A program made the position numbers and the translations under genes. From Crateriforma spongiae (lineage in GTDB: Bacteria > Planctomycetota > Planctomycetia > Pirellulales > Pirellulaceae), in NCBI RefSeq assembly GCF_012290005.1, contig NZ_JAAXMS010000004.1, positions 620,001 to 684,000 on the forward strand: a stretch of 64,000 bases of DNA, given 5' to 3'. The notes beneath the pieces are model-generated. The model searched no databases. It saw only the letters and a program-made list of their open reading frames with translations, and had not been told where the DNA came from. Shown here one piece after another: positions 1-64,000 of this stretch (position 1 is the first letter of the stretch; every line of letters begins with the position of its first letter).

Positions 1-1550
1 TCGCAATCTTGGCCGGGCCCCAGCAGATAGACATAGCCGGAAAGCGATCCCAGGGGCAGTTCGCCAAAGTTGTATTCGATTCCGTCGTCGCCGCCGTCCA
101 GCTGAACACCGACGATGCTGTCACCCGGGTTGATGGCCGATCCGACCACGGTCCCGTCGATGGTTCCGGCCGCGTCGGTTCCGTCCTGCAAGTCGACCGG
201 CTGGTCCAACTGGACGATTTGGTAGTTGCCCGGTGCCAGGCCGGTGAATTGATACGCACCGGCGGCGTTGGTCGTCGCGATCAGACCCGACTGCGCGGCG
301 ATCGTATCGACGGGGATCAATTCAACGCGGATGCCCGACAATGGGACTTCGCCGGGATCACGACGGCCGTTGTCGTTGTCGTCGCGATAGACGAATCCGG
401 ACACCGATGCCGGATCGGCTTCGGCAAAGTCATACAGGATCGCTTCGGTATCACCGTCGACGATCAAGATGTTGGACAGTGAGTTGACGTTTTCAACGCT
501 GCCGACCGTTTGCCCGTCGACTTGACCCAGAACCGCACCGACGCTGAACAATCCGTCGGGTTGTGCTTGGACGACTTTGTATTCGCCGGGCATCAGACCC
601 AATGATTTTGCAAACTCATAGTGTCCATCGGCACCGGTCACGGCACGCAGCCCGGTATCGACAAAGGAGTTGCCTTGTTTTTGATACAACGCGATTTCAA
701 CGGCTTCGAGGACGCGTTCGCCTGATTCGCGTTTCAGGTCCAAGTCGTTGTCGACCCAGACGTATCCGCTGATCGATACCGGCTTTGGTGTTTGTACCGT
801 GGTTCCGACGGCGGCTGCGCTACGGTTGGGACGGCTGTCGATATGGGTGCCTTCGTCCGGCGGCAAGTCCAAGCCGTGGCTGGACGCGGGATCGCCAAAG
901 TCGTTGACGAACAGCGCATCGGCGACCGACGTTTCGTAGTGCGGCGCGTTGAAGGTGGCTTCCAGAATGGAATCCTGGAACTCTTGTCCCGATGTGATCA
1001 CGTCCAAGCCGGCGTTGAACGTGTCCAGGTCGGAACTTTGCCGCAGGACTTCGTCGACGTCCATCGTGAACTCCAAGCGGTCACCGGCTTGGAAGTTGGT
1101 CAGACGCAGGATCAGTTCTTGACCGCCGTCTTCGACAAAGGCTTGCGCGGTGGCGACCCGACCATCGGCCGTTTCAATCTTGACGATCTCAAAGTCGTGG
1201 GCACCGTTTTTTCCGAGGCCGCCGATGGCGGTGTCAAAGATCGGATCGCCGATGCTGACGCCGTCGCCGTATTTGTCGGTGTTGATCCGCAACTCGGTCA
1301 GTTCCGTCCCCGGGGCACCACCGGTGAAGGACAAGATGAATCGGTCGCCGCGTGAATCACTGCCGACGTCTTGGTCCGATTCCAAGTAGTCCGTTTCCAG
1401 ATAGACCACACCGACATGAATCGGATCGGCCGCCATCAACCGTCGTGATTCCAAGCGTTCCGGATGCAGACCGCGTCGTGAGACCGCCGCACGGGATCCG
1501 TTGGCGGGTGTCGAAGCGGTTCGTTTTTTTCGTTTCCGTTTCCAGATCAC
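1..1550 (-). CDS. Surface/exported protein with LEPR-like N-terminus and SdrD_B-like repeats (3' end outside window)
   Basis: The frame is open from a GTG at 1550 to the window edge (516 residues, C-terminus missing). GGAG lies about 9 nt upstream of the GTG, and an in-frame stop lies further upstream. A basic N-terminus (MIWKRKRKKR) is followed at residues 26-42 by a segment ending LESRRLMAAD, which matches the LEPR-XLL/LExRxLM motif at the head of many giant planctomycete surface proteins. Residues 43-250 have no recognised fold. Residues about 258-378 and 382-498 are two SdrD_B/Cna-B-like beta domains (SGYVWVDNDLD, SGFVYRDDNDNGRRDPGE), and a third starts near 502. The role is probably cell-surface or adhesive. 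No enzyme motif is visible. Family assignment is by motif recognition; the rest of the protein is unseen. Confidence 0.85.
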   Translation of the reverse strand, partial: MIWKRKRKKRTASTPANGSRAAVSRRGLHPERLESRRLMAADPIHVGVVYLETDYLESDQDVGSDSRGDRFILSFTGGAPGTELTELRINTDKYGDGVSIGDPIFDTAIGGLGKNGAHDFEIVKIETADGRVATAQAFVEDGGQELILRLTNFQAGDRLEFTMDVDEVLRQSSDLDTFNAGLDVITSGQEFQDSILEATFNAPHYETSVADALFVNDFGDPASSHGLDLPPDEGTHIDSRPNRSAAAVGTTVQTPKPVSISGYVWVDNDLDLKRESGERVLEAVEIALYQKQGNSFVDTGLRAVTGADGHYEFAKSLGLMPGEYKVVQAQPDGLFSVGAVLGQVDGQTVGSVENVNSLSNILIVDGDTEAILYDFAEADPASVSGFVYRDDNDNGRRDPGEVPLSGIRVELIPVDTIAAQSGLIATTNAAGAYQFTGLAPGNYQIVQLDQPVDLQDGTDAAGTIDGTVVGSAINPGDSIVGVQLDGGDDGIEYNFGELPLGSLSGYVYLLGPGQDC

Positions 1551-1691
1551 GTTGGATGCCTCCGTGCCCCTGATGGCAGTGTGACGCCCATCCGATGGGC
1601 GACGATTTGATTGGCGGAAAGGATGGATGGGGGATCATCGATCGCCGGGATGATGATCCGTCGATTGGACGTTTGCGGTTGCCTGGCGGAC

Positions 1692-2855
1692 TTAGCGATC
1701 CAGACGGTTGGGCCGTTCGACGATGCGGTCTTCGCGACCGGCCAATTGCGGAACGGATTCCTGAAGCGAATGCAGATCCCAGCGGCGGATCGTGGCGTCA
1801 TAGCTTCCGGAATACAGCCATTGGCCGGCCTGGGCGACATCGCTGATCGTCCCGCGGTGTCCGGCCAAATGTCCGATCAGTTGGCCAGCGTCGGTGTCGA
1901 TCAAGTGGATGCGATTGTCGCTGCCACCGGCTGCGGCAATGCGGCTATCCAGCATCGTGACGCAGAACAAACGACAGTTTCCGACGTGCACGCGGCGGGC
2001 GATCTTGCGATTGTTGACGTCAAAAACCACCACGTCGCCGTCTTCGCCCACCGAAACCATCGAATCGGAACCGCGACGGAACGCCATGCTGCGGATCCGG
2101 CCCCGGTGCAACGAGTGGTCACCGTTGGCTTTGACCGGATCGGTGGAAAATAGATGCACGTCGCCCACGCGACCGCCCACGGCCATGACTTTGCCGTCGG
2201 GGCTGAAGGCGATGCTGCGAAGGTCGCGACATCCACAACGCAGCTTGGTTTGTGCGGCCGGCTTTCCGATCAGAAACACTTCTTCGTCGAATCCGACCGC
2301 CGCCATTTGACGACCGGACGGATGGAATCGGACGCAGGTCAGCGCCGGGGCACCGTCGATGTGCTGGGTGGCGGCAAAGTCCGCGGCGCTGTGACGGATC
2401 ACGATGCAACCGTCGTTTCCGGATGAAACCAGCCGGTGTCCGGAATCGTCAAAGGCCAGTGTCCGAATCACATCGCGATGGTGATGCGTGGCATCGTCGG
2501 TCACCGTTCGCACGACTTCCATCGTCTCCGCGTCGATCAGGCGGATGGCCAAGTCGTCGCCGGCGGCGGCGATCAGACGGCCGGCCGGATCCGAAGCGAT
2601 CGCGGTGATCACCACCGATTGGTCGTCTTTGGTGACGTGTCGAAGTCGCAGGACTTGGCCGTCGTGCGGGACTCGCATGTTGACGGTCAGCTGCGTGGCA
2701 TCTGGCGGCGCAGCGCTGGACGGCTGTGTCCAATCGACGGGCGAAGCGATCAGTGCGGCGGCCAACATGCGACGAAGGGCGGACCGACGGGACACGATTC
2801 GGGGCAACCGCGACACATCGGCGGGGCCGGACGCCCGGGATGGATTCGATGGCAT
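1692..2855 (-). CDS. Tat-exported WD40-repeat protein
   Basis: This protein has 387 residues from the ATG at 2855. The same frame continues upstream to 3014, but that part is low-quality basic sequence. The chosen start puts a twin-arginine signal at residues about 20-45 (SRRSALRRMLAAALIAS). From residue 80 on, WD40-like blades repeat with the usual features: SPDGKVMAVGG, DDSGHRLVSSGNDG, LYSGSYDATIRRWDL. About seven blades would close one beta-propeller. WD40 propellers are binding platforms and no catalytic residues are expected. The signal suggests it folds in the cytoplasm and is exported. It stands alone, with a 216-bp gap to gluQ upstream. The partner is unknown. Confidence 0.85.
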   Translation of the reverse strand: MPSNPSRASGPADVSRLPRIVSRRSALRRMLAAALIASPVDWTQPSSAAPPDATQLTVNMRVPHDGQVLRLRHVTKDDQSVVITAIASDPAGRLIAAAGDDLAIRLIDAETMEVVRTVTDDATHHHRDVIRTLAFDDSGHRLVSSGNDGCIVIRHSAADFAATQHIDGAPALTCVRFHPSGRQMAAVGFDEEVFLIGKPAAQTKLRCGCRDLRSIAFSPDGKVMAVGGRVGDVHLFSTDPVKANGDHSLHRGRIRSMAFRRGSDSMVSVGEDGDVVVFDVNNRKIARRVHVGNCRLFCVTMLDSRIAAAGGSDNRIHLIDTDAGQLIGHLAGHRGTISDVAQAGQWLYSGSYDATIRRWDLHSLQESVPQLAGREDRIVERPNRLDR

Positions 2856-3071
2856 GGATCGGACCGTGGGGGAATTCGGGGGCGAAACAACGATTCCCAC
2901 GCCGGACCTTGGTGACGGCGGACCGCGACAACCGGCAGGGTCGTCTGCGGTACCGGCGCGTCGGTGGCGCACGGCGTGGCTTTGTCGTTCATCGGCCCGC
3001 CCGTTGGCCCGCATGACCCGAATAATCGGAAAACTGAGTGAAACACAGGTTTCCCCGGCCGCGGCGTCGGA

Positions 3072-4097
3072 TCAGCCCAATCGTGTCCATTTTGACGGCA
3101 CCACGACGCGGTCACGGTTCACGGTTGTCCAGTCCATTTGGGCGGCGATGTGGCGATGCAAGCGGTCCGTTTCCCATTCGCCGGCGGTCGGCAGATCGCC
3201 GATCCCCAATGACCCGGCGGCCCACAAGATCACGTCTTGCGGGTCAACGCCACAGCGACGCAGATGGTCCAGCCGCGTATCGCCGTGACGTTTGGCCAGT
3301 CGACGTCCGTCGTCCCCGATGACCAGCGGGACGTGAGCATAGCTGGGCACCGAAAGCCCCAATGCGTCGGCTAATTCGATTTGCCAGAACGTGCTGTCGA
3401 TCAAGTCGTCGCCGCGAACGACTTCCGTCACCCCCATTGCATCATCATCGAGGATCACGGCCAGTTGATAGGCCGCTTCACCCGTCTTGCGTGTCACCGG
3501 AACATCGCCCAAGTCGCGTCTCGGGTTCAACGACTGGGAACCGGCAACGGCATCATCAAAGTGCACGACTTGGTCGCGGACTCGAAATCGCCAGCAATAC
3601 GTGCCTTCCGCTGGGATCGGATCGCCTTCGGTCCAATCGCTGCATAGGCCGGGATAGACCATGTGTCCGAATTCGGCATGCGGTGCCGATGCGGCGCTTT
3701 CGATGTCGCGTCGCGTGCAAGTGCACGGATAAACGCGGCCCAGAGATCGCAGCTTGGCGATCGCCTGGTCGTATCGATCGGTACGTTGCGTTTGGATGTA
3801 CGGTCCGCTGGGGCCGCCGACATCAGGGCCTTCGTCCCATTCGATGCCCAGCCAGCGCAGATCGTCGATCGCTTGTTGGATCGCCCAGGGTTTGACGCGA
3901 GGCGAATCGATGTCTTCGATCCGCAGCACCATCGGGGCCGATTGCCGGATCATCGACCAATGTGCGACCAAGTACGTCCGCGCGTTGCCGGGATGCTGGG
4001 CGCCGGTGGGCGACGGCGCCAGGCGACCTTTGACCGACGTTTTGTCGTGCGGGGGTTTTGTGGCAGGCGTTCTTTGGGGGCGGTCAGAATTCGGCAT
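3072..4097 (-). CDS. gluQ: Glutamyl-Q tRNA(Asp) synthetase
   Basis: This is a class I aminoacyl-tRNA synthetase paralogue of 341 residues. It has the catalytic core but no anticodon-binding domain, as is typical of GluQ-RS, which attaches glutamate to queuosine in tRNA(Asp). The N-terminal signature is [17 protein letters not shown], with HPGN standing in for [14 protein letters not shown] follows. A CTC plus YPGLC cysteine pattern fits the zinc site, and the KMSKS-equivalent is [12 protein letters not shown]. The ATG at 4097 lies inside the end of asnS (14-bp overlap), so translation is probably coupled. A longer frame to 4154 would overlap asnS further and adds nothing conserved. Discriminating tRNA-Glu from GluQ function rests on the missing C-terminal domain. 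Confidence 0.9.
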
Positions 4098-5478
4098 TGC
4101 CGGGCGTTCGAGGGAACGGAATGACGTCGCGAATGTTGGCCATGCCGGAAACATACTGGACGACGCGTTCCAAGCCCAAGCCGAATCCGGCGTGCGGGAC
4201 AGTTCCGTACCGCCGCAGATCGATGTACCACCAATAATCGTCTTGATTCAATCCGGCCTGGTCCATTCGGCGGGTCAACACGTCCAGTCGTTCTTCACGT
4301 TGGCTGCCGCCGATGATTTCACCCACGCCGGGAACCAACACGTCCATCGCGGCAACGGTTTTCTCGTCATCGCTCAGCCGCATGTAAAACGGTTTGATGG
4401 TCGATGGATAGTCGGTCAAGATCACCGGGCCGTCGACATATTTTTCGGTCAGATACCGTTCGTGTTCGGCTTGCAGATCGACGCCCCAGGAAACCGGGTA
4501 TTCGAATTTCGCGTCGGCCTTTTCCAACACGTCGATCGCATCGGTGTACGTCATGTGACGAAACGGTGCTTCGGCAACGGCGGTCAACTGGTCCAAGATA
4601 CCCGGCTGGATTCGCTGGTTAAAAAACTGCATGTCTTCGTCACAGCGATCCAGGCAATCCCGCAGCAATCGCTTCAAGTATCGTTCGGCCAACGCCATGT
4701 TGTCTGACAGGTCGAAGAAGGCGGCTTCCGGTTCGACCATCCAAAATTCGGCCAGGTGCCGACTGGTGTTGCTATTTTCGGCGCGGAACGTCGGTCCGAA
4801 CGTGTACACACGGCCCAGTGCGGTGGCATAGGTTTCCGCGTTCAGTTGGCCGCTGACGGTCAGATAGGCGGGCCGATGGAAGAAGTCCAATTCGTGATTG
4901 ACGGGTTTGCCCGACGCGGCCAAACGATCCAAGTCCAGCGTGGTGACGCGGAACATTTCGCCCGCCCCTTCGCAATCGCTGGCCGTGATGATCGGCGTGT
5001 TCAGATAAAAGAAGCCTTCGTCGTGAAAGAAGTCGTGCGTCGACCGGCTGATCGAATCACGGACCCGCATCACAGCACCGAACGTGTTGGTTCGGGGCCG
5101 CAAGTGGGCCCATTCACGCAGTTTTTCAAAGCTGTGGCGTTTTTTCTGCAGCGGATACGTTTCGCCGTCGGCCCAACCCAAGACGCGGATCTCGTCGGCC
5201 TGCATTTCAGTCGCCTGGCCTTTGGCGGGCGATTCGGCCAAGCGTCCGATCGCGACGATGCTGCACCCGGCCCCCAGGCGTTTGATTTCCGATTCGTAGT
5301 TCGACAGTTCGCCGGGCGCGACGACCTGCAGACTGCCGAAACAGCTGCCGTCGTTCACTTCGATGAAACTGAACCCGCCTTTGGAATCACGGCGTGTCCG
5401 TACCCAGCCGCGAATTTCGACATCGGGTCCAATCGCTGATTCTTTTCGGGCTTCCGCCACAGAGGTCCAAGTGCTCAT
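4084..5478 (-). CDS. asnS: Asparaginyl-tRNA synthetase
   Basis: This class IIb synthetase has 464 residues. An N-terminal OB-fold anticodon-binding domain covers residues about 18-110 ([17 protein letters not shown]). The catalytic domain carries motif 2 ([19 protein letters not shown]) and motif 3 ([21 protein letters not shown]), and the protein ends in [12 protein letters not shown], the usual AsnRS C-terminus. It charges tRNA-Asn in the cytoplasm. The start is the ATG at 5478, with AAGGA about 12 nt upstream. It is the first gene of a two-gene unit with gluQ, which starts inside it. Length and motifs are normal for the family. Confidence 0.97.
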
Positions 5479-5615
5479 CTTGTCTTCGTCCTTGTTCCGG
5501 GCACTCTCGTAGGAACGCTCTGGGGTTCAATGTTGGAAACGGGCTTATCTTTGCAAACCGGTATTGTCGCTAGCAGCCGACTTTATCATTGGAATCCGCA
5601 AGGCGGATGAACTGA

Positions 5616-7214
5616 TTAGACCTTCGAATCGGTCGGCACAACGAGTTCGGCCGCAGGCTCTTTGGCTGGCATGATCTTCTTGATCACGTTGCCGTAGATT
5701 TTGATCCCCGATCCGATGGTGGCAACGGCCAGCGCGATCACCAAGATGGAGTTGAACAGAAATCGCGGAACCCCACTGCCAACGGCATCGCCGATGTAGC
5801 TTCGCTTGTTGTTCATGATCAAAAACGTCAGGTATGCGATCGGCAACATCGTAAAGCAGACGGCCGATGCCGCGACCGGGAACCAAATTGGCAACGTCGC
5901 CACAACGCCCAGGATGCCGATCGCGGGAGTCAGGGCGAACAATCGGAAACGCTTTTTGGTTTGTTCCAGCCCCAGCATTTCACAGAAAGTGAATCCGCAA
6001 ACGACCATGTGCGTGCTGATCGCACCGCAGGTCATCCCGATCAAGCCCAAGTCGAAGATCACGCGGCCGGCGTTTTCACCAAGCACACCACCAAGCGCCT
6101 TGGCCGCGCCCAGCGGGCGAATCGTTGTGTTGACGACATCCGCGCCGTCATAAACTCCGCCGACCTTCATCGCGATGATCACCAGCGAGGTCACCAGCAC
6201 GAAGGGCAAGAACATCGTCATGCCCAAATCCCAGCGGGCAAGCTTTTTGTGGTGAACGCCCCAACCCTTTTTCAACAGCGAGTACGGGTACAGGAACGTC
6301 ATGTTGATACCGACCGCGGCACCAAGCATCCCCAGCACTTGGGTGACCGTGCTGTTGTTCAGTGAACCATCGACGTTCCACAGGTTCGGGATTCCGTACC
6401 AGCCGATGAAGCCTTTGAAGATCTCCCCCGCTTCGGCCGCCACGACATCAATTTTGGCGACCACCACGATTCCGAACATCACGACGACCAAGGCAATGCA
6501 GCCGCGTAGAAACCACTCGTAAATTCGAACGCCCTTGGAATCGCCGCCGTAGTTGAACGTGGTCACGATATTGATGCACAAGATCAAAATTCCGATCCCG
6601 AAACTGATTGCCAAGCCGGCTGTTGTGAACCCCAGACCCAAGGGCGTGCTTTCGCTGGTGACCTTGCTCAGGTTCGCTTTGGCCTGGTCAATGATCGCGG
6701 GATCATTCGTTTTCATCGCCTCGTCGACGGCGCTGCTGGCTGCGGTGATTTCTGGCGGGATGCTAACGATTTCCTGCAACGCACCCAGGTCACGCGCGGC
6801 ACTGGCGGCCAAACCATATTGCGGAAAGTGCCAAATGATCGACGACATGATCGTGCCAAGCGCCCACAAGACGACCAGCCATTTTCCGATCTCGCGTCCG
6901 AACGATTTGTAAGGCCGTTCGCCCGTGGTCAAAACCACATTGCTGAGTGCACCGAGCATCATGACGCCCAAGAACATCGCAACCGGCTGGACCCACAACA
7001 GTTTGTATCCAAACGATGCACCGGCGATCACGGATGCCGCAGCACTTCCGGCGCCCAATGTCATGGCGCTTTGCAACAACCCGGGCCCGGTCCGTTTAAT
7101 GTAGCCCAACGCGGAAGATGCAAAGGGCAGCCCATTGAGACGTTCGAGCTCAGCGATCTCAGCTTTCATTGCATCCGAAACGGCTGCTTGTGACGAGCTT
7201 GCTTGTTCTGACAT
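5616..7214 (-). CDS. Divergent Nramp-family membrane transporter
   Basis: This is a polytopic membrane protein of 532 residues with about 11 hydrophobic segments and a soluble N-terminus of about 40 residues. The start of the membrane domain (YIKRTGPGLLQSAMTLGAGSAA) aligns with Nramp TM1. However, the DPGN metal-binding motif of true Mn/Fe transporters is not present: this position reads LGAG. The TM6 region (GMTCGAISTHMVV) likewise lacks the MPH signature. An extra polar stretch of about 45 residues (EIVSIPPEITAAS... to VTSES) sits between early helices. The substrate is therefore unlikely to be inferred safely from the family. The gene stands alone; AGGA precedes the ATG. The fold assignment is by resemblance and is the main uncertainty. 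Confidence 0.75.
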   Translation of the reverse strand: MSEQASSSQAAVSDAMKAEIAELERLNGLPFASSALGYIKRTGPGLLQSAMTLGAGSAAASVIAGASFGYKLLWVQPVAMFLGVMMLGALSNVVLTTGERPYKSFGREIGKWLVVLWALGTIMSSIIWHFPQYGLAASAARDLGALQEIVSIPPEITAASSAVDEAMKTNDPAIIDQAKANLSKVTSESTPLGLGFTTAGLAISFGIGILILCINIVTTFNYGGDSKGVRIYEWFLRGCIALVVVMFGIVVVAKIDVVAAEAGEIFKGFIGWYGIPNLWNVDGSLNNSTVTQVLGMLGAAVGINMTFLYPYSLLKKGWGVHHKKLARWDLGMTMFLPFVLVTSLVIIAMKVGGVYDGADVVNTTIRPLGAAKALGGVLGENAGRVIFDLGLIGMTCGAISTHMVVCGFTFCEMLGLEQTKKRFRLFALTPAIGILGVVATLPIWFPVAASAVCFTMLPIAYLTFLIMNNKRSYIGDAVGSGVPRFLFNSILVIALAVATIGSGIKIYGNVIKKIMPAKEPAAELVVPTDSKV

Positions 7215-7813
7215 TGCTGAGTCCTGAGGGGGGCTGTCAACACAGGGGGGAATGGAGGCAACGCGCAGAGGACATCGATCGAAGTACCGCCTGACGCACA
7301 GCGAGGGATCGACAGAATATCAGACGCTGTGGGCCGACGAAACTAGCAGGAAAGGTTCAGCGGGGGCGCAAAGATCATCCACCCAAACACAACGACGCGC
7401 GAGACTCAGTTGCAAGCCTGAGAATGGTTGCAAGCCAGAGAATCGGTCACAAGCCTTGCACCGTCGCCAGCGTTGGCGTTGAACCCCGTCGGCAGCGTTG
7501 GCGTTGATCCACTGTGACCGAGCCGGAAGGAAACGACCGCCGATGGTTCGCGTTTCGTCCCCAGGTTTTTGCACAGATGCGGCGGAGCCATGATGGATAA
7601 CGGGCGAAGTCTTCACCGCGGGATACCCACCGGGCGTGAAATCGTGCCAACATGTCGCACGCCCAAAAAACTTACCGAATCGTCCGACAATTCGGCCTAG
7701 GGTTTCCTTGTCGGATGCAACGGTCGGCGATGCGGGGGCGTCGTTGATCGATGGAAGGCACCAGCGATCCGGCGACCCATCTTTTCTGACCGTCTTATTC
7801 GGGGCACCCAATC
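7215..7813. other. Gene-poor spacer with short repeats
   Basis: No convincing gene lies between the Nramp-like gene and the small ORF at 7814. The open frames here are low quality and have no homology that I recognise. The segment contains the short repeats at 7409-7515 and presumably the promoter of the Nramp-like gene near its right-hand side of 7214. Nothing else stands out. Confidence 0.5.
7409..7515. repeat. Short degenerate tandem repeats
   Basis: A motif close to GTTGCAAGCCTGAGAATG starts at 7409 and 7427, and a weaker third copy starts at about 7446, giving a period of 18-19 bp. Directly after, CAGCGTTGGCGTTGA occurs at 7468 and again about 25 bp later. The first of these lies in a small palindrome (CGCCAGCGTTGGCG). 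The copies are few and imperfect, so this may be simple sequence drift. No function is suggested. Confidence 0.5.
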
Positions 7814-8092
7814 ATGCGGATGACGCTGTTCAGCTTCGTCGTTTGTCTGACCGGTTTACTTGCCGCATCAGGCTTGTCCGGGCAAAGCGAACCTGGTGGA
7901 AAGTTGCGACTGCGGCCGGTCAACGTCGCCACCAACGGCGGCGACGTCGGGAAAGAATTGCGTTTCAACGATTCGCGGCTTTCACGGCAAACCGCCGGAC
8001 GCACGGTCCCATCGCCGGCCCACAACGCGGATCGGATGCCGACCCGCGAGGTCAGGGGCAATGCCGATCAAACGTCTTTTTCGCCCAGGTAG
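7814..8092 (+). CDS. Possible small secreted protein
   Basis: This is an open frame of 92 codons whose first 23 residues look like a Sec signal peptide ([20 protein letters not shown], then LSGQ). The mature part is short, polar and Arg/Asn-rich with no recognised domain. No other gene occupies 7814-8067, and the 3' end overlaps the end of the convergent trxB gene by 25 bp. There is no clear Shine-Dalgarno site. The signal-like N-terminus favours a real gene; the lack of homology, the short length and the overlap count against it. Confidence 0.4.
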
Positions 8093-9141
8093 CGTTCGGC
8101 ATCCAGAGCGGCCATGCACCCGGTGCCGGCTGATGTGATCGCTTGACGGTAGTAATCGTCGGCAACGTCACCGGCGGCGAACACTCCGTCGACTTCGGTG
8201 TTGGTCCGGAACGGCTTGGTCCACTGCAGATAACCTTCGTCGTTCATCTTCAGGGCGTCTTTCAGGAACGCCGTGTTGGGCGTGTGTCCGATCGCAAGGA
8301 ACAATCCGCCGACGTCCAAGTTTTCCGTTTCGTCATCCACGGTGCTCTTCAGCCGCAACGCGTTGACTTGGTTGCCGTCGCCCAAGACTTCGTCGACGAC
8401 ACGATTCCACTTGATTTCGATGTTGGGGTGATTCATCGCGCGGTCCTGCATCACCTTGCTGGCACGCATTTCGTCGCGACGGATGATCATGTAGATCGTC
8501 GCGGCGTTCTTCAGGTTGGCCAGATACGTGGCTTCTTCCACCGCGGAATCGCCACCGCCGACGACGGCCAACGGCTTGCTGCGATAGATCGGCAAAGCGC
8601 CGTCGCAGACCGCACACGCGCTGACGCCCTTGTTTTTGTAGGCTTCTTCGCTGGGCAGGCCCAAGTAATTCGCACGCGCGCCTGTGGCCACGATCACGGT
8701 ATGAGTCTTCACCGATTCGCCGCTGCCGGTGTGCAGCGTGTGGACGCCGCCGCTGTTGAAATCCACGCCGACGATGTCATCGGAAACGACTTTGGTGCCG
8801 AAATTCAGCGCCTGTTGCTTCATCAATTCCATCAGCTCGACGCCTTGGACCGCGTAGTGCGGCTGGCCGTCCTTTTCGTGGCCTTGGGGGACCATGGGCA
8901 AGTTGTAATGCCGGTCCTTGTCAACCGCGGATTCGACGAACGCGCGGATGTTACCGGCGGGAAAGCCCGCAAAGTTTTCCACTTCGGTCGTGTAAGCCAA
9001 TTGTCCCAGCGGGATCATTTCCGGTTTGACGGTTCCCTCGTACAAGACCGGGTTCAGGTTGGCGCGGGCGGCGTAGATGGCAGCCGACCAGCCGGCCGGT
9101 CCACTGCCGATGATGATGGTTTTTTCGATGGAGTCAGCCAT
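8068..9141 (-). CDS. trxB: Thioredoxin reductase (NADPH)
   Basis: This FAD/NADPH disulfide reductase of 357 residues regenerates reduced thioredoxin in the cytoplasm. The FAD-binding GSGPAG motif is at residues 12-17, the NADPH-binding [10 protein letters not shown] motif is in the second Rossmann domain, and the redox pair CAVC is at 176-179. The C-terminal FAD motif is [21 protein letters not shown]. The start is the ATG at 9141, preceded by GAGGAAAG; the frame continues upstream but without conserved sequence. The protein is about 40 residues longer than E. coli TrxB. The extra segment sits around residues 68-100 ([15 protein letters not shown]), between the FAD domain and the LMELMKQQ helix. 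Confidence 0.95.
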
Positions 9142-9553
9142 GGATCTGTCTTTCCTCACAGAAGGTGAATGCTGGTGTCGTTGTCGGATCGTTCGTGTCG
9201 CTGGGGGGCCATCGACGAAGGCGTCATCATTGCAATGACCAAAGGAACCGGAGGAGTGCCAAAGCGGCGCCGCGTGGATCAAAACGCCCGTCATGCCGGG
9301 GCGGCATTTTGGGAATCGGGCAAGCCGAATTTTGCCCGCCGGGGCTCCGCAGCGCCGTGTGCGTCCGGTTCGGCAGCGTTAGTATAGGTGGCCACCAATA
9401 TCCGCCCCAGGGGCGACCATTGCCCGGAATTCCGGCGTCAAAAACGGACCTAATTTCCGGCACCGCCTGAACCTTTTGGCGTGGTGGAAACCGTCCGACG
9501 CGTTTGCCGCGACGATCCGCCCGGTCGCCAACCCTTTGCCGTAACCATCGCCA
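9142..9553. other. Divergent intergenic region between trxB and cstA
   Basis: This 412-bp spacer lies between two divergently transcribed genes, so it should hold both promoters. No coding frame in it looks real, and no clear operator, riboswitch or hairpin was recognised. Confidence 0.5.
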
Positions 9554-11422
<1,869 letters not shown>

Positions 11423-11496
11423 ACGCCACAACAACGTCGACCGATGCGTCGATTCACGATCCGCCGTTTTCCGCCCAAACCCGTTCAGTCTGCGTT

Positions 11497-12468
11497 ATGC
11501 GTTGTCTTTCCGGTATCCAGCCGACCGGTCGTCCCCACTGGGGCAACTATTTCGGAGCCATCCGCCAGTACATTGATCTGCAAGAGGACAACGAAGGCTT
11601 CTACTTCATCGCCAACTTGCATGCGTTGACGACGGTCCGCCAGGCCGATGCGTTGTGTGAAAACACGATCAACGCGGCGATGGATTTGTTGGCGTTGGGA
11701 CTGGACCCGAAAAAGGCGACGCTGTTCGTGCAGTCGCAGGTGCCGGAGGTCAGCGAATTGTGTTGGATCCTGATGACCGGCACACCGATGGGTTTGCTGG
11801 AACGATGCCATGCCTATAAAGACAAAAAGGCAAAGGGGCTGGCGGCCGACGCGGGGCTGTTCAATTACCCCGTGTTGATGGCGGCTGACATTTTGGCCTA
11901 CGACAGCCAGCTGGTGCCCGTCGGCCAGGACCAGATCCAGCACATCGAAGTCACCCGTGATTTGGCCCAGGCGTTCAACCATCACTTCGGCGAAACGTTC
12001 GTCATCCCCAAAGCCCAGACGCTGGTCCATGGTGCGAAGGTGCCCGGGACCGACGGGGAAAAGATGAGCAAAAGTTACGACAACACGCTGCCGCTGTTCG
12101 GCGAAGTGAAAAAGATCCGCAAACAGATCATGCGGATCACGACCGACAGTCGCCCGATGGAAGACGCCAAGGAACCCGAAGGCGATCACTTGTTCCAGCT
12201 GTTCCAGTTGTTCGCCGAACAAGATCAGATCGACGAAATGGCGGCCATGTATCGTCGCGGCGGCTTTGGGTACGGGGAAGTCAAAAAAGCGGTGGCCGAA
12301 GCCAGCGAAGCCTACTTTGCCGACGCACGGCAGCGCCGCGCGGAACTAGAATCTAATTTGGACTATGTCCATGAAGTCCTTCGCGATGGCGCCCGGCGGG
12401 CCCGCGAAGCGGCCGCGTTGGTGCTGAGCCGGGCGAAGAAGAATTGCGGACTGCAGGAATCGGTTTGA
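11497..12468 (+). CDS. trpS: Tryptophanyl-tRNA synthetase
   Basis: This class I synthetase of 323 residues charges tRNA-Trp. It begins [20 protein letters not shown], with PHWGN as the HIGH-type motif. The KMSKS loop is [10 protein letters not shown], and the tryptophan/tRNA region includes [22 protein letters not shown]. The longer upstream frame from 11230 overlaps cstA and is not conserved, so the ATG at 11497 is chosen. It is 74 bp downstream of cstA and about 100 bp upstream of acpS. Length is normal for bacterial TrpRS. Confidence 0.96.
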
Positions 12469-12566
12469 CGTTTCCGGCGACGCAATCGGATCGCCGCGGT
12501 TCGATCATGTTGCGGCCCCAGTGACCTTTGGCTCCGCCGGTCTGCTTACAAGGGATGCGACGGGCG

Positions 12567-12950
12567 ATGGCCACACTTGGGATCGGTACCACGATTGTGG
12601 AATGTGTCCGGATCGCCAACATGATCGACCGACACGGTGAACAGTTTTTGTTGCGCGTGTACACGGGATCGGAAATCGATCGCTGTGTGGAATCGGCTCA
12701 GGCGTCACAGATGTTCGCCAGCCGCTGGGCGGCCAAGGAGGCGACGTTGAAGGCGATGAATTGTTACCGCCAACAGATCATGTGGACGGACATCGAAGTC
12801 GTCGTGGATCGCGCGACCGGGCCGTCGATCAGTCTGTATGGGCGAGCCCAGCAGTGGGCTGAAATGCACGGCATTGAAACGCTGCATGTCAGTCTGGCGG
12901 CCTGTCGGACTCACGCCACCGCCTACGTCGTGGCGACCGATGAGGATTAG
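12567..12950 (+). CDS. acpS: Holo-[acyl-carrier-protein] synthase
   Basis: This protein of 127 residues transfers 4'-phosphopantetheine from CoA to ACP. The N-terminus LGIGTTIVECVRI aligns with the AcpS motif GIGxDIVExxRI, and ASRWAAKEATLKAM (57-65) is the second signature, with Glu58 of the metal site. The usual metal-binding Asp at position 8/9 is Thr here, which is unusual. The ATG at 12567 follows AAGGG by about 12 nt; an in-frame ATG at 12555 is possible. The gene lies after trpS with the same orientation. An ACP gene that could be a substrate is present in this window at 53671. Confidence 0.85.
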   Translation: MATLGIGTTIVECVRIANMIDRHGEQFLLRVYTGSEIDRCVESAQASQMFASRWAAKEATLKAMNCYRQQIMWTDIEVVVDRATGPSISLYGRAQQWAEMHGIETLHVSLAACRTHATAYVVATDED

Positions 12951-13190
12951 GTGACCGGCTCGGCGAGCGAAATCGATCGGCGACTTTGCTCTGCGATTCT
13001 CCAATTCGCCTCACGCCCGACACCACCTGTCACCCGCCGGCCCTCCACCCGCCTACCTCCACCAGCCCGGTGCTTCAAACCGTCGCACAGTGTGCAGGTG
13101 TGCGTCAGCGTCAATTGTCGGTTCGCCGGTCGGGTGGTTACACTCGGGGCCCCGCTACTCTCCGATCTCCGCCGATCTCAGGTTTTTCGC

Positions 13191-14387
13191 ATGACTGCGC
13201 TATCACCGACCGAATCCACCGAAGCGCTTTGCCGCCGGGCCCGCGACGAATTTGAGTCTCGTTTCGGTCGTCCGGCTACGATCGTCGTCGCGGCTCCCGG
13301 TCGCGTGAACTTGATCGGCGAACACATCGACTACAACGACGGTTTTGTATTGCCGATGGCGATCGAGCGATACGTCGTGATTGCGGCCGACACCAACGAC
13401 GACGATGCGGTCCGTCTGTACAGCGTGGATCTTCGGCAAGACGCCGCCTATCAGACCGGCCATGACCACCAGCCGGGCGAAAAGGGCTGGTCGAAGTATC
13501 CCCAAGGTGTCCTGGCGGGTTTTGCGGGGCAGGGCATCGACTCGCTGGCTTTCGACGCGGCTTTCACCTCCAACGTTCCGCTGGGCGGCGGATTGTCCAG
13601 TAGTGCGGCGTTGGAAGTCGCCACCGCGACGTTGGTCGAAGCCATCAGCGGCAAGACGCTTGGCCTGGCCGACAAAGCGCTTTTGGCTCAAAAAGCCGAA
13701 CACGATTTCGCCGGCGTGCCGTGCGGGATCATGGATCAATTCAGCAGCGTCTTTGGCCGCGATGGCGAATTCATGTTGTTGGATTGCCGCAGCCAAGAAA
13801 TCGAAGCGGTGCCGTTCGCCCGAGACGACGTGTCGATCGTCATCACCAACAGCAACGTCAAACACGAGTTGGCCGGCGGCGAATACGCACAACGACGTCA
13901 ACAGTGTGATGAAGCCAAGCAAATTCTGGAGGCCGACAACTGGCGTGACGTCTCCGCCGATGATCTAGCACGATGCAAAGACGAACTGGGCGACGAACGG
14001 TTCCGACGCGCGCGTCATATCATCGGCGAAATCGCACGAACCTTGGAAACCGCCAAAGCGCTGCAAAGCGGTGATTTGGATACCGTCGGACGGCTGATGT
14101 ATGACAGCCACAACTCGCTGCGCGATGATTACGAAGTCAGCTGTGGTGAATTGGACTGTCTGGTCGACTTGGCCGAAAAGATCGGCCCCGAGGGTGGCGT
14201 TTACGGATCCCGTATGACGGGCGGCGGTTTCGGCGGCTGTACCGTCAGCCTGGTGGATTCGGCCAAGGCATCCGACGTGATCGCGGCCATGGCCGACGGC
14301 TACGAAAAAGCGACCGGAAAGACCGCGGACGCTTTTGCCAGTCGCCCCGCACGCGGCGCTCATATTGTTCAAAACGATCTCGGCTGA
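13191..14387 (+). CDS. galK: Galactokinase
   Basis: This GHMP-family kinase of 398 residues phosphorylates galactose at C1 in the Leloir pathway. It has the galactokinase signature GRVNLIGEHIDYNDGFVLP near residues 37-55, the ATP-binding GGGLSSSAALEVA motif, and the C-terminal GHMP motif GGGFGGCTVSLV. The ATG at 13191 is chosen because the signature then sits at the usual distance; the frame upstream to 12951 is Pro/Arg-rich noise. No other Leloir genes are adjacent. The downstream neighbour is a sulfatase-glycoside hydrolase fusion, which fits use of galactose-containing polysaccharides, but that link is inference. Confidence 0.95.
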   Translation: MTALSPTESTEALCRRARDEFESRFGRPATIVVAAPGRVNLIGEHIDYNDGFVLPMAIERYVVIAADTNDDDAVRLYSVDLRQDAAYQTGHDHQPGEKGWSKYPQGVLAGFAGQGIDSLAFDAAFTSNVPLGGGLSSSAALEVATATLVEAISGKTLGLADKALLAQKAEHDFAGVPCGIMDQFSSVFGRDGEFMLLDCRSQEIEAVPFARDDVSIVITNSNVKHELAGGEYAQRRQQCDEAKQILEADNWRDVSADDLARCKDELGDERFRRARHIIGEIARTLETAKALQSGDLDTVGRLMYDSHNSLRDDYEVSCGELDCLVDLAEKIGPEGGVYGSRMTGGGFGGCTVSLVDSAKASDVIAAMADGYEKATGKTADAFASRPARGAHIVQNDLG

Positions 14388-14537
14388 TTCGCTCAATGCG
14401 AATCCCTGTGAACAGATTTTGCCGTCTCGGATCGTATGTCTGTCATTGAACGATTTTGCGTCGGGGTTCAATCCGGCGCATGATGCCCCCATCCCACCTT
14501 GCTTCCCACCCCATCTTTCCCGACGGGTCTTGGATCC

Positions 14538-17174
14538 ATGATGCGCATTTTGCTGGCTGCCTTTTTCGCGGTGTCTTTCGCTGCCACGTCGATCGGTCTT
14601 GCCGACGACCGTCCCAACGTTTTGTTGATCCTGGTGGACGACCTGAAGCCGGCGATCGGCGCGTTCGGCAACGAAACGGCCCAGACGCCGAATCTGGACG
14701 ATCTGACACGTCGGGGCATGCGTTTCGACGCCGCATATTGCAACCAAGCCGTTTGTGCACCGTCCCGGTTCACGTTGATGTTGGGATCGCACAGCACGTC
14801 CACGGGGCTGTACGGGCTGGGCAATCGGTTGCGTGAATCGCATCCCGATGCGGTAACGATGCCCCAGCATTTTGCCGCAAACGGGTATCGCACCGAATCG
14901 TTGGGCAAGGTCTTTCACATCGGACACGGGAACATCGGTGATCCCGAATCGTTCCAGGTGCCGCACTTCAAAGAAAAAGTGATCGAATACGTCGATCCGG
15001 CCAGCACCGATGGCGGCAATCTGACTCGCGAAGAAGCCTTCTTTACCAACCAGAAATTGGGCGAAATCAAGTCGCTGCCTCGCGGCGCCGCCTATGAATC
15101 ACCCGACGTCGCCGACACGGCCTATGCCGACGGACGGGTCGCCGAAGAAACCATCCGGCGATTGGAAGCCGCCAAGAAACGACGCCAAACCGAGGGCACA
15201 CCGTTCTTCATCGCCACCGGTTTCGCGCGACCGCACCTGCCGTTTTCGGCCCCGAAAAAGTACTGGGACCTGTACGATCCGGCCGAGTTGCCCATGCCGG
15301 ACAACGAGCAGTTACCACAAGGTGCACCGGAGGTGGCCGGCAAACGCGGCGGTGAAATCAGCAATTACAAGCCGGTACCGGAAGAGCGTGAGGCGTCGTA
15401 CAGCGATGATTTGAAACGGAATCTGATTCACGGTTATTACGCGGCGACCAGTTTTGTCGACGCACAAATCGGTAAAGTCGTCCAAGCGGTCGACCGACTA
15501 GGCTTGGACGACAACACGATCATCGTGCTGTGGGGCGATCATGGTTTCCACTTGGGCGATTTGGGCATTTGGACCAAGCACACCAATTATGAACAAGCCA
15601 ATCGGATTCCCATCGTGATTGTCGCGCCGGGAATCGCGGAGCCGGGATCGTCCACCGGTCAATTGACCGAGACGGTCGACATTTATCCGACGCTGGCGGA
15701 ACTGGCCGGCTTGCCGAAACCCACCGGTCCACAGCCGATCGACGGTGTCAGCTTGGTGCCGGTGTTGAAAGACCCCGATGCGCGTGTTCGCGATCACGCT
15801 TACCATGCGTACCCCAAAAAAATGATGGGACGCGCGATTCGTACCGACCGCTATCGCCTGGTCCAATGGAAGCGAATCGGGGCACCCGACTTGGACGCGG
15901 AATACGAACTTTACGATTACCAATCGGATCCGCTGGAAACGAAAAACTTGGCCGCCGACATGCCGCAAGTAGTGCGTCGCTTGTCGGCGATTCTGGCAAC
16001 GTACCCACAGGCTGTCCCGCGAGCGGGAACGAAATCTGCCGCCGGTAAAAAGAAGAACGGCAAGGGGCAAGCCAAGCCAAAGGCCGCTGCGGTGGACGCC
16101 CAATCGTCCACCATCGCCGGTCGCTGGTCAGCCAAGCGTGCGAACAATTGGTACCGCCAAATCGATTGGCCACTGGGCGCCAACTTCGTCCCGTCCACCG
16201 CGATCAACCAACTGGAAATGTGGCAGGAAGCCACCTTCGATCCGGACACGATCGACCGCGAATTGGGCTATGCCGAAAAGATCGGTATGAACACGATGCG
16301 GGTGTTCTTGCACGACATTCCTTGGCGAACCGATGCCGAAGGATTCTTTCGCCGTGTCGACCGGTATCTGGAGATCGCCGATTCGCACGGTATCCGTACG
16401 ATGTTCGTTTTCTTTGACGGCGTCTGGCATCCGAACCCTGTTGCGGGTTTACAGCCACAACCGTTGCCCGGTGTTCACAATTCCGGCTGGGTCCAATCGC
16501 CCGGCCGAAAGATCTTGGACGATCCCGCCGGGCAGGACGCACTGAAGCCTTATGTGCAATCGGTGCTGCGTCGCTACGCCGACGATTCACGAGTGCTGAT
16601 CTGGGACTTGTTCAACGAGCCGGACAATGGCAACGGAAACTCCTATGGCCTGGCCGGCCAGAACTTGGAATTGAATCCGGATGTCAAACGACAGCGGGCC
16701 CAAGAACTGTTGGAAAAAACGTTCCGCTGGGCTCGAAAGGTCAATCCGTCACAACCGCTGACGGTCGGACTATGGACAGGCGACTACATCAATCGTCCGC
16801 GACCGATCGACCGCTTGGTGCTGGACAACAACGACGTCCATTCGTTTCACACCTATGGTGGGCCGCAGACGGCGCGTCGCAAAATGGAGGGTCTGTTGGC
16901 TCTGGGGCGACCTTTGTTGTGCACCGAATACATGGCGCGTGGCAACAACAGCACCTTCGCCGGCGTGTTGCCGATCCTGAAGGAACTGAACGTGGGGGCG
17001 TACAACTGGGGTTTCGTCAACGGCCGGTCTCAAACGATCTATCCTTGGGATTCTTGGCAAGCCGCCTACACGTCGATGCCCGATCCTTGGTTTCACGACA
17101 TCTTTCACACCGACGGTCGGGCCTATGATTCGGCCGAAACGGACCTGATCCGCCGTCTGAGCGAATCGAAATAG
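14538..17174 (+). CDS. Secreted sulfatase fused to a GH5-like glycoside hydrolase
   Basis: This single frame of 878 residues starts with a signal peptide (MMRILLAAFFAVSFAATSIGLA). Residues about 23-495 are an iduronate-2-sulfatase-like type I sulfatase. DD at 34-35 are metal ligands, and Cys73 in CAPSR is the residue converted to formylglycine. Later landmarks include WGDHGFHLGD and TKHTNYEQANRIP. A Lys/Ala/Gly-rich linker (about 495-530) leads to a TIM-barrel hydrolase domain resembling GH5/clan A enzymes. Its likely acid/base is Glu694 (LFNEPDNG) and its likely nucleophile Glu797 (CTEYMARG). The protein probably desulfates and cleaves one polysaccharide outside the cytoplasm. A second ATG at 14541 is equally possible. 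The hydrolase subfamily and substrate cannot be told from sequence alone. Confidence 0.88.
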   Translation: MMRILLAAFFAVSFAATSIGLADDRPNVLLILVDDLKPAIGAFGNETAQTPNLDDLTRRGMRFDAAYCNQAVCAPSRFTLMLGSHSTSTGLYGLGNRLRESHPDAVTMPQHFAANGYRTESLGKVFHIGHGNIGDPESFQVPHFKEKVIEYVDPASTDGGNLTREEAFFTNQKLGEIKSLPRGAAYESPDVADTAYADGRVAEETIRRLEAAKKRRQTEGTPFFIATGFARPHLPFSAPKKYWDLYDPAELPMPDNEQLPQGAPEVAGKRGGEISNYKPVPEEREASYSDDLKRNLIHGYYAATSFVDAQIGKVVQAVDRLGLDDNTIIVLWGDHGFHLGDLGIWTKHTNYEQANRIPIVIVAPGIAEPGSSTGQLTETVDIYPTLAELAGLPKPTGPQPIDGVSLVPVLKDPDARVRDHAYHAYPKKMMGRAIRTDRYRLVQWKRIGAPDLDAEYELYDYQSDPLETKNLAADMPQVVRRLSAILATYPQAVPRAGTKSAAGKKKNGKGQAKPKAAAVDAQSSTIAGRWSAKRANNWYRQIDWPLGANFVPSTAINQLEMWQEATFDPDTIDRELGYAEKIGMNTMRVFLHDIPWRTDAEGFFRRVDRYLEIADSHGIRTMFVFFDGVWHPNPVAGLQPQPLPGVHNSGWVQSPGRKILDDPAGQDALKPYVQSVLRRYADDSRVLIWDLFNEPDNGNGNSYGLAGQNLELNPDVKRQRAQELLEKTFRWARKVNPSQPLTVGLWTGDYINRPRPIDRLVLDNNDVHSFHTYGGPQTARRKMEGLLALGRPLLCTEYMARGNNSTFAGVLPILKELNVGAYNWGFVNGRSQTIYPWDSWQAAYTSMPDPWFHDIFHTDGRAYDSAETDLIRRLSESK

Positions 17175-17277
17175 TCGTTTTCGTGCGGGTTTTCGGATAA
17201 ATCGGGCTTTCGCGTCCCTTGGTGAACTTCGTATCACGCCAGACGCACCTGCCGGCTTTCCCGACTCGAGCTTCACG

Positions 17278-17985
17278 ATGAAACGACCGCGATTCCGTCC
17301 GTTTGATGTCCAACAAATCCTGAAACGCCTGACACCCATGGTGTGCTTGGCCGTTTTCGCTGCTGTGACGTTGACGTCCACCCAGTGTGGTTGCCTGGGA
17401 ATCGCCGCCAACCTGATGCACGCGGTGGGAGCCGACAAAATCCCGCCGGAATACGAGAACTACAAAGACCTGAAAGACAAACGGATCGCCGTCGTCACGC
17501 TGACCGAAGCCAGCCGGTACAGCAACGACACCGCCAGCCGTTTCTTGAGCCGCCAGGTGGGGCAAATCTTGACCAGCGAATTGAAAGACTTGCGTCTGGT
17601 TCGCGAAGACGAAGTGCAACAGTGGCGCGACGAAAACGGCTTTGACAACATGGAATTTGCTCAGCTGGGCAAAGACCTGAAAGCGGATCGAGTGTTGGTC
17701 GTTGACGTGACAGATCTTTCGCTGCGTGACGGCCAGAGTCTTTATCGCGGCCAATGCAGCGCGACAGTCGAATTGATCGATCCCGCCGACGGCAGTTTGT
17801 TGTTCTCGCGAGACATCGACGAGTTCACCTATCCGGAGAACGCCGGCCAGCACGTCAGCGAAACGACGGAAACGAAGTTTGAAAAGCTGTACCTGTCGGT
17901 TCTGGCTGCTCGCGTCGGCCGACTGTTCCACCCGTATGATTTCGGTGAAACCGTCGCCCTGGACGGCATGATCGCCAGCCAGTGA
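17278..17985 (+). CDS. Exported protein of unknown function, possibly CsgG/LpoB-like
   Basis: This protein of 235 residues has a basic N-terminus, a hydrophobic segment (MVCLAVFAAVTLTS) and then QCGC, which could be an atypical lipoprotein cleavage site. The mature domain has an alternating strand/helix pattern: KRIAVVTLTEAS, VGQILTSELKDLRLV, LKADRVLVVDVTDLSL, CSATVELIDPADGSLLF. This resembles periplasmic CsgG/LpoB-type domains that report on lipoprotein assembly, but I would not press that. I recognise it only as the kind of hypothetical protein common in Pirellulaceae. It stands alone, 103 bp after the sulfatase fusion and just before the 167-bp repeat array. Confidence 0.8.
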   Translation: MKRPRFRPFDVQQILKRLTPMVCLAVFAAVTLTSTQCGCLGIAANLMHAVGADKIPPEYENYKDLKDKRIAVVTLTEASRYSNDTASRFLSRQVGQILTSELKDLRLVREDEVQQWRDENGFDNMEFAQLGKDLKADRVLVVDVTDLSLRDGQSLYRGQCSATVELIDPADGSLLFSRDIDEFTYPENAGQHVSETTETKFEKLYLSVLAARVGRLFHPYDFGETVALDGMIASQ

Positions 17986-17989
17986 CCGT

Positions 17990-18770
17990 GCGGGCGAACC
18001 CAAAGTCGCCTTTCGCTCCGCCGAAAGAAGCGTTGTTCCGTTGGTCCTAAACCCGCGGCTAGCGCCTTGCGGCGCAGGAATCAGCGGCAAAGCGCTAGCC
18101 GCCGGTTCGGTTAACAACCAGTCGAAACAGGACGCTACAGAACCCGCGGCTAGCGCCGTGCGGCTCACAGAGTCGCCTTTCGCTCCGCCGAAAGAAGCGT
18201 TGTTCCGTTGGTCCTAAACCCGCGGCTAACGCCTTGCGGCGCAGGAATCAGCGGCAAGGCGCTAGCCGCCGGTTCGATTGCCAACGAGTCAAATCATGAC
18301 GCTACAGAACCCGCGGCTAGCGCCGTGCGGCTCACAAAGTCGCCTTTCGCTCCGCCGAAAGTAGCGTTGTTCTGTTGGTCCTAAACCCGCGGCTAGCGCC
18401 GTGCGGCGCAGGAATCAGCGGCAAGGCGCTAGCCGCCGGTCCGGTTAACAACCAGTCGAAACAGGACGCTACAGAACCCGCGGCTAGCGCCGTGCGGCTC
18501 ATATGGTCGCCTTTCGCTCCGCCGAAAGTAGCGTTCTTCCGTCAGTCCTAATCCCGCGGCTAGCGCCCTGCGGCGCAGGAATCAGCGGCAAGGCGCTAGC
18601 CGCCGGTCCGGTTAACAAGCAGTCGAAACAGGACGCTACAGAACCCGCGGCTAGCGCCGTGCGGCTCACAAAGTCGCCTTTCGCTCCGCCGAAAGTAGCG
18701 TTCATCCGTTGGTCCTAAACCCGCGGCTAGCGCCTTGCGGCTCATGAAGTCGCTAGCGTCGGGCGTGTTG
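17990..18770. repeat. Tandem array with 167-bp period, four full units plus a shortened fifth
   Basis: The core AGTCGCCTTTCGCTCCGCC starts at 18004, 18171, 18338, 18505 (first base G instead of A) and 18672, exactly 167 bp apart each time. Each unit holds two direct copies of ACCCGCGGCTAGCGCC spaced 91 bp (18051 and 18142 in the first unit). It also holds a long hairpin with arms GCGGCTAGCGCCTTGC and GCAAGGCGCTAGCCGC around a loop of about 16 nt. The last unit is only 76 bp (next AGTCGC at 18748), lacking exactly the 91 bp between the two internal copies. The array lies between convergent genes and encodes no convincing protein. There are no unique spacers, so it is not CRISPR. Confidence 0.95.
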
Positions 18771-18821
18771 GCGAAGTTTCCCGAACCCGTGGCTGGCAAA
18801 GAAACGCGACCCCACCACGAA

Positions 18822-19925
18822 TCACGACGCCAGTCGATTCAGAATCTCAATTCCCCGGTGCAACGTTTCGTCACTCGCGGCAAAACTGATTCGGAAATGA
18901 GAATCCCGTTCGCTGAAGATATTGCCGGGAATGATCAGCAACCCCGCTTCGATCGCGCGGTGCACGAACGCTTCGCCGCTGGATCCAGGGGCTTTGGGAA
19001 ACGCATAAAACGCGCCGCCGGGTTTTTCGATTTCGTACTTTTCCGATAACCCCTGCATCACCAAATCACGTTTGTGGCGGTAATCATCGATGTGTCCGGT
19101 CAAGGGAACGTTCAACGCCGACAGCGCGGCCCATTGTGCAGGCTGAGGGGCGCAGACGAACGAATACTGCTGAATCTTCAGCATCGTCGCGATGATTTCC
19201 GACGGTCCGTGGACGTATCCGACCCGCCAACCGGTCATCGCATGACTCTTGCTGAAGCCGTCGATCACGATCGTCTGGTCGTTGTCGGTCGCCGGCGAAT
19301 AGAACGGCGCGTCGTACATGAACTGGGAATAGATTTCATCGGACAACAACGCGATGTTTTTGTCTTTCGCCAATAACGCCACGTCGCGCAATTCTTGTTC
19401 CGTCGCCGTCACGCCCGTCGGGTTGGCCGGGCTGTTGACCAGGATCATCTTGGTTTTGTCAGTGATGGCGGCTTCGATCCGATCAACGTGCAGCCGAAAA
19501 TCGGGATACGAATCGACCGGTACGGGAACCCCGCCACACAGCCGAATCAGTGCCGGGTACATGACGAAATAGGGATCCATGAAGATCACTTCATCGCCCG
19601 GGTCGATCATCGCCAGCATCGACAACACCAGTCCGCCGCTGGTGCCGCTGCTGATGAAAACGTCGCGGTCGTCGTGCCGGAATTGTTTCTGTACGCGATT
19701 TCCTATCGCATCACGCAGCGGTGCGATCCCTTGCGTCGGGGAATAGGCGTTCTTGCCGTCACGGATGGCTTGGATCGCCGCGTCTTGGATGGGCTGCGGC
19801 ACATCAAAATCCGGCTGACCGATCGACAGATTGACCGGGTCTTTCAGTTTGGCGGCCAGGTCAAAGACTTTGCGAATACCGCTGCTGTCGAACGTCGTGG
19901 TGCGCTGGGCGATCCAAGGGTGCAT
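18822..19925 (-). CDS. Class I/II PLP-dependent aminotransferase
   Basis: This fold-type I aminotransferase of 367 residues is close to aspartate/aromatic aminotransferases. The cofactor Lys is K226 in DGFSKSHAMTGWRVGY. NSPANPTG (164-171) and SDEIYS (195-200, with the pyridine-binding Asp) are in place, and GGAFYAFP and SHFRISFA mark the small domain. It transfers amino groups between amino and keto acids in the cytoplasm; the exact substrate is not evident. The start is the ATG at 19925. The 3' end faces the 167-bp array. No pathway genes are adjacent. Confidence 0.92.
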   Translation of the reverse strand: MHPWIAQRTTTFDSSGIRKVFDLAAKLKDPVNLSIGQPDFDVPQPIQDAAIQAIRDGKNAYSPTQGIAPLRDAIGNRVQKQFRHDDRDVFISSGTSGGLVLSMLAMIDPGDEVIFMDPYFVMYPALIRLCGGVPVPVDSYPDFRLHVDRIEAAITDKTKMILVNSPANPTGVTATEQELRDVALLAKDKNIALLSDEIYSQFMYDAPFYSPATDNDQTIVIDGFSKSHAMTGWRVGYVHGPSEIIATMLKIQQYSFVCAPQPAQWAALSALNVPLTGHIDDYRHKRDLVMQGLSEKYEIEKPGGAFYAFPKAPGSSGEAFVHRAIEAGLLIIPGNIFSERDSHFRISFAASDETLHRGIEILNRLAS

Positions 19926-20040
19926 AGGGTTTCCGGCGTCGGATAAGATTCAATGATGGCGAAAGGTCGAACGGCGTAGGATTCTAGTCGCTCGTCCCGA
20001 TTTCGCGCAGCCGACCAACGGCTGGTTCTGTTCCCCGGCA

Positions 20041-20622
20041 TTGAACCCAACGGTTATCGTGAGCGATCTGCGTCCCGTCGAACCGGTCGTACGCATTTGC
20101 GGCGTCATCGCAAAACAGGCAGCGTGGCGTCAGGAGGCGATTGATTGGCTGGTCCAGCGTTGGGGGCCGGTTTGTGAAACCAGTCAGCCGCTGGCCTTCG
20201 AAGCCGGCGGGTTCTACACGCCGACGATGGGCGATGGCCTGGTCAAACAGGTGGTCGCTTTTGAGGGCTTTGCGGATCCTGCCGGACTGGCACCGTGGAA
20301 GACTTCGACCAACCGGTGGGAATCCGAATTAGCCGAACGGATCGACGCCGATGTGCCGCGGCCGATCAACTTGGACGTCGGCTACATCACCCAAGCCAAG
20401 TGGGTCTTGGCGACGGTCAAGGATCGGGACCACCGGATGTATTTACGTGACGGCATCTTCGCCGAAGTCACCTTGAACTACGTCGGCCGGCGGTGGATCC
20501 ACCACCGCTGGACGTATCCCAGTTATCGCACGGATCCGATCGCCGATTTTGCGATGCGTTGCCGTGATCGTTTGCGTGACCACATTCTGGCCAACGGGCT
20601 GACGCGAACCGTCACGGCTTGA
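20041..20622 (+). CDS. DUF4416 family protein
   Basis: This protein of up to 193 residues has the DUF4416 hallmarks: TNRWESELAERI, then INLDVGYITQAKWVLATVKDRDHRMYL, then GIFAEVTLNYV and WTYPSYRTD. The biochemical function of the family is unknown. The start is uncertain. TTG at 20041 gives the full length; GTG at 20059 would give 187 residues; neither has a good ribosome-binding site. It is divergent from the aminotransferase (115-bp gap). No partner gene is implied by the context. Confidence 0.85.
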   Translation: MNPTVIVSDLRPVEPVVRICGVIAKQAAWRQEAIDWLVQRWGPVCETSQPLAFEAGGFYTPTMGDGLVKQVVAFEGFADPAGLAPWKTSTNRWESELAERIDADVPRPINLDVGYITQAKWVLATVKDRDHRMYLRDGIFAEVTLNYVGRRWIHHRWTYPSYRTDPIADFAMRCRDRLRDHILANGLTRTVTA

Positions 20623-20644
20623 ATCGCTTGGCGATCGTCCGGAT

Positions 20645-21682
20645 TTAGAACCCGATTCCGAAGGGCCCCAGTGGTCCGATCGGGATGTCGATCCGCAGAC
20701 CTCCCAGCGGTGCGACCGGAACCGGCGGAACGGCGTAGCCGCGATAGAAGTAATCGCGGGGACCATAGATCGGCCCATAGCCGTAACGATAGCCGCGTGC
20801 CGGCGGATACGGGACGGCGACACCGTAGGGTGCGATTGGTGGAGCGGGAATGTCGATCTCCAATTCGAATCGTGGACGCGCCGGCACGTATCGGTATTCC
20901 TCGGTGATCGATGGGCGATACGACGAATACGGATCGATGGTGGCTTCGGGCACCGGCATCACCGGCCGCGCGATCACGCGGTCGCCGCCGGATTGGATCG
21001 GCGCCCGGCCGACGACGCGACCACGGGTCGACGGCGACCAAGTTTCCGGGGTGATTCCGGCACCTTGTTCCCAGGGTGAGAGCGCCGTATAGACTTCGCC
21101 CGTCAAAACGTCACGCAGTTGACGCACCGCGTTGAATTGATCGGTCGGCATCCCTTGGCTCATCACGTCGCGGATCGAACGTTCCAGCAAACGCAACGAC
21201 TGGCTCATCGCGCGAATGGTTTCAATGCTTTGTTGATCGTCTTGGTCGGCCAAATCGCGAACGTCTTGTGCAACCTGATTGACGGTGAACTGCCACTCGT
21301 CGGCACGGTTCACGCTGCTGGGCAAACCACGGATCAGTCGCGAAAGCCGATCGATCGACTGAACCAGCTGATCAAACTCGGGCGTCGAATCATCGGCTGC
21401 CTCGGCGGAATCGCTGGCCCGCCGCGTGTTGTCGGTGTCGGTCGCTGCATCGGCCGAGTCGTTTTGGGATGGTGCGTCAAAGACGGCGCCGGATTCGGCG
21501 TCGGCGCCCGACAGTTCATCCGGTTCACCGACCGGGGCCGGCAGTTCACCGCCGTAGGTGATTCCCGGGGCAATGTCTTGGCCGCGGGCCGAATCGACAC
21601 CGGCAAACAGGCAACCGGCCAATGCCAGTGCGGCGTATCGTTTCAATTTCGTGCACACTTTCGAAGGTCTCCCGAAAGTCAT
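20645..21682 (-). CDS. Secreted hypothetical protein with Pro/Tyr/Gly-rich C-terminus
   Basis: This protein of 345 residues starts at the ATG at 21682; a start at 21712 is also possible. A signal peptide (KRYAALALAGCLFAGVDSARG) is followed by an acidic Ser/Asp-rich stretch and then a probable helical region (about residues 100-190, FDQLVQSIDRLSRLIRGL). The last 100 residues are rich in Pro, Tyr and Gly (RGYRYGYGPIYGPRDYFYRGY). No enzyme motif is visible. It could be an envelope structural protein. I do not recognise a family. It converges on the DUF4416 gene with a 22-bp gap. Confidence 0.75.
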   Translation of the reverse strand: MTFGRPSKVCTKLKRYAALALAGCLFAGVDSARGQDIAPGITYGGELPAPVGEPDELSGADAESGAVFDAPSQNDSADAATDTDNTRRASDSAEAADDSTPEFDQLVQSIDRLSRLIRGLPSSVNRADEWQFTVNQVAQDVRDLADQDDQQSIETIRAMSQSLRLLERSIRDVMSQGMPTDQFNAVRQLRDVLTGEVYTALSPWEQGAGITPETWSPSTRGRVVGRAPIQSGGDRVIARPVMPVPEATIDPYSSYRPSITEEYRYVPARPRFELEIDIPAPPIAPYGVAVPYPPARGYRYGYGPIYGPRDYFYRGYAVPPVPVAPLGGLRIDIPIGPLGPFGIGF

Positions 21683-21733
21683 CTGGGGTGGGTCCGAATC
21701 GGTCGGTTGCAACGATCGTGCCGCTGGGGCGAA

Positions 21734-22477
21734 TTAGCGCAAACTGATCGTTTTTTGCAGTGGTTGCAGAACGCTTTCAATCAAATACTCGTCGACCAAA
21801 TCGCGACAAAGTGACGACAGGCGATCAAATTCAGACACATACGTCTCGGTCGGAGCCAAGCTGTCGTAACGGCGGACCGTCAAATAAACGCTCAGCTGGT
21901 CTTCGGTGAATTCGCCCGTGCGGATTTGGTACGCATTGGTCCTTGATTCAAAGCCGATTCGGCACTGTGTTCGGCATTCTTCGTCCAGCGAAAACTGGAT
22001 CGCCGGTTCATTCGATAATACCTTGCCATAGGGCAGGTTGGCGAATTTTTCCAAGCCCGGCGCGATGCCGATCGCCTCGGTCAGGATTTCGTTGTGGTTG
22101 CCTTTGTAGGCAAAGTCGAACCCCAGCATCACGCTCAGCGATTCGCAATCCAGGGGGCTGACGGACAGTTCATAGGGCACCAAATCCAAAACGGCCCGGT
22201 GTTGCTGGCACGCCGAATCATAGGATTCCGGATTGACCACGCCGCTGTTGACTCGCTTCGTCTCCGTTCCGACCCAGCGATACGTGCCGTTGTCCTTTTC
22301 TTCTTCCAGGACAAACTCGTTCGGCTCGCGACTGTAGAAGTTGACCATGCTGGGATAGCGACGACGAACCTGTTCAAAATAGTGCAGCACCGATTCGCGG
22401 GTCTGCGGCAGGCTCATTTCGGTGCTCAAGTTCATGTTCACGTAATACTCGTCGCAGTAATCGCTGTATCCAAGCAC
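21734..22477 (-). CDS. Hypothetical protein, likely cytoplasmic
   Basis: This protein of 247 residues has no signal peptide or membrane helix. It begins MLGYSDYCDEYYVNMNLSTEM and ends with an amphipathic helix (LSSLCRDLVDEYLIESVLQPL). Composition is acidic and globular, and the frame is clean with normal codon bias. I do not recognise a domain. It lies about 50 bp upstream of the secreted Pro/Tyr-rich protein, in the same orientation, so the two may share a transcript. Confidence 0.75.
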   Translation of the reverse strand: MLGYSDYCDEYYVNMNLSTEMSLPQTRESVLHYFEQVRRRYPSMVNFYSREPNEFVLEEEKDNGTYRWVGTETKRVNSGVVNPESYDSACQQHRAVLDLVPYELSVSPLDCESLSVMLGFDFAYKGNHNEILTEAIGIAPGLEKFANLPYGKVLSNEPAIQFSLDEECRTQCRIGFESRTNAYQIRTGEFTEDQLSVYLTVRRYDSLAPTETYVSEFDRLSSLCRDLVDEYLIESVLQPLQKTISLR

Positions 22478-22680
22478 GTGGCATGTTCCTTTCGATCATC
22501 GATTTATGAAAAAGTGACGGTGTCGCGGTACGACGGCGACACGTCAATAAGATGGGCATTGCCCGACAAGGTTGTGGACTTGTTCGTGGCCGAGTCCACA
22601 CGGCCAGCACCGTGACGCGTCCAAAACGGACGAGCAACGGGCATGTTCAACGGAAGGGGCGTAACGGAATATCGAGTTCA

Positions 22681-24252
22681 TTATGGTCGATTGGGCTGAT
22701 CTTGCTGGTCGCTGCTGCCAGGCTGATCGGCGTCTTCTGGCTGATCAGTCGGGTCAGACGGATCGCGGTGACGACGGACCAATTCGTCGACATTCCGGCG
22801 AATGTTGCGTCGTAACTGTTTTGTCTTTTCGTCCTCGATGACCGGCAGGACCAGCCGGTTGTAGTCCAACCCGACTTGGCGATAGTTAGCGTCTTCGGGG
22901 AATCCGATGTCCATGGTCGAACGCCCCAACAACCCCGCCACGGTCGCCATCGCAACGTCGCTGACGCGGACGTCCAGCAATGATCCGTCGCGGATCTGGT
23001 TCAGTCCCAACATGCGATGGTCGTCCAAAAATTCAGTGACCTTCAAGACCTGGTCGTCACGGTCGAAGCGTACCAGCGTGGCCATCGCCTGGACCAAACT
23101 TTGCGGTTGGTCGGTTTCATCCAGTGTCCGAACGGCCAAATCACCCGCCGCGGGTACATTGCGATCCGACGCGTGGAACAGCCATTCGGGGCGATCCGAA
23201 TCGGAAGTCTTCAGCAAAAACGATCCAAACAAATTGGTTCCGTAAGATCGCGATGCGTTCCCGTTCAACAACAATCCGCCTTGGCTGCGACGCAATTGGT
23301 TCAGCATCGCGCGCTCGGTTGCCAGCTCCGGTGCAAAATCTGGGTCGGCCGCCGCCATCAGCAATGCCGTCAGTGCGGGACGAGTGTCGGGGCCCATCAC
23401 CGAACGGAAGTTGGCGTTGGGCGTGTTCAAAGCCTTTTGAATCGCCCGGCGTCGGTCGTCCGTGGTTCCTTCCAGCGAACGCAGCAGATCAGGAACCTCG
23501 CGGTACATCATCACCACTTCGCCACGAACCCAACCGGAATCCCCCATCAGCTTCTTCGCGACCGACCAGCCCGGCATGTCATTTCCGGTACCCGCCAGGA
23601 ATGCCGTTTCGATCGAACGTTGATACTGATCCTCCAGTCGAGCCAGCAGGCGGCCCAGACGCAGACGCACTTCCGGGTCACCCGATAGAGCTTCGCCGCG
23701 TTGCAGAATCGGAACGATCGGATAACCGCTTTCCAACAGACTGGACGATGCTCGTTCGCGGACGGCAAAGTCGGACGATCCCAGTTGGTCGATCAACGTC
23801 TCGATCGTCTCCAACGCCGGACCAAACTGTTCGGCCAATTCTTGCCGACTTTTCAATCGTGGCGATGTCGCATCGGATGTTTCCCGATCGGGGCTCTCCG
23901 GTGCAACCTCTTGTGTGTTCGCATTTGGCTCGTCACTGGCAGATTGCGAACGCAGCGGTCCGGTGACCGATCGCCACTGGCGTTCGGGGTCGGCTTCGGC
24001 AAAGACCTGTTCGTACCGATCGGGCGACAGCGGCGCGATGTGGGCGATCGGTTTCGGTGGTGATGTGCTGGCTTCCGTCTGGCCGGAGGAATCTGCCGGA
24101 TTCGACGACGCCGACGGGGGCGTGGTGGCTTGCTGTGCCACGACCGAAGAGTCTGGAATGCCGGCCATCGTCAACGCCGCCCAAGCGAAGGCGGTCATGA
24201 TCGGCGACGTTGCTGTGCGACGCGGATGCATTTCGCGTTTAGTCACGATCAT
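22681..24252 (-). CDS. Exported HEAT-like repeat protein
   Basis: This protein has 523 residues from the ATG at 24252; 24231 is an alternative. The open frame further upstream is not conserved in character. The N-terminus has a hydrophobic segment (PIMTAFAWAALTMAGIPDSSVVAQ), suggesting export, then a disordered Ser/Pro/Thr stretch to about residue 130. From there the helical content is high and includes a HEAT-like unit (LIDQLGSSDFAVRERASSSLLESG). The C-terminus is a charged Asp/Gln/Pro tail. HEAT scaffolds mediate protein contacts; no catalytic function is evident. It is transcribed divergently from the Cys/Met gene pair. Confidence 0.75.
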   Translation of the reverse strand: MIVTKREMHPRRTATSPIMTAFAWAALTMAGIPDSSVVAQQATTPPSASSNPADSSGQTEASTSPPKPIAHIAPLSPDRYEQVFAEADPERQWRSVTGPLRSQSASDEPNANTQEVAPESPDRETSDATSPRLKSRQELAEQFGPALETIETLIDQLGSSDFAVRERASSSLLESGYPIVPILQRGEALSGDPEVRLRLGRLLARLEDQYQRSIETAFLAGTGNDMPGWSVAKKLMGDSGWVRGEVVMMYREVPDLLRSLEGTTDDRRRAIQKALNTPNANFRSVMGPDTRPALTALLMAAADPDFAPELATERAMLNQLRRSQGGLLLNGNASRSYGTNLFGSFLLKTSDSDRPEWLFHASDRNVPAAGDLAVRTLDETDQPQSLVQAMATLVRFDRDDQVLKVTEFLDDHRMLGLNQIRDGSLLDVRVSDVAMATVAGLLGRSTMDIGFPEDANYRQVGLDYNRLVLPVIEDEKTKQLRRNIRRNVDELVRRHRDPSDPTDQPEDADQPGSSDQQDQPNRP

Positions 24253-24624
24253 GGCCTCGATGATGGAAAACGCGGATGTCGAACAGGAGAAACCAGACTT
24301 CGGCGGGGCGGTCGCGGCGGCGTGAGCGTTGCGATGCAGTCGATATCGGTCGGGCAGGGCGATGCAAGCTTTGCGGGCCCGGTGGTCGGCGGCAAGGAGT
24401 TGTCGATCGGAGAAGTGAACGAAAGGGGGACGACGTCGGCACGGAAAAGGCAAGATTGCATTTTCACCCACATTCGCCAGCTTGGAAAGTGGAAAAGGGC
24501 TTGCTGGCCAGATTCGGCCCGGCTAGTCTTGGCGATCGTCGGATCTGGGGTCCCATTCAGGTTCGACTCGTATTTTAGGGATTTGCGGCCGCTTGCAGCC
24601 TTACCTGCTAAAGAGCCAATCGAG
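24253..24624. other. Divergent spacer upstream of the Cys/Met enzyme pair
   Basis: This 372-bp region lies between the HEAT-like gene and the first PLP enzyme. An open frame runs into it from the PLP gene, but it has no conserved sequence before the ATG at 24625. I looked for the conserved cores of SAM-I/SAM-II and SAH riboswitches and did not find them. No terminator-like hairpin with a T-run was seen. Confidence 0.5.
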
Positions 24625-25950
24625 ATGTCATTGAATGTCGATTTCCGGGCCAACGGCTCGGGCGACTCTGCGGGAGTCGATCTTTCTGAACCAACCGCCA
24701 AGGCGAATGCCTGCGAAATCCAGCGGTTTGGTATTCCCGGCGATTCTTCGCCACGGCCCGTGCCGGTGACGCATCCGTCGTCGTACGGATTGTCCACGCA
24801 GTGCGTTCATGCGGGCGAACCCCGGCAAAAAGCCGACGGTGCGATCACCACGCCCATCCACACCGCGTCGACGTTCACGTTTTCGTCCACCGACGAGCTG
24901 ATCGACTTTGTCGAAGGTCGTCACGAGCGTGAAGAGTACGGTCGATACGGTTGTCCCAACGAGAAATCGGTCGAAGCCAAATTGGCGGCGCTGGACCGCG
25001 CCGAAGACGCGATCTTGTACAGCAGCGGCATGTCCGCCTTGGTCGGATTGTTGATGACGTCGCTGGGCCAAGACGACGAGATCGTTTTCTTTGACCAGTG
25101 TTACCATCGAAGTCGACAGTTTTGTGCCCAGCACTTGGCCCGGTTCGGTGTCCGCACCATCCAAGTCCCCACTGGCGACATGGATGCGATGGCCGCCGCC
25201 ATCACCGACCGTACCAAATTGCTGGTCAGCGAATCGCCCACCAACCCACATTTGACCGCGATCGATCTGGACGCCTTTGCGGACATCGGTCGGCGGTTCG
25301 GTGTGAAAACCTTGATCGATGCCACGTTGGCGACACCGGCCAACGTCCGGCCGCTGGAACATGGCATCGATTTCGTTTTGCACTCGGCAACCAAGTACTT
25401 GGGCGGACACAACGATTTGCTGGCCGGTGTGTTGTGCGGTCGCAAAGAAGACCTGGACCCGGTGCGGGCGATGCGCGGATGCCTTGGCAACATCAATTCG
25501 CCACACAACTTGTATTTGCTGGAACGCGGCTTGAAGACGTTTGACCTGCGGATGCAGCGTCACAACGAAAACGGCATGGCCGTCGCCCGGTTTTTGCAGC
25601 AGCACCCTCGGGTCGATCGAGTGTTTTATTTGGGGTTGCCCAGCCATCCGACCCACGCGATTGCCGCGGCGCAGATGTCCGGCTTTGGCGGCTTGGTCAC
25701 GTTCACAATCAAGGATGCGGATTGGCGACAGACGTCCCGTGTGGTCGACGCGACGCGAATTGCGCGAATCGCACCCAGCCTTGGCGGCACCGAATCGTTG
25801 ATCGAGCAGCCGTACGTGATGAGCTATTACCACTACACGGCCGAGGAACGTCGGCAATTCGGCATCACCGACAACATGATTCGCTTTTCATGCGGGATCG
25901 AAAATTCGGATGATCTGATCGCAGACCTGGATCAGGCGTTGTCGGCATGA
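24625..25950 (+). CDS. Trans-sulfuration / O-succinyl(acetyl)homoserine-type PLP enzyme
   Basis: This Cys/Met-metabolism PLP enzyme (cystathionine gamma-synthase family) has 441 residues. STQCVHAGEPRQKADGAITTPIH opens the family domain at about residue 57, YSSGMSALVG binds phosphate, and [16 protein letters not shown] carries the cofactor Lys257. RIAPSLGGTESLIEQP is the C-terminal signature. The first 50 residues are an extension with no recognised motif. A start at 24625 is chosen because upstream sequence lacks family features. It overlaps the next gene by four bases (ATGA), so the two are almost certainly co-translated. Which step it performs (synthase, lyase or sulfhydrylase) cannot be told from motifs alone. 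Confidence 0.9.
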   Translation: MSLNVDFRANGSGDSAGVDLSEPTAKANACEIQRFGIPGDSSPRPVPVTHPSSYGLSTQCVHAGEPRQKADGAITTPIHTASTFTFSSTDELIDFVEGRHEREEYGRYGCPNEKSVEAKLAALDRAEDAILYSSGMSALVGLLMTSLGQDDEIVFFDQCYHRSRQFCAQHLARFGVRTIQVPTGDMDAMAAAITDRTKLLVSESPTNPHLTAIDLDAFADIGRRFGVKTLIDATLATPANVRPLEHGIDFVLHSATKYLGGHNDLLAGVLCGRKEDLDPVRAMRGCLGNINSPHNLYLLERGLKTFDLRMQRHNENGMAVARFLQQHPRVDRVFYLGLPSHPTHAIAAAQMSGFGGLVTFTIKDADWRQTSRVVDATRIARIAPSLGGTESLIEQPYVMSYYHYTAEERRQFGITDNMIRFSCGIENSDDLIADLDQALSA

Positions 25951-27143
25951 GCGAAGGTGACAACGCACGCTCACGCAAGACAAGCTTTTGCACCCGAGCA
26001 ATCCACGTGGGTAACGGTTTGGACCCACAGACCGGTGCCGTCGTCCCGCCGGTGCATTTCGCATCGACGTTTCGCCAACCCGGTGCCGGCCAGTGGGGCG
26101 AATTTGATTATTCCCGCAGCGGTAATCCGACGCGCGGAAGGTTGGAAACCACTTTGGCAAATTTGGATTCCGCGGTCGGCGACGATGAATCATCCGGCGG
26201 CGGGGCGTTGGCCTTTTCCACCGGTATGGCGGCGATTCATGCGGTCACCATGCTGTTGCGATCGGGCGATCACGTCATTGCCGGCAGCGACCTGTACGGC
26301 GGTGCCTATCGATTGCTTCACAAAATTTGTGATCGTTCCGGCATCACGCCGACCCTGGTCGATGCCACGGATCCGGCGGCGATCGAAGCGGCCATCAAGC
26401 CCGAAACGAAGCTGATCTGGGTGGAATCGATCGGCAACCCTCAGATGACCGTTCCCGATTTGGCGGCGATCGCGGCCATCGGTCGGCGTCATCAAGTGAT
26501 CACCGCAGTCGACAATACATTCGGAACGCCCGCGCTTTGCCGGCCTTTGGAATTCGGTTTCGACATCGTGATGCACTCGGCCACCAAGTACTTGGGCGGG
26601 CACAGCGACGTGCTGGGCGGGACACTGGCGACCGGACGCGAAGACGTTTATCGCGAATTGGCCTATGTCCAAAATGCAACGGGTGCGGTGATGGATCCGA
26701 TGTCCTGTTTTCTGGTGGCTCGGGGGTTGAAGACGCTGGACCTGCGGGTGCGACGACAAAGCGAAACGGCGATGCGTTTGGCGTTGTGGCTTTCCCAGCA
26801 TCCGCGTGTGGCTCGGGTGTTGTATCCCGGCCTGGAAGACCATCCGCAACACGACCTGGCCCGATCACAATTCGATGGTGCTTTCGGCGGCATGTTGACG
26901 TTCGAATTGGATGCGTCGTTGGAGACGACCGCAAAGGTATGCGAATCGACGCAGTTGTTTCATCTGGCGGTCAGCCTGGGTGCGGTTGAATCTTTGATCG
27001 AACAACCCGCGACGATGTCCCACGCCAGTTACGACGCGACCGATCGTGCAAAGTTCGGCGTCACCGATGGGCTGATCCGTTTGTCAGTGGGCTTGGAGTC
27101 CTTTGACGATCTGCGTGACGATTTGAACGCGGCGATCGGTTGA
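25947..27143 (+). CDS. Cystathionine gamma-lyase/synthase family enzyme
   Basis: This second Cys/Met PLP enzyme has 398 residues. Motifs are [20 protein letters not shown] near the N-terminus, [15 protein letters not shown] (about 53-67), the cofactor Lys214 in [12 protein letters not shown], and [21 protein letters not shown]. It is more canonical than its upstream partner and looks like a typical cystathionine gamma-lyase or gamma-synthase. The start ATG overlaps the stop of the first gene, implying coupled synthesis. Together the pair could run both halves of a transsulfuration route, but substrate preferences are inference. Confidence 0.93.
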
Positions 27144-27161
27144 ACTGTGCTGCCGTGCGAT

Positions 27162-28154
27162 TCACGCGGCCCACCGCACGTGCACCCAAAGGTCGTACCC
27201 GGCCTTGCGCCAACGCCGGAAACACCACCGGTGGACTAGAAACGCGAATCCGTCGGCCACCAGATAGTGGAACCCGGAAATGCCAAGGACCATCAACAGG
27301 TTGCTTGCGTTCATGGAAATCATGATGGACAGTTGTCCGGCTATTTGGAACAACCAAGCGAGAATCACGAATAGGAACGCCCACATCCAAGACCAACCGG
27401 CCCCGCGAAACGCCGCGGCCCAGGCGATCAATACCGGCGGAAAGATGTACGACGCATAGCCGAACAGCATTTGCCAAAAGTTTGAATCGACGATGTCGTC
27501 GGCGTCCCAATACCATTCCACCAACGTCCGATAAACACGTTGGCTTAGAAACACGCTGGCGGTCAACAAAGTGACGGCCATGATGCCGGCGATGGTCCAT
27601 TGTCGGTTCGGCAATATCAATGGTTGGTTTCTTGCAACCAAGTGAGTCTGCACGATGGGCGCCGCGGCGGCCATGACAAATGCGGACAAGAATAAGCTCA
27701 GTAGCTGTGATTGACTGACCATCAAGACCATGACCCACCGGTTGATGGGATTCAGTTCCGGATAGCTCGGGACCACCGCTCGCAATCCCATCACACCCAC
27801 GATGACAATCGCGACGGTCAGCCATTGATACCAGCGCAACAGACGCGGCACGGGCCATAGCGCCGCGATGACAACTTGCACGGTGACGACATTGGCGATT
27901 TGTTCGGCGATGCCGGAAGCCGGAGCAAACGCCCACATCCATTGTGAGCTTGTCGAGAAGAACGGTGACCGGTTTCGAAGCCACATCATCACGGACGCCA
28001 AAATGGTCGCGATGGCGAACACCGCCAGAAGTCGGCCGAGTGCCGTCAATAGCGATCGTCGCGCATCGTCAGACTCGCGCGATATCCGGTCGCCGACGGG
28101 CAGCGAGTTCGCTTCGCGGGTTTCTGACATCGGCTCACTTGTTTCAAACGGCAT
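27162..28154 (-). CDS. Multi-pass membrane protein of unknown function
   Basis: This protein has 330 residues with about eight hydrophobic segments, beginning at residue about 36 (LLTALGRLLAVFAIATILASV) and ending in a basic tail (HRWCFRRWRKAGYDLW). No transporter or enzyme signature was recognised. Starts at 28154 (MPFETSE) and 28130 (MSETREA) are both plausible; neither has a strong ribosome-binding site. It converges on the PLP enzyme gene with a 18-bp gap. Confidence 0.75.
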   Translation of the reverse strand: MPFETSEPMSETREANSLPVGDRISRESDDARRSLLTALGRLLAVFAIATILASVMMWLRNRSPFFSTSSQWMWAFAPASGIAEQIANVVTVQVVIAALWPVPRLLRWYQWLTVAIVIVGVMGLRAVVPSYPELNPINRWVMVLMVSQSQLLSLFLSAFVMAAAAPIVQTHLVARNQPLILPNRQWTIAGIMAVTLLTASVFLSQRVYRTLVEWYWDADDIVDSNFWQMLFGYASYIFPPVLIAWAAAFRGAGWSWMWAFLFVILAWLFQIAGQLSIMISMNASNLLMVLGISGFHYLVADGFAFLVHRWCFRRWRKAGYDLWVHVRWAA

Positions 28155-28406
28155 TTTCCGGGTCTTTTGAACAACGCAGGCTAGCGGAACCACCTGTGCG
28201 TTGCTGCCCCGATCGGCGGTCGCCGGATGGATTCACTGTCAATCGACTGCTGCGTCGGCTCGCTCGGCTGACTGAGTGCCCGGGTTCGCCGATTCGGCTG
28301 GGGCTCCCCAGGCACCGATCAATCGGTCATCCTTAGCCGTTGGCCCGGTTCGTCCCGGGTCGCTCGCTGCCCTCCCAAGCCCGCCGAAACGATTCATCTG
28401 GAAATC

Positions 28407-28991
28407 ATGCCGCTCGAAGTCATCAAGTACCCCCACCCGACGCTGCGATACGAAAGCAAGCCGATTCGCCGCGTCGACGCCGAATTGAAATCCATAGTCG
28501 CGGAGATGCTGGATTTGATGTACGAATCCGAGGGTGTCGGGTTGGCCGCCAACCAAGTCGATCTGCCGCTGCGGTTGTTCGTCTGCAACCCGACGGGCGT
28601 CCGCGGCGAGGGCGAAGAACTGGTCGTCATCAATCCCGTGATCAGCAAACCGCGTGGCACCGAATCGGGCCAGGAAGGCTGTCTCAGTCTGCCGGGAATG
28701 TATGGCCAGGTGAAGCGATCCAAAACGATCCGCTTGTCGGCGTTCGATTTGCAAGGCAACGAAATCGATCGCGTCTTGGACGGCTTTTTCGCTCGCGTGG
28801 TCCAGCATGAAAACGATCACTTGAACGGCGTGCTGTTCTTTGACCGCATGCCCGAACAAGCGACCAAGGAATTGATGCCGGCACTGGACGAATTCCAAGC
28901 CGATCACTTATCGCGACAGCGTAGCGGTTCGCTGCCGTCGGACGAAAAATTGGTCGAAGCGTTGTCGGCGTGGGAAAAGAAATACGCCTGA
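28407..28991 (+). CDS. def: Peptide deformylase
   Basis: This iron/zinc metalloprotease-like enzyme of 194 residues removes the formyl group from nascent protein N-termini. All three motifs are present: GVGLAANQV (43-51), EGCLSLPG (90-97, Cys92 metal ligand) and QHENDHLNG (133-141, His134 and His138 metal ligands, Glu135 catalytic). The start at 28407 gives the usual MPLEVIKYPHP N-terminus. It is followed after 22 bp by fmt, which makes the substrate modification that def removes. Confidence 0.97.
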   Translation: MPLEVIKYPHPTLRYESKPIRRVDAELKSIVAEMLDLMYESEGVGLAANQVDLPLRLFVCNPTGVRGEGEELVVINPVISKPRGTESGQEGCLSLPGMYGQVKRSKTIRLSAFDLQGNEIDRVLDGFFARVVQHENDHLNGVLFFDRMPEQATKELMPALDEFQADHLSRQRSGSLPSDEKLVEALSAWEKKYA

Positions 28992-29013
28992 GAAAAACAA
29001 AGGATGTCTTCCA

Positions 29014-30030
29014 GTGGCTGATTCCAAGTTGCGGCTGGTGCTGATGGGCACCGGACCGTTTGCGGTCCCGTCGTTTGATCGCATCGCCGATGGTCCCCAC
29101 GAAATCGTCCAGGTGATTGTGCGCCCATTACCGCCGGTCAAAAGCCGTGGTGGTCCGCCGCCACAACCCGTGGCCGACTGGGCAGAAAAGCGATCGCTGA
29201 CCGTGATTCGTCCCGACAGTATCAACGACGATGAAACGGTACAGCAGCTTCGATCCTTGCGTCCGGATTTGCTGGTCGTATGCGACTATGGCCAGATTTT
29301 GAAACCCGCGGCGTTGGAAACCGCACCGCTGGGTGGAATCAATCTGCACGGTTCGCTGTTACCCAAGTATCGCGGCGCGGCTCCGGTTCAACGTGCCGTG
29401 TTATCTGGCGATCGTGAAACCGGCGTTACCGTGATTCACATGACGCCGCGTTTGGATGGCGGCCCGATCTTGGCGCGACGAGTGACCGAGATTCGTGACG
29501 ATGAAACCGCCGGCCAACTGGAGCAGCGCTTGTCGACGATCGGCGTGGATGCCACGGTCGAAGCGATCGACCGGTTGCTGGATTGGGATCAAGAATCAGT
29601 CATCGGCGATCCACAGGATTCCTCGCTGGTCAGCAAAGCACCACGACTTTCCAAGGCAGAGGCCCAGATCGATTGGCAACAGTCCAGCCGCATGATCGAT
29701 TGCCATGTCCGCGGGATGCAACCGTGGCCCGTGGCGTTTTCGTTCTTTCATCCGGGCAACGGTGGCAAACCGGTTCGGGTGCAGATCCGCCAGGTCACGC
29801 CCATGAGTGACAATGGCCCAGGCCAGTCGCAACCGGGCCATTTGGTATCGGGTGAAGGATTGTGTGTGGCCAGCGGCGACGGCGTCTTGCGGATCGATCA
29901 GATCCAACCGGCCGGCAAGAAACCGATGACCGGCGCGGCGTTTGCCAACGGCTATCAACCCGGACCCGACGCCTGTTTCGCAGCCACTTGCGGTGATGCG
30001 GCGGTCGGTGGCAAAGGCGGGACGACTTGA
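29014..30030 (+). CDS. fmt: Methionyl-tRNA formyltransferase
   Basis: This enzyme of 338 residues formylates initiator Met-tRNA using 10-formyl-THF. The N-terminal domain has LVLMGTGPFAVPSF, the conserved INLHGSLLPKYRGAAP with the catalytic Asn-His pair, and later TPRLDGGPILAR. The C-terminal OB-like domain follows from about residue 215. The start is GTG at 29014, because no ATG lies before the conserved beta-strand. It forms a tight unit with def upstream and xseA 3 bp downstream. Confidence 0.96.
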   Translation: MADSKLRLVLMGTGPFAVPSFDRIADGPHEIVQVIVRPLPPVKSRGGPPPQPVADWAEKRSLTVIRPDSINDDETVQQLRSLRPDLLVVCDYGQILKPAALETAPLGGINLHGSLLPKYRGAAPVQRAVLSGDRETGVTVIHMTPRLDGGPILARRVTEIRDDETAGQLEQRLSTIGVDATVEAIDRLLDWDQESVIGDPQDSSLVSKAPRLSKAEAQIDWQQSSRMIDCHVRGMQPWPVAFSFFHPGNGGKPVRVQIRQVTPMSDNGPGQSQPGHLVSGEGLCVASGDGVLRIDQIQPAGKKPMTGAAFANGYQPGPDACFAATCGDAAVGGKGGTT

Positions 30031-30033
30031 TCA

Positions 30034-31248
30034 ATGGCCGAATCACCCGAACGCATTCTGTCGGTCAGCGAACTGAATGGCCATTTGAAAGCGGTGGTCG
30101 AAGCCACGTTTCCGCCGTTGTGGGTGGCCGGGGAGATCAGCGATCTGGCCAAGCCGCGCAGCGGCCACATGTACTTCACGCTGAAAGATGAAGATTCACA
30201 GATTCGTGGCGTCATTTGGCGCAGCACCGCGGCACGAATTCCCTTCGACCTGACCGATGGCCAGGCGGTGTTGTGTTACGGCGGGCTGGAAGTCTATCCG
30301 CCTCGCGGCACCTACCAGATTGTTGTTCGAAAAGTCCAACCGCAAGGCGTCGGCGCGTTGCAACTGGCGTTCGATCAATTGCGGACCAAGCTGCAAGCCG
30401 AAGGATTGTTTGCGGCCGAAAGAAAACGAGATCTTCCGGTGTTTCCCGCACGCATCGCGGTGATCACCAGCCCGACCGGTGCGGCGATTGCTGATTTCTT
30501 GCAAGCGGCGTCGGCGCGATATCGTGGCACGGAAATCTTGATCGTGCCGGCTCAGGTGCAAGGCGTGGGCGCGACGCCGTCAATCTTGGCCGCGTTGGAT
30601 GCGGTCGACGCGATGTCGGATCCGCCCGACGCGGTGGTCCTAACGCGTGGCGGCGGAAGTCTGGAAGACCTGTGGTGCTTTAACGACGAAGCCGTCGTGC
30701 GGCGGGTGGCCGATTTTCCACTGCCCACCGTGTCGGCGATTGGTCACGAGATCGACGTCACACTGTGTGATCTTGTTGCCGACGTGCGCGCGTTGACGCC
30801 GACCGATGCGGCGACCAAAGTCTTGCCGGATGCCAATGCTTTGGCCGGTGCCATCGCGGGTTGGCGTGAACGGCTGAGCCAGCGGATGCTGAGCCAGATT
30901 CGTGAACATCGATTGCGTTTGGACGGACTGTCCAAACACTCGGTGTTGAAGAGTCCGATGGAGTTTCTGCATCACCGCAGTCGCATTCTGGACGAACTGG
31001 ACAGTCGCGGCCGCGTCGCGATGGAGCGTCGTTTGCAAGCTGCCGAACGCCGGGTGGCTACCGCCGCAAGTTCGCTGCACGCGCTTTCACCGCTGGCAGT
31101 GTTGGGCCGCGGGTACAGCCTGACCTATGGCCCGGATGGAAACCCGATGACCGATGCCACATCGGTCAAGCCAGGCGACGTCATTCGCACGCGGCTATCG
31201 GAGGGTCACATCGAATCGACCGTTCAGTCGATCAACGATGCGAAATAG
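30034..31248 (+). CDS. xseA: Exodeoxyribonuclease VII large subunit
   Basis: This protein of 404 residues is the catalytic subunit of the single-strand exonuclease. The N-terminal OB-fold (residues about 8-105, SVSELNGHLKAVVEATFPPLWVAGEISD) is followed by the nuclease domain with ITSPTGAAIADFLQ, TRGGGSLEDLWCFNDE and SAIGHEIDVTLCD. A C-terminal coiled-coil region includes RRLQAAERRVATAASSLHALSPLAVLGRGYS. Only 3 bp separate it from fmt, so they are co-transcribed. The small subunit gene xseB, often next to xseA, is not seen here. Confidence 0.96.
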   Translation: MAESPERILSVSELNGHLKAVVEATFPPLWVAGEISDLAKPRSGHMYFTLKDEDSQIRGVIWRSTAARIPFDLTDGQAVLCYGGLEVYPPRGTYQIVVRKVQPQGVGALQLAFDQLRTKLQAEGLFAAERKRDLPVFPARIAVITSPTGAAIADFLQAASARYRGTEILIVPAQVQGVGATPSILAALDAVDAMSDPPDAVVLTRGGGSLEDLWCFNDEAVVRRVADFPLPTVSAIGHEIDVTLCDLVADVRALTPTDAATKVLPDANALAGAIAGWRERLSQRMLSQIREHRLRLDGLSKHSVLKSPMEFLHHRSRILDELDSRGRVAMERRLQAAERRVATAASSLHALSPLAVLGRGYSLTYGPDGNPMTDATSVKPGDVIRTRLSEGHIESTVQSINDAK

Positions 31249-31690
31249 ACCGCCTGATCGGCTGTGATAAAAAATTTCACACGGAATTGCCTGCCAACCA
31301 TCCTTATCAAAACCGGCGTACCGCAGTGCTGGCATTTGGTAATCCGGCCTGTGGTTCTTCCACCGCTTGGGACGCCGGCGATTTTGAAACCGCGTCGTTA
31401 TAAACTCCGGCATCGCCGTTGTTTGTGGCTTCGTAACGTTTGAACCGTCGGCGAAATGCCAGCCTTTCCCCGGTGTTTTGAGCCCCATTCTTGTGGCACT
31501 TCGCGCGCACTTCCTCAGGGAACATCTTCGATTCGCGACGTCCAAATTCCATAGCCCGACATAATCTCGGCATGTCGATTCTTAACCTGCGGTGATTCGC
31601 ACTGGGGATGCGAATGTGGGTATGATCATTCGCAGACAGTGAGTGTCAATCTTCCCCACGGCCCCCGTGGCCGGTGAAAGGACCAACGCT
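31249..31690. other. Intergenic region before the PhoD-like gene
   Basis: This 442-bp stretch shows no convincing gene. Weak open frames exist on the minus strand (for example 31307-31573) but have no homology or start site that I trust. The sequence is locally more AT-rich around 31270 and 31560-31630, which fits a promoter zone for the PhoD-like gene. A GTG-started extension of that gene to 31643 is possible but unlikely. Confidence 0.45.
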
Positions 31691-33925
31691 ATGCGCTTCT
31701 TGATCTTCCCGATCGTCGCCTTCGCCATGCTGATGTCGACCACGATCGTTGCTGAAGACGCCAGCATGGATCAACCGCGCACGGCCGGCAGCACGTGGCG
31801 AGGCAGTCGCATTTGGATCGGACCGGATTGGTGGGCCAACCCGCTGACTGATTGGCGAATCCGTGACGGCGTGGTGCATGCCGCCGCCGGCAAAGATCGC
31901 ACGTTGTGCTGGTTGCCGGCGGAAGTGGAAACGGATCCTGATTCGGCGGACGGTCAAAATCTGGATCTATCAGTCGACGTTGCGTTTGTGCCAAAAAAGG
32001 GCGACAAGAGCTCGCGCCCGATCACCGCCGGCTTTCGCATTGGACGCCGCGGTGGCATTGCCGAATACCGGCACGCTTTGGTGTCGGCAACGAAGTTCTT
32101 CGACGCGGGACTTCGATCCAACGGAAGGCTTGTTCTGGGATCCATCACCAGCGATGAATCCGTAACGATCGGCGATGCCTCCATCCGGCTGACGCTGACT
32201 GGGAAACGAAGCGGCCAGCGGATCGCATTGACGTTGTCCGCTGATAACGGACAGCAGACTTGGCAGATTCAAGACACCGTTGACTTGGACCAAGTGATAG
32301 GCGGCATTTCATTGCTGGCCGACGGGCCGCCACGAGCCGGTGGGTCTCGCCCTGCGGCAATGTGCAAGTTTGCCAATGTGGACCTGAAGGGATCGTTGAT
32401 CTCGTCGCATCCGGATCGTTCGTTCGGACCGATCCTGTGGTCGCAGTACACGCGAGATCAAAACCGTGTCCGATTGATGGTGCAGTTCGCGCCGCTTGGA
32501 AAGGGAAATCGATCCAAGGCACGGCTGTGTCTTCGTGGCGAAGACAATCAGGGTGATTTTCGCGAATTCGAAAAACAGCCCGTTGAAAAGCTCAGCCGCA
32601 CCGCGGTGTTTACGTTGGACGATTGGGCCGGGGCTGTCGATCGAGACTATCAGATCCGGTTTGATTGGCTTGGGCAGACTTATCGATGGACCGGCACGAT
32701 CCGAGCGGAACCGGCGGCGGACGAACCGTTCCAGCTGGCCTGCTTTTCTTGCGACAACGGATACCTGTTTCCGATTCCCGCGATGGTTGGGCAGGTCAGT
32801 CGGCAAGATCCCGACATGATGTTCTTTGCGGGCGACCAGATCTACGAAAGTTATGGCGGCTTTGGTGTCGTACGTAGTGCCGATACACCGGTCGCGATGC
32901 TGGATTATTTGCGAAAGTACTATCAATTCGGATGGACGTGGCGCGACTTGCTGAAGGATCGTCCCAGCGTGATTCTGCCGGACGATCACGATGTTTTCCA
33001 AGGCAACATTTGGGGGCACGGCGGACGCGCTTTGCCACCGTCGGACAAGAAGAACGACTGGGCCGCCGGCGGCTATCTGATGCCCGCCGATTGGGTCAAT
33101 GCCGTGGAAAGAACGCAGGTCGGCAGCCTGCCCGATCCCGCGATCGACAAAGTCTTGCCTCACGGGATCAAACCGTACTTCACGGACCTGACCTATGCCG
33201 GGATTGGATTTGCCATCTTAGAGGATCGTAAATTCAAAACGGGTCCCAATGCGATTCCCGCTTCTGATCGTCCACGTGGCGATGGATACGATCTGCTGGG
33301 GCCTGATCAAGAAGCGTTCCTGGCACAATGGGCCGACGACTGGACGGGACAACGTGTGAAGGTCGCGTTATCACAAACGATTTTCTGCAATGCGGCCACT
33401 TACGTTGGCGAAAACCTAAAGCGTGGGCGCTACTATCATGACAGCGGTGCGTGGCCGGTGGAGGCACGCAACCGAGCGGTGCGAATCCTGGGCGACTGTG
33501 AAGCGTTTTCGATTCACGGCGACCAGCACCTGGGCGTTTTGCTGCGGCAAGGTGTCGATGATTTCGATGACGCAGGTTACGCGTTCATGGTTCCCGGCAC
33601 GGCGAACGGATTCCCACGTGCTTGGTGGCCTGGTGTGGACAAAGGCCAACCGGAACCGGGCGGCGATTACACCGGCAAGTTCCGTGACGACGCCGGCCAC
33701 CCGATTCATGTCCTGGCGGTCGGCAATCCACAGCCGGGCAGCAACCTGTTGCCCAAGACGACCGACCCGATGGAAATCGGATATCGCAAAGGCAGCGGGT
33801 ATGGCGTCGTGGATTTTTCCCCCGATCGGCGATCCGCCAAGATTTCTCTGTATCGCTTGGGCGACCAAGAAGAAATGTTCGAAGGTTTTCCCCAGACCAT
33901 TCAAATACGTTCTCGTTCCAAATAG
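31691..33925 (+). CDS. Secreted PhoD-like metallophosphatase
   Basis: This protein of 744 residues has a signal peptide (MRFLIFPIVAFAMLMSTTIVA). Residues about 30-250 form an N-terminal beta-rich region. The PhoD-like metallophosphatase domain follows, with GDQIYESYGG, LPDDHDVFQGNIWGHGG and FSIHGDQHLGVLL. These Asp/His clusters match PhoD/calcineurin-type metal sites. It probably releases phosphate from organic phosphodiesters or monoesters outside the cytoplasm. GAAAGGA lies 8-14 nt before the ATG at 31691, which decides this start over GTG 31643. It is followed by a sulfatase gene after 129 bp. Confidence 0.9.
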   Translation: MRFLIFPIVAFAMLMSTTIVAEDASMDQPRTAGSTWRGSRIWIGPDWWANPLTDWRIRDGVVHAAAGKDRTLCWLPAEVETDPDSADGQNLDLSVDVAFVPKKGDKSSRPITAGFRIGRRGGIAEYRHALVSATKFFDAGLRSNGRLVLGSITSDESVTIGDASIRLTLTGKRSGQRIALTLSADNGQQTWQIQDTVDLDQVIGGISLLADGPPRAGGSRPAAMCKFANVDLKGSLISSHPDRSFGPILWSQYTRDQNRVRLMVQFAPLGKGNRSKARLCLRGEDNQGDFREFEKQPVEKLSRTAVFTLDDWAGAVDRDYQIRFDWLGQTYRWTGTIRAEPAADEPFQLACFSCDNGYLFPIPAMVGQVSRQDPDMMFFAGDQIYESYGGFGVVRSADTPVAMLDYLRKYYQFGWTWRDLLKDRPSVILPDDHDVFQGNIWGHGGRALPPSDKKNDWAAGGYLMPADWVNAVERTQVGSLPDPAIDKVLPHGIKPYFTDLTYAGIGFAILEDRKFKTGPNAIPASDRPRGDGYDLLGPDQEAFLAQWADDWTGQRVKVALSQTIFCNAATYVGENLKRGRYYHDSGAWPVEARNRAVRILGDCEAFSIHGDQHLGVLLRQGVDDFDDAGYAFMVPGTANGFPRAWWPGVDKGQPEPGGDYTGKFRDDAGHPIHVLAVGNPQPGSNLLPKTTDPMEIGYRKGSGYGVVDFSPDRRSAKISLYRLGDQEEMFEGFPQTIQIRSRSK

Positions 33926-33927
33926 AC

Positions 33928-33956
33928 GGCGTAGCGAACCATACCCTCGCTATGCC
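33928..33956 (+). terminator. Hairpin after the PhoD-like gene
   Basis: GGCGTAGCGA (33928-33937) pairs with TCGCTATGCC (33947-33956) around a 9-nt loop, with one G-U pair. It starts 3 bp after the stop codon. There is no T-run behind it, so it could equally be a transcript-stabilising hairpin. Confidence 0.4.
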
Positions 33957-34054
33957 AAACGGCTGCGACGTGGAAGTCAAAACAATGGCAGCCAAATCGC
34001 GATTTCCGTGAATCCTTCCTTTCCCCATCCTTTCATCCGAACGTCCCACCTGTG

Positions 34055-35749
34055 ATGAAGCTATTCGTATTGATGACCTTGGGCCTGTTTTGGGCCGGAC
34101 TTTGGTTAGGTTTGCAGCCGTGTCATGCCGACACGCGACCCAATTTCGTGTTCATTCTGACTGACGATCAGTCGTACGGGATGATGGGTTGTGACGGCAA
34201 CGAACGGACGTCGACACCTAACCTGGACCAATTGGCAAAAGATGGCATCTTTTTTGATTCCGCCTATGTGTCTAGTGCGATCTGTACGCCCAGTCGGATA
34301 TCGATTTTCCTGGGCCAGTTTGAACGTAAACACGGTGTCAATTTCAACTCCGGGACCAGTGTTGCGCAGAAAGCTTGGAAGAAGTCGTACCCGGTGCTAT
34401 TGCGTGATGCCGGGTACTACACCGGGTACGTCGGCAAGAACCACGCACCGATTGGTGATGGCGGTTATGACAGCGGGCTGATGGAAAAGTCGTTCGACTA
34501 CTTTTACGCCGGCCATCGGCATTTGACGTTTTATCCCAAAGATCGGCACGCGATTTTTAATGACGCGGCTTTCGATACCCAGGTGGAGATCTTGGCCGAA
34601 GGGGCCACGGATTTTTTGTCAAACGAACACCGCTTGGGGCGAGCGATCCGTTTTCTGGATGTTCGCCCGACCGAGCGACCGTTTTGTCTGAGCGTCTGTT
34701 TCAATCTGCCGCACAATGCGGGTGCCGGGTCGATGGCGCTACGTGATTCGGATGATGAAATCTATAAAACGCTGTATCGCGATCAAGAAATCCCGATGCC
34801 GCCGCACTATGTGGCCAAAGCCGAAATCAAACAGCCGAAAGTCCCCGCCGACGTGTGGCGGGTGTCGGATCGTCAAACCGGATACGACCACGTCGACAAC
34901 CCGGACGACAACCGAGAACGAATCATCCGCAAAATGCAGGCGATGACGGGGATTGATCGCATGGTCGGTCAGTTGCGTGAAAAGCTGGCCGAGTTGGACG
35001 TGGATCAAAACACCATTTTGGTGTTCGCGTCCGATCACGGATTGTTCATGGGTGAACAGGGGCTTGGTGGCAAAGCACTTTGCTATGAGAAGGTCACCCA
35101 TATTCCCATGATGATTTTCAACCCATTGTCCGAATCGAATGCGCGTGGCCGGCGATGTGATGAACTGGTCCAGACGATCGACTTGGCCCCGACCATGTTG
35201 GACTATGCGGGCGTCGATGTCCCCGAAACGATGCAAGGAAAATCGCTGCGAGGTTTGGTCGACCAGATCGGCGACGCAGTGCACGATTACATTTTCACCG
35301 AAAACCTTTGGGTCACCCACTTTGGGAATCCCAAGATCGAAGCGGTTCAAGACAAGCGATGGAAGTACATCCGCTACTATCGCAACAATTGCATGTCTGC
35401 CCAGGCGAAAATCGAAGCGGCGGCTCAGTTGGGATTGAAGCAGACCGCGGCGTTGTACGGCGTTAGCGATCCGATGATGTTCCATTATCGTGATTTGGTG
35501 GAATCGTCGCTGCGTACACCGTTTCCCGACTACGAAGAACTGTACGACTTGGCCAATGATCCGAGTGAGTTGAACAACCTGGCCGCGGATCCGAAACACG
35601 CGCGTCAACTGAATCGACTTCGCAAGGTTTGGCGTCAGAAACTTCGACAGGCTCGTGGCACCGAACCACCGGCGGTGCTGCGTTACACCGACGAAAGCGA
35701 ACTGGAACGCCAGCTTGCATCGAAACAATCGAAATCTGGCAACCGTTGA
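34055..35749 (+). CDS. Secreted sulfatase
   Basis: This type I sulfatase of 564 residues has a signal peptide of about 25 residues ending near PCHADTRP. TDDQSYGMMGCDG gives metal ligands, and Cys77 in ICTPSR is the formylglycine precursor. VFASDHGLFMGEQG and KVTHIPMMIFNP are further landmarks. It should hydrolyse sulfate esters of polysaccharides outside the cytoplasm and depends on a formylglycine-generating enzyme encoded elsewhere. The ATG at 34055 is preferred to GTG 34052. It sits between the PhoD-like phosphatase and a Gfo/Idh oxidoreductase. Substrate class is not predictable from motifs. Confidence 0.93.
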   Translation: MKLFVLMTLGLFWAGLWLGLQPCHADTRPNFVFILTDDQSYGMMGCDGNERTSTPNLDQLAKDGIFFDSAYVSSAICTPSRISIFLGQFERKHGVNFNSGTSVAQKAWKKSYPVLLRDAGYYTGYVGKNHAPIGDGGYDSGLMEKSFDYFYAGHRHLTFYPKDRHAIFNDAAFDTQVEILAEGATDFLSNEHRLGRAIRFLDVRPTERPFCLSVCFNLPHNAGAGSMALRDSDDEIYKTLYRDQEIPMPPHYVAKAEIKQPKVPADVWRVSDRQTGYDHVDNPDDNRERIIRKMQAMTGIDRMVGQLREKLAELDVDQNTILVFASDHGLFMGEQGLGGKALCYEKVTHIPMMIFNPLSESNARGRRCDELVQTIDLAPTMLDYAGVDVPETMQGKSLRGLVDQIGDAVHDYIFTENLWVTHFGNPKIEAVQDKRWKYIRYYRNNCMSAQAKIEAAAQLGLKQTAALYGVSDPMMFHYRDLVESSLRTPFPDYEELYDLANDPSELNNLAADPKHARQLNRLRKVWRQKLRQARGTEPPAVLRYTDESELERQLASKQSKSGNR

Positions 35750-35839
35750 ACGCGACTTTCGGTCGACGCGATCGATGCCAGTCGATATCACCACCTTCTG
35801 CCCCTTCCCTTCCCACCGCCCCACCGCCGGGAGACCGCA

Positions 35840-37213
35840 ATGAATCGCAAGAACGAAAGCTATCAAGCACACGCACCGTCACGCCGTCAGTTTCTGAAGA
35901 CCGCGTCGGCCGCATCTTTGGCCGCCTGGCCGATCGGATCGACCACCGCAAAAGCGGCCTCAAAGTCCGAGCGTCTGCGGTTTGCGTTGATTGGTTGCGG
36001 CGGCAATGGAACGCGAACGTCGCCGGTGGGCAAAGAATTTGCCGACTTGGTCGCGTTGTGCGATGTCGATAAAAGTCACCTTCAGCGTGGTAACGAACTG
36101 CTGTGTGACGGCAAGGCGGATTTGTATTCGGATTATCAACAGATTCTGCAACGTGACGACATCGACATGGTGCAGATTTCGACGCCTGATCACTGGCACA
36201 CCAAGATCTTGGTCGAAGCGATGTTGGCGGGCAAAGATGCGTATTGTGAAAAGCCTTTGACGTTGACCATCGATGAAGGCAAGCTGATTCGCAGAGTTCA
36301 AAAAGAAACCGGACGCGTCGTCCAAGTCGGCACGCAGCAACGCAGCAGCTTTGACAAGTTCAACAAAGCGTTGGCGATCATCGCCGATGGTCGGTTAGGA
36401 AATTTGAAAAAGGTGACCGTGCGAATCAATGCCGGTGGTTGGAGTCCAGAGATTCCGCTGGCCGATGTTCCCAGCGGTTTGGATTGGGATCGTTGGCTGG
36501 GGCCGGCACCGAAGGCGGACTACCGCTTTTTAAAATCGCCCAACAACAAGTGGTACACCAACGGGCACACGCATTTCCGTTGGTGGTATCAATATTCCGG
36601 TGGCAAGCTGACCGACTGGGGCGCTCACCATATCGACATCGGTCTGTTGGGCATTGCCGCGGCCGGCTTGAACGATCAACCCGTTTCGGTCAGCGGGACC
36701 GCGATGCATGACGTTCCTTTTGTCGATGGTGTTCCACAGCAAGACGATCGTTACAACACGGCGCGTGAATATGATTTGACGGTCAAATTTGCCGGCGGCG
36801 ACGTGGAGATGAACATCCGGCACGACGGCGATCGTGGGATCTTGTTCGAAGGCGACCAAGGACGCATCTTCGTCAATCGCGGCAAGTTGGTCGGCAAGCC
36901 GGTGGAGGACTTGGCACACGACACGCTTCCGGACGATGCGATCGCAAAGATCTATCGGGGCATGCCGATGGAAGGCAACGATCGACCGGCGCACTGGGCC
37001 AACCTGATCCACTGCATCAACACGCGTCAGTTGCCGATCGCCAACGTGCATTCGCATATGCGGTCGCTGCACGTTTGTCATTTGGCCGGCATTTGTTGCC
37101 GTCTGGGGCGTGAGATCCGTTGGGATCCCCAGGCCGAGCGAGTGATCGGGGACGAACTGGCCGACAGCATGCTGGCACGTCCGTACCGATCGGGCTACGA
37201 GATCCAGATGTAG
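35840..37213 (+). CDS. Tat-exported Gfo/Idh/MocA family oxidoreductase
   Basis: This protein of 457 residues begins with a twin-arginine signal (SRRQFLKTASAASLAAWP, residues 14-31). The NAD-binding domain has FALIGCGGNGTR and the family motif AYCEKPLTLTIDEG with the conserved Lys. The C-terminal domain has GGKLTDWGAHHIDIG. Members oxidise or reduce sugars or sugar derivatives. Export by Tat with cofactor is common for planctomycete members of this family. It is 90 bp behind the sulfatase, in the same direction, and could act on the released sugar. Confidence 0.92.
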   Translation: MNRKNESYQAHAPSRRQFLKTASAASLAAWPIGSTTAKAASKSERLRFALIGCGGNGTRTSPVGKEFADLVALCDVDKSHLQRGNELLCDGKADLYSDYQQILQRDDIDMVQISTPDHWHTKILVEAMLAGKDAYCEKPLTLTIDEGKLIRRVQKETGRVVQVGTQQRSSFDKFNKALAIIADGRLGNLKKVTVRINAGGWSPEIPLADVPSGLDWDRWLGPAPKADYRFLKSPNNKWYTNGHTHFRWWYQYSGGKLTDWGAHHIDIGLLGIAAAGLNDQPVSVSGTAMHDVPFVDGVPQQDDRYNTAREYDLTVKFAGGDVEMNIRHDGDRGILFEGDQGRIFVNRGKLVGKPVEDLAHDTLPDDAIAKIYRGMPMEGNDRPAHWANLIHCINTRQLPIANVHSHMRSLHVCHLAGICCRLGREIRWDPQAERVIGDELADSMLARPYRSGYEIQM

Positions 37214-37648
37214 AGAATTGAACTTGCTGCGGCTGCCGAAGTATTTCACCGGCCGAACGACTGCGGCAGCCGAACTGCGGTGCGTGGCCGAATACCGGAC
37301 GGGTGGTCGTGTCGGCACAAAGTCCGGAATTCTTGCCACCACGGACCGGACCGCCATGAACCAACGGCGGCGAATCGGTCGTACGGAGTGGGGTCGCTTG
37401 ATCGAGCGATTGTCGATGGTCGGCCGTCGGGTTTTGCCTGATTCTGCGTCGTTGTCGGCCTGAATTGCGGAAACATGCGGTCGGCGTTAAGGTCCGCCAG
37501 ACGGACGGTCGCCCGCACTGTGGGGCGAATGACTTCACGCCGACGGCCAAATTCGCCGGGCGACGCACCGCGGATGTGTTTTGCCATACACTGAGGCGTC
37601 GGAGCGATCTTTTCACTGCCAATCCATGGAACACGTCAAGGATATTGC
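37214..37648. other. Intergenic region before the MoxR/VWA module
   Basis: This 435-bp spacer has no convincing gene. Small open frames are short and low quality. It probably holds the promoter of the module that begins at 37649. No hairpin with T-run and no recognised operator was seen. Confidence 0.5.
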
Positions 37649-38743
37649 ATGGCCGCTGATGCCGATCACGGCGGGACCGTCAACGGTGGACCGCCGCAAG
37701 ACGACGCCGCTTTGGGGACAGATGATGCGAAGCGGTTGTCGGAAGCTCGGGAGAGGATCCGTCAACAACTGGGCAAAATCATCGTCGGACAGGACGATGT
37801 CATCGAAGAAATCTTGATCGGGCTGTTCAGCCGCGGTCACGTGTTGCTCGAAGGCGTGCCTGGTTTGGCCAAAACGCTGATGATCAGCACGTTGGCACAG
37901 ACGTTGGATCTCAGTTTCAGCCGGATCCAGTTCACCCCCGACTTGATGCCCGCCGACGTCACGGGCACGGAAATCATCGAGGAGGATCGCAATTCCGGGC
38001 ATCGCGAATTGCGGTTCATGAAGGGGCCGTTGTTTGCCAACGTCGTGCTAGCAGACGAAATCAACCGGACGCCGCCCAAGACGCAGGCTTCGTTGTTGGA
38101 AGCGATGCAGGAACGTCAGGTCACGGTGGGGCGAACGCGGCACCCGCTGGACAATCCGTTCTTTGTGTTGGCGACCCAAAACCCGATTGAACAGGAAGGC
38201 ACCTATCCGCTGCCCGAGGCGCAGCAGGACCGGTTCATGTTCAAAATCTTCGTCGAATATCCGACGTTTGACGAGGAATTCGAAGTCGCCCGGCGAACGA
38301 CCGGAATGAACGATCAAGATGTCCAGCCGGTGATGGCGGCCGAAGAAATCATTCGTCTGCAAGACTTGGTGCGTCGGGTCCCCGTCAGCGATCACGTCAT
38401 TCGTTACGCGTTGTCGCTGGTTCGTCAAACCCGGGTCGGCAGCGACGGTGTGCCGGAATTTGTCGACGAATTGGTCGGCTGGGGTGCCGGCCCGCGGGCG
38501 GTCCAGTTTTTGATTCTGGGCGGAAAAGCCAGGGCATTGTTGCAGGGCCGATTCCACGTCCAAATCGAAGACATCCAAGCGTTGGCCAAACCGGTGCTGC
38601 GTCACCGCATGGTGGTCAACTTCGCGGCCGAAAGCGAAGGCATCGGCAGCGACGAAGTCATCGATCGGATCATTGACGCCACGCCCACCACCGAAGACGC
38701 CCTGTCACGCGATGCCCGGTTCCAAAAGATATTTGCGTCCTGA
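37649..38743 (+). CDS. MoxR-family AAA ATPase
   Basis: This AAA+ ATPase of 364 residues has its Walker A motif EGVPGLAKT at 68-76, Walker [16 protein letters not shown], and the MoxR signature [19 protein letters not shown]. MoxR proteins act as chaperones for VWA-domain complexes; the next four genes encode DUF58 and VWA-type proteins, which fits that role. The next gene starts inside this one (38712), overlapping by 32 bp. The start at 37649 is an ATG without a clear ribosome-binding site. Confidence 0.96.
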
Positions 38744-39614
38744 GGTTACCGGTCGCATCCGCCGCTTGGAGTTGACGGCTCGTCGGGTCGTCGAAGGCTT
38801 CTTAAGCGGGATGCACCGCAGCCCCTACTTCGGCCAATCGATCGAATTTCTTCAGCACCGGCAATACGTGCCCGGTGACGAGATTCGGCACATCGATTGG
38901 AAGGTGTACGCGCGGCAAGACCGATTGCACATCAAGCAATACGAAGAAGAAACCAACCTGCGGTTGCAGTTGGTCGTCGACCGTTCGGCCAGCATGGCTT
39001 ACGGCGATGGCGATTCGAACAAATTCGACTATTCCGCGTCGATCGCCGCGTCACTGGCGTACCTGGCGCTTCGGCAGAAAGACGCGACGGGCCTGTACAC
39101 CTTCGACACCGCGGTCCGCGACAGCATCACCGCACGCAGCAACCAACAACAGCTTGCTCGCATGCTGGCGTTGTTGGAATCAGTCGGTGCAGACGGACGG
39201 ACCGATTTGAAATCGGTGGCCATGGAAATCGCACAAACGATTCCGCGACGGGGTTTGGTCGTGGTGATCAGCGACTTGCTGGGCGTCGATTCATTGTTGG
39301 AAGGGCTGCAGGTGTTTCGCGCCCGCGGTCACGACGTCGCCTTATTTCATGTGCTGCATGACCACGAAGTCGACTTTCAATTCGACGGTGCGACCCGATT
39401 CGAAGGCTTGGAAACCGACCAGATTCTGAATTGCAACCCGCGGGCGTTGCGGGAAGGTTATCTGGAGGCGCTCAACGAGTTTTTGGAGTCCACCCGCCGT
39501 GCATGTGGCCGGTTGCAGATCGATTACATGCTGACACGTACCAGTGAACCATTGGATGCGGTGTTGGCCAAGTTTTTGTCGACGCGTTTAAGGTTGCCCA
39601 ACTTGCGTAAGTAA
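38712..39614 (+). CDS. DUF58 domain protein (VWA-like)
   Basis: This protein of 300 residues carries the DUF58 signature: [28 protein letters not shown] at about residues 50-80. A VWA-like region follows with a MIDAS-type [13 protein letters not shown] near residue 93, and later [20 protein letters not shown]58 proteins regularly partner MoxR ATPases. The ATG at 38712 overlaps moxR by 32 bp, suggesting coupling; the longer frame from 38673 is not conserved. It has no clear membrane helix. Confidence 0.9.
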
Positions 39615-39708
39615 ATTTCGTCGCCCGGTCGATCGGATGTTGATTCGGCCGCCGGACCCTTTGATTGGTTTTCACCCCACGTCTTCCTTTTTCCGTTAAG
39701 TCTTCGAC

Positions 39709-42252
39709 TTGTTTCTGTTTCCCGTCCTGACGATCGGTTTTCTGTTTGTCGCGGTGCCGCTGTTGGTCCACCTGATCAACATGCTGCGCCATCGCCGACA
39801 ACCGTGGGCAGCGATGGACTTTTTGCTGGCCAGTTATCGCAAGCAACGCAAATGGGTGGTGTTGCGGCAACTGTTGTTGTTGCTGTCGCGTCTGGCCCTC
39901 GCGGCCTTGCTGATCGCCTTGTTGGCCGGTTGGACCGGCGGCGGCAAGCTGATGCAAATGCTGGGCGGCAAAACGGTTCACCACGTCGTGCTGTTGGATG
40001 ACAGCTATTCGATGGGGGATTCCAGCGGCAACACGACCGCCTATCAGTCGGCGTTGCAAACCCTGCAGGACTTGACCCGCCAATTGGCTCAGGAAGACGG
40101 CGAACATCGTTTGACGGTGATGCGATCCAGCCGCGCGGCTCTGGCGACCCGAGGCGGGATCCAGCGGGGTGATACGGCGGCGGATTTGTCGTCCCAGACG
40201 ATCACCGGCGATTCACGTTTGATTCGACGCGTGATGGCGACGGCGGCATCACCGCTGCGGACCGACATGACCGCGGCGGTGGAGATGGCCGCTCAGTTGC
40301 TGGAGAACGATTCGGCCGATGAACGACACGTTTATTTGTTAAGCGATTTTCGACGTCGCGATTGGTCGGCGCCCGAGCGTTTGACTCAGCAGCTTCGTCG
40401 GATCGATGGCGATGCGGAAATTCGGTTGGTCGATTGCGCCGGGGCGGCGGCGGGCAACTTGGCGATCACCGATCTTTCACCCCAGCAAGACGTCTGGGTC
40501 GCGGGCGTTCCGGTGGTGATCCGAGCCAAAGTCAAAAATTATGGCAGCGGTCCGGTCAACAACGTGACGATCGGCGTGCGGATGGTCTTGTACGGCGACG
40601 ACGTCACGACGCCCGAACCGGGGTTGCCGCAAAGCGGTCGCGTCGAATCGTTGCCCGCCATCGTGATCGAATCGCTGCAAAGTGGCGAAGAAGTCACCAA
40701 GACGTTTCAAGTCTTTGTTGCGCAACCGGGGACTCATGCGATCGAAGCTTGGTTGCCCGAGGATGCCTTGGCGATCGACAACCGCCGCATCTGCACGTTG
40801 CCATTATCCGAAACGCAAAAGGTTCTGGTCATCGACGATGACCCCGACGGCCGCGGTGCCTATCACGTCGGATCGGTTCTGAATCCCGGCGGCCAAGTCA
40901 ACATTGGTGCGGTTCCGCAGGTGGAATCGTCCAGTTTCTTGCGATCGATCACGCCGGAATCGTTGGCGGAGTTTCGAGCGGTCTATCTGATCGATGTTCC
41001 GACGATCGGCGAAGGTGCCGCCGCGGCGCTGGACCGGTATGTCCGCAGCGGTGGCGGGCTGGCGTGGTTCCTGGGCGAATCGGTCGATCGAACGGTGTAC
41101 AACCAAACCTTGGTGTCGGCGGATCGACGGTTGTTACCGGCCGCGTTGCTGCAAATCCAACCGCTGCGTGATCGCCCCGATGGCGTGACGGCGGATGTGC
41201 GAATGGATGATTCATCGGATCTGTTGCTTCCACTGGCATCCGCCGGCGACGGCGTGTTTTCGTTGGTTCGGTTCAGCGATTCATGGTTGCTGGATTTGAA
41301 AGATGACGATGCAAACGACACCGGCATTTCGACGGACGTGGTGTCCGGCGATGTTGACGACGCGGCCGCCACGGAATCGGAAAACCTTGAAATGGGACCG
41401 GTGCGAGTTCCGCTGCGACGCACCGATGGTGTGCCGGTGGTGATGCAACATGATTACGGACGTGGTCGCGTGGTGACGGTCGCCGCGGGGCTGGACGGAC
41501 AATGGACCAACTGGACGGGTGATCCGACTTTTGTGGTGTTCTTGTTGCAAACCAATGCGTATCTATGGAGCGCGGCGTCGCCCCCAACGGCTCGATCGGT
41601 CGACGACCCGATGCGTGTCTCCTTGCCCGCCGATCGATACGCCCCGGTGTTGACTTGGTTACCGGCCAACGAACCGCCGCGATTGCCGATCGAACTGTCC
41701 CGTGATGACCTGGCCGACGATGATTCGACCGATGCGGGCTCCGGTGCAGCATCTGGTGACGGTGGCCGGCAGCAGACGCTGGAATTGGATCCGGTCGGTG
41801 CGATCGTCGACGGACGTGTCGATGTGACCGATCTGATGCGTCCCGGTTTGGGCGAATGGATGTTGACGGCGCTGGACGGCCAAACGGAAATGCGGCCGGT
41901 GGCGACGACGATTCGTGTGGGTGAAAGCGATTTGCAGCGCAGCAAGCATGCCGAGGTCTTGCGTGACTTGCAGCCGGTCGATGCGGAGTTCATCGACCGT
42001 GGACGTTGGAACGACCAAACACGCCAAGCGGGCAGTTCGTTGGTGTCGCTGGTTCTGTTGGGATTGTTGGTGTTGTTTTTTGCGATCGAACAGGCTCTGG
42101 CGTACTGGGCCAGCTATCACGCGGCGGCCCCATCGTCGATCAAAAGTGGTCCGCGTGGCGGCGGTGTGGGAAGCACCCCGGCGTCGTGGTCGAACCGATC
42201 GACCACAGGTTCGCAAGCGACCGGTGATTTGACGGGGGATCGCGTCGGATGA
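39709..42252 (+). CDS. BatA-like membrane VWA protein
   Basis: This protein of 847 residues has two N-terminal membrane helices (FLFPVLTIGFLFVAVPLLVHLINMLRH and LLLLLSRLALAALLIALLAGW), the BatA/aerotolerance-type head. A VWA domain follows with a MIDAS-like DDSYSMGDSSG near residue 100 and VYLLSDFRRRDW. Long beta-rich regions follow, and a C-terminal helix (SLVSLVLLGLLVLFFAIEQAL). The start is TTG at 39709, since no ATG is available upstream of the first helix. Stop and next start overlap (ATGA at 42249). It probably faces the periplasm, as a partner of MoxR. Confidence 0.9.
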   Translation: MFLFPVLTIGFLFVAVPLLVHLINMLRHRRQPWAAMDFLLASYRKQRKWVVLRQLLLLLSRLALAALLIALLAGWTGGGKLMQMLGGKTVHHVVLLDDSYSMGDSSGNTTAYQSALQTLQDLTRQLAQEDGEHRLTVMRSSRAALATRGGIQRGDTAADLSSQTITGDSRLIRRVMATAASPLRTDMTAAVEMAAQLLENDSADERHVYLLSDFRRRDWSAPERLTQQLRRIDGDAEIRLVDCAGAAAGNLAITDLSPQQDVWVAGVPVVIRAKVKNYGSGPVNNVTIGVRMVLYGDDVTTPEPGLPQSGRVESLPAIVIESLQSGEEVTKTFQVFVAQPGTHAIEAWLPEDALAIDNRRICTLPLSETQKVLVIDDDPDGRGAYHVGSVLNPGGQVNIGAVPQVESSSFLRSITPESLAEFRAVYLIDVPTIGEGAAAALDRYVRSGGGLAWFLGESVDRTVYNQTLVSADRRLLPAALLQIQPLRDRPDGVTADVRMDDSSDLLLPLASAGDGVFSLVRFSDSWLLDLKDDDANDTGISTDVVSGDVDDAAATESENLEMGPVRVPLRRTDGVPVVMQHDYGRGRVVTVAAGLDGQWTNWTGDPTFVVFLLQTNAYLWSAASPPTARSVDDPMRVSLPADRYAPVLTWLPANEPPRLPIELSRDDLADDDSTDAGSGAASGDGGRQQTLELDPVGAIVDGRVDVTDLMRPGLGEWMLTALDGQTEMRPVATTIRVGESDLQRSKHAEVLRDLQPVDAEFIDRGRWNDQTRQAGSSLVSLVLLGLLVLFFAIEQALAYWASYHAAAPSSIKSGPRGGGVGSTPASWSNRSTTGSQATGDLTGDRVG

Positions 42253-45044
42253 TCGGACAACTGGCGGACCGAAGCGAAGTCGTTTACGAATTCATGCGAG
42301 CCCGATCGCTGGACGGGTGGTGGATTTGGGCCGTGGTCGTCTTGGGCGTGGTCGCCCTGCTGACGCTGTGCGTGCGTTTTTATCGACGCGACGTCGTGGA
42401 GATTTCGCGGCCCGTCGGCTGGACGCTGATGCTTTTGCGGGTGACCGCCGTGATCGCGCTGGTGTTCTTCTTCTTTGACCTGCAACGTCGAACGCAGCGG
42501 GTGGTGACGCGGCCCAGCGAAGTCGTCGTGATGGTCGACACCAGCCAAAGCATGTCGCTGGCCGGCGGCATCGATCCGGGATCGCCCAGTCGAGTGCAGT
42601 TGGCTGAATCCCTGCTGGATGATTCGCCGTTGTTGACGCAGATGCGCGACGAACATCGCGTCAGCGTTTACGGTTTTGATGCGGAATCAGAACCGACGCT
42701 TTGGATGTCCACCGCCACGGCGGATCAATCATCGGATACCGATTCGGCGGCACAGCCGCAGCCAGCCAATGGGGACGAAACAATTTCAGCGACCGCGCGC
42801 CGGATAGCCTGGTTCGGCGGATTCGCGATCGCGGTCGGCTTGTTGCTGGCCTTGATCTCCTTGGCCATTGGTGCCACCGGACGTGGACAATCGGTCGGCT
42901 GGTTCCTGGTCACCTCGGCCAGTTGTCTGTTGATCGGCGGGGTATCTTTGGGCAGCGTCTATTGTGTGCAAAGCCCTGCATCGCTGGCGTCGATTCTAGG
43001 TTTGTCGGGGCCCTCTGATGCGGACGATACGACCGAGGAACCGGAATCGACCGAGGACCCGTCACAGGGACCATCGGGCGTGGCGGACTGGCAGACTCAG
43101 GTGGCCGCCGTCGGCAGCGAGAGCCGGATCGGGGACGCGATTCGCACGGTTCTGACCGACCACGAACCCAGCACACTGGCGGGAATCGTGGTCATGACCG
43201 ATGGCCAAAATAATGGCGGCGTGGACTTGGGCAGTGCGACGGCGCTGGCCCGACGTGCCGGGGTTTCGGTGTACCCGGTCGGCTTGGGCAGCAGTCGTCC
43301 GGCGACAAACGTTCGCGTGGTCGATCTGGATGCCCCCAAACGCGTCTATCCGGGCGACAAGTTTGCCGTGTCGGCGGTGTTGCAGGGCAGCGGCGCCCGT
43401 CCGATCGAAGTCGAAGTCCAATTGCTGGACGGATTGGATCAAACGGCCGGAAGCGACGGCAATGCGTCCACCGATGGTGGCGATACCGCCGTCGATTTGC
43501 CGCCCAACGTGATCGACAGCCGACGTGTGACTTTGCCGGTGGACGGGACGTTGTCGGGACTGCGTTTTGAAATGGAACCAGAATCCGTCGGCCGACGTCG
43601 CGTGGCGGTACGTATCGTTGCACCGGAGGGTGACACGAACGTGCGTGATGACGCCCAGGCGGCGCGATACGAGGTCGTGTCCCGTAAGTTGCGAGTGATG
43701 GCGGTCGCCGGTGGTCCCACCCGCGAATACCGGTTCGTGCGAAACTTGTTGTACCGGGACAATTCGGTGGAACTGGACGTCTGGCTGCAGACCGGGCAAC
43801 CCGGGATGAGCCAAGACGCGGATTTGGTTCTGACGGACTTTCCCGAAACACCCGAAGACCTGTTCGAGTATGACGCGATCATCATGTTCGATCCCGATTG
43901 GCGATCGTTCAATGCGGAATCGTTGCAGTTGATCGAACGATGGTTGGCCGAACAGGCCGGTGGGCTGATTTTGGTCGCCGGTCCGGTTTATCACCCCCTG
44001 TTTTTCCGCGGGCGAACCGATCCCCGCATCAGCACCGTACGAGGGTTCTTTCCGGTCGATCTGGCCACACGCGGTGCTTTGTTGGGTGGGGGTCGCCAGG
44101 GCGGTGATGATGCTTGGCCGCTGGACTTCACGCCGGACGCGCAACGAGCGGAATTCTTGTGGATCGATCAAGACCCGACGTCCAGCTTCCAAATCTGGGA
44201 CGAATTCGATGGCGTCTATGACTTTGTGGGTGTCAAAGGACTGAAACCGGGCGCGAAAGCGTATTCACGATTTTCCGATCCGACCACGCGTGTCGGTGAC
44301 GAATTGCCGGTCTTCATGGCGTCACAGTTTTACGGTTCGGGTCGAACGTATTTTCAGGCCAGCGGTGAAATGTGGCGATTGCGGCAAGCCAGCGACGCCT
44401 ACTTTGACCGCTATTACACGCAGTTGATCCGCTGGGCCAGCGAAGGACGTTTGCTGCGTGACAGTAATCGTGGTGTGCTGTTGGTCGACAATTCCAAAGC
44501 GATGGTGGGCGATACGATCGCAATCCGCGCGGTGTTAACCGACGACCAGTTCGAACCGTTGCAGGTACCCAAGGTTCCGGTGAAGGTGTTGACGCCCGGT
44601 GGCACCGTGATGGATCTGGATTTGACGCCGACGCCGGGCCAACCACGCCCGGGAACCTATGGCGGACGTCTGATCGTGCGCGAGGCCGGCGGATATGAAA
44701 TTCGATTGACGTTGGGCGATGCTTTGGCCGAACAGGTGCTGCGGCAAAGCGTTCAAGTGCGATTACCAACCGTTGAACTGGAGCGACCGCGACGAAACGA
44801 TGACGCCCTGACGTCGTTGGCGGATCTGACCGCCGGCCGCTTCTTCCCATTGGATGATCCGGCGTCGACCAACACGGTGGCCGATGAATTGGTGCGCGTC
44901 ATACGACCTCAACCACAGACCACGGTCCTGCCCGGTAACACTGACCAAGACTTTACTCGACGCCGAAACGCCGCACTGATGTGGCTGATCGCGACGTTTT
45001 TGACCTTCGAATGGGTGACCCGACGTCTGCACCGTCTGGCATGA
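42249..45044 (+). CDS. Membrane VWA protein with VWA domain split by two helices
   Basis: This protein of 931 residues has two N-terminal helices (WWIWAVVVLGVVALLTLCVRF and LMLLRVTAVIALVFFFF) before a VWA domain. The MIDAS DTSQSMS is at residues about 97-102 and strand RVSVYGFDAES at about 137. The sequence then departs to two extra hydrophobic segments (about 186-205 and 216-238) and an acidic linker. It resumes the VWA fold at about residue 280 with IGDAIRTVL and AGIVVMTDGQNNGG. The rest is beta-rich, ending in a C-terminal helix. It overlaps the previous gene by ATGA, so it is translated with it. The domain split is seen directly; the topology is inferred. Confidence 0.9.
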   Translation: MIGQLADRSEVVYEFMRARSLDGWWIWAVVVLGVVALLTLCVRFYRRDVVEISRPVGWTLMLLRVTAVIALVFFFFDLQRRTQRVVTRPSEVVVMVDTSQSMSLAGGIDPGSPSRVQLAESLLDDSPLLTQMRDEHRVSVYGFDAESEPTLWMSTATADQSSDTDSAAQPQPANGDETISATARRIAWFGGFAIAVGLLLALISLAIGATGRGQSVGWFLVTSASCLLIGGVSLGSVYCVQSPASLASILGLSGPSDADDTTEEPESTEDPSQGPSGVADWQTQVAAVGSESRIGDAIRTVLTDHEPSTLAGIVVMTDGQNNGGVDLGSATALARRAGVSVYPVGLGSSRPATNVRVVDLDAPKRVYPGDKFAVSAVLQGSGARPIEVEVQLLDGLDQTAGSDGNASTDGGDTAVDLPPNVIDSRRVTLPVDGTLSGLRFEMEPESVGRRRVAVRIVAPEGDTNVRDDAQAARYEVVSRKLRVMAVAGGPTREYRFVRNLLYRDNSVELDVWLQTGQPGMSQDADLVLTDFPETPEDLFEYDAIIMFDPDWRSFNAESLQLIERWLAEQAGGLILVAGPVYHPLFFRGRTDPRISTVRGFFPVDLATRGALLGGGRQGGDDAWPLDFTPDAQRAEFLWIDQDPTSSFQIWDEFDGVYDFVGVKGLKPGAKAYSRFSDPTTRVGDELPVFMASQFYGSGRTYFQASGEMWRLRQASDAYFDRYYTQLIRWASEGRLLRDSNRGVLLVDNSKAMVGDTIAIRAVLTDDQFEPLQVPKVPVKVLTPGGTVMDLDLTPTPGQPRPGTYGGRLIVREAGGYEIRLTLGDALAEQVLRQSVQVRLPTVELERPRRNDDALTSLADLTAGRFFPLDDPASTNTVADELVRVIRPQPQTTVLPGNTDQDFTRRRNAALMWLIATFLTFEWVTRRLHRLA

Positions 45045-45119
45045 CGGCCATTACCGACGGTTCATTTTTGACCACTGCTTGACCTTGATCCAACGCCGCA
45101 ACGACTGAATCCAACTTCC

Positions 45120-47555
45120 ATGTCTTCCGCAAGTTCCCTTGACCCGAAACTGGCTTCGCTGATCGATCAGTTGCGATCGCGAATCCGCCGGTACGTCGCT
45201 TGGGATGCGTTGTTGGCGGCATTGGTCATTGTGTTGGCCGGATTTTGGATCGGATTGGCGTTGGATTACCTGCCGGTAAAGTTGGGCGGGACGGAGATGC
45301 CGCGGTCGGCGCGGATGTTGTTGTTAATTGCCATCGCCGCTTTATTGTTATTTGTGGTGTCGCGGCTGCTGATCGGTCGTCTGACGCGGCCGTTGCCCGA
45401 TGACTCTTTGGCGTTGTTGATCGAACGCAAGCATCCATCGTTGGGCGGACGACTGGTCACGGCGGTGCAGTTGACGCGACCGGGGCGCCAGGGGGATTCG
45501 CATGATGACCGTTTGCTGGGACGCGTGCATCGTGAAGCGGTGACCGGCGCCGACGACGTGGATTTGGGGTCGGTATTCCAGTGGCGACCACTGCTTCGAA
45601 AAATCGGTGTGCTACTGCCGCTGGCCTTGGCCGCATTGTTGCTGTTGGTGATCAGTCCCCAGACCGCTTGGACCGCCGCGTCACGGTTGATGTTGTTCAG
45701 CGACCAGCCATGGCCGCGACGTGCGTCTTTGGAAATGGTCGGGGTGGAATTGCCGCGAATCACCGCGGGTGAACAAGACGATGCGGAACCGCTGTTCGTC
45801 GAATTCGATGGCACGACGGTTCGTCTGCCTCGCGGCAGCGATCCGGTACTGCGTATTCGCGCCAAGGCGGACGATGACGCGATCGTGCCGGATGTTTGTA
45901 CGGCGTATTACCAAACCGACGCCGGCACACGCGGCCAAGCCAACTTGCGTCGTGTCGGTCGGCAACGTGATGGGTACCAAGCGTTCTTGCTGGACGGCCC
46001 GCCACTGGCCGGACTTAGCGAATCGATGTCGATTTCCATTCGCGGTTTGGATGATCGCTTGGACGGGTACCGTATCGAAGCGGTCACGCCGCCGGCGGTC
46101 AAGCAATTGGACGTACAGATTCGCTATCCCGATTACTTGCGTGGTGACCTGCCCCAGGGCGAACAGGTCATCGACCGTGACACGCCGTATCAGGCAGGGT
46201 TGCGAATCCGCGAAGGCAGCCGAGTTCGAGTCACCGCGCATGCAAGTTCGCCGATCGGGGCCATCGACCACCAGGTCACCCAAAGTGGTCAGGTCGTTCC
46301 GGGGATTGCACCACGCATCGTCGATGATGCGATGTCGGCCAGCTTGTCGATCGATCATTTCGACGAAGCGACGACGGTCAAATTGGTGCCGATCAGCGAT
46401 GACGGCATCAGTGCCCAAGCACCGTATCGCTATTTCTTTGGCGTGATCCGAGACCAGCCGCCGGAGGTCTCGTTGAAGCTGCCGGGGATCGGGTCCGCCG
46501 TGACACCCATCGCTCGGTTGCCGATCGCTGTCCAGGCGACAGACGATTATGGGATCGACCAAAGCACCGTCGACTTGGTCGTGTCGTCGCCCGAAGCGTC
46601 GGGGACACCGAACGAACCGCTTTCCGTTTTCCGGCCCACGCCGGATCGCGACGGACGCAGCGAAGGCGCGATTGATTTGCGTGATCTGGCCGACCAGGGA
46701 ACGATCGAAACGCTGCAACCGGGCGGATCGATCAGCGTGTATGCCGAGGCGACCGACGCATACGATCTGGATGGCCGTCACGTGTCACAAAGCGAGATGT
46801 TTCGCTTACAGATCGTCACCCCGGAAGATTTGTTGGCACTGTTGGAGCGGCGTGAACTGGGGCTTCGGGCACGGTTGGAACAAACGATCGACGAAACCCA
46901 AACGCTTCGCGACGGTTTAGCACGACTGGAAATGCCAGGCGAACCGGTGTCCGGCACGTCCGAGGATTCCGACGAACAGGCTTCGCCGGATCGTCAACGG
47001 CAGATATTGCGGCTTCGTATCCAACAAGCGGCATTGCAAGCGTCCAAGAGCAGCGAGGAACTAAATGGTATCGTCGCGGCCCTGGGCGATCTGCTAGAAG
47101 AAATGGTGAACAACCGTGTCGATTCGGTCGACCGGCGGGAACGTATCGGCCAATCCGTCCGCGATCCACTGCGGTCGGTGGTGGACAACGAAATGCAACG
47201 TCTGTCGGCTCGAATCGCCGAATTGATGTTGGCCGCCGAAGCGAAAGACGACGCGGCCGACGCCCCCAACTCGAACAACGAAACCACCCAACCAGAAGGT
47301 TCTGACGACGCCGCGGCTGACAGCATCGCGGGATCGGGCCCGTCCGGCCGGCAAGCCGTCCAGGCACGTCAGGCGGCGGTCCTGGCCGCGGACCAGGCTT
47401 TGTTGCAGCTTTCTGCGATTTTGGAAAAGATGCTTGACCTGGAAAGCTACAATGAAATTCTGGACATGGTTCGCGGTCTGATTGACGACCAGGAACAACT
47501 GCTGGAAGAAACCAAGGAACAGCAAAAAGCGCGAATCAAGAGCTTCTTCGACTGA
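45120..47555 (+). CDS. DUF4175-like membrane protein
   Basis: This protein of 811 residues has three N-terminal helices (WDALLAALVIVLAGFWIGLAL, LLLIAIAALLLFVVSRLLI and LLPLALAALLLLVI). A large extracytoplasmic beta-rich region runs from about residue 200 to 560, with Ig-like strands (PPEVSLKLPGIGSAVTPIARL). A helical C-terminus includes RQRQILRLRIQQAALQ and YNEILDMVRGLIDDQEQLLEE. This layout resembles DUF4175 proteins of the MoxR/VWA modules. It starts 75 bp after the VWA gene. Assignment is by layout more than by a sharp motif. Confidence 0.82.
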   Translation: MSSASSLDPKLASLIDQLRSRIRRYVAWDALLAALVIVLAGFWIGLALDYLPVKLGGTEMPRSARMLLLIAIAALLLFVVSRLLIGRLTRPLPDDSLALLIERKHPSLGGRLVTAVQLTRPGRQGDSHDDRLLGRVHREAVTGADDVDLGSVFQWRPLLRKIGVLLPLALAALLLLVISPQTAWTAASRLMLFSDQPWPRRASLEMVGVELPRITAGEQDDAEPLFVEFDGTTVRLPRGSDPVLRIRAKADDDAIVPDVCTAYYQTDAGTRGQANLRRVGRQRDGYQAFLLDGPPLAGLSESMSISIRGLDDRLDGYRIEAVTPPAVKQLDVQIRYPDYLRGDLPQGEQVIDRDTPYQAGLRIREGSRVRVTAHASSPIGAIDHQVTQSGQVVPGIAPRIVDDAMSASLSIDHFDEATTVKLVPISDDGISAQAPYRYFFGVIRDQPPEVSLKLPGIGSAVTPIARLPIAVQATDDYGIDQSTVDLVVSSPEASGTPNEPLSVFRPTPDRDGRSEGAIDLRDLADQGTIETLQPGGSISVYAEATDAYDLDGRHVSQSEMFRLQIVTPEDLLALLERRELGLRARLEQTIDETQTLRDGLARLEMPGEPVSGTSEDSDEQASPDRQRQILRLRIQQAALQASKSSEELNGIVAALGDLLEEMVNNRVDSVDRRERIGQSVRDPLRSVVDNEMQRLSARIAELMLAAEAKDDAADAPNSNNETTQPEGSDDAAADSIAGSGPSGRQAVQARQAAVLAADQALLQLSAILEKMLDLESYNEILDMVRGLIDDQEQLLEETKEQQKARIKSFFD

Positions 47556-47607
47556 TGGATGCCTGAATTTGAGCGATGAAACACCGTCCCAGCATGGGAC
47601 CAGCCCG

Positions 47608-49488
47608 ATGACGGTCGGCCGGACTGGCGGATCACGGGCTGAACGTTCCTTCGCAGTTTTTGGTCGTCGGTCAGCTTTGGTGGCTTCGGGCGACAACGCT
47701 TCTTGCGGCTTCCGACTTCACGGCATCCGCTTCTCCTTAATCTGTCTGTTGTTGACGGTGCTGGTCCCCACGCTGGGATCGTTTGCAAGGGCCGACGATG
47801 CGACCGAAGCTCTTTCGGCACGTCAAATCAGTCTGGCGACGCGATTTCAAAAACTGGAAGCGTTGTTGTTGCGTCTGGCCGACATGGAGGCCGCGGAGAA
47901 CCCCGAGCGTGCATCGCTGTTGAAACGGGCCGCCAAACAGTCGCGCGATCGGTTCGTGTTGACCAAGCTGCAAGACGCCGCATCGTCACTGGACAAACAG
48001 CGTTTCCAAGACGCCGTCGATCAACAGGAAACGGCCACCAAGGAATTGGCCGCGTTGTTGAAGTTGTTGCTGACCGAAGATCGCAGCAAGCGTATCCGTG
48101 ACGAAAAACAACGCATCGCCAAAGTCATTCGGGAACTCAAACGCGTCGAACGTTCGCAGCGCAGCACTCGTGCCCGCACTGAAAACGGCGCCGACACCGA
48201 TCAACTGAAGCGCGAGCAAGAATCGCTTAGCGAGCGTGCCGAATCGTTGTCCGATGACCTGGACGACGGCGAATCGGAATCATCCGAACCGTCGGATGAA
48301 TCGAACGATGAATCATCGCCGCAATCCGAAGACGCTGATTCTAAAGACTCTGAATCCGACGAATCTGACGGCGAACAGGGCGATGCACCGGAGCCGGATG
48401 AATCAGACGCCAAGGATCCGAAAGATGGATCCGAATCGGACACGGGCGACAAACAGGAGCCGCAAGATTCGTCCGCCGAATCATCCGAATCGTCACCCTC
48501 GGAATCGTCGCCGAAATCGGAACAAGATTCACAGCCCTCGCAATCTCAGTCTCAAGAATCTCAGTCTCAGCAATCGGAATCCCAGCCGTCGGACTCGCAG
48601 CAGTCCGAATCCCAGCAATCGGAATCCTCGGATTCCCAGCCGTCTGGGCCCCAGCCGCCGCAATCGCCACAAGCCAAAGCGAACGATCAGCTGCAGCAGG
48701 CCATCGAAAAGATGCGTCAGGCCGAAAAGGACCTGGAAGAAGCCAAGCGTGACGACGCGGTCGAAAAGCAACGCGAAGCGGAAAAACAGCTTCGCCAAGC
48801 GATCGATCAGCTGGAACAAATCCTGCGCCAGCTGCGTGAAGAGGAGATGCAGCGGGAATTGGCCAAACTGGAAGCTAGGCTTCGTCAAATGGCGGCGATG
48901 CAATCCAAGATCTTGGACGACACCACGGCGCTGTCCCAAACGCCCAAAGCACAGCGGAACCGTCAGACCGATTTGAAGGCGGGGGATTTAGCGTTCGAGG
49001 AGAAAAAAGTGACCTTGGACGCGGATCGCGCGATGCTGTTGTTGCGCGAGGAAGGATCAAGTGTCGCGTTCCCCGAAGTGATTTCGCAAATTCGTGACGA
49101 CACCGTGGTGATCGCCCAGCGGTTGTCGCAAACCAAGATCGATGGCGTGACCAAGGGGATGCAGGAAGACGTCTTGGCCGCGTTGGAGGAAATGATTGCG
49201 GCGTTACAGAAAGCTCAAAACGATCTGGAAAAGAAGAAACAACAGAACCAGCAACCGCAACAACCCGGACAACCGGGCGAAGAACCGCTGGTCCAGGCAC
49301 TGGCGGAACTAAAATTGATCCGAACGATTCAAACACGCATACAATCCACCACGCGGCGATACTCGGGACTGATCCAGACGGGCGAAACGACGTCGGAGGA
49401 AGTCCAACCGTTGCTGCAAGATTTGGCCGAACGCCAGAGTCGGCTGTACCGAATCACTCGTGATTTGGCCCTGGAACGCAACCAGTAA
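47608..49488 (+). CDS. Exported coiled-coil protein with long Ser/Glu/Gln-rich linker
   Basis: This protein of 626 residues starts at the ATG at 47608; the frame is open upstream but overlaps the previous gene. A hydrophobic segment (FSLICLLLTVLVPTLGSFARA) around residue 50 looks like a signal or anchor. Helical segments flank a low-complexity stretch at about residues 216-354, made of Asp/Glu/Ser then Ser-Gln repeats. Long heptad-like coiled coils follow (KDLEEAKRDDAVEKQREAEKQ region, and ALQKAQNDLEKKKQQN). No catalytic motif is visible. It is in line with the VWA module and probably part of the same complex or transcript. Confidence 0.82.
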   Translation: MTVGRTGGSRAERSFAVFGRRSALVASGDNASCGFRLHGIRFSLICLLLTVLVPTLGSFARADDATEALSARQISLATRFQKLEALLLRLADMEAAENPERASLLKRAAKQSRDRFVLTKLQDAASSLDKQRFQDAVDQQETATKELAALLKLLLTEDRSKRIRDEKQRIAKVIRELKRVERSQRSTRARTENGADTDQLKREQESLSERAESLSDDLDDGESESSEPSDESNDESSPQSEDADSKDSESDESDGEQGDAPEPDESDAKDPKDGSESDTGDKQEPQDSSAESSESSPSESSPKSEQDSQPSQSQSQESQSQQSESQPSDSQQSESQQSESSDSQPSGPQPPQSPQAKANDQLQQAIEKMRQAEKDLEEAKRDDAVEKQREAEKQLRQAIDQLEQILRQLREEEMQRELAKLEARLRQMAAMQSKILDDTTALSQTPKAQRNRQTDLKAGDLAFEEKKVTLDADRAMLLLREEGSSVAFPEVISQIRDDTVVIAQRLSQTKIDGVTKGMQEDVLAALEEMIAALQKAQNDLEKKKQQNQQPQQPGQPGEEPLVQALAELKLIRTIQTRIQSTTRRYSGLIQTGETTSEEVQPLLQDLAERQSRLYRITRDLALERNQ

Positions 49489-49637
49489 ACGCCCCATCGT
49501 TGGACGCAAATTCGAAAGGATTCGCGAAATTCGACGGGCGGTGTCCCAGGTCAAACAACGATTTTGTTAGTTAGACACGATTTGCCTTTGCGGATGGATG
49601 CGGGGGCAGGTCGGAGTGGAACGGTCGAGGAAAGACG

Positions 49638-50903
49638 ATGATGAAGTCGGATCGAAAGCTTGGTGCCACCCGAATGCTTGGTGCCACCCCATTCGGTGCC
49701 CGCCCCCGCACCAGCGGACACGCGGATTGTCCAGACTTTCGGTCTTCCGTCCTTTGCCCAAAATCTTCTGAATCAGTCGCTTCCCAATTTTCTTTCGCCG
49801 CCGCGACCAAGCCCCGCAACACATCGGCTCGACTCACTTCGTCTTTGATCATCGGTTTCCTGACTTTGGCGGCGGTTGCCGTTGGCCCAATCGGCACCCC
49901 GGCGACCGCGTCCGACGCGCTGAAGAAACAAAGCACCTGGCAAACCTTGTCGGCCGACCAGTGGGCGACTCGCTTACGTTCGGATTTGGACAGCCTGGGC
50001 GTTTCGCCCGATGTCATCGACCAAGCGTCCGATCAATTTCTGCACGCCGTGCAAACCGAAGACGTGGATCCGCTGGATGCGTTTGTCGAACTGGCGGCGG
50101 GGATCGATCGATCGATGGCGGACTTGGTGGATCTTTCGCGCCAAGACTTGACGGCCGCGGCGGGAAGCATCGACCCCAGCGGACCAAATTACGCCGCGTT
50201 GAATTCGTTGCCCGAATCGACTCGTGACGCCGTGCGGATTTGGATGGGGCGTGAACTGACCCAGCAGCGACTGTACGACGAAGCGTTGCCCGTCATCGCG
50301 GAAGTCGACGCGATATCGTCGGTCGCGCCCGCCAGTTTGTTGTTCTACCGTGGCGTGTGTTACCACGCGCTGTTGATGAAGACCGAAGCGCTCGCGGATT
50401 TGCGACGGCTGATGGAAAACCCCGATGACGCGCCACAGCGGTTCGTCAAAACGGCGCAGTTGATGGTCGCCGACATCCGGCCGATGAAACCGGATTCGTT
50501 GGACGAAATTTCGCGCATGATGACCGACGTTCAGCGGCGGTTGGATCTGGGGCGTGCCAACGAAGAAGTGGAGCAACGCGAACAACAGATCATCGACAAA
50601 CTGACGAAGATGATCGACAAGATCGAAGAACAACAACAGCAGCAACAACAGGCCGCGTCGGCCGGTTCCAGTGGTTCGTCTGGTGGAAAGCCCGGCGGCG
50701 GGATGGCCGACAGCATGGCGGATGGCAACCCGCTTGGCAAAGGCGATGTGGATCGCAAGGATGTGGATCAGGGACCGGCTTGGGGAAACCTGCCGCCGGC
50801 CGAACGACACGAAGCCATTCAACAGATCAGCCGTGACTTGCCGACTCATTACCGCGACGCCATCGAAGCCTATTTCCGCAAGATGGCGACCGACCAAGGC
50901 TGA
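49638..50903 (+). CDS. Exported helical protein, last gene of the MoxR/VWA module
   Basis: This protein of up to 421 residues starts with ATG ATG at 49638. The N-terminal 65 residues are atypical and may be non-native; a later start just before a hydrophobic segment (LTSSLIIGFLTLAAVAVGPIG, about residues 66-86) is equally likely. The middle is TPR-like helical (LYDEALPVIAEVDAI, LLFYRGVCYHALLMKTEALADLRRL). A Gln-rich coil and Gly/Ser-rich stretch (about 330-355) precede a short conserved C-terminus (IQQISRDLPTHYRDAIEAYFRKMA). It lies 149 bp after the coiled-coil gene in the same orientation. Confidence 0.78.
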   Translation: MMKSDRKLGATRMLGATPFGARPRTSGHADCPDFRSSVLCPKSSESVASQFSFAAATKPRNTSARLTSSLIIGFLTLAAVAVGPIGTPATASDALKKQSTWQTLSADQWATRLRSDLDSLGVSPDVIDQASDQFLHAVQTEDVDPLDAFVELAAGIDRSMADLVDLSRQDLTAAAGSIDPSGPNYAALNSLPESTRDAVRIWMGRELTQQRLYDEALPVIAEVDAISSVAPASLLFYRGVCYHALLMKTEALADLRRLMENPDDAPQRFVKTAQLMVADIRPMKPDSLDEISRMMTDVQRRLDLGRANEEVEQREQQIIDKLTKMIDKIEEQQQQQQQAASAGSSGSSGGKPGGGMADSMADGNPLGKGDVDRKDVDQGPAWGNLPPAERHEAIQQISRDLPTHYRDAIEAYFRKMATDQG

Positions 50904-50957
50904 TCTTTCACGGCAATCAACGGCGGCTTTGAATCGATCTTTCAGGGCTCCGGCGCC

Positions 50958-51980
50958 ATGACGCGGTGCCTGGTTACGGGGTGTGGCGGTTTTCTGGGCG
51001 CCGAAATCGTCCGCCAGTTGTTACGGCGGGGTGACGAAGTCATCGGTGTTTCGCGTCGCGAGTATCCCGATTTGGTCGACGCCGGGATGACGCATCGGCG
51101 TGGGGATCTGTCCGATCGCGACTGGACCATGCGGCACGTACGCGATGTCGACGTGGTCGTGCACACCGCGGCGATCGCCGGCGTCTGGGGCGCCATGCCG
51201 CCATACTTGCGGAACAATGTGCTGACCACGCGGCACATCATCGACGCTTGTCACCGTCACTCGATCGGCCGATTGGTGTACACCAGCAGCCCCAGTGTGA
51301 CGTTCGACGGCCAGGACCAAAGCGGCGTCGATGAGTCGGTGCCGTATCCGACCAAGTGGATGTGCAATTACCCGCGATCCAAAGCGATGGCCGAAGCGAT
51401 GGTGATCCAAGCGGACGACGCGTCGCGGCTGCGGACGTGTTCGCTGCGTCCGCACTTGATTTGGGGCGACGGCGACCCGCACCTGTTGCCACGGCTGATC
51501 GACCGGGCCGCCAAAGGACGGCTGGCGATCATCGGCGATGGCAACAACCGGATCGACATGGTGCACGTAGTCAACGCGGCTGATGCCCATGTGTGTGCCA
51601 TCGACGCACTGCAAACGTCGCCGGATCGTGCCGCCGGACGCAGTTATTTTATCGGCCAAAACGAACCGGTTGATTGCTGGCCTTGGATCACGCGTCTGTG
51701 CGAAACCGCGGGGGTCAAGCCGCCGAGCCGCCAAGTCAGTCTGCGGACGGCCCGAATGATCGGAACGATGTTGGAGGCCGCCTATCATCTGACCGCACGA
51801 TCGGGCGAACCGCCGATGACTCGGTTCGTCGCGGCACAGCTGGCCCGGGATCACTATTTTGACGGCACCGCGGCGACCGAACGTTTGGGGTACCAGCCAT
51901 TGTTGACGATGCAGCAAGGGCTGGACGCCACCGCCGATTACCTGCGGACGCTGGGCGACCGGACGGTATCGGGCAAATAA
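50958..51980 (+). CDS. OleD-like NAD(P)-dependent epimerase/reductase
   Basis: This extended short-chain dehydrogenase of 340 residues has its nucleotide-binding motif TGCGGFLG at 7-14 and catalytic Tyr138/Lys142 in YPRSK. The stretch LVYTSSPSVTFDGQDQSGVDES and then LRPHLIWGDGDPHLLPRL closely resembles OleD, the 2-alkyl-3-oxoalkanoate reductase of bacterial olefin synthesis. OleA, OleB and OleC are not present in this window. Instead it precedes a ketoacyl synthase, an ACP and a CrtI-like oxidoreductase in the same direction, suggesting reduction of a beta-keto intermediate in that cassette. The reductase role is inference from family and context. Confidence 0.88.
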   Translation: MTRCLVTGCGGFLGAEIVRQLLRRGDEVIGVSRREYPDLVDAGMTHRRGDLSDRDWTMRHVRDVDVVVHTAAIAGVWGAMPPYLRNNVLTTRHIIDACHRHSIGRLVYTSSPSVTFDGQDQSGVDESVPYPTKWMCNYPRSKAMAEAMVIQADDASRLRTCSLRPHLIWGDGDPHLLPRLIDRAAKGRLAIIGDGNNRIDMVHVVNAADAHVCAIDALQTSPDRAAGRSYFIGQNEPVDCWPWITRLCETAGVKPPSRQVSLRTARMIGTMLEAAYHLTARSGEPPMTRFVAAQLARDHYFDGTAATERLGYQPLLTMQQGLDATADYLRTLGDRTVSGK

Positions 51981-52335
51981 CATCGGGCAAATATGCGACA
52001 TCGGGCTGCCGACCCAACGGGCGATGCGATCCGCCGGATCAAGGCTGCGGACGCCCGGTCGCGAAACCACGGGCGATTTGCTTGGCGGTGACGTTTGTGG
52101 CGGTTGATTGTGGGGACGAAAAGCCGGGCGGTCGTGACGATTCGCATGGGGGGCGGGGCCGCAACGCTGCGGGACTTCGGCCACCGGGATGTTGTCAATC
52201 TGCGTTGCGAACGCTAGTTTTTTGTGATTGTCGCCCTCGCCGGACCCACCGGCCGCCTGACGCCGCCGGATCATTCGTCCGGCCCGGCTTTGTGCCCCCT
52301 TCTGACGGCTCGATTGGTCGAGCCCCTTTGCTGCT
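51981..52335. other. Intergenic region before the ketoacyl synthase
   Basis: This 355-bp stretch shows no convincing gene. It has a trivial 12-bp direct repeat (ATCGGGCAAATA twice near 51970-51990). No hairpin, promoter or operator was identified with confidence. Its size means the OleD-like gene and the ketoacyl synthase may be separately transcribed. Confidence 0.45.
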
Positions 52336-53595
52336 GTGATCGCACCCAACCGCGCCTCCAAATTGCCCGACGATCAACGAATCGTCATCACCGGTATCGG
52401 CCTGACTGCGCCCAATGGGAACGATTGGGAAAGCATGCGGGAATCGTTGCTGGAAAAACGCAGCGGCGTTCAGCCGTATGAAATTCGGTACTTCGGAAAG
52501 ACCCTGGCCGGCGTCTGCGATTTCGACACCAAGCGTTACCAGGCAAAGAAAGAGATTCGTCGTGGGACTCGTGCCGGCAGCGTCGGCGTGTACGCGGCCA
52601 ACGAAGCGGTCAAGCACAGCGGGCTGGATTGGGAAAACATCGACCGCTCGCGAGTCGGCATTTATGTCGGCGTGACCGAGCATGGGAACGTCGAAACCGA
52701 GAACGAAATCTACGTCATCAAAGGTTTCGATTACGACACCAGTTGCTGGTCGCATCACCACAATCCGCGAACGGTCGCCAACAATCCGGCCGGCGAAATC
52801 GCGTTGAACATGGGTATTACCGGGCCGCACTACACGATCGGCGCCGCCTGTGCCGCGGGTAACGCGGGATTGATCCAGGGCGCGCAAATGTTGCGACTGG
52901 GCGAATGTGATTTGGCCATCGCCGGCGGGACAAGCGAAAGCATTCACACCTTCGGAATCTTTGCCAGCTTCAACAGCCAAAACGCTTTGGCCCGGCACGA
53001 TGACCCGACCCGAGCCAGTCGGCCGTTTGACACCCAACGCAATGGTATCGTCGTCGCCGAAGGCGGTTGTCTGTACACGATGGAACGGCTGAGCGATGCC
53101 AAGGCCCGTGACGCCAAGATTTACGGCGAACTGGTCGGTTACGCGATGAACACCGACGCCACGGATTTTGTTCTGCCCAATCCCGAACGGCAATCACAGT
53201 GTGTCCAGATGGCTTTGGACCGCGCTGGTTTAGCCGCCGAAGACATCGACATCGTCAGCACGCATGCCACCGGGACCAACAGCGGTGACACCCAAGAATG
53301 CGATGCACTGCGGCGGGTCTTCGGTGATTCCCCGGGCACCAAAATCAACAACACCAAAAGCTACATCGGTCACGCGATGGGCGCCGCGGGCGCTTTGGAA
53401 CTGGCCGGCAACCTAAAGTCTTTCGAAGACCGCGTGGTCCATCCGACCATCAATGTCGACGACCTGGATCCGTCCTGTGAGCTTCCCGGTTTGGTTCTGA
53501 ACGAACCTCAGGAAGTTTCGCGGGTGGATTACATCCTGAACAACTCCTTCGGAATGCTGGGTATCAATTCCGTCGTCATCATCGGCCGTGTTTGA
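52336..53595 (+). CDS. Beta-ketoacyl-ACP synthase (FabF/KAS II-like)
   Basis: This condensing enzyme of 419 residues has a full Cys-His-His set: Cys172 in GAACAAGN, His in THATGTNSGD, and His in NTKSYIGHAMGAAGA. It should extend an acyl chain with malonyl-ACP. The start is GTG at 52336, because no ATG lies before the first conserved strand (RIVITGIGLTAPNG). With the small ACP 75 bp downstream and a CrtI-like oxidoreductase, it looks like a dedicated chain-building set rather than housekeeping FabF. That reading is inference. Confidence 0.94.
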   Translation: MIAPNRASKLPDDQRIVITGIGLTAPNGNDWESMRESLLEKRSGVQPYEIRYFGKTLAGVCDFDTKRYQAKKEIRRGTRAGSVGVYAANEAVKHSGLDWENIDRSRVGIYVGVTEHGNVETENEIYVIKGFDYDTSCWSHHHNPRTVANNPAGEIALNMGITGPHYTIGAACAAGNAGLIQGAQMLRLGECDLAIAGGTSESIHTFGIFASFNSQNALARHDDPTRASRPFDTQRNGIVVAEGGCLYTMERLSDAKARDAKIYGELVGYAMNTDATDFVLPNPERQSQCVQMALDRAGLAAEDIDIVSTHATGTNSGDTQECDALRRVFGDSPGTKINNTKSYIGHAMGAAGALELAGNLKSFEDRVVHPTINVDDLDPSCELPGLVLNEPQEVSRVDYILNNSFGMLGINSVVIIGRV

Positions 53596-53670
53596 TTCGG
53601 CCCTGCCGCGACCAGCATTTTGTCGACGCCTCGGCGTCATTCTCGTTTGTCATCCCCAGCCAAAATCAAT

Positions 53671-53922
53671 ATGACCCCTGAAGAAATTCGATCCGAGATT
53701 CTGGACATCCTTGACGATATTTCGCCCGACGAGGACCTGGACAGCCTGGACGACGACAAGCCGTTTCGCGAACAGCTGGAACTGGACAGCATGGACTTTC
53801 TGGACATCGTGATGGAGCTGCGCAAGCGCCATCGTGTTCAGATTCCCGAGGAAGATTACGGCAATTTGGCCAGCATGCAGTCGACGGTGACTTACCTGGA
53901 ACCGAAGATGAAGGACCTGTAG
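53671..53922 (+). CDS. Acyl carrier protein
   Basis: This small acidic helical protein of 83 residues carries the phosphopantetheine site LELDSMDFLD with Ser40. The usual DSL is DSM here. MTPEEIRSEILDILDDI at the start is a normal ACP helix I. The ATG at 53671 is preferred to the upstream frame from 53620. Position right after the ketoacyl synthase suggests it carries the chain made by that enzyme. It would be activated by a phosphopantetheinyl transferase such as the one at 12567. Confidence 0.93.
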   Translation: MTPEEIRSEILDILDDISPDEDLDSLDDDKPFREQLELDSMDFLDIVMELRKRHRVQIPEEDYGNLASMQSTVTYLEPKMKDL

Positions 53923-54092
53923 CGGCGGTGTCGTCGCGTCGCCCCAGTTTTTTTGTGCGTCCGCCGGCACGCGGCGACGCATCAACGGGTGATGCCGACG
54001 CTGTCCCCGCATTCTTTACGTGCAGCATCGTTTGATCATCGCGCCTGACGCCGCTACGCGTGTGTGTGTCCAAGCTAGTTGGAATGCCATCG

Positions 54093-55499
54093 ATGTACGA
54101 CACGATCATCATCGGCGCCGGAATGAGCGGGCTGGCTGCAGGCATCCGCCTGGCACACTATGACCAGCGCGTCTGCATTCTGGAAAAGCATTACACGATC
54201 GGCGGTCTGAATTCGTTCTATCGCATGGGCGGTCGCGACTATGACGTCGGCTTGCACGCGATGACCAATTTCGCCCGCAAGGGAGATCGCCGCGGACCGC
54301 TGGCCAAGTTGATCCGGCAACTGCGTTTTCGCTGGGAAGATTTTCAGCTGGCCGAACAAATCGGCAGCAGCATTCGCTTTCCCGATGTCAGTTTGGATTT
54401 CAACAACGACATCGCGTTGTTGGAAAGTCAAATCGCCGAACGGTTTCCAGACCAGATCGATGGCTTTCGTTCGCTGTGTTCGTCGTTGTTGGATTACAGC
54501 GATATGGACGGCACCGATGCGAACTTCATGCGTTCGGCCCGTGACGTCTTGGCCGAACACATCAGCGAACCGCTGTTGATCGAAATGCTGTTGTGCCCGC
54601 TGATGTGGTACGGCAACGCACGCCAGAACGATATGGATTTCGGCCAGTTTTGCATCATGTTTCGTGCGTGTTATCTGGAAGGCTTTGGCCGACCCTACAA
54701 AGGCGTGCGGTTGATCTTGAAAAACCTGGTTCGCAAGTTTCGTGGGCTGGGCGGTGAACTGAAATTGCGAAGCGGTGTGTCGCGGATCCACGTCGATAAC
54801 GGACGTGCGACCGGGGTGGTTCTGGACGACGGAACGGAGATCGAAGCGAAGCGGATTCTGTCTTCTGCCGGAAACGTCGAAACGATGCGGATGTGTGATG
54901 ACATCACCGACGTCGATGTGGCCAAAGCGGGGCAGTTGTCCTTCATCGAATCGATCAGCATCCTGGATCGTCAACCCAAAGAGATCGGTTTCGATCGGAC
55001 GATCGTTTTTTACAACGACAGCCCGACGTTTCATTGGACGCGGCCCGATGATCAGTTATGTGATTTCCGCACGGGAGTGATTTGTTCGCCGAACAATTAC
55101 GTCTATTCCGATGACGAAGGCGAATTGCCCGAAGGGGTGATTCGCATCACCACGCTGGCCAATCACGATCGATGGTGTGCTTTGCCCGAAAAGCTATACT
55201 TGGCCGCCAAGGCACAGCAGTACGATGCCGCCATCGCCGCATCGGTCCGCTTCATGCCGGATTTTCGTCGGCATGTGGTCGACACCGACGTCTTCACGCC
55301 CAAGACGATCCGTCGATTCACTTGGCACGACAACGGGGCCGTCTACGGGGCGCCCGACAAACAGCTGGACGGCACCACGCACTTGCCCAATCTGTTCCTT
55401 TGCGGCACCGACCAAGGATTCGTGGGCATCGTCGGGGCGATCGTTAGTGGGATCAGCATGGCCAACCGCCACTGCTTGGTTGACGACACGGCAGCCTGA
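54093..55499 (+). CDS. FAD-dependent CrtI/phytoene-desaturase-like oxidoreductase
   Basis: This flavoprotein of 468 residues has the N-terminal dinucleotide fold YDTIIIGAGMSGLAAGIRLA (residues 2-21) and the CrtI-type motif EKHYTIGGLNSFYR. The C-terminal FAD motif is LFLCGTDQGFVGIVGAIVSG. Family members desaturate, isomerise or saturate polyene or retinoid substrates. The start at 54093 (MYDT) is preferred; ATG 54084 is possible. It is the last gene of the OleD-KAS-ACP group, so it may act on an ACP-bound or released polyene. Substrate is unknown. Confidence 0.9.
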   Translation: MYDTIIIGAGMSGLAAGIRLAHYDQRVCILEKHYTIGGLNSFYRMGGRDYDVGLHAMTNFARKGDRRGPLAKLIRQLRFRWEDFQLAEQIGSSIRFPDVSLDFNNDIALLESQIAERFPDQIDGFRSLCSSLLDYSDMDGTDANFMRSARDVLAEHISEPLLIEMLLCPLMWYGNARQNDMDFGQFCIMFRACYLEGFGRPYKGVRLILKNLVRKFRGLGGELKLRSGVSRIHVDNGRATGVVLDDGTEIEAKRILSSAGNVETMRMCDDITDVDVAKAGQLSFIESISILDRQPKEIGFDRTIVFYNDSPTFHWTRPDDQLCDFRTGVICSPNNYVYSDDEGELPEGVIRITTLANHDRWCALPEKLYLAAKAQQYDAAIAASVRFMPDFRRHVVDTDVFTPKTIRRFTWHDNGAVYGAPDKQLDGTTHLPNLFLCGTDQGFVGIVGAIVSGISMANRHCLVDDTAA

Positions 55500-55982
55500 C
55501 TCTTTCTTGGACCGCCATTTTTCGCAACTGAAGGTGCGGTAATTGGTCGCGTCCGACCGGCCGATTTCGGTGGGATCAAGCGGACTCAAAAAGCGCCGGA
55601 TGTCACAAACTTGCCGTGTTTTGCGGTACCAGCGAGCCATGGCCGGGCGGAATCGCAGCGTGTTTGGCCTTCGATTTGGGCCGGCGGCCGCGTCGTTGTG
55701 CCGCTGGATCTCGCGGTTGTTGGCGGCATAGGATCAAGCAGACCGGTTCTCGAAATTCAACCGTTGAATTTTCGACGACACCGGATGCTTGATCTATTCA
55801 CAGGCTGTGCGATCAATGTTGGCGCCCGCTGCAAAACACCGAAACGTAATCCGCTGGATCTTCACGCTGAATCTGTTTGCGATCCTGGTGGCCGTCGTGT
55901 TCATCTCCACCGCGCTGACGGTTGGCCGATGATGTAAATCGGGGCAACCGTCGCTGGGCGACAAGTCGACGATCATGACGGA
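55500..55982. other. Intergenic region after the lipid-type cassette
   Basis: This 483-bp region lies between the CrtI-like gene and the end of the convergent ThuA-like gene. Apart from the tiny membrane ORF at 55816-55932, I see no convincing gene, RNA or terminator. Confidence 0.45.
55816..55932 (+). CDS. Possible 38-residue single-pass membrane protein
   Basis: This ORF was read directly: ATG at 55816, TGA at 55930-55932; GTG 55807 would add three residues. The translation has a basic head (AAKHRNVIRW) followed by one clean hydrophobic helix of about 20 residues (FTLNLFAILVAVVFISTAL) and a short Gly-Arg tail. Such short proteins are often missed, but this could be chance. No ribosome-binding site is evident and I know no homologue. 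It does not overlap any confident gene. Confidence 0.35.
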   Translation: MLAPAAKHRNVIRWIFTLNLFAILVAVVFISTALTVGR

Positions 55983-57044
55983 TCACTTGCGTCGCTTGGG
56001 CACTTCGACCGGGTACCGCAGCGACATGATCGGGCTGTTGAAGTCCGCCAAATCCGACGGACGCACGCCACGCCGAAATCCGCCGAACTGAAATTTCGAC
56101 GGCTGATAAGCGCCCACAAAATCAATGTTCAGGTCTTCGCGGATCTGGTTCTCCATGCCACAGGACCAGAAACACGCGTTGATCATCATGCGACGAAAAT
56201 CGGTGTCCAACAGATCCACCGATGCGCCGTAGGTGGTCGTGAACACTCGGCCGTCGCCATCCCCGTAGGTCCGCACCCAAACGCCTGGACACGGCGACTT
56301 GTCATCGGCGACCGGTGCGTTGGCGGTCATTCCGTTAAGCGGTTGGGCGGTCGCTAATACCGTCACGTCGTCCATCGGTTCGGTCCAGTAACCACCCGCC
56401 TGGACCCACGGTTGCGTGACGCCTTTCAAAATCGGGTGATCGGCCTGGTCATTCGCCACGATCAACCGCGTGCTCATGACGTGATTCTTGCCGTAGTGGC
56501 CCGACCAGCTTTCCCCCAACACCTGGCGACCAAAACCCCGTGAATACTCCTGTCCCTTGTACTGATAATCGTACCGGGCGAAGGGTGAATCCGCGGGGAT
56601 CTTGAACGCGTGGGTGGCGGTACGCAAACCGACGACCGGGCCGCTGCGATTCAGATAGTCCACGATCGGCTGCATCTGGTCGTCGGGAAGATTTTTGAAC
56701 CGCAGAAAGATGACCGCCGCGTCCGCATCGGCAAGCACTTCGGTCCCCGGCATGTGGTCCGCGTCGGGATCGATGGTGCCGGTGTCTGGATCGATCGTGA
56801 ACAAAACCGTGCATTTGAACCCGTGATGCTGTGCCAAGATTCGCGCCATCGCGGGCAGCGTTTCCTCCGAACGGTACTCGTGATCACCCGCCAAGAAAAC
56901 GATGTGCTTGCCGGCACCGGGGCCGGACTTGCCCTCGTAAACCAGCGGTGACTGGGCCGATGATTCGGCCGACATCAAAGAGGTCCATGCCAAGGCAGCG
57001 AACAGCAACAACCCAATGGGCTTGATACGCAAAGAATGATTCAT
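55983..57044 (-). CDS. Secreted ThuA-like protein
   Basis: This protein of 353 residues has a signal peptide (LRIKPIGLLLFAALAWTSLMSAESSAQ) and a ThuA-like (class I glutamine amidotransferase-like fold) domain: HIVFLAGDHEYRSEETLPAMARIL near the start, then FLRFKNLPDDQMQPIVDYL and GRVFTTTYGASVD. ThuA domains in planctomycetes occur with sugar use; the enzymatic role is not settled. The ATG at 57044 is chosen over the upstream frame to 57218. It is divergent from ribokinase with a 271-bp gap. Confidence 0.88.
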   Translation of the reverse strand: MNHSLRIKPIGLLLFAALAWTSLMSAESSAQSPLVYEGKSGPGAGKHIVFLAGDHEYRSEETLPAMARILAQHHGFKCTVLFTIDPDTGTIDPDADHMPGTEVLADADAAVIFLRFKNLPDDQMQPIVDYLNRSGPVVGLRTATHAFKIPADSPFARYDYQYKGQEYSRGFGRQVLGESWSGHYGKNHVMSTRLIVANDQADHPILKGVTQPWVQAGGYWTEPMDDVTVLATAQPLNGMTANAPVADDKSPCPGVWVRTYGDGDGRVFTTTYGASVDLLDTDFRRMMINACFWSCGMENQIREDLNIDFVGAYQPSKFQFGGFRRGVRPSDLADFNSPIMSLRYPVEVPKRRK

Positions 57045-57315
57045 CGCAGGTGTGACTCCATGTGGACTTGGACGTATACGCGTTGTCGTGGCAGCCAAGG
57101 GTAAGGGACAAAGCAAAAACCCAAGGCACGAGTTCGACGGAGGGATCAAAAGAATATCCGAAAGCCCGAGCGGACGTTTGTGATGGCCCGAAAACTGGGG
57201 TTCTGGCACGCGTGACACTTCAGCGCGAAACCCTGATCATCGTCACCAAGGTGAACCGCCACCACGGTAGACTTGTTGTTTTTCTGAACTCCGTTTTCTC
57301 CTAGTGTTTCTGAAA

Positions 57316-58227
57316 ATGTCCAAGATCGTCGTCGTCGGCAGCATCAACACCGACATGGTCATCCGCACCCGGCGATTGCCTGGTCCAGGCGAAACTGTCC
57401 TGGGGGGAACCTTCTTGATGAACCCTGGCGGCAAAGGAGCCAACCAAGCGGTCGCCGCAGCCAAGCTGGGCGGCGACGTTGTTTTCATCGGAAAAGTCGG
57501 CGACGATTCGCTGGGCCGCGATGCGGTGGCCAACATGCAACACTGTGGCGTTGATACACGGTTCATCGGTGTCGACCCTGATTTGGCTTCCGGTGTCGCG
57601 ACAATCACCGTCGACGAATCAGGGGAAAACTGCATCGCAGTCGCCTCCGGTGCGAACGCTTGTTTGTCTGTCGCGGATGTCCAATCGGCATGGAAACAGA
57701 TCGATGATGTTTCCATGGTTTTGATGCAACTGGAAACACCGCTGGAAACCGTGCAAGCCGCCGCCCAGCTGGCAAAGCAATCGGGGGCGACCACGATCTT
57801 GAATCCTGCACCCGCCCAAGATTTGCCAGACGCCTTGTTGGCTTTGATCGACATCATCACCCCGAACGAGCATGAAGCCCATCAGTTGACCGGGGTCACG
57901 ATCAACAGTGACGATTCGGCCAAGTCGGCCGCGCAAAGGCTGCAGCAGCGTGGCGTTCCCACGGTCATCATCACCATGGGCGATCGCGGGGCATGGATCC
58001 AGTCCGATGATTTCACGGGGTGTGTTGACGCAATTCCGGCAAAGGTGGTGGACACAACGGCGGCCGGTGACACGTTCAACGGCGCCCTGGCGGCGGAACT
58101 TGCTCTCGGGACCGCTCGAGTGGATGCAGTCCGTTTGGCCAATCATGCCGCATCGATCGCGGTCACCCGGCAAGGCGCGCAGGGCTCTTGCCCGACGCGG
58201 AAAGACTTGGCCGATTCTTCGACCTGA
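57316..58227 (+). CDS. rbsK: Ribokinase (PfkB family)
   Basis: This sugar kinase of 303 residues has SINTDMVIRTRRLPGPGE at the N-terminus, NPGGKGANQAVAAAKLGG (substrate region) and the C-terminal PfkB signature DTTAAGDTFNGALAAEL with the catalytic Asp. It phosphorylates ribose, or a related pentose, for entry into the pentose phosphate pathway. The ATG at 57316 is preferred to GTG 57304. Next to a ThuA-like gene it fits a carbohydrate theme; ribose-transport genes are not seen here. Confidence 0.94.
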   Translation: MSKIVVVGSINTDMVIRTRRLPGPGETVLGGTFLMNPGGKGANQAVAAAKLGGDVVFIGKVGDDSLGRDAVANMQHCGVDTRFIGVDPDLASGVATITVDESGENCIAVASGANACLSVADVQSAWKQIDDVSMVLMQLETPLETVQAAAQLAKQSGATTILNPAPAQDLPDALLALIDIITPNEHEAHQLTGVTINSDDSAKSAAQRLQQRGVPTVIITMGDRGAWIQSDDFTGCVDAIPAKVVDTTAAGDTFNGALAAELALGTARVDAVRLANHAASIAVTRQGAQGSCPTRKDLADSST

Positions 58228-58902
58228 TCGTCATGACCGGCCCCCGTCCAGCCGTACGATGATCGTATTGTCGGTTCACCGCGAGATCAGGACCGTGCCC
58301 CGTTATGACGGATGATTCGAACTTGCCGGCCACGTCATGCTCAGCCGGGTCATTTCGGGGTGAAGATCCGCAAAACTCTGGGGGGTCACTCTGCGCACAA
58401 GCGATACTATTTTCGTCAGGACGAAATCCAGCCAATCGAACGTCGCTCGTGATCGCAAACAGGCCGACTCGGCATCACTCTTCTGCCCCGTATGCCGTCG
58501 TCGACACAGCCCAGCGATCCACGGCCCCCCTTTAAGCGAGCCGACGTCCATTTCGTTCTGGCAAACTGGCATGACAGGGACTTGTTGAAGACTGCCCCTC
58601 GTTCGACGAGTCCCTGTCAGCCAGTTGCTTCCGCCCCGCTCGCGTTGTATCCGCTCGACTGCCCCCGTTGCGGTGCCCCATTGCGAAACTGTTAACAGTA
58701 TTCGCCACTCATACGTTCGCTCCGCGTGTTTTTTGCAAATGTGGGGGAATCTCCGCATGCCGCGAACCGTGGAATGATGATATTCGTTAAATATCATCAC
58801 ACAAATATTCGCGATGCGAAAAAGTTGCGCTATTGCGAATTGCTTGTTTCTATTTAGCCAGCCTTCGTTAAGATCGCAGTTGCATCAAAGAGGGCACACT
58901 TA
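58228..58902. other. Intergenic region with a long hairpin and AT-rich upstream zone
   Basis: This 675-bp region has no convincing gene. A minus-strand frame at 58303-58800 is low quality. It contains the long hairpin at 58561-58629. Between about 58770 and 58880 it is clearly more AT-rich than the surroundings, as expected for the promoter of the LuxR-type regulator at 58903. Confidence 0.5.
58561..58629 (+). repeat. Long imperfect inverted repeat
   Basis: GCAAACTGGC plus TGACAGGGACT on the left matches AGTCCCTGTCA plus GCCAGTTGC on the right, with one or two unpaired bases, closing a loop of about 26 nt. The stem has roughly 20 pairs. It is not followed by a T-run. It could be a structured RNA, a terminator or the remnant of a small mobile element. 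Confidence 0.6.
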
Positions 58903-59622
58903 ATGCACGATTCACATCAAGGCGATCAGCCTGATGTTTGGGAATACCAAACATCGCTCGAAGAGGAAAAAGCGGAAGTCATCAGCTTCATCTTGCGGTG
59001 GAACGCAAGGGGGCAGACCGAACCGCTGAACCTCGACAGGTTCGAATCCAGCATCGTGTTGAAAAACACACAGCGGATGATCACCTGCGAAAACGCGGCG
59101 TTTCGCCGCCTGACCGCTGCCGGGCAATCAAGCGTTGGTTTGGCGACCGATTCGTACATGGCGGCCAATTTCGCCAAGCTGTCGCGTGATTCGGACAGCA
59201 TGCTGTTGGACGGTGTGAGCAATCTGGAACTGGAACATCTGTGGCCCATTGCCGACGGTCGAACGGCGACGATGACCACCTACAAGCGGCGGATGCACGA
59301 GATCAAGGATCCGCGATATTCAATCTTGGTGATCGGTCGTGTATCCAGCGTGATGGACCGTACCGAATCGGAATATCGACGCACGTTGACCGAAGTGCGC
59401 GAATTGTTGGTTCAGCTGGACGAGGTGGATCGCAGCATCTGTCGCGGCTACGCTCGCGGTGACACCACCAAAGAAATTGCTTCGGCGGTCGGTCGCACGA
59501 CGCGCGCGGTGGAACTCCGCCGTCAAAAGATTATGGACTTGATGGGCTTCGATCGCCCCATCGAGATCGTCAAGATGCTGGTTCGGCTGGAAGAAAACGG
59601 TTTGATCAACGAGCACTTCTAA
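58903..59622 (+). CDS. LuxR-type HTH transcriptional regulator
   Basis: This protein of 239 residues has an N-terminal sensory-type domain of about 150 residues (possibly PAS-like: KNTQRMITCENAAFRRLT, YSILVIGRVSSVMDR) and a C-terminal LuxR-type helix-turn-helix. The HTH has GYARGDTTKEIASAVGRTTRAVELRRQKIMDLMG at about residues 184-217. No phosphorylation site of a receiver domain is present, so the signal is unknown. The last 17 bp overlap the convergent DUF421 gene. An AT-rich region lies upstream. Confidence 0.88.
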   Translation: MHDSHQGDQPDVWEYQTSLEEEKAEVISFILRWNARGQTEPLNLDRFESSIVLKNTQRMITCENAAFRRLTAAGQSSVGLATDSYMAANFAKLSRDSDSMLLDGVSNLELEHLWPIADGRTATMTTYKRRMHEIKDPRYSILVIGRVSSVMDRTESEYRRTLTEVRELLVQLDEVDRSICRGYARGDTTKEIASAVGRTTRAVELRRQKIMDLMGFDRPIEIVKMLVRLEENGLINEHF

Positions 59623-60157
59623 GCTTCAGCCGCTCGGCACCGTCCACCCCCGAAAACAATTCGGGGTCAACCGAGTCGCGATCGCCGTGCAGGACGGAGA
59701 TGTCACCGGTCGTTTCGAAAACCACGGCGATGACGTCGGAACGGCTCACGGCATTGGCTTCGCGAAGCTTGGCCATTAAATCGGATCGCGTCACGTTTGC
59801 TCGTTCCAAATTGTCCCCCAAAATCTGATCTCCCGCCATCAACAAGACCGGGCGATTGTCGATCAACGTCCGTATCGGACCAATCCGTGTCCGAAACCAG
59901 GCGATGATCTGTTGCGTCAAAAACAGCACTGCCAACGCGACCAAGCCTGCGATCATTCGCTGACGCGGAGCCGAGATCGAGGACGCAAACAATGATCCGA
60001 CGGCCAATGTCATCGCGAAGTCGGGGGCGGACATCTTGGAAAAACTACGCAGTCCCGAAAGCCGCGTGTAGATGATGATTGCCGCGTATACCAGCCATGC
60101 CGACAAGACCAAGACGACGACATCGCCCAACGACAAAACGCTCCACTGATCTTTCAT
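59606..60157 (-). CDS. DUF421 (YetF-like) membrane protein
   Basis: This protein of 183 residues has about three N-terminal membrane helices (VVVLVLSAWLVYAAIIIYTRL; MTLAVGSLFASSI; MIAGLVALAVLFLTQQIIAWF). A small cytosolic domain follows with the family signatures GPIRTLIDNRPVLLMAGDQI and LMAKLREANAVSRSDVIAVVFETTG. Function of the family is not established. The ATG at 60157 is chosen; an upstream extension to 60355 runs through the terminator of the next gene. It overlaps the end of the LuxR-type gene by 17 bp. Confidence 0.87.
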   Translation of the reverse strand: MKDQWSVLSLGDVVVLVLSAWLVYAAIIIYTRLSGLRSFSKMSAPDFAMTLAVGSLFASSISAPRQRMIAGLVALAVLFLTQQIIAWFRTRIGPIRTLIDNRPVLLMAGDQILGDNLERANVTRSDLMAKLREANAVSRSDVIAVVFETTGDISVLHGDRDSVDPELFSGVDGAERLKLRSAR

Positions 60158-60187
60158 TACGACGGTCCGGATCTTCGAAATTGGTGG

Positions 60188-60238
60188 AAACAAAAAAAGG
60201 CCGATTCGCCCTATCGCTGTGGATAGAACGAATCGGCC
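60188..60238 (-). terminator. Intrinsic terminator of the Ca-binding-like protein gene
   Basis: On the minus strand a perfect 10-bp stem (GGCCGATTCG with CGAATCGGCC, 60199-60238), extended by an inner CTATC/GATAG pairing, is followed directly by seven T residues (60198-60192). It lies about 50 bp after the stop codon of the gene at 60291-61355. Confidence 0.85.
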
Positions 60239-60290
60239 ACAATCATGGTGCATCGCAAGGCTTTCAACCGTCGCGATGCAATCGGGTGAA

Positions 60291-61355
60291 CTAGCTGCGG
60301 TTTTGATTTCCGCGACGAGCAATCTGCATCGTGTCACCATCGCAATGCAGCTCACGTGCCATCAACAGCGCTCGGTCGTTGACCTTCACCGGTACACCGG
60401 AAACGGTAATCGACTTGCCGTCCTCCAGCTTGCCGTCCAGCTGATTCTTCGGTCCCAGATCGACCATCAAGTTTTTGCCGTCATCCGTCTTGATCTTGGC
60501 CAATTGATGCTCGGTGCCGCGGACGTTGACGGTCTTGGTGTTCTGCACCTTACCCTTGAATTCGCGTCCGCCTCGTTGGATGTCCAACGACTGATCCGCG
60601 TATTGCGCTTCGGTCGCGACCAGGATCTTCTTGTCACCCACGGTCAGCACGTGGCCGGTTGCAGTCAGTGAATCACCCTGTTTCAAGTTTTGGATCTCGG
60701 ATTTCGGACCCAAGTCGACAGGCCAGGTGGAGTTCTGAACGTTGACCATCGCCACCAAGTGCTCGGTTCCGCGAACCTTCACCGTTTTCGTGTCGGCAAT
60801 CTGTCCTTCAGCCCGCTTCAGTTCCGCACGGGTGTCCTTGCTGTCATTACGAGCCTGTTGCTGCGCGTCCGATCCGGCGTCATTGAAAGACAGGTATTCG
60901 AAATCGTCGTAAACGCCATCGCCGTCTGTGTCGGTATACGATGCGTAAGCGTCGTAGTATCCGTCGTCATCGACGTCGTAGTACTTGGTGAAGAACTGCT
61001 GTTCCCAAGTACCGTAGCCGTCGTCGTAGTAGTCATAAAAGCCGGTGCTTTCCATGACATCATTGCGACGAGCGTACCCGTAATTGGTTTCGCCATCTTC
61101 GACGTCGTTGTCCCGGTCGTCGCTGGTCGCATCATCAGCAAAGCTGTAACGTTCATCATCAATCCGGCCAAAAGCTTCATCGGTCGGATTGTAATCATTT
61201 CCGTCAAACCATTCCGTGATATCGTACCATGCGTCATCTTCATAGTACGGTCCACGAGTGCTGACTTCTTCGGCGACGATGAATCCACCAGGCGTGCACA
61301 CGGCAGTACCAAGGGCGGCGGCAAGCAACATTCGTTTCTTAGTCATCTTCATCAT
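60291..61355 (-). CDS. Secreted protein with EF-hand-like Asp-rich region and duplicated domain
   Basis: This protein of 354 residues has a signal peptide (MMKMTKKRMLLAAALGTAVCTPGG). Residues about 30-150 are very rich in Asp and Tyr and include two EF-hand/dockerin-like loops (YDVDDDGYYDAY and DTDGDGVYDDF), so calcium binding is likely. Residues about 190-350 are two tandem copies of an 80-residue domain, each beginning near TKTVKVRGTEH or TKTVNVRGTEH and containing VDLGPK. I do not recognise the domain. AGGAGA just upstream fixes the start at 61355. It stands alone with its own terminator. Confidence 0.87.
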   Translation of the reverse strand: MMKMTKKRMLLAAALGTAVCTPGGFIVAEEVSTRGPYYEDDAWYDITEWFDGNDYNPTDEAFGRIDDERYSFADDATSDDRDNDVEDGETNYGYARRNDVMESTGFYDYYDDGYGTWEQQFFTKYYDVDDDGYYDAYASYTDTDGDGVYDDFEYLSFNDAGSDAQQQARNDSKDTRAELKRAEGQIADTKTVKVRGTEHLVAMVNVQNSTWPVDLGPKSEIQNLKQGDSLTATGHVLTVGDKKILVATEAQYADQSLDIQRGGREFKGKVQNTKTVNVRGTEHQLAKIKTDDGKNLMVDLGPKNQLDGKLEDGKSITVSGVPVKVNDRALLMARELHCDGDTMQIARRGNQNRS

Positions 61356-61833
61356 AGGTCTCCTAGGGAAGTCGTATATAAATCCAAGGCCATTCGCCTC
61401 GGTTGCTTGATGCAACGTGCAACACCGATGCCAGGAGAGGATGTTTCACGCAAAGAAATCGCAACAACTCGAGTTTGGTTGATAGGCGGGGCGGGAAATG
61501 GGCGGATGACCCGGCGTGTTAAACAGGCGGACAAGAGTTCAACGAAAAATGGCAACCCGACGCGTGAGTTTTGAAGTTGTGCATTCACCCGAGGCATTGT
61601 TTTTTGGTAGCTCGAAGCGTGAGCGAGGCGATATCAGCATTCCCTTCTTTTTGCTCACGCATCGGGTTGCCAAACTCCAGAAGATCAGCCCGCCTATTTT
61701 TCGATAACGTGGCACAGCACAATGCTTATAGATCGACGGACTCGATTGATGATCGACCAGTTTGGTGGATCGTCCCGATGCGAGTGGAGCGTGAGCGTGG
61801 GCAGACGCATAGCGGCCAGAGTTGCCGCAGAAC
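61356..61833. other. Intergenic region with inverted-repeat element
   Basis: This 478-bp stretch holds no convincing gene. It contains the inverted repeat at 61551-61671 and presumably the promoter of the Ca-binding-like gene near 61360-61450. Confidence 0.5.
61551..61671. repeat. Inverted-repeat element, possible MITE or dispersed repeat
   Basis: GGCAACCCGACGCGTGAG (61551-61568) is matched in inverted orientation by CTCACGCATCGGGTTGCC (61654-61671), 17 of 18 bases, with an 85-bp centre. The centre also contains CGAAGCGTGAGCGAGGCG, which resembles the arm motif. The layout is that of a small non-coding mobile or REP-like unit. No target duplication was identified with confidence. Confidence 0.6.
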
Positions 61834-62259
61834 TTATTCGAGACCTTTGTCTTGATTCATTGCCTGATGGACCGCGGTGCGGAAATCGTCGTTCCCGATT
61901 GGCTTGGGCACAAAAGCATCCGTACGCAGGCTGCCGATGGCGGATGCAACAAAGGTCTCGCTACAGCTACTGCAGACGACGATCGGAAGATTCGCAATCC
62001 TGGGGTCGACGTTACATCGAACTGCTTGCACCAGTTCTTCGCCGGTCATATTGGGCATTTCCAGGTCCGTTACGATCAAGTCGGGCTGGATACGTTGCAC
62101 CGTTTGAAGTCCCGCCTGTCCGTCGGGTGCGGTCACCGAACGAATGCCCAGACGATGAAGAAGTGTTCGGATCAATCGACGGGTAACGCGATTATCGTCG
62201 ACCACCACCGCAACCGGTCCACTTGAATGGCGTGCTGAGATTTGCGGTGAGGATAACAT
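61834..62259 (-). CDS. Single-domain response regulator (CheY-like)
   Basis: This receiver domain of 141 residues has no output domain. The acidic pair is DD at 21-22 (VVVDDNRVTRR), the phospho-acceptor is Asp65 (LIVTDLEMPNMTG), and the conserved Lys is K119 (FVPKPI). It would relay phosphate from a histidine kinase encoded elsewhere. The first 12 residues are a short non-conserved lead. No kinase is adjacent. It is an isolated gene. Confidence 0.93.
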   Translation of the reverse strand: MLSSPQISARHSSGPVAVVVDDNRVTRRLIRTLLHRLGIRSVTAPDGQAGLQTVQRIQPDLIVTDLEMPNMTGEELVQAVRCNVDPRIANLPIVVCSSCSETFVASAIGSLRTDAFVPKPIGNDDFRTAVHQAMNQDKGLE

Positions 62260-62583
62260 GAGACTGACTACTGGGTTTTTGAATGCATCGGTTCGTTTTA
62301 CAGTGACCGATGATTCTGCAATTGTTTAACTAGATGTTCTGCGTGATCGCATGACGATTGGATTCATCGCGTGCGATCATGATGACGGTGAGGTCCGACT
62401 CATAGGAACGCATGAGATCCTTGTGTGGCATTTCAGCGGCGTGCGATTGTCTTTCCATCGACCGAATCATTGATGATCAGTGGTTGTGTTTTGGTTTTGT
62501 TCGATGTTGACCAACACAAAAACGCCAGCGGCCGAAGTTTCGGACGCTGGCGTGATAGAATCGAATCAACGATCGAGCGTCGA
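62260..62583. other. Intergenic region between response regulator and lipoprotein gene
   Basis: This 324-bp region has no gene. It carries the lipoprotein gene's terminator (62514-62553) and the promoter zone of the response regulator near 62260-62330, which is relatively AT-rich. Confidence 0.6.
62514..62553 (-). terminator. Intrinsic terminator of the lipoprotein gene
   Basis: On the minus strand CGCCAGCG pairs with CGCTGGCG, and inside it TCCGAA pairs with TTCGG(C). A T-run (TTTTTGTG) follows directly. It sits about 30 bp after the stop codon at 62584. Confidence 0.8.
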
Positions 62584-62970
62584 TTATTCGACTGATTCGT
62601 CGTCGATTTCTTCCAGGGCGTCCGCAGTCTCTTCGCCTTCGACTTCGATTTGGTCAGCCTTGTTTTCGCCAGCGGTTTCAACCGCATCGGCCTTCTCTTC
62701 ACCCCAAGCTTCGATCGCATCCGCCTTTTCTTCGGCTGCGTCTTCGACAGCGGGTTTCGCCGATTCGTATCGTTGTTCCAAGTTGTCGGCCATCTGTTCG
62801 GCCGACTCGCGAGTGTTTTCTGCAACGGCGTCGGCGCTGTCGCGAATGTCGGCGGCCTGCTGTTGTGCCGAATCGCGAACTTGCTCGGCCTGTTCGTCAT
62901 AAATGCTATCGTCGCAACCGACGAAGGCGAGTCCGAGCGCGAGCGTCAGAATGCTGGTCATGAAACGCAT
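62584..62970 (-). CDS. Small lipoprotein with Ala/Glu-rich helical repeats
   Basis: This protein of 128 residues has a signal sequence ending in a lipobox (LALGLAFVGC), with Cys19 as the likely lipid site. The rest is acidic, rich in Ala, Glu and Asp, and repeats DSAxxxAxxxR (QVRDSAQQQAADIRDSADAV) and then KADAIEA / KADAVETAG / KADQIEVEG in register. This predicts a long helix or coiled coil. It may be an envelope spacer or stress protein. It has its own terminator and no functional neighbour. Confidence 0.85.
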   Translation of the reverse strand: MRFMTSILTLALGLAFVGCDDSIYDEQAEQVRDSAQQQAADIRDSADAVAENTRESAEQMADNLEQRYESAKPAVEDAAEEKADAIEAWGEEKADAVETAGENKADQIEVEGEETADALEEIDDESVE

Positions 62971-63406
62971 GGAATGGGTTTCCTTTTGTAAGGGTGATCA
63001 GATGGGTGCGTCTTCAGCCCAGTCAATGTCGGCGTTTCCGTCGCGCCGGCACGCTGGGCGTCAGGGGTTAGTAGCAACCGGTATGCCGTAGTCGGTCTTC
63101 AAAAATTTTGCATCGGTGTGTGATGGCGAGATTCCGGCAATGCGGAGGCGTCATTCCGACACCGATGTGCAATTCATGCCGGATCCACCGTGATAGCTGC
63201 CGTGGACAGTTTGCTTGATGGGTTTGTTGGGCAACGATGCCTCGGCATGACAAATGCGATCGTCGGGATTTGTTTCAAAAACACCGCGATCAGGTTGGTT
63301 GGCGCGATGGCATCGCCCCAACCAACGATTCAGCGGATCGTCACCCGACCCCCGGTTGATGATCCATCACGCTGGTTTGATCTCATCCACCCAATGGCAC
63401 AATTCA
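62971..63406. other. Intergenic region before the AI-2E-family transporter
   Basis: This 436-bp spacer between divergent genes shows no convincing gene or RNA. Short open frames here are low quality. It should hold promoters for both neighbours. Confidence 0.45.
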
Positions 63407-64000
63407 ATGACCGACCGCGATCAAGACAACGACCATGACCATCGTTGGGTCCGTGGTGCTTCTTCCAAAGACCAGCAGGAATCTGTCAGCCGGGGCACGG
63501 TCATGTCGGTTGGGATTGCGGTGATCGCCGCGGTGATGGTTGCCGCCGGACTGTATTTCGCCAGCCGAGTCATCGTCCCGGTGACCATGGCCTTTCTGGC
63601 TTACCTGACGTTACGTCCGGCAACGGTGCGTTTAGCGAAACGTGGCCTTTCGCCAACGTTGTCGAGTGCCGCGTTGATGCTGACGGCGTTCGCGGTGTTG
63701 GCGTTCTTGGTGGCGGTGCTGTATGGCCCGCTGACCTATTGGCTGGGGGAGGCCCCGAAGAACATTGCCAAACTAAAGGAGAACTTTCAGAGCATCGTTC
63801 GGCCGCTGACCATCTTGGACGAAACGGAATCGCAACTGGAGAAGGCTAGCGAGCCGATCACGGAAGATCGTCCGCAGATCAATGTGGACGTCCAGAAGCC
63901 AGGAGTCCTCAATGAAACACTGTTGATCAATACGACAGGGCAGGTGATCGCGTTCATCGCGGTCGTGTTGACCCTGGCGTTTTTCATGCTTCGCGATGGT
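63407..64000 (+). CDS. AI-2E family (PerM-like) transporter, N-terminal part
   Basis: The frame from the ATG at 63407 is open to the window edge (198 codons). A polar N-terminus of about 35 residues is followed by hydrophobic segments (IAVIAAVMVAAGLYFASRVI; VPVTMAFLAYLTLRPA; LMLTAFAVLAFLVAVLYGPL). A helical extracytoplasmic stretch follows, then another membrane segment (VIAFIAVVLTLAFFML) ending FFMLRDG, which is typical of the family. Members are efflux pumps, some linked to AI-2 export or sodium/proton antiport. The C-terminal half lies outside the window. Confidence 0.85.
   Translation, partial: MTDRDQDNDHDHRWVRGASSKDQQESVSRGTVMSVGIAVIAAVMVAAGLYFASRVIVPVTMAFLAYLTLRPATVRLAKRGLSPTLSSAALMLTAFAVLAFLVAVLYGPLTYWLGEAPKNIAKLKENFQSIVRPLTILDETESQLEKASEPITEDRPQINVDVQKPGVLNETLLINTTGQVIAFIAVVLTLAFFMLRDG

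Follow-up and report, generated by a model that had tools for sequence, protein, structure and literature searches.

The steps of the OleABCD pathway, known from Xanthomonas and Shewanella, are established: OleA joins two acyl chains, OleD reduces the beta-keto group, OleC forms a beta-lactone and OleB removes CO2. In Shewanella and Photobacterium this pathway is coupled to the PUFA synthase Pfa and leads to the hydrocarbon C31:9; according to PMC6463001, OleA accepts a Pfa-made 16:4 acyl chain, which is an experimental precedent for Pfa-derived acyl-ACP feeding OleA. C31:9-type hydrocarbons have been reported from Desulfotalea psychrophila and some planctomycetes; two of the papers cited for planctomycete C31 hydrocarbons deal with Schlesneria paludicola and Singulisphaera acidiphila. 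D. psychrophila produces both C31:8 and C31:9, reportedly lacks the polyketide PUFA pathway, and possesses three phytoene-dehydrogenase-like genes, two of them, DP2405 and DP2406, numbered consecutively (PMC2649909). Anaerobic synthesis of PUFA and PUHC has been proposed in the same paper for the FASII clusters with phytoene-desaturase-like genes of Kuenenia and Desulfotalea. OleA does not occur in its main text, and in the literature searched we found nothing that joins the cassette genes described here to Ole.

The window analysed here is a stretch of 64,000 nucleotides from Crateriforma spongiae (Pirellulaceae; NZ_JAAXMS010000004.1, positions 620,001-684,000), in which four intact, co-oriented open reading frames occupy positions 50958-55499 of the forward strand. 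They encode an OleD-like NAD(P)-dependent reductase of the 2-alkyl-3-oxoalkanoate reductase type (50958..51980; Pfam 3Beta_HSD; Tyr138/Lys142), a beta-ketoacyl-ACP synthase with FabF-like fold (KAS; 52336..53595; start codon GTG; Pfam ketoacyl-synt N and C), a dedicated acyl carrier protein (ACP; 53671..53922; Pfam PP-binding; phosphopantetheine Ser40) and Crt1, a CrtI-like FAD flavoprotein (54084..55499; Pfam NAD_binding_8/Amino_oxidase; FAD motif GAGxSG). A check of residues and Pfam domains confirmed the four genes and intact motifs of the earlier note. As judged from sequence, this cassette probably represents the acyl-supply half of a pathway to polyunsaturated hydrocarbons, together with its OleD step.

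The absence of OleA-C claimed previously is true of the window only. Relatives of OleA (contig C5, 214692-215792) and OleC (contig C4, 288369-290006) and an OleB-type gene (contig C1, 1055719-1056633) are present in the C. spongiae genome, which therefore, like the OleABCD pathway of Xanthomonas and Shewanella, includes relatives of all four Ole proteins, albeit scattered, either outside the window's contig or at a distance of hundreds of kb. The view that KAS and ACP replace OleA-C fails with these relatives present and with oleABCD forming one run beside the cassette in two other planctomycete loci (L118, L121). The window's OleD-like protein scores 343 and 324 bits against the NCBIfam OleD models, both under the cut-off of 580, and shares 42-50% identity with OleD genes that neighbour OleC in other lineages. 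The score for olefin beta-lactone synthetase in C. spongiae is likewise under the model's cut-off, and the OleB assignment is based on similarity to genes between OleA and OleC elsewhere, the NCBIfam matches of this protein being haloalkane dehalogenases below cut-off. An OleB-type gene is located between OleA and OleC in L118, L121 and L125, and strong matches to OleA, OleB, OleC and a second CrtI-like protein, Crt2, are found in all 25 genomes of one Pirellulaceae set. Given the OleA-C relatives in the genome and the oleABCD runs by the cassette, the most plausible reading is that the window's OleD serves the Ole pathway, with KAS, ACP and Crt proteins as putative suppliers of its substrate. 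In contrast to the described OleABCD systems, acyl chains would then apparently come from a dedicated KAS-ACP-Crt1-Crt2 set and not from plain FASII or Pfa.

The cassette KAS has its best match in NCBIfam fabF (TIGR03150), with 321 bits below the cut-off of 493.75, while the genome's own FabF reaches 602.6 bits. Cys172, His310, Lys341 and His346 are invariant in all 29 cassette KAS, which likewise all possess Met407 at the place of a Phe in that FabF. In the KAS tree, from which three KS domains of Pfa-type loci (L178-L180) were left out, the cassette KAS form a single clade outside housekeeping FabF (support 100/100), with a long stem (3.3). The score below cut-off and the separate clade rule out that the KAS is the housekeeping FabF itself. 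The retained FabF catalytic residues could also be expected from a duplicate of the FASII housekeeping enzyme with ordinary function, but the distance of the clade from the genome's own FabF and the consistent exchange of Phe for Met make such a duplicate extremely improbable.

Crt1 shares the N-terminal FAD-binding motif and the overall family with the carotenoid flavoproteins CrtI and CrtISO, but remains far under the curated NCBIfam carotenoid cut-offs. Its best model is carotenoid isomerase (87.6 bits, cut-off 586.9), and the phytoene desaturase CrtI model TIGR02734 yields 53.9 bits (cut-off 238.1); in the Crt tree the Crt1 sequences form a clade of their own. Crt2 is encoded elsewhere in the C. 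spongiae genome. Its nearest model is carotenoid desaturase, that of the Crt2 from another Pirellulaceae locus (L052) is carotenoid isomerase, and both are far below cut-off. As the nearest models of Crt1 and Crt2 are thus isomerase or desaturase, none of them close to its cut-off, desaturation is not indicated by sequence. A separate C. spongiae protein reaches 392.7 bits with crtI_fam, above the cut-off of 238.1, and in view of this protein and the low scores of Crt1 we reject a carotenoid pathway for the cassette.

The cassette is widespread among the relatives of C. spongiae. A strong Crt1 match (best E below 1e-60) is present in 111 of 119 Pirellulaceae genomes, and matches to ACP and KAS fall within the stretch of Crt1 (up to 4.4 kb) in 26 of 30 short loci of this family, the window's own included. 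Of 19 Crt1-bearing Pirellulaceae loci, each at most 20 kb long, 13 unite KAS, ACP and Crt1, as do 12 of 16 non-anammox loci of the phylum. This frequency of Crt1 and its co-location with ACP and KAS in family and phylum show that the association of the genes is more than chance. In particular, KAS, ACP, Crt1, Crt2, FabZ and FabI are united with at least one Ole gene in a single cluster in the Pirellulaceae loci L051-L053 (one genus), L056 and L058, and likewise in L118, L121, L122, L125, L127, L128 and L132 of other planctomycete families. The genes are hence syntenic in many relatives and their KAS lies outside FabF, and the dedicated lipid cassette suggested by the earlier note, with a chain-building KAS/ACP pair, an Ole-type reductase and a CrtI-like flavoprotein, is borne out.

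OleD alone adjoins the cassette in the window, with the other Ole genes unlinked, and Crt1 is without a neighbouring ACP or KAS in four of the 19 Pirellulaceae loci (L048, L049, L054, L059). Both observations would suit an independent lipid or pigment pathway, such as a polyene, an aryl polyene or a carotenoid side branch, in which OleD is present by chance or as a reused ketoreductase. We consider this very unlikely, however. OleA, OleC or OleD share the stretch of Crt1 in nine of the 16 non-anammox phylum loci, and the crtI_fam protein mentioned above is located elsewhere in the genome. In addition, OleA was found in all 37 strong-Crt1 genomes and in 11 of 43 others among 80 planctomycete genomes, chosen by hand and including relatives that are not independent, out of the 214 genomes of a phylum-wide Crt1 search (in which the weak matches of 102 genomes did not qualify as Crt1).

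The distribution of pfaD (TIGR02814), a marker of PUFA synthases, provides insight into the role of the cassette. Among 78 chosen genomes, 62 of them planctomycetes, pfaD is present in none of 51 Crt1-bearing planctomycetes, against 10 of 11 with OleA and no strong Crt1; as an exception, G121 has OleA with neither Crt1 nor pfaD. A Fisher test of this alternation, which ignores kinship between the genomes, gives 1e-10, and both states are found within one family in f43 (G296 versus G168) and in f3 (G302 versus eight others). The C. spongiae genome has no pfaD match at E 1e-20 or better. From the co-occurrence of Crt1 with OleA and this distribution of pfaD, it is most likely that the cassette takes the place of Pfa in providing Ole with polyunsaturated acyl-ACP. 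The proposed role parallels the Pfa-Ole coupling (PMC6463001) in that a dedicated, ACP-bound polyunsaturated chain is passed to OleA, whereas Pfa is a multidomain synthase and the cassette consists of discrete type II proteins and flavoproteins.

Alternatively, the cassette might supply Ole with unusual chains, perhaps branched or modified, which are not polyunsaturated, and Crt1 and Crt2 might saturate, isomerise or oxidise them. The CrtI family includes isomerases and saturases, and the best, though distant, model of Crt1 is an isomerase. The lack of lycopene from the two CrtI-like proteins of Kuenenia, reported in PMC4790861, points in the same direction. Nevertheless, the near-exclusive alternation with pfaD and the C31:8 and C31:9 hydrocarbons of D. 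psychrophila render such chains unlikely.

Cassette genes likewise occur in Desulfobulbales, where KAS, ACP, Crt1, Crt2 and FabZ are together in five of five loci and in the same order in three of three more. In the former five, identity to the cassette proteins is 60-62% for KAS, 58-60% for Crt2 and 38-43% for Crt1. The Desulfobulbales genomes surveyed are those of the Desulfopila family, to which D. psychrophila belongs (NCBI). Strong Crt1 matches are present in 87 of 93 of these genomes, the sole match of G338 being scored as Crt2 and not as Crt1, and OleA in 78 of 80 tested. Exceptions are G338, G366, G398 and G413, with OleA and no strong Crt1 match, and G387, which has both Crt1 and pfaD.

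A resemblance to ladderane clusters of anammox planctomycetes, also hinted at before, holds for the make-up of the genes and not for their relationship. Anammox-type loci have the arrangement FabZ-KAS-KAS-Crt, preceded by ACP in two of the four loci, similar to kuste3603-3607 in Table 2 of PMC4790861, and this gene content would fit a planctomycete counterpart of the ladderane operon making ladderane precursors. However, their KAS and Crt are 24-32% identical to those of the cassette and form separate clades in both trees, and they carry a second, degenerate KAS that has no match in the cassette loci of Pirellulaceae, the phylum or Desulfobulbales; this rules out orthology of cassette and ladderane operon. 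OleA was found in none of 12 anammox-type genomes tested (ten of f40, two of f64) and OleB in none of four of them, and the authors of PMC2649909 knew of no ladderane producers other than anammox bacteria. We therefore give hardly any credence to a ladderane counterpart. The FASII clusters of Kuenenia and Desulfotalea (PMC2649909) parallel the cassette in uniting KAS, ACP, FabZ and CrtI-like genes, but the cassette is linked to Ole and the anammox-type genes are distant relatives.

In the pathway we favour, in which the cassette feeds Ole, the ACP would be charged on Ser40 and the KAS would extend the chain on it. A ketoreductase and FabZ/FabI-type partners, which other lineages encode within the cluster, would act with Crt1 and Crt2 to retain or introduce cis double bonds, and a polyunsaturated acyl-ACP would arise without a Pfa-type PUFA synthase. 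OleA would then join two such chains head to head, the window's OleD would reduce the beta-keto group, OleC would close the beta-lactone and OleB would remove CO2, which leaves a C31:9-like hydrocarbon. We infer that Crt1 and Crt2 create or fix the double bonds, as we do the exact product and the operation of the pathway in C. spongiae; a C31:9-type hydrocarbon is the probable product.

More tentatively, and with slightly less than even confidence, we suggest a second, non-Pfa bacterial route to all-cis polyunsaturated acyl chains. Here discrete KAS, ACP and FabZ and paired CrtI-like flavoproteins would set cis double bonds without O2, by isomerisation or quinone-linked desaturation, hard-wired to OleA for a C31:9-type hydrocarbon. 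The route would be common to Planctomycetota and Desulfobulbales, would have passed from one to the other as a unit and would have been swapped with Pfa repeatedly, and the ladderane operon would be a distant offshoot of similar machinery.

The cassette provides a testable gene set for a question open since Rattray et al. 2009, the presence of C31:9 hydrocarbons in bacteria without PUFA synthase, and likewise bears on the role of the phytoene-desaturase-like genes beside FASII genes raised there. If our interpretation is true, it would constitute an alternative to Pfa for making polyunsaturated chains and offer a cultivable entry to the chemistry suspected behind ladderanes. It would also go a long way towards explaining why planctomycetes and anaerobic sulfate reducers carry Ole genes.

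The OleD-like reductase (50958-51980, catalytic Tyr138/Lys142), the KAS (52336-53595, with Cys172, His310, Lys341 and His346), the ACP (53671-53922, Ser40) and the CrtI-like flavoprotein Crt1 (54084-55499) are co-oriented and intact, separated by gaps of 355, 75 and 161 bases. The reductase reaches 343 and 324 bits against OleD models (cut-off 580), the KAS 321 bits against the FabF model (cut-off 493.75), and Crt1 87.6 bits against a carotenoid isomerase model (cut-off 586.9) and 53.9 bits against a phytoene desaturase family model (cut-off 238.1). All scores lie under the cut-offs, and the proteins are therefore relatives of the curated families, short of membership. Directly upstream on the same strand (37649-50903) lie a MoxR ATPase, a BatA, three ORFs that match no Pfam model, and a VWA match that is weak and falls below cut-off; no link between this run and the cassette is evident. 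Elsewhere in the window, an 891-residue ORF (14499-17174) is an unusual fusion of a sulfatase domain with a weaker GH5 cellulase-like match towards the C terminus.

The cassette is widely conserved in Pirellulaceae. Strong Crt1 matches (best E < 1e-60, one match partial) occur in 111 of 119 genomes and are missing in eight (G017, G034, G062, G065, G083, G084, G094 and G115), five of which are less than 86% complete. In 26 of 30 loci no longer than 4.4 kb (the window's own included), Crt1 is accompanied by ACP and KAS matches. Among 19 loci of up to 20 kb, KAS, ACP and Crt1 stand together in 13, which bears out the synteny for which the earlier note had proposed a gene-order comparison; OleD immediately precedes KAS in eight, a second CrtI-like protein, Crt2 (about 25% identical to Crt1), immediately follows Crt1 in seven, and in four Crt1 has neither ACP nor KAS beside it. 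FabZ-like and FabI-like genes follow further on in six family loci (L051-L053, L056-L058). At the start of L051-L053 and L056 stand an ATP-grasp gene and an OleC-like ligase. OleA lies at the far side of L051-L053, which represent three species of one genus.

The same note held that the cassette idea would fail if the KAS grouped inside housekeeping FabF; in the phylogeny it does not. All 29 cassette KAS (21 planctomycete, eight from Desulfobulbales) fall on one side of a 100/100 branch with a long stem, separate from anammox-type KAS and also from the FabF of this genome itself (602.6 bits); the deeper order is unsure because of several long branches elsewhere in the tree. All 29 have Met407, at a site that is Phe in that FabF.

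The absence of OleA-C noted previously is true of the window only, since these genes lie elsewhere in the genome: OleA at C5:214692, an OleB-type gene at C1:1055719 and OleC at C4:288369, with Crt2 at C10:226034 and the cassette at C4:671-675 kb. The Ole pathway gene set is thus complete in this genome. OleA passes the PRK09258 model. On the olefin beta-lactone synthetase model (cut-off 900), the genome's OleC scores 547 bits and the OleC-like ligase of L052 602 bits; on the broader PRK09274 model, each of the two exceeds the cut-off. The OleB call is based on an alignment of genes from other families that adjoin OleA and OleC there; the protein's NCBIfam matches are haloalkane dehalogenases, below cut-off. 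OleA, OleC, Crt2 and OleB each have strong matches in the same 25 of 25 Pirellulaceae genomes. A RimK/MptN-like ATP-grasp ligase gene adjoins OleC in several Pirellulaceae (L052:2195-3208; L176:10082-10996, the window genome; L056:2662-3642), and 13 of the 16 OleA loci from Pirellulaceae contain, close to OleA, a gene for a peptidase C26 (gamma-glutamyl hydrolase-like; e.g., L090:8429-9178). Together these neighbours hint at a glutamyl step.

Linkage to Ole genes is closer in some other planctomycete families. Across 214 planctomycete genomes (completeness at least 85), strong Crt1 (E < 1e-100) was found in 51; a further 102 with weak matches only were left uncounted. KAS, ACP and Crt1 stand together in 12 of 16 non-anammox loci, and nine of the 16 carry OleA, OleC or OleD on the same stretch of up to 20 kb (L118, L119, L121, L122, L124, L125, L127, L128 and L132). 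An OleB-type (haloalkane-dehalogenase-like) gene lies between OleA and OleC in L118, L121 and L125, and all four Ole genes form a single run in L118 and L121. Among 80 genomes that we selected from the 214, OleA occurs in 37 of 37 with strong Crt1 and in 11 of 43 others. Ole genes in planctomycetes were already reported (PMC7158056, PMC10176705); no paper linking KAS-ACP-CrtI cassettes with Ole genes was found in titles and abstracts, a coverage that mostly excludes subscription journals.

The earlier note had also been reminded of ladderane clusters, a likeness that is seen in operon make-up. Loci of families f40 and f64 read FabZ-KAS-KAS-Crt, with ACP ahead in two of four (L133, L136), and resemble kuste3603-3607 as described in PMC4790861. 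In five of the ten KAS found there the active Cys is gone (Val in three), the first His is replaced by Asn, and Glu or Asp occupies the position of the second His; PMC2649909 lists a pattern of this kind for Kuste3606. These genomes are taken to be anammox for this reason. Their KAS and Crt are only 24-32% identical to those of the cassette, and searches found no OleA in ten f40 and two f64 genomes and no OleB in the four of these examined for it.

Outside the phylum, a 16S pattern search retrieved eight records, seven Desulfobulbales by title and one Electryonea. Crt2 is present in all seven and gave no match in the Electryonea record. The order KAS-ACP-Crt1-Crt2-FabZ is found in all five fetched Desulfobulbales loci, three of three more agree, and identity to planctomycete proteins in the five is 60-62% for KAS and 58-60% for Crt2. 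In Desulfopila, OleB, OleC and OleD form a single run, with about 7 kb between it and the cassette. In the family of this genus, which according to NCBI includes Desulfotalea psychrophila, 87 of 93 genomes have strong Crt1; OleA was found in 78 of 80 genome entries tested, the misses being the Electryonea and a 1.2 Mb genome. The one Desulfobulbales cassette checked for a ketoreductase, L155, has a FabG-type gene between Crt2 and FabZ; planctomycete clusters have a FabI-like gene in its place, and FabG would be supplied from elsewhere. Crt1 and Crt2 form separate clades in a quick tree (SH-aLRT 99 and 99), each containing both phyla. The planctomycete G144 (L125, a 2.1 Mb genome) groups with Desulfobulbales in Crt1 (99), Crt2 (97) and, weakly, KAS (87/68), a grouping which suggests that the cassette has moved as a unit between phyla.

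The distribution of pfaD (TIGR02814), the marker gene of the Pfa PUFA synthase, points to the role of the cassette. It was found in none of the 51 Crt1-bearing planctomycetes tested and in ten of the 11 OleA-bearing ones without strong Crt1, which span 11 families (Fisher 1e-10, kinship ignored). Both states occur within f43 (Crt1 in G296, pfaD in G168), and within f3, G302, the single sampled genome lacking a Crt1 match, carries pfaD while eight others tested show the reverse. The OleA of G302 is divergent (42%, in two pieces), as though an exchange of the entire system had taken place there. In five genomes (G132, G141, G158, G164, G168) pfaD and OleA are no more than 14 kb apart. Exceptions are G121, which has OleA yet neither strong Crt1 nor pfaD, and G387, one of 16 Desulfobulbales tested, which has both Crt1 and pfaD. 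For some planctomycetes it was proposed earlier that Pfa-like clusters supply Ole (PMC3098273), and Pfa is reported to pass 16:4 acyl-ACP to OleA, leading to C31:9 (PMC6463001). Given this report and the alternation, the most economical interpretation is that the cassette takes over from Pfa the acyl supply to OleA, by means of different proteins.

The sequences of Crt1 and Crt2 would fit desaturation, isomerisation or reduction alike; a non-carotenoid role for the CrtI-like group is plausible because such proteins of Kuenenia yielded no lycopene (PMC4790861). For D. psychrophila, Rattray et al. 2009 (PMC2649909) report C31:8 and C31:9, no polyketide PUFA pathway and three phytoene-dehydrogenase-like genes (DP1860, DP2405, DP2406), and propose an anaerobic PUFA/PUHC route; their main text nowhere uses the term OleA. 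DP2405 and DP2406 would fit as the counterparts of Crt1 and Crt2. The same paper cites such hydrocarbons for other psychrophiles and planctomycetes (its references 19, 20 and 49), references 19 and 20 being the descriptions of Schlesneria and Singulisphaera. By analogy, we infer that C31:9 may also be the product in Crateriforma spongiae.
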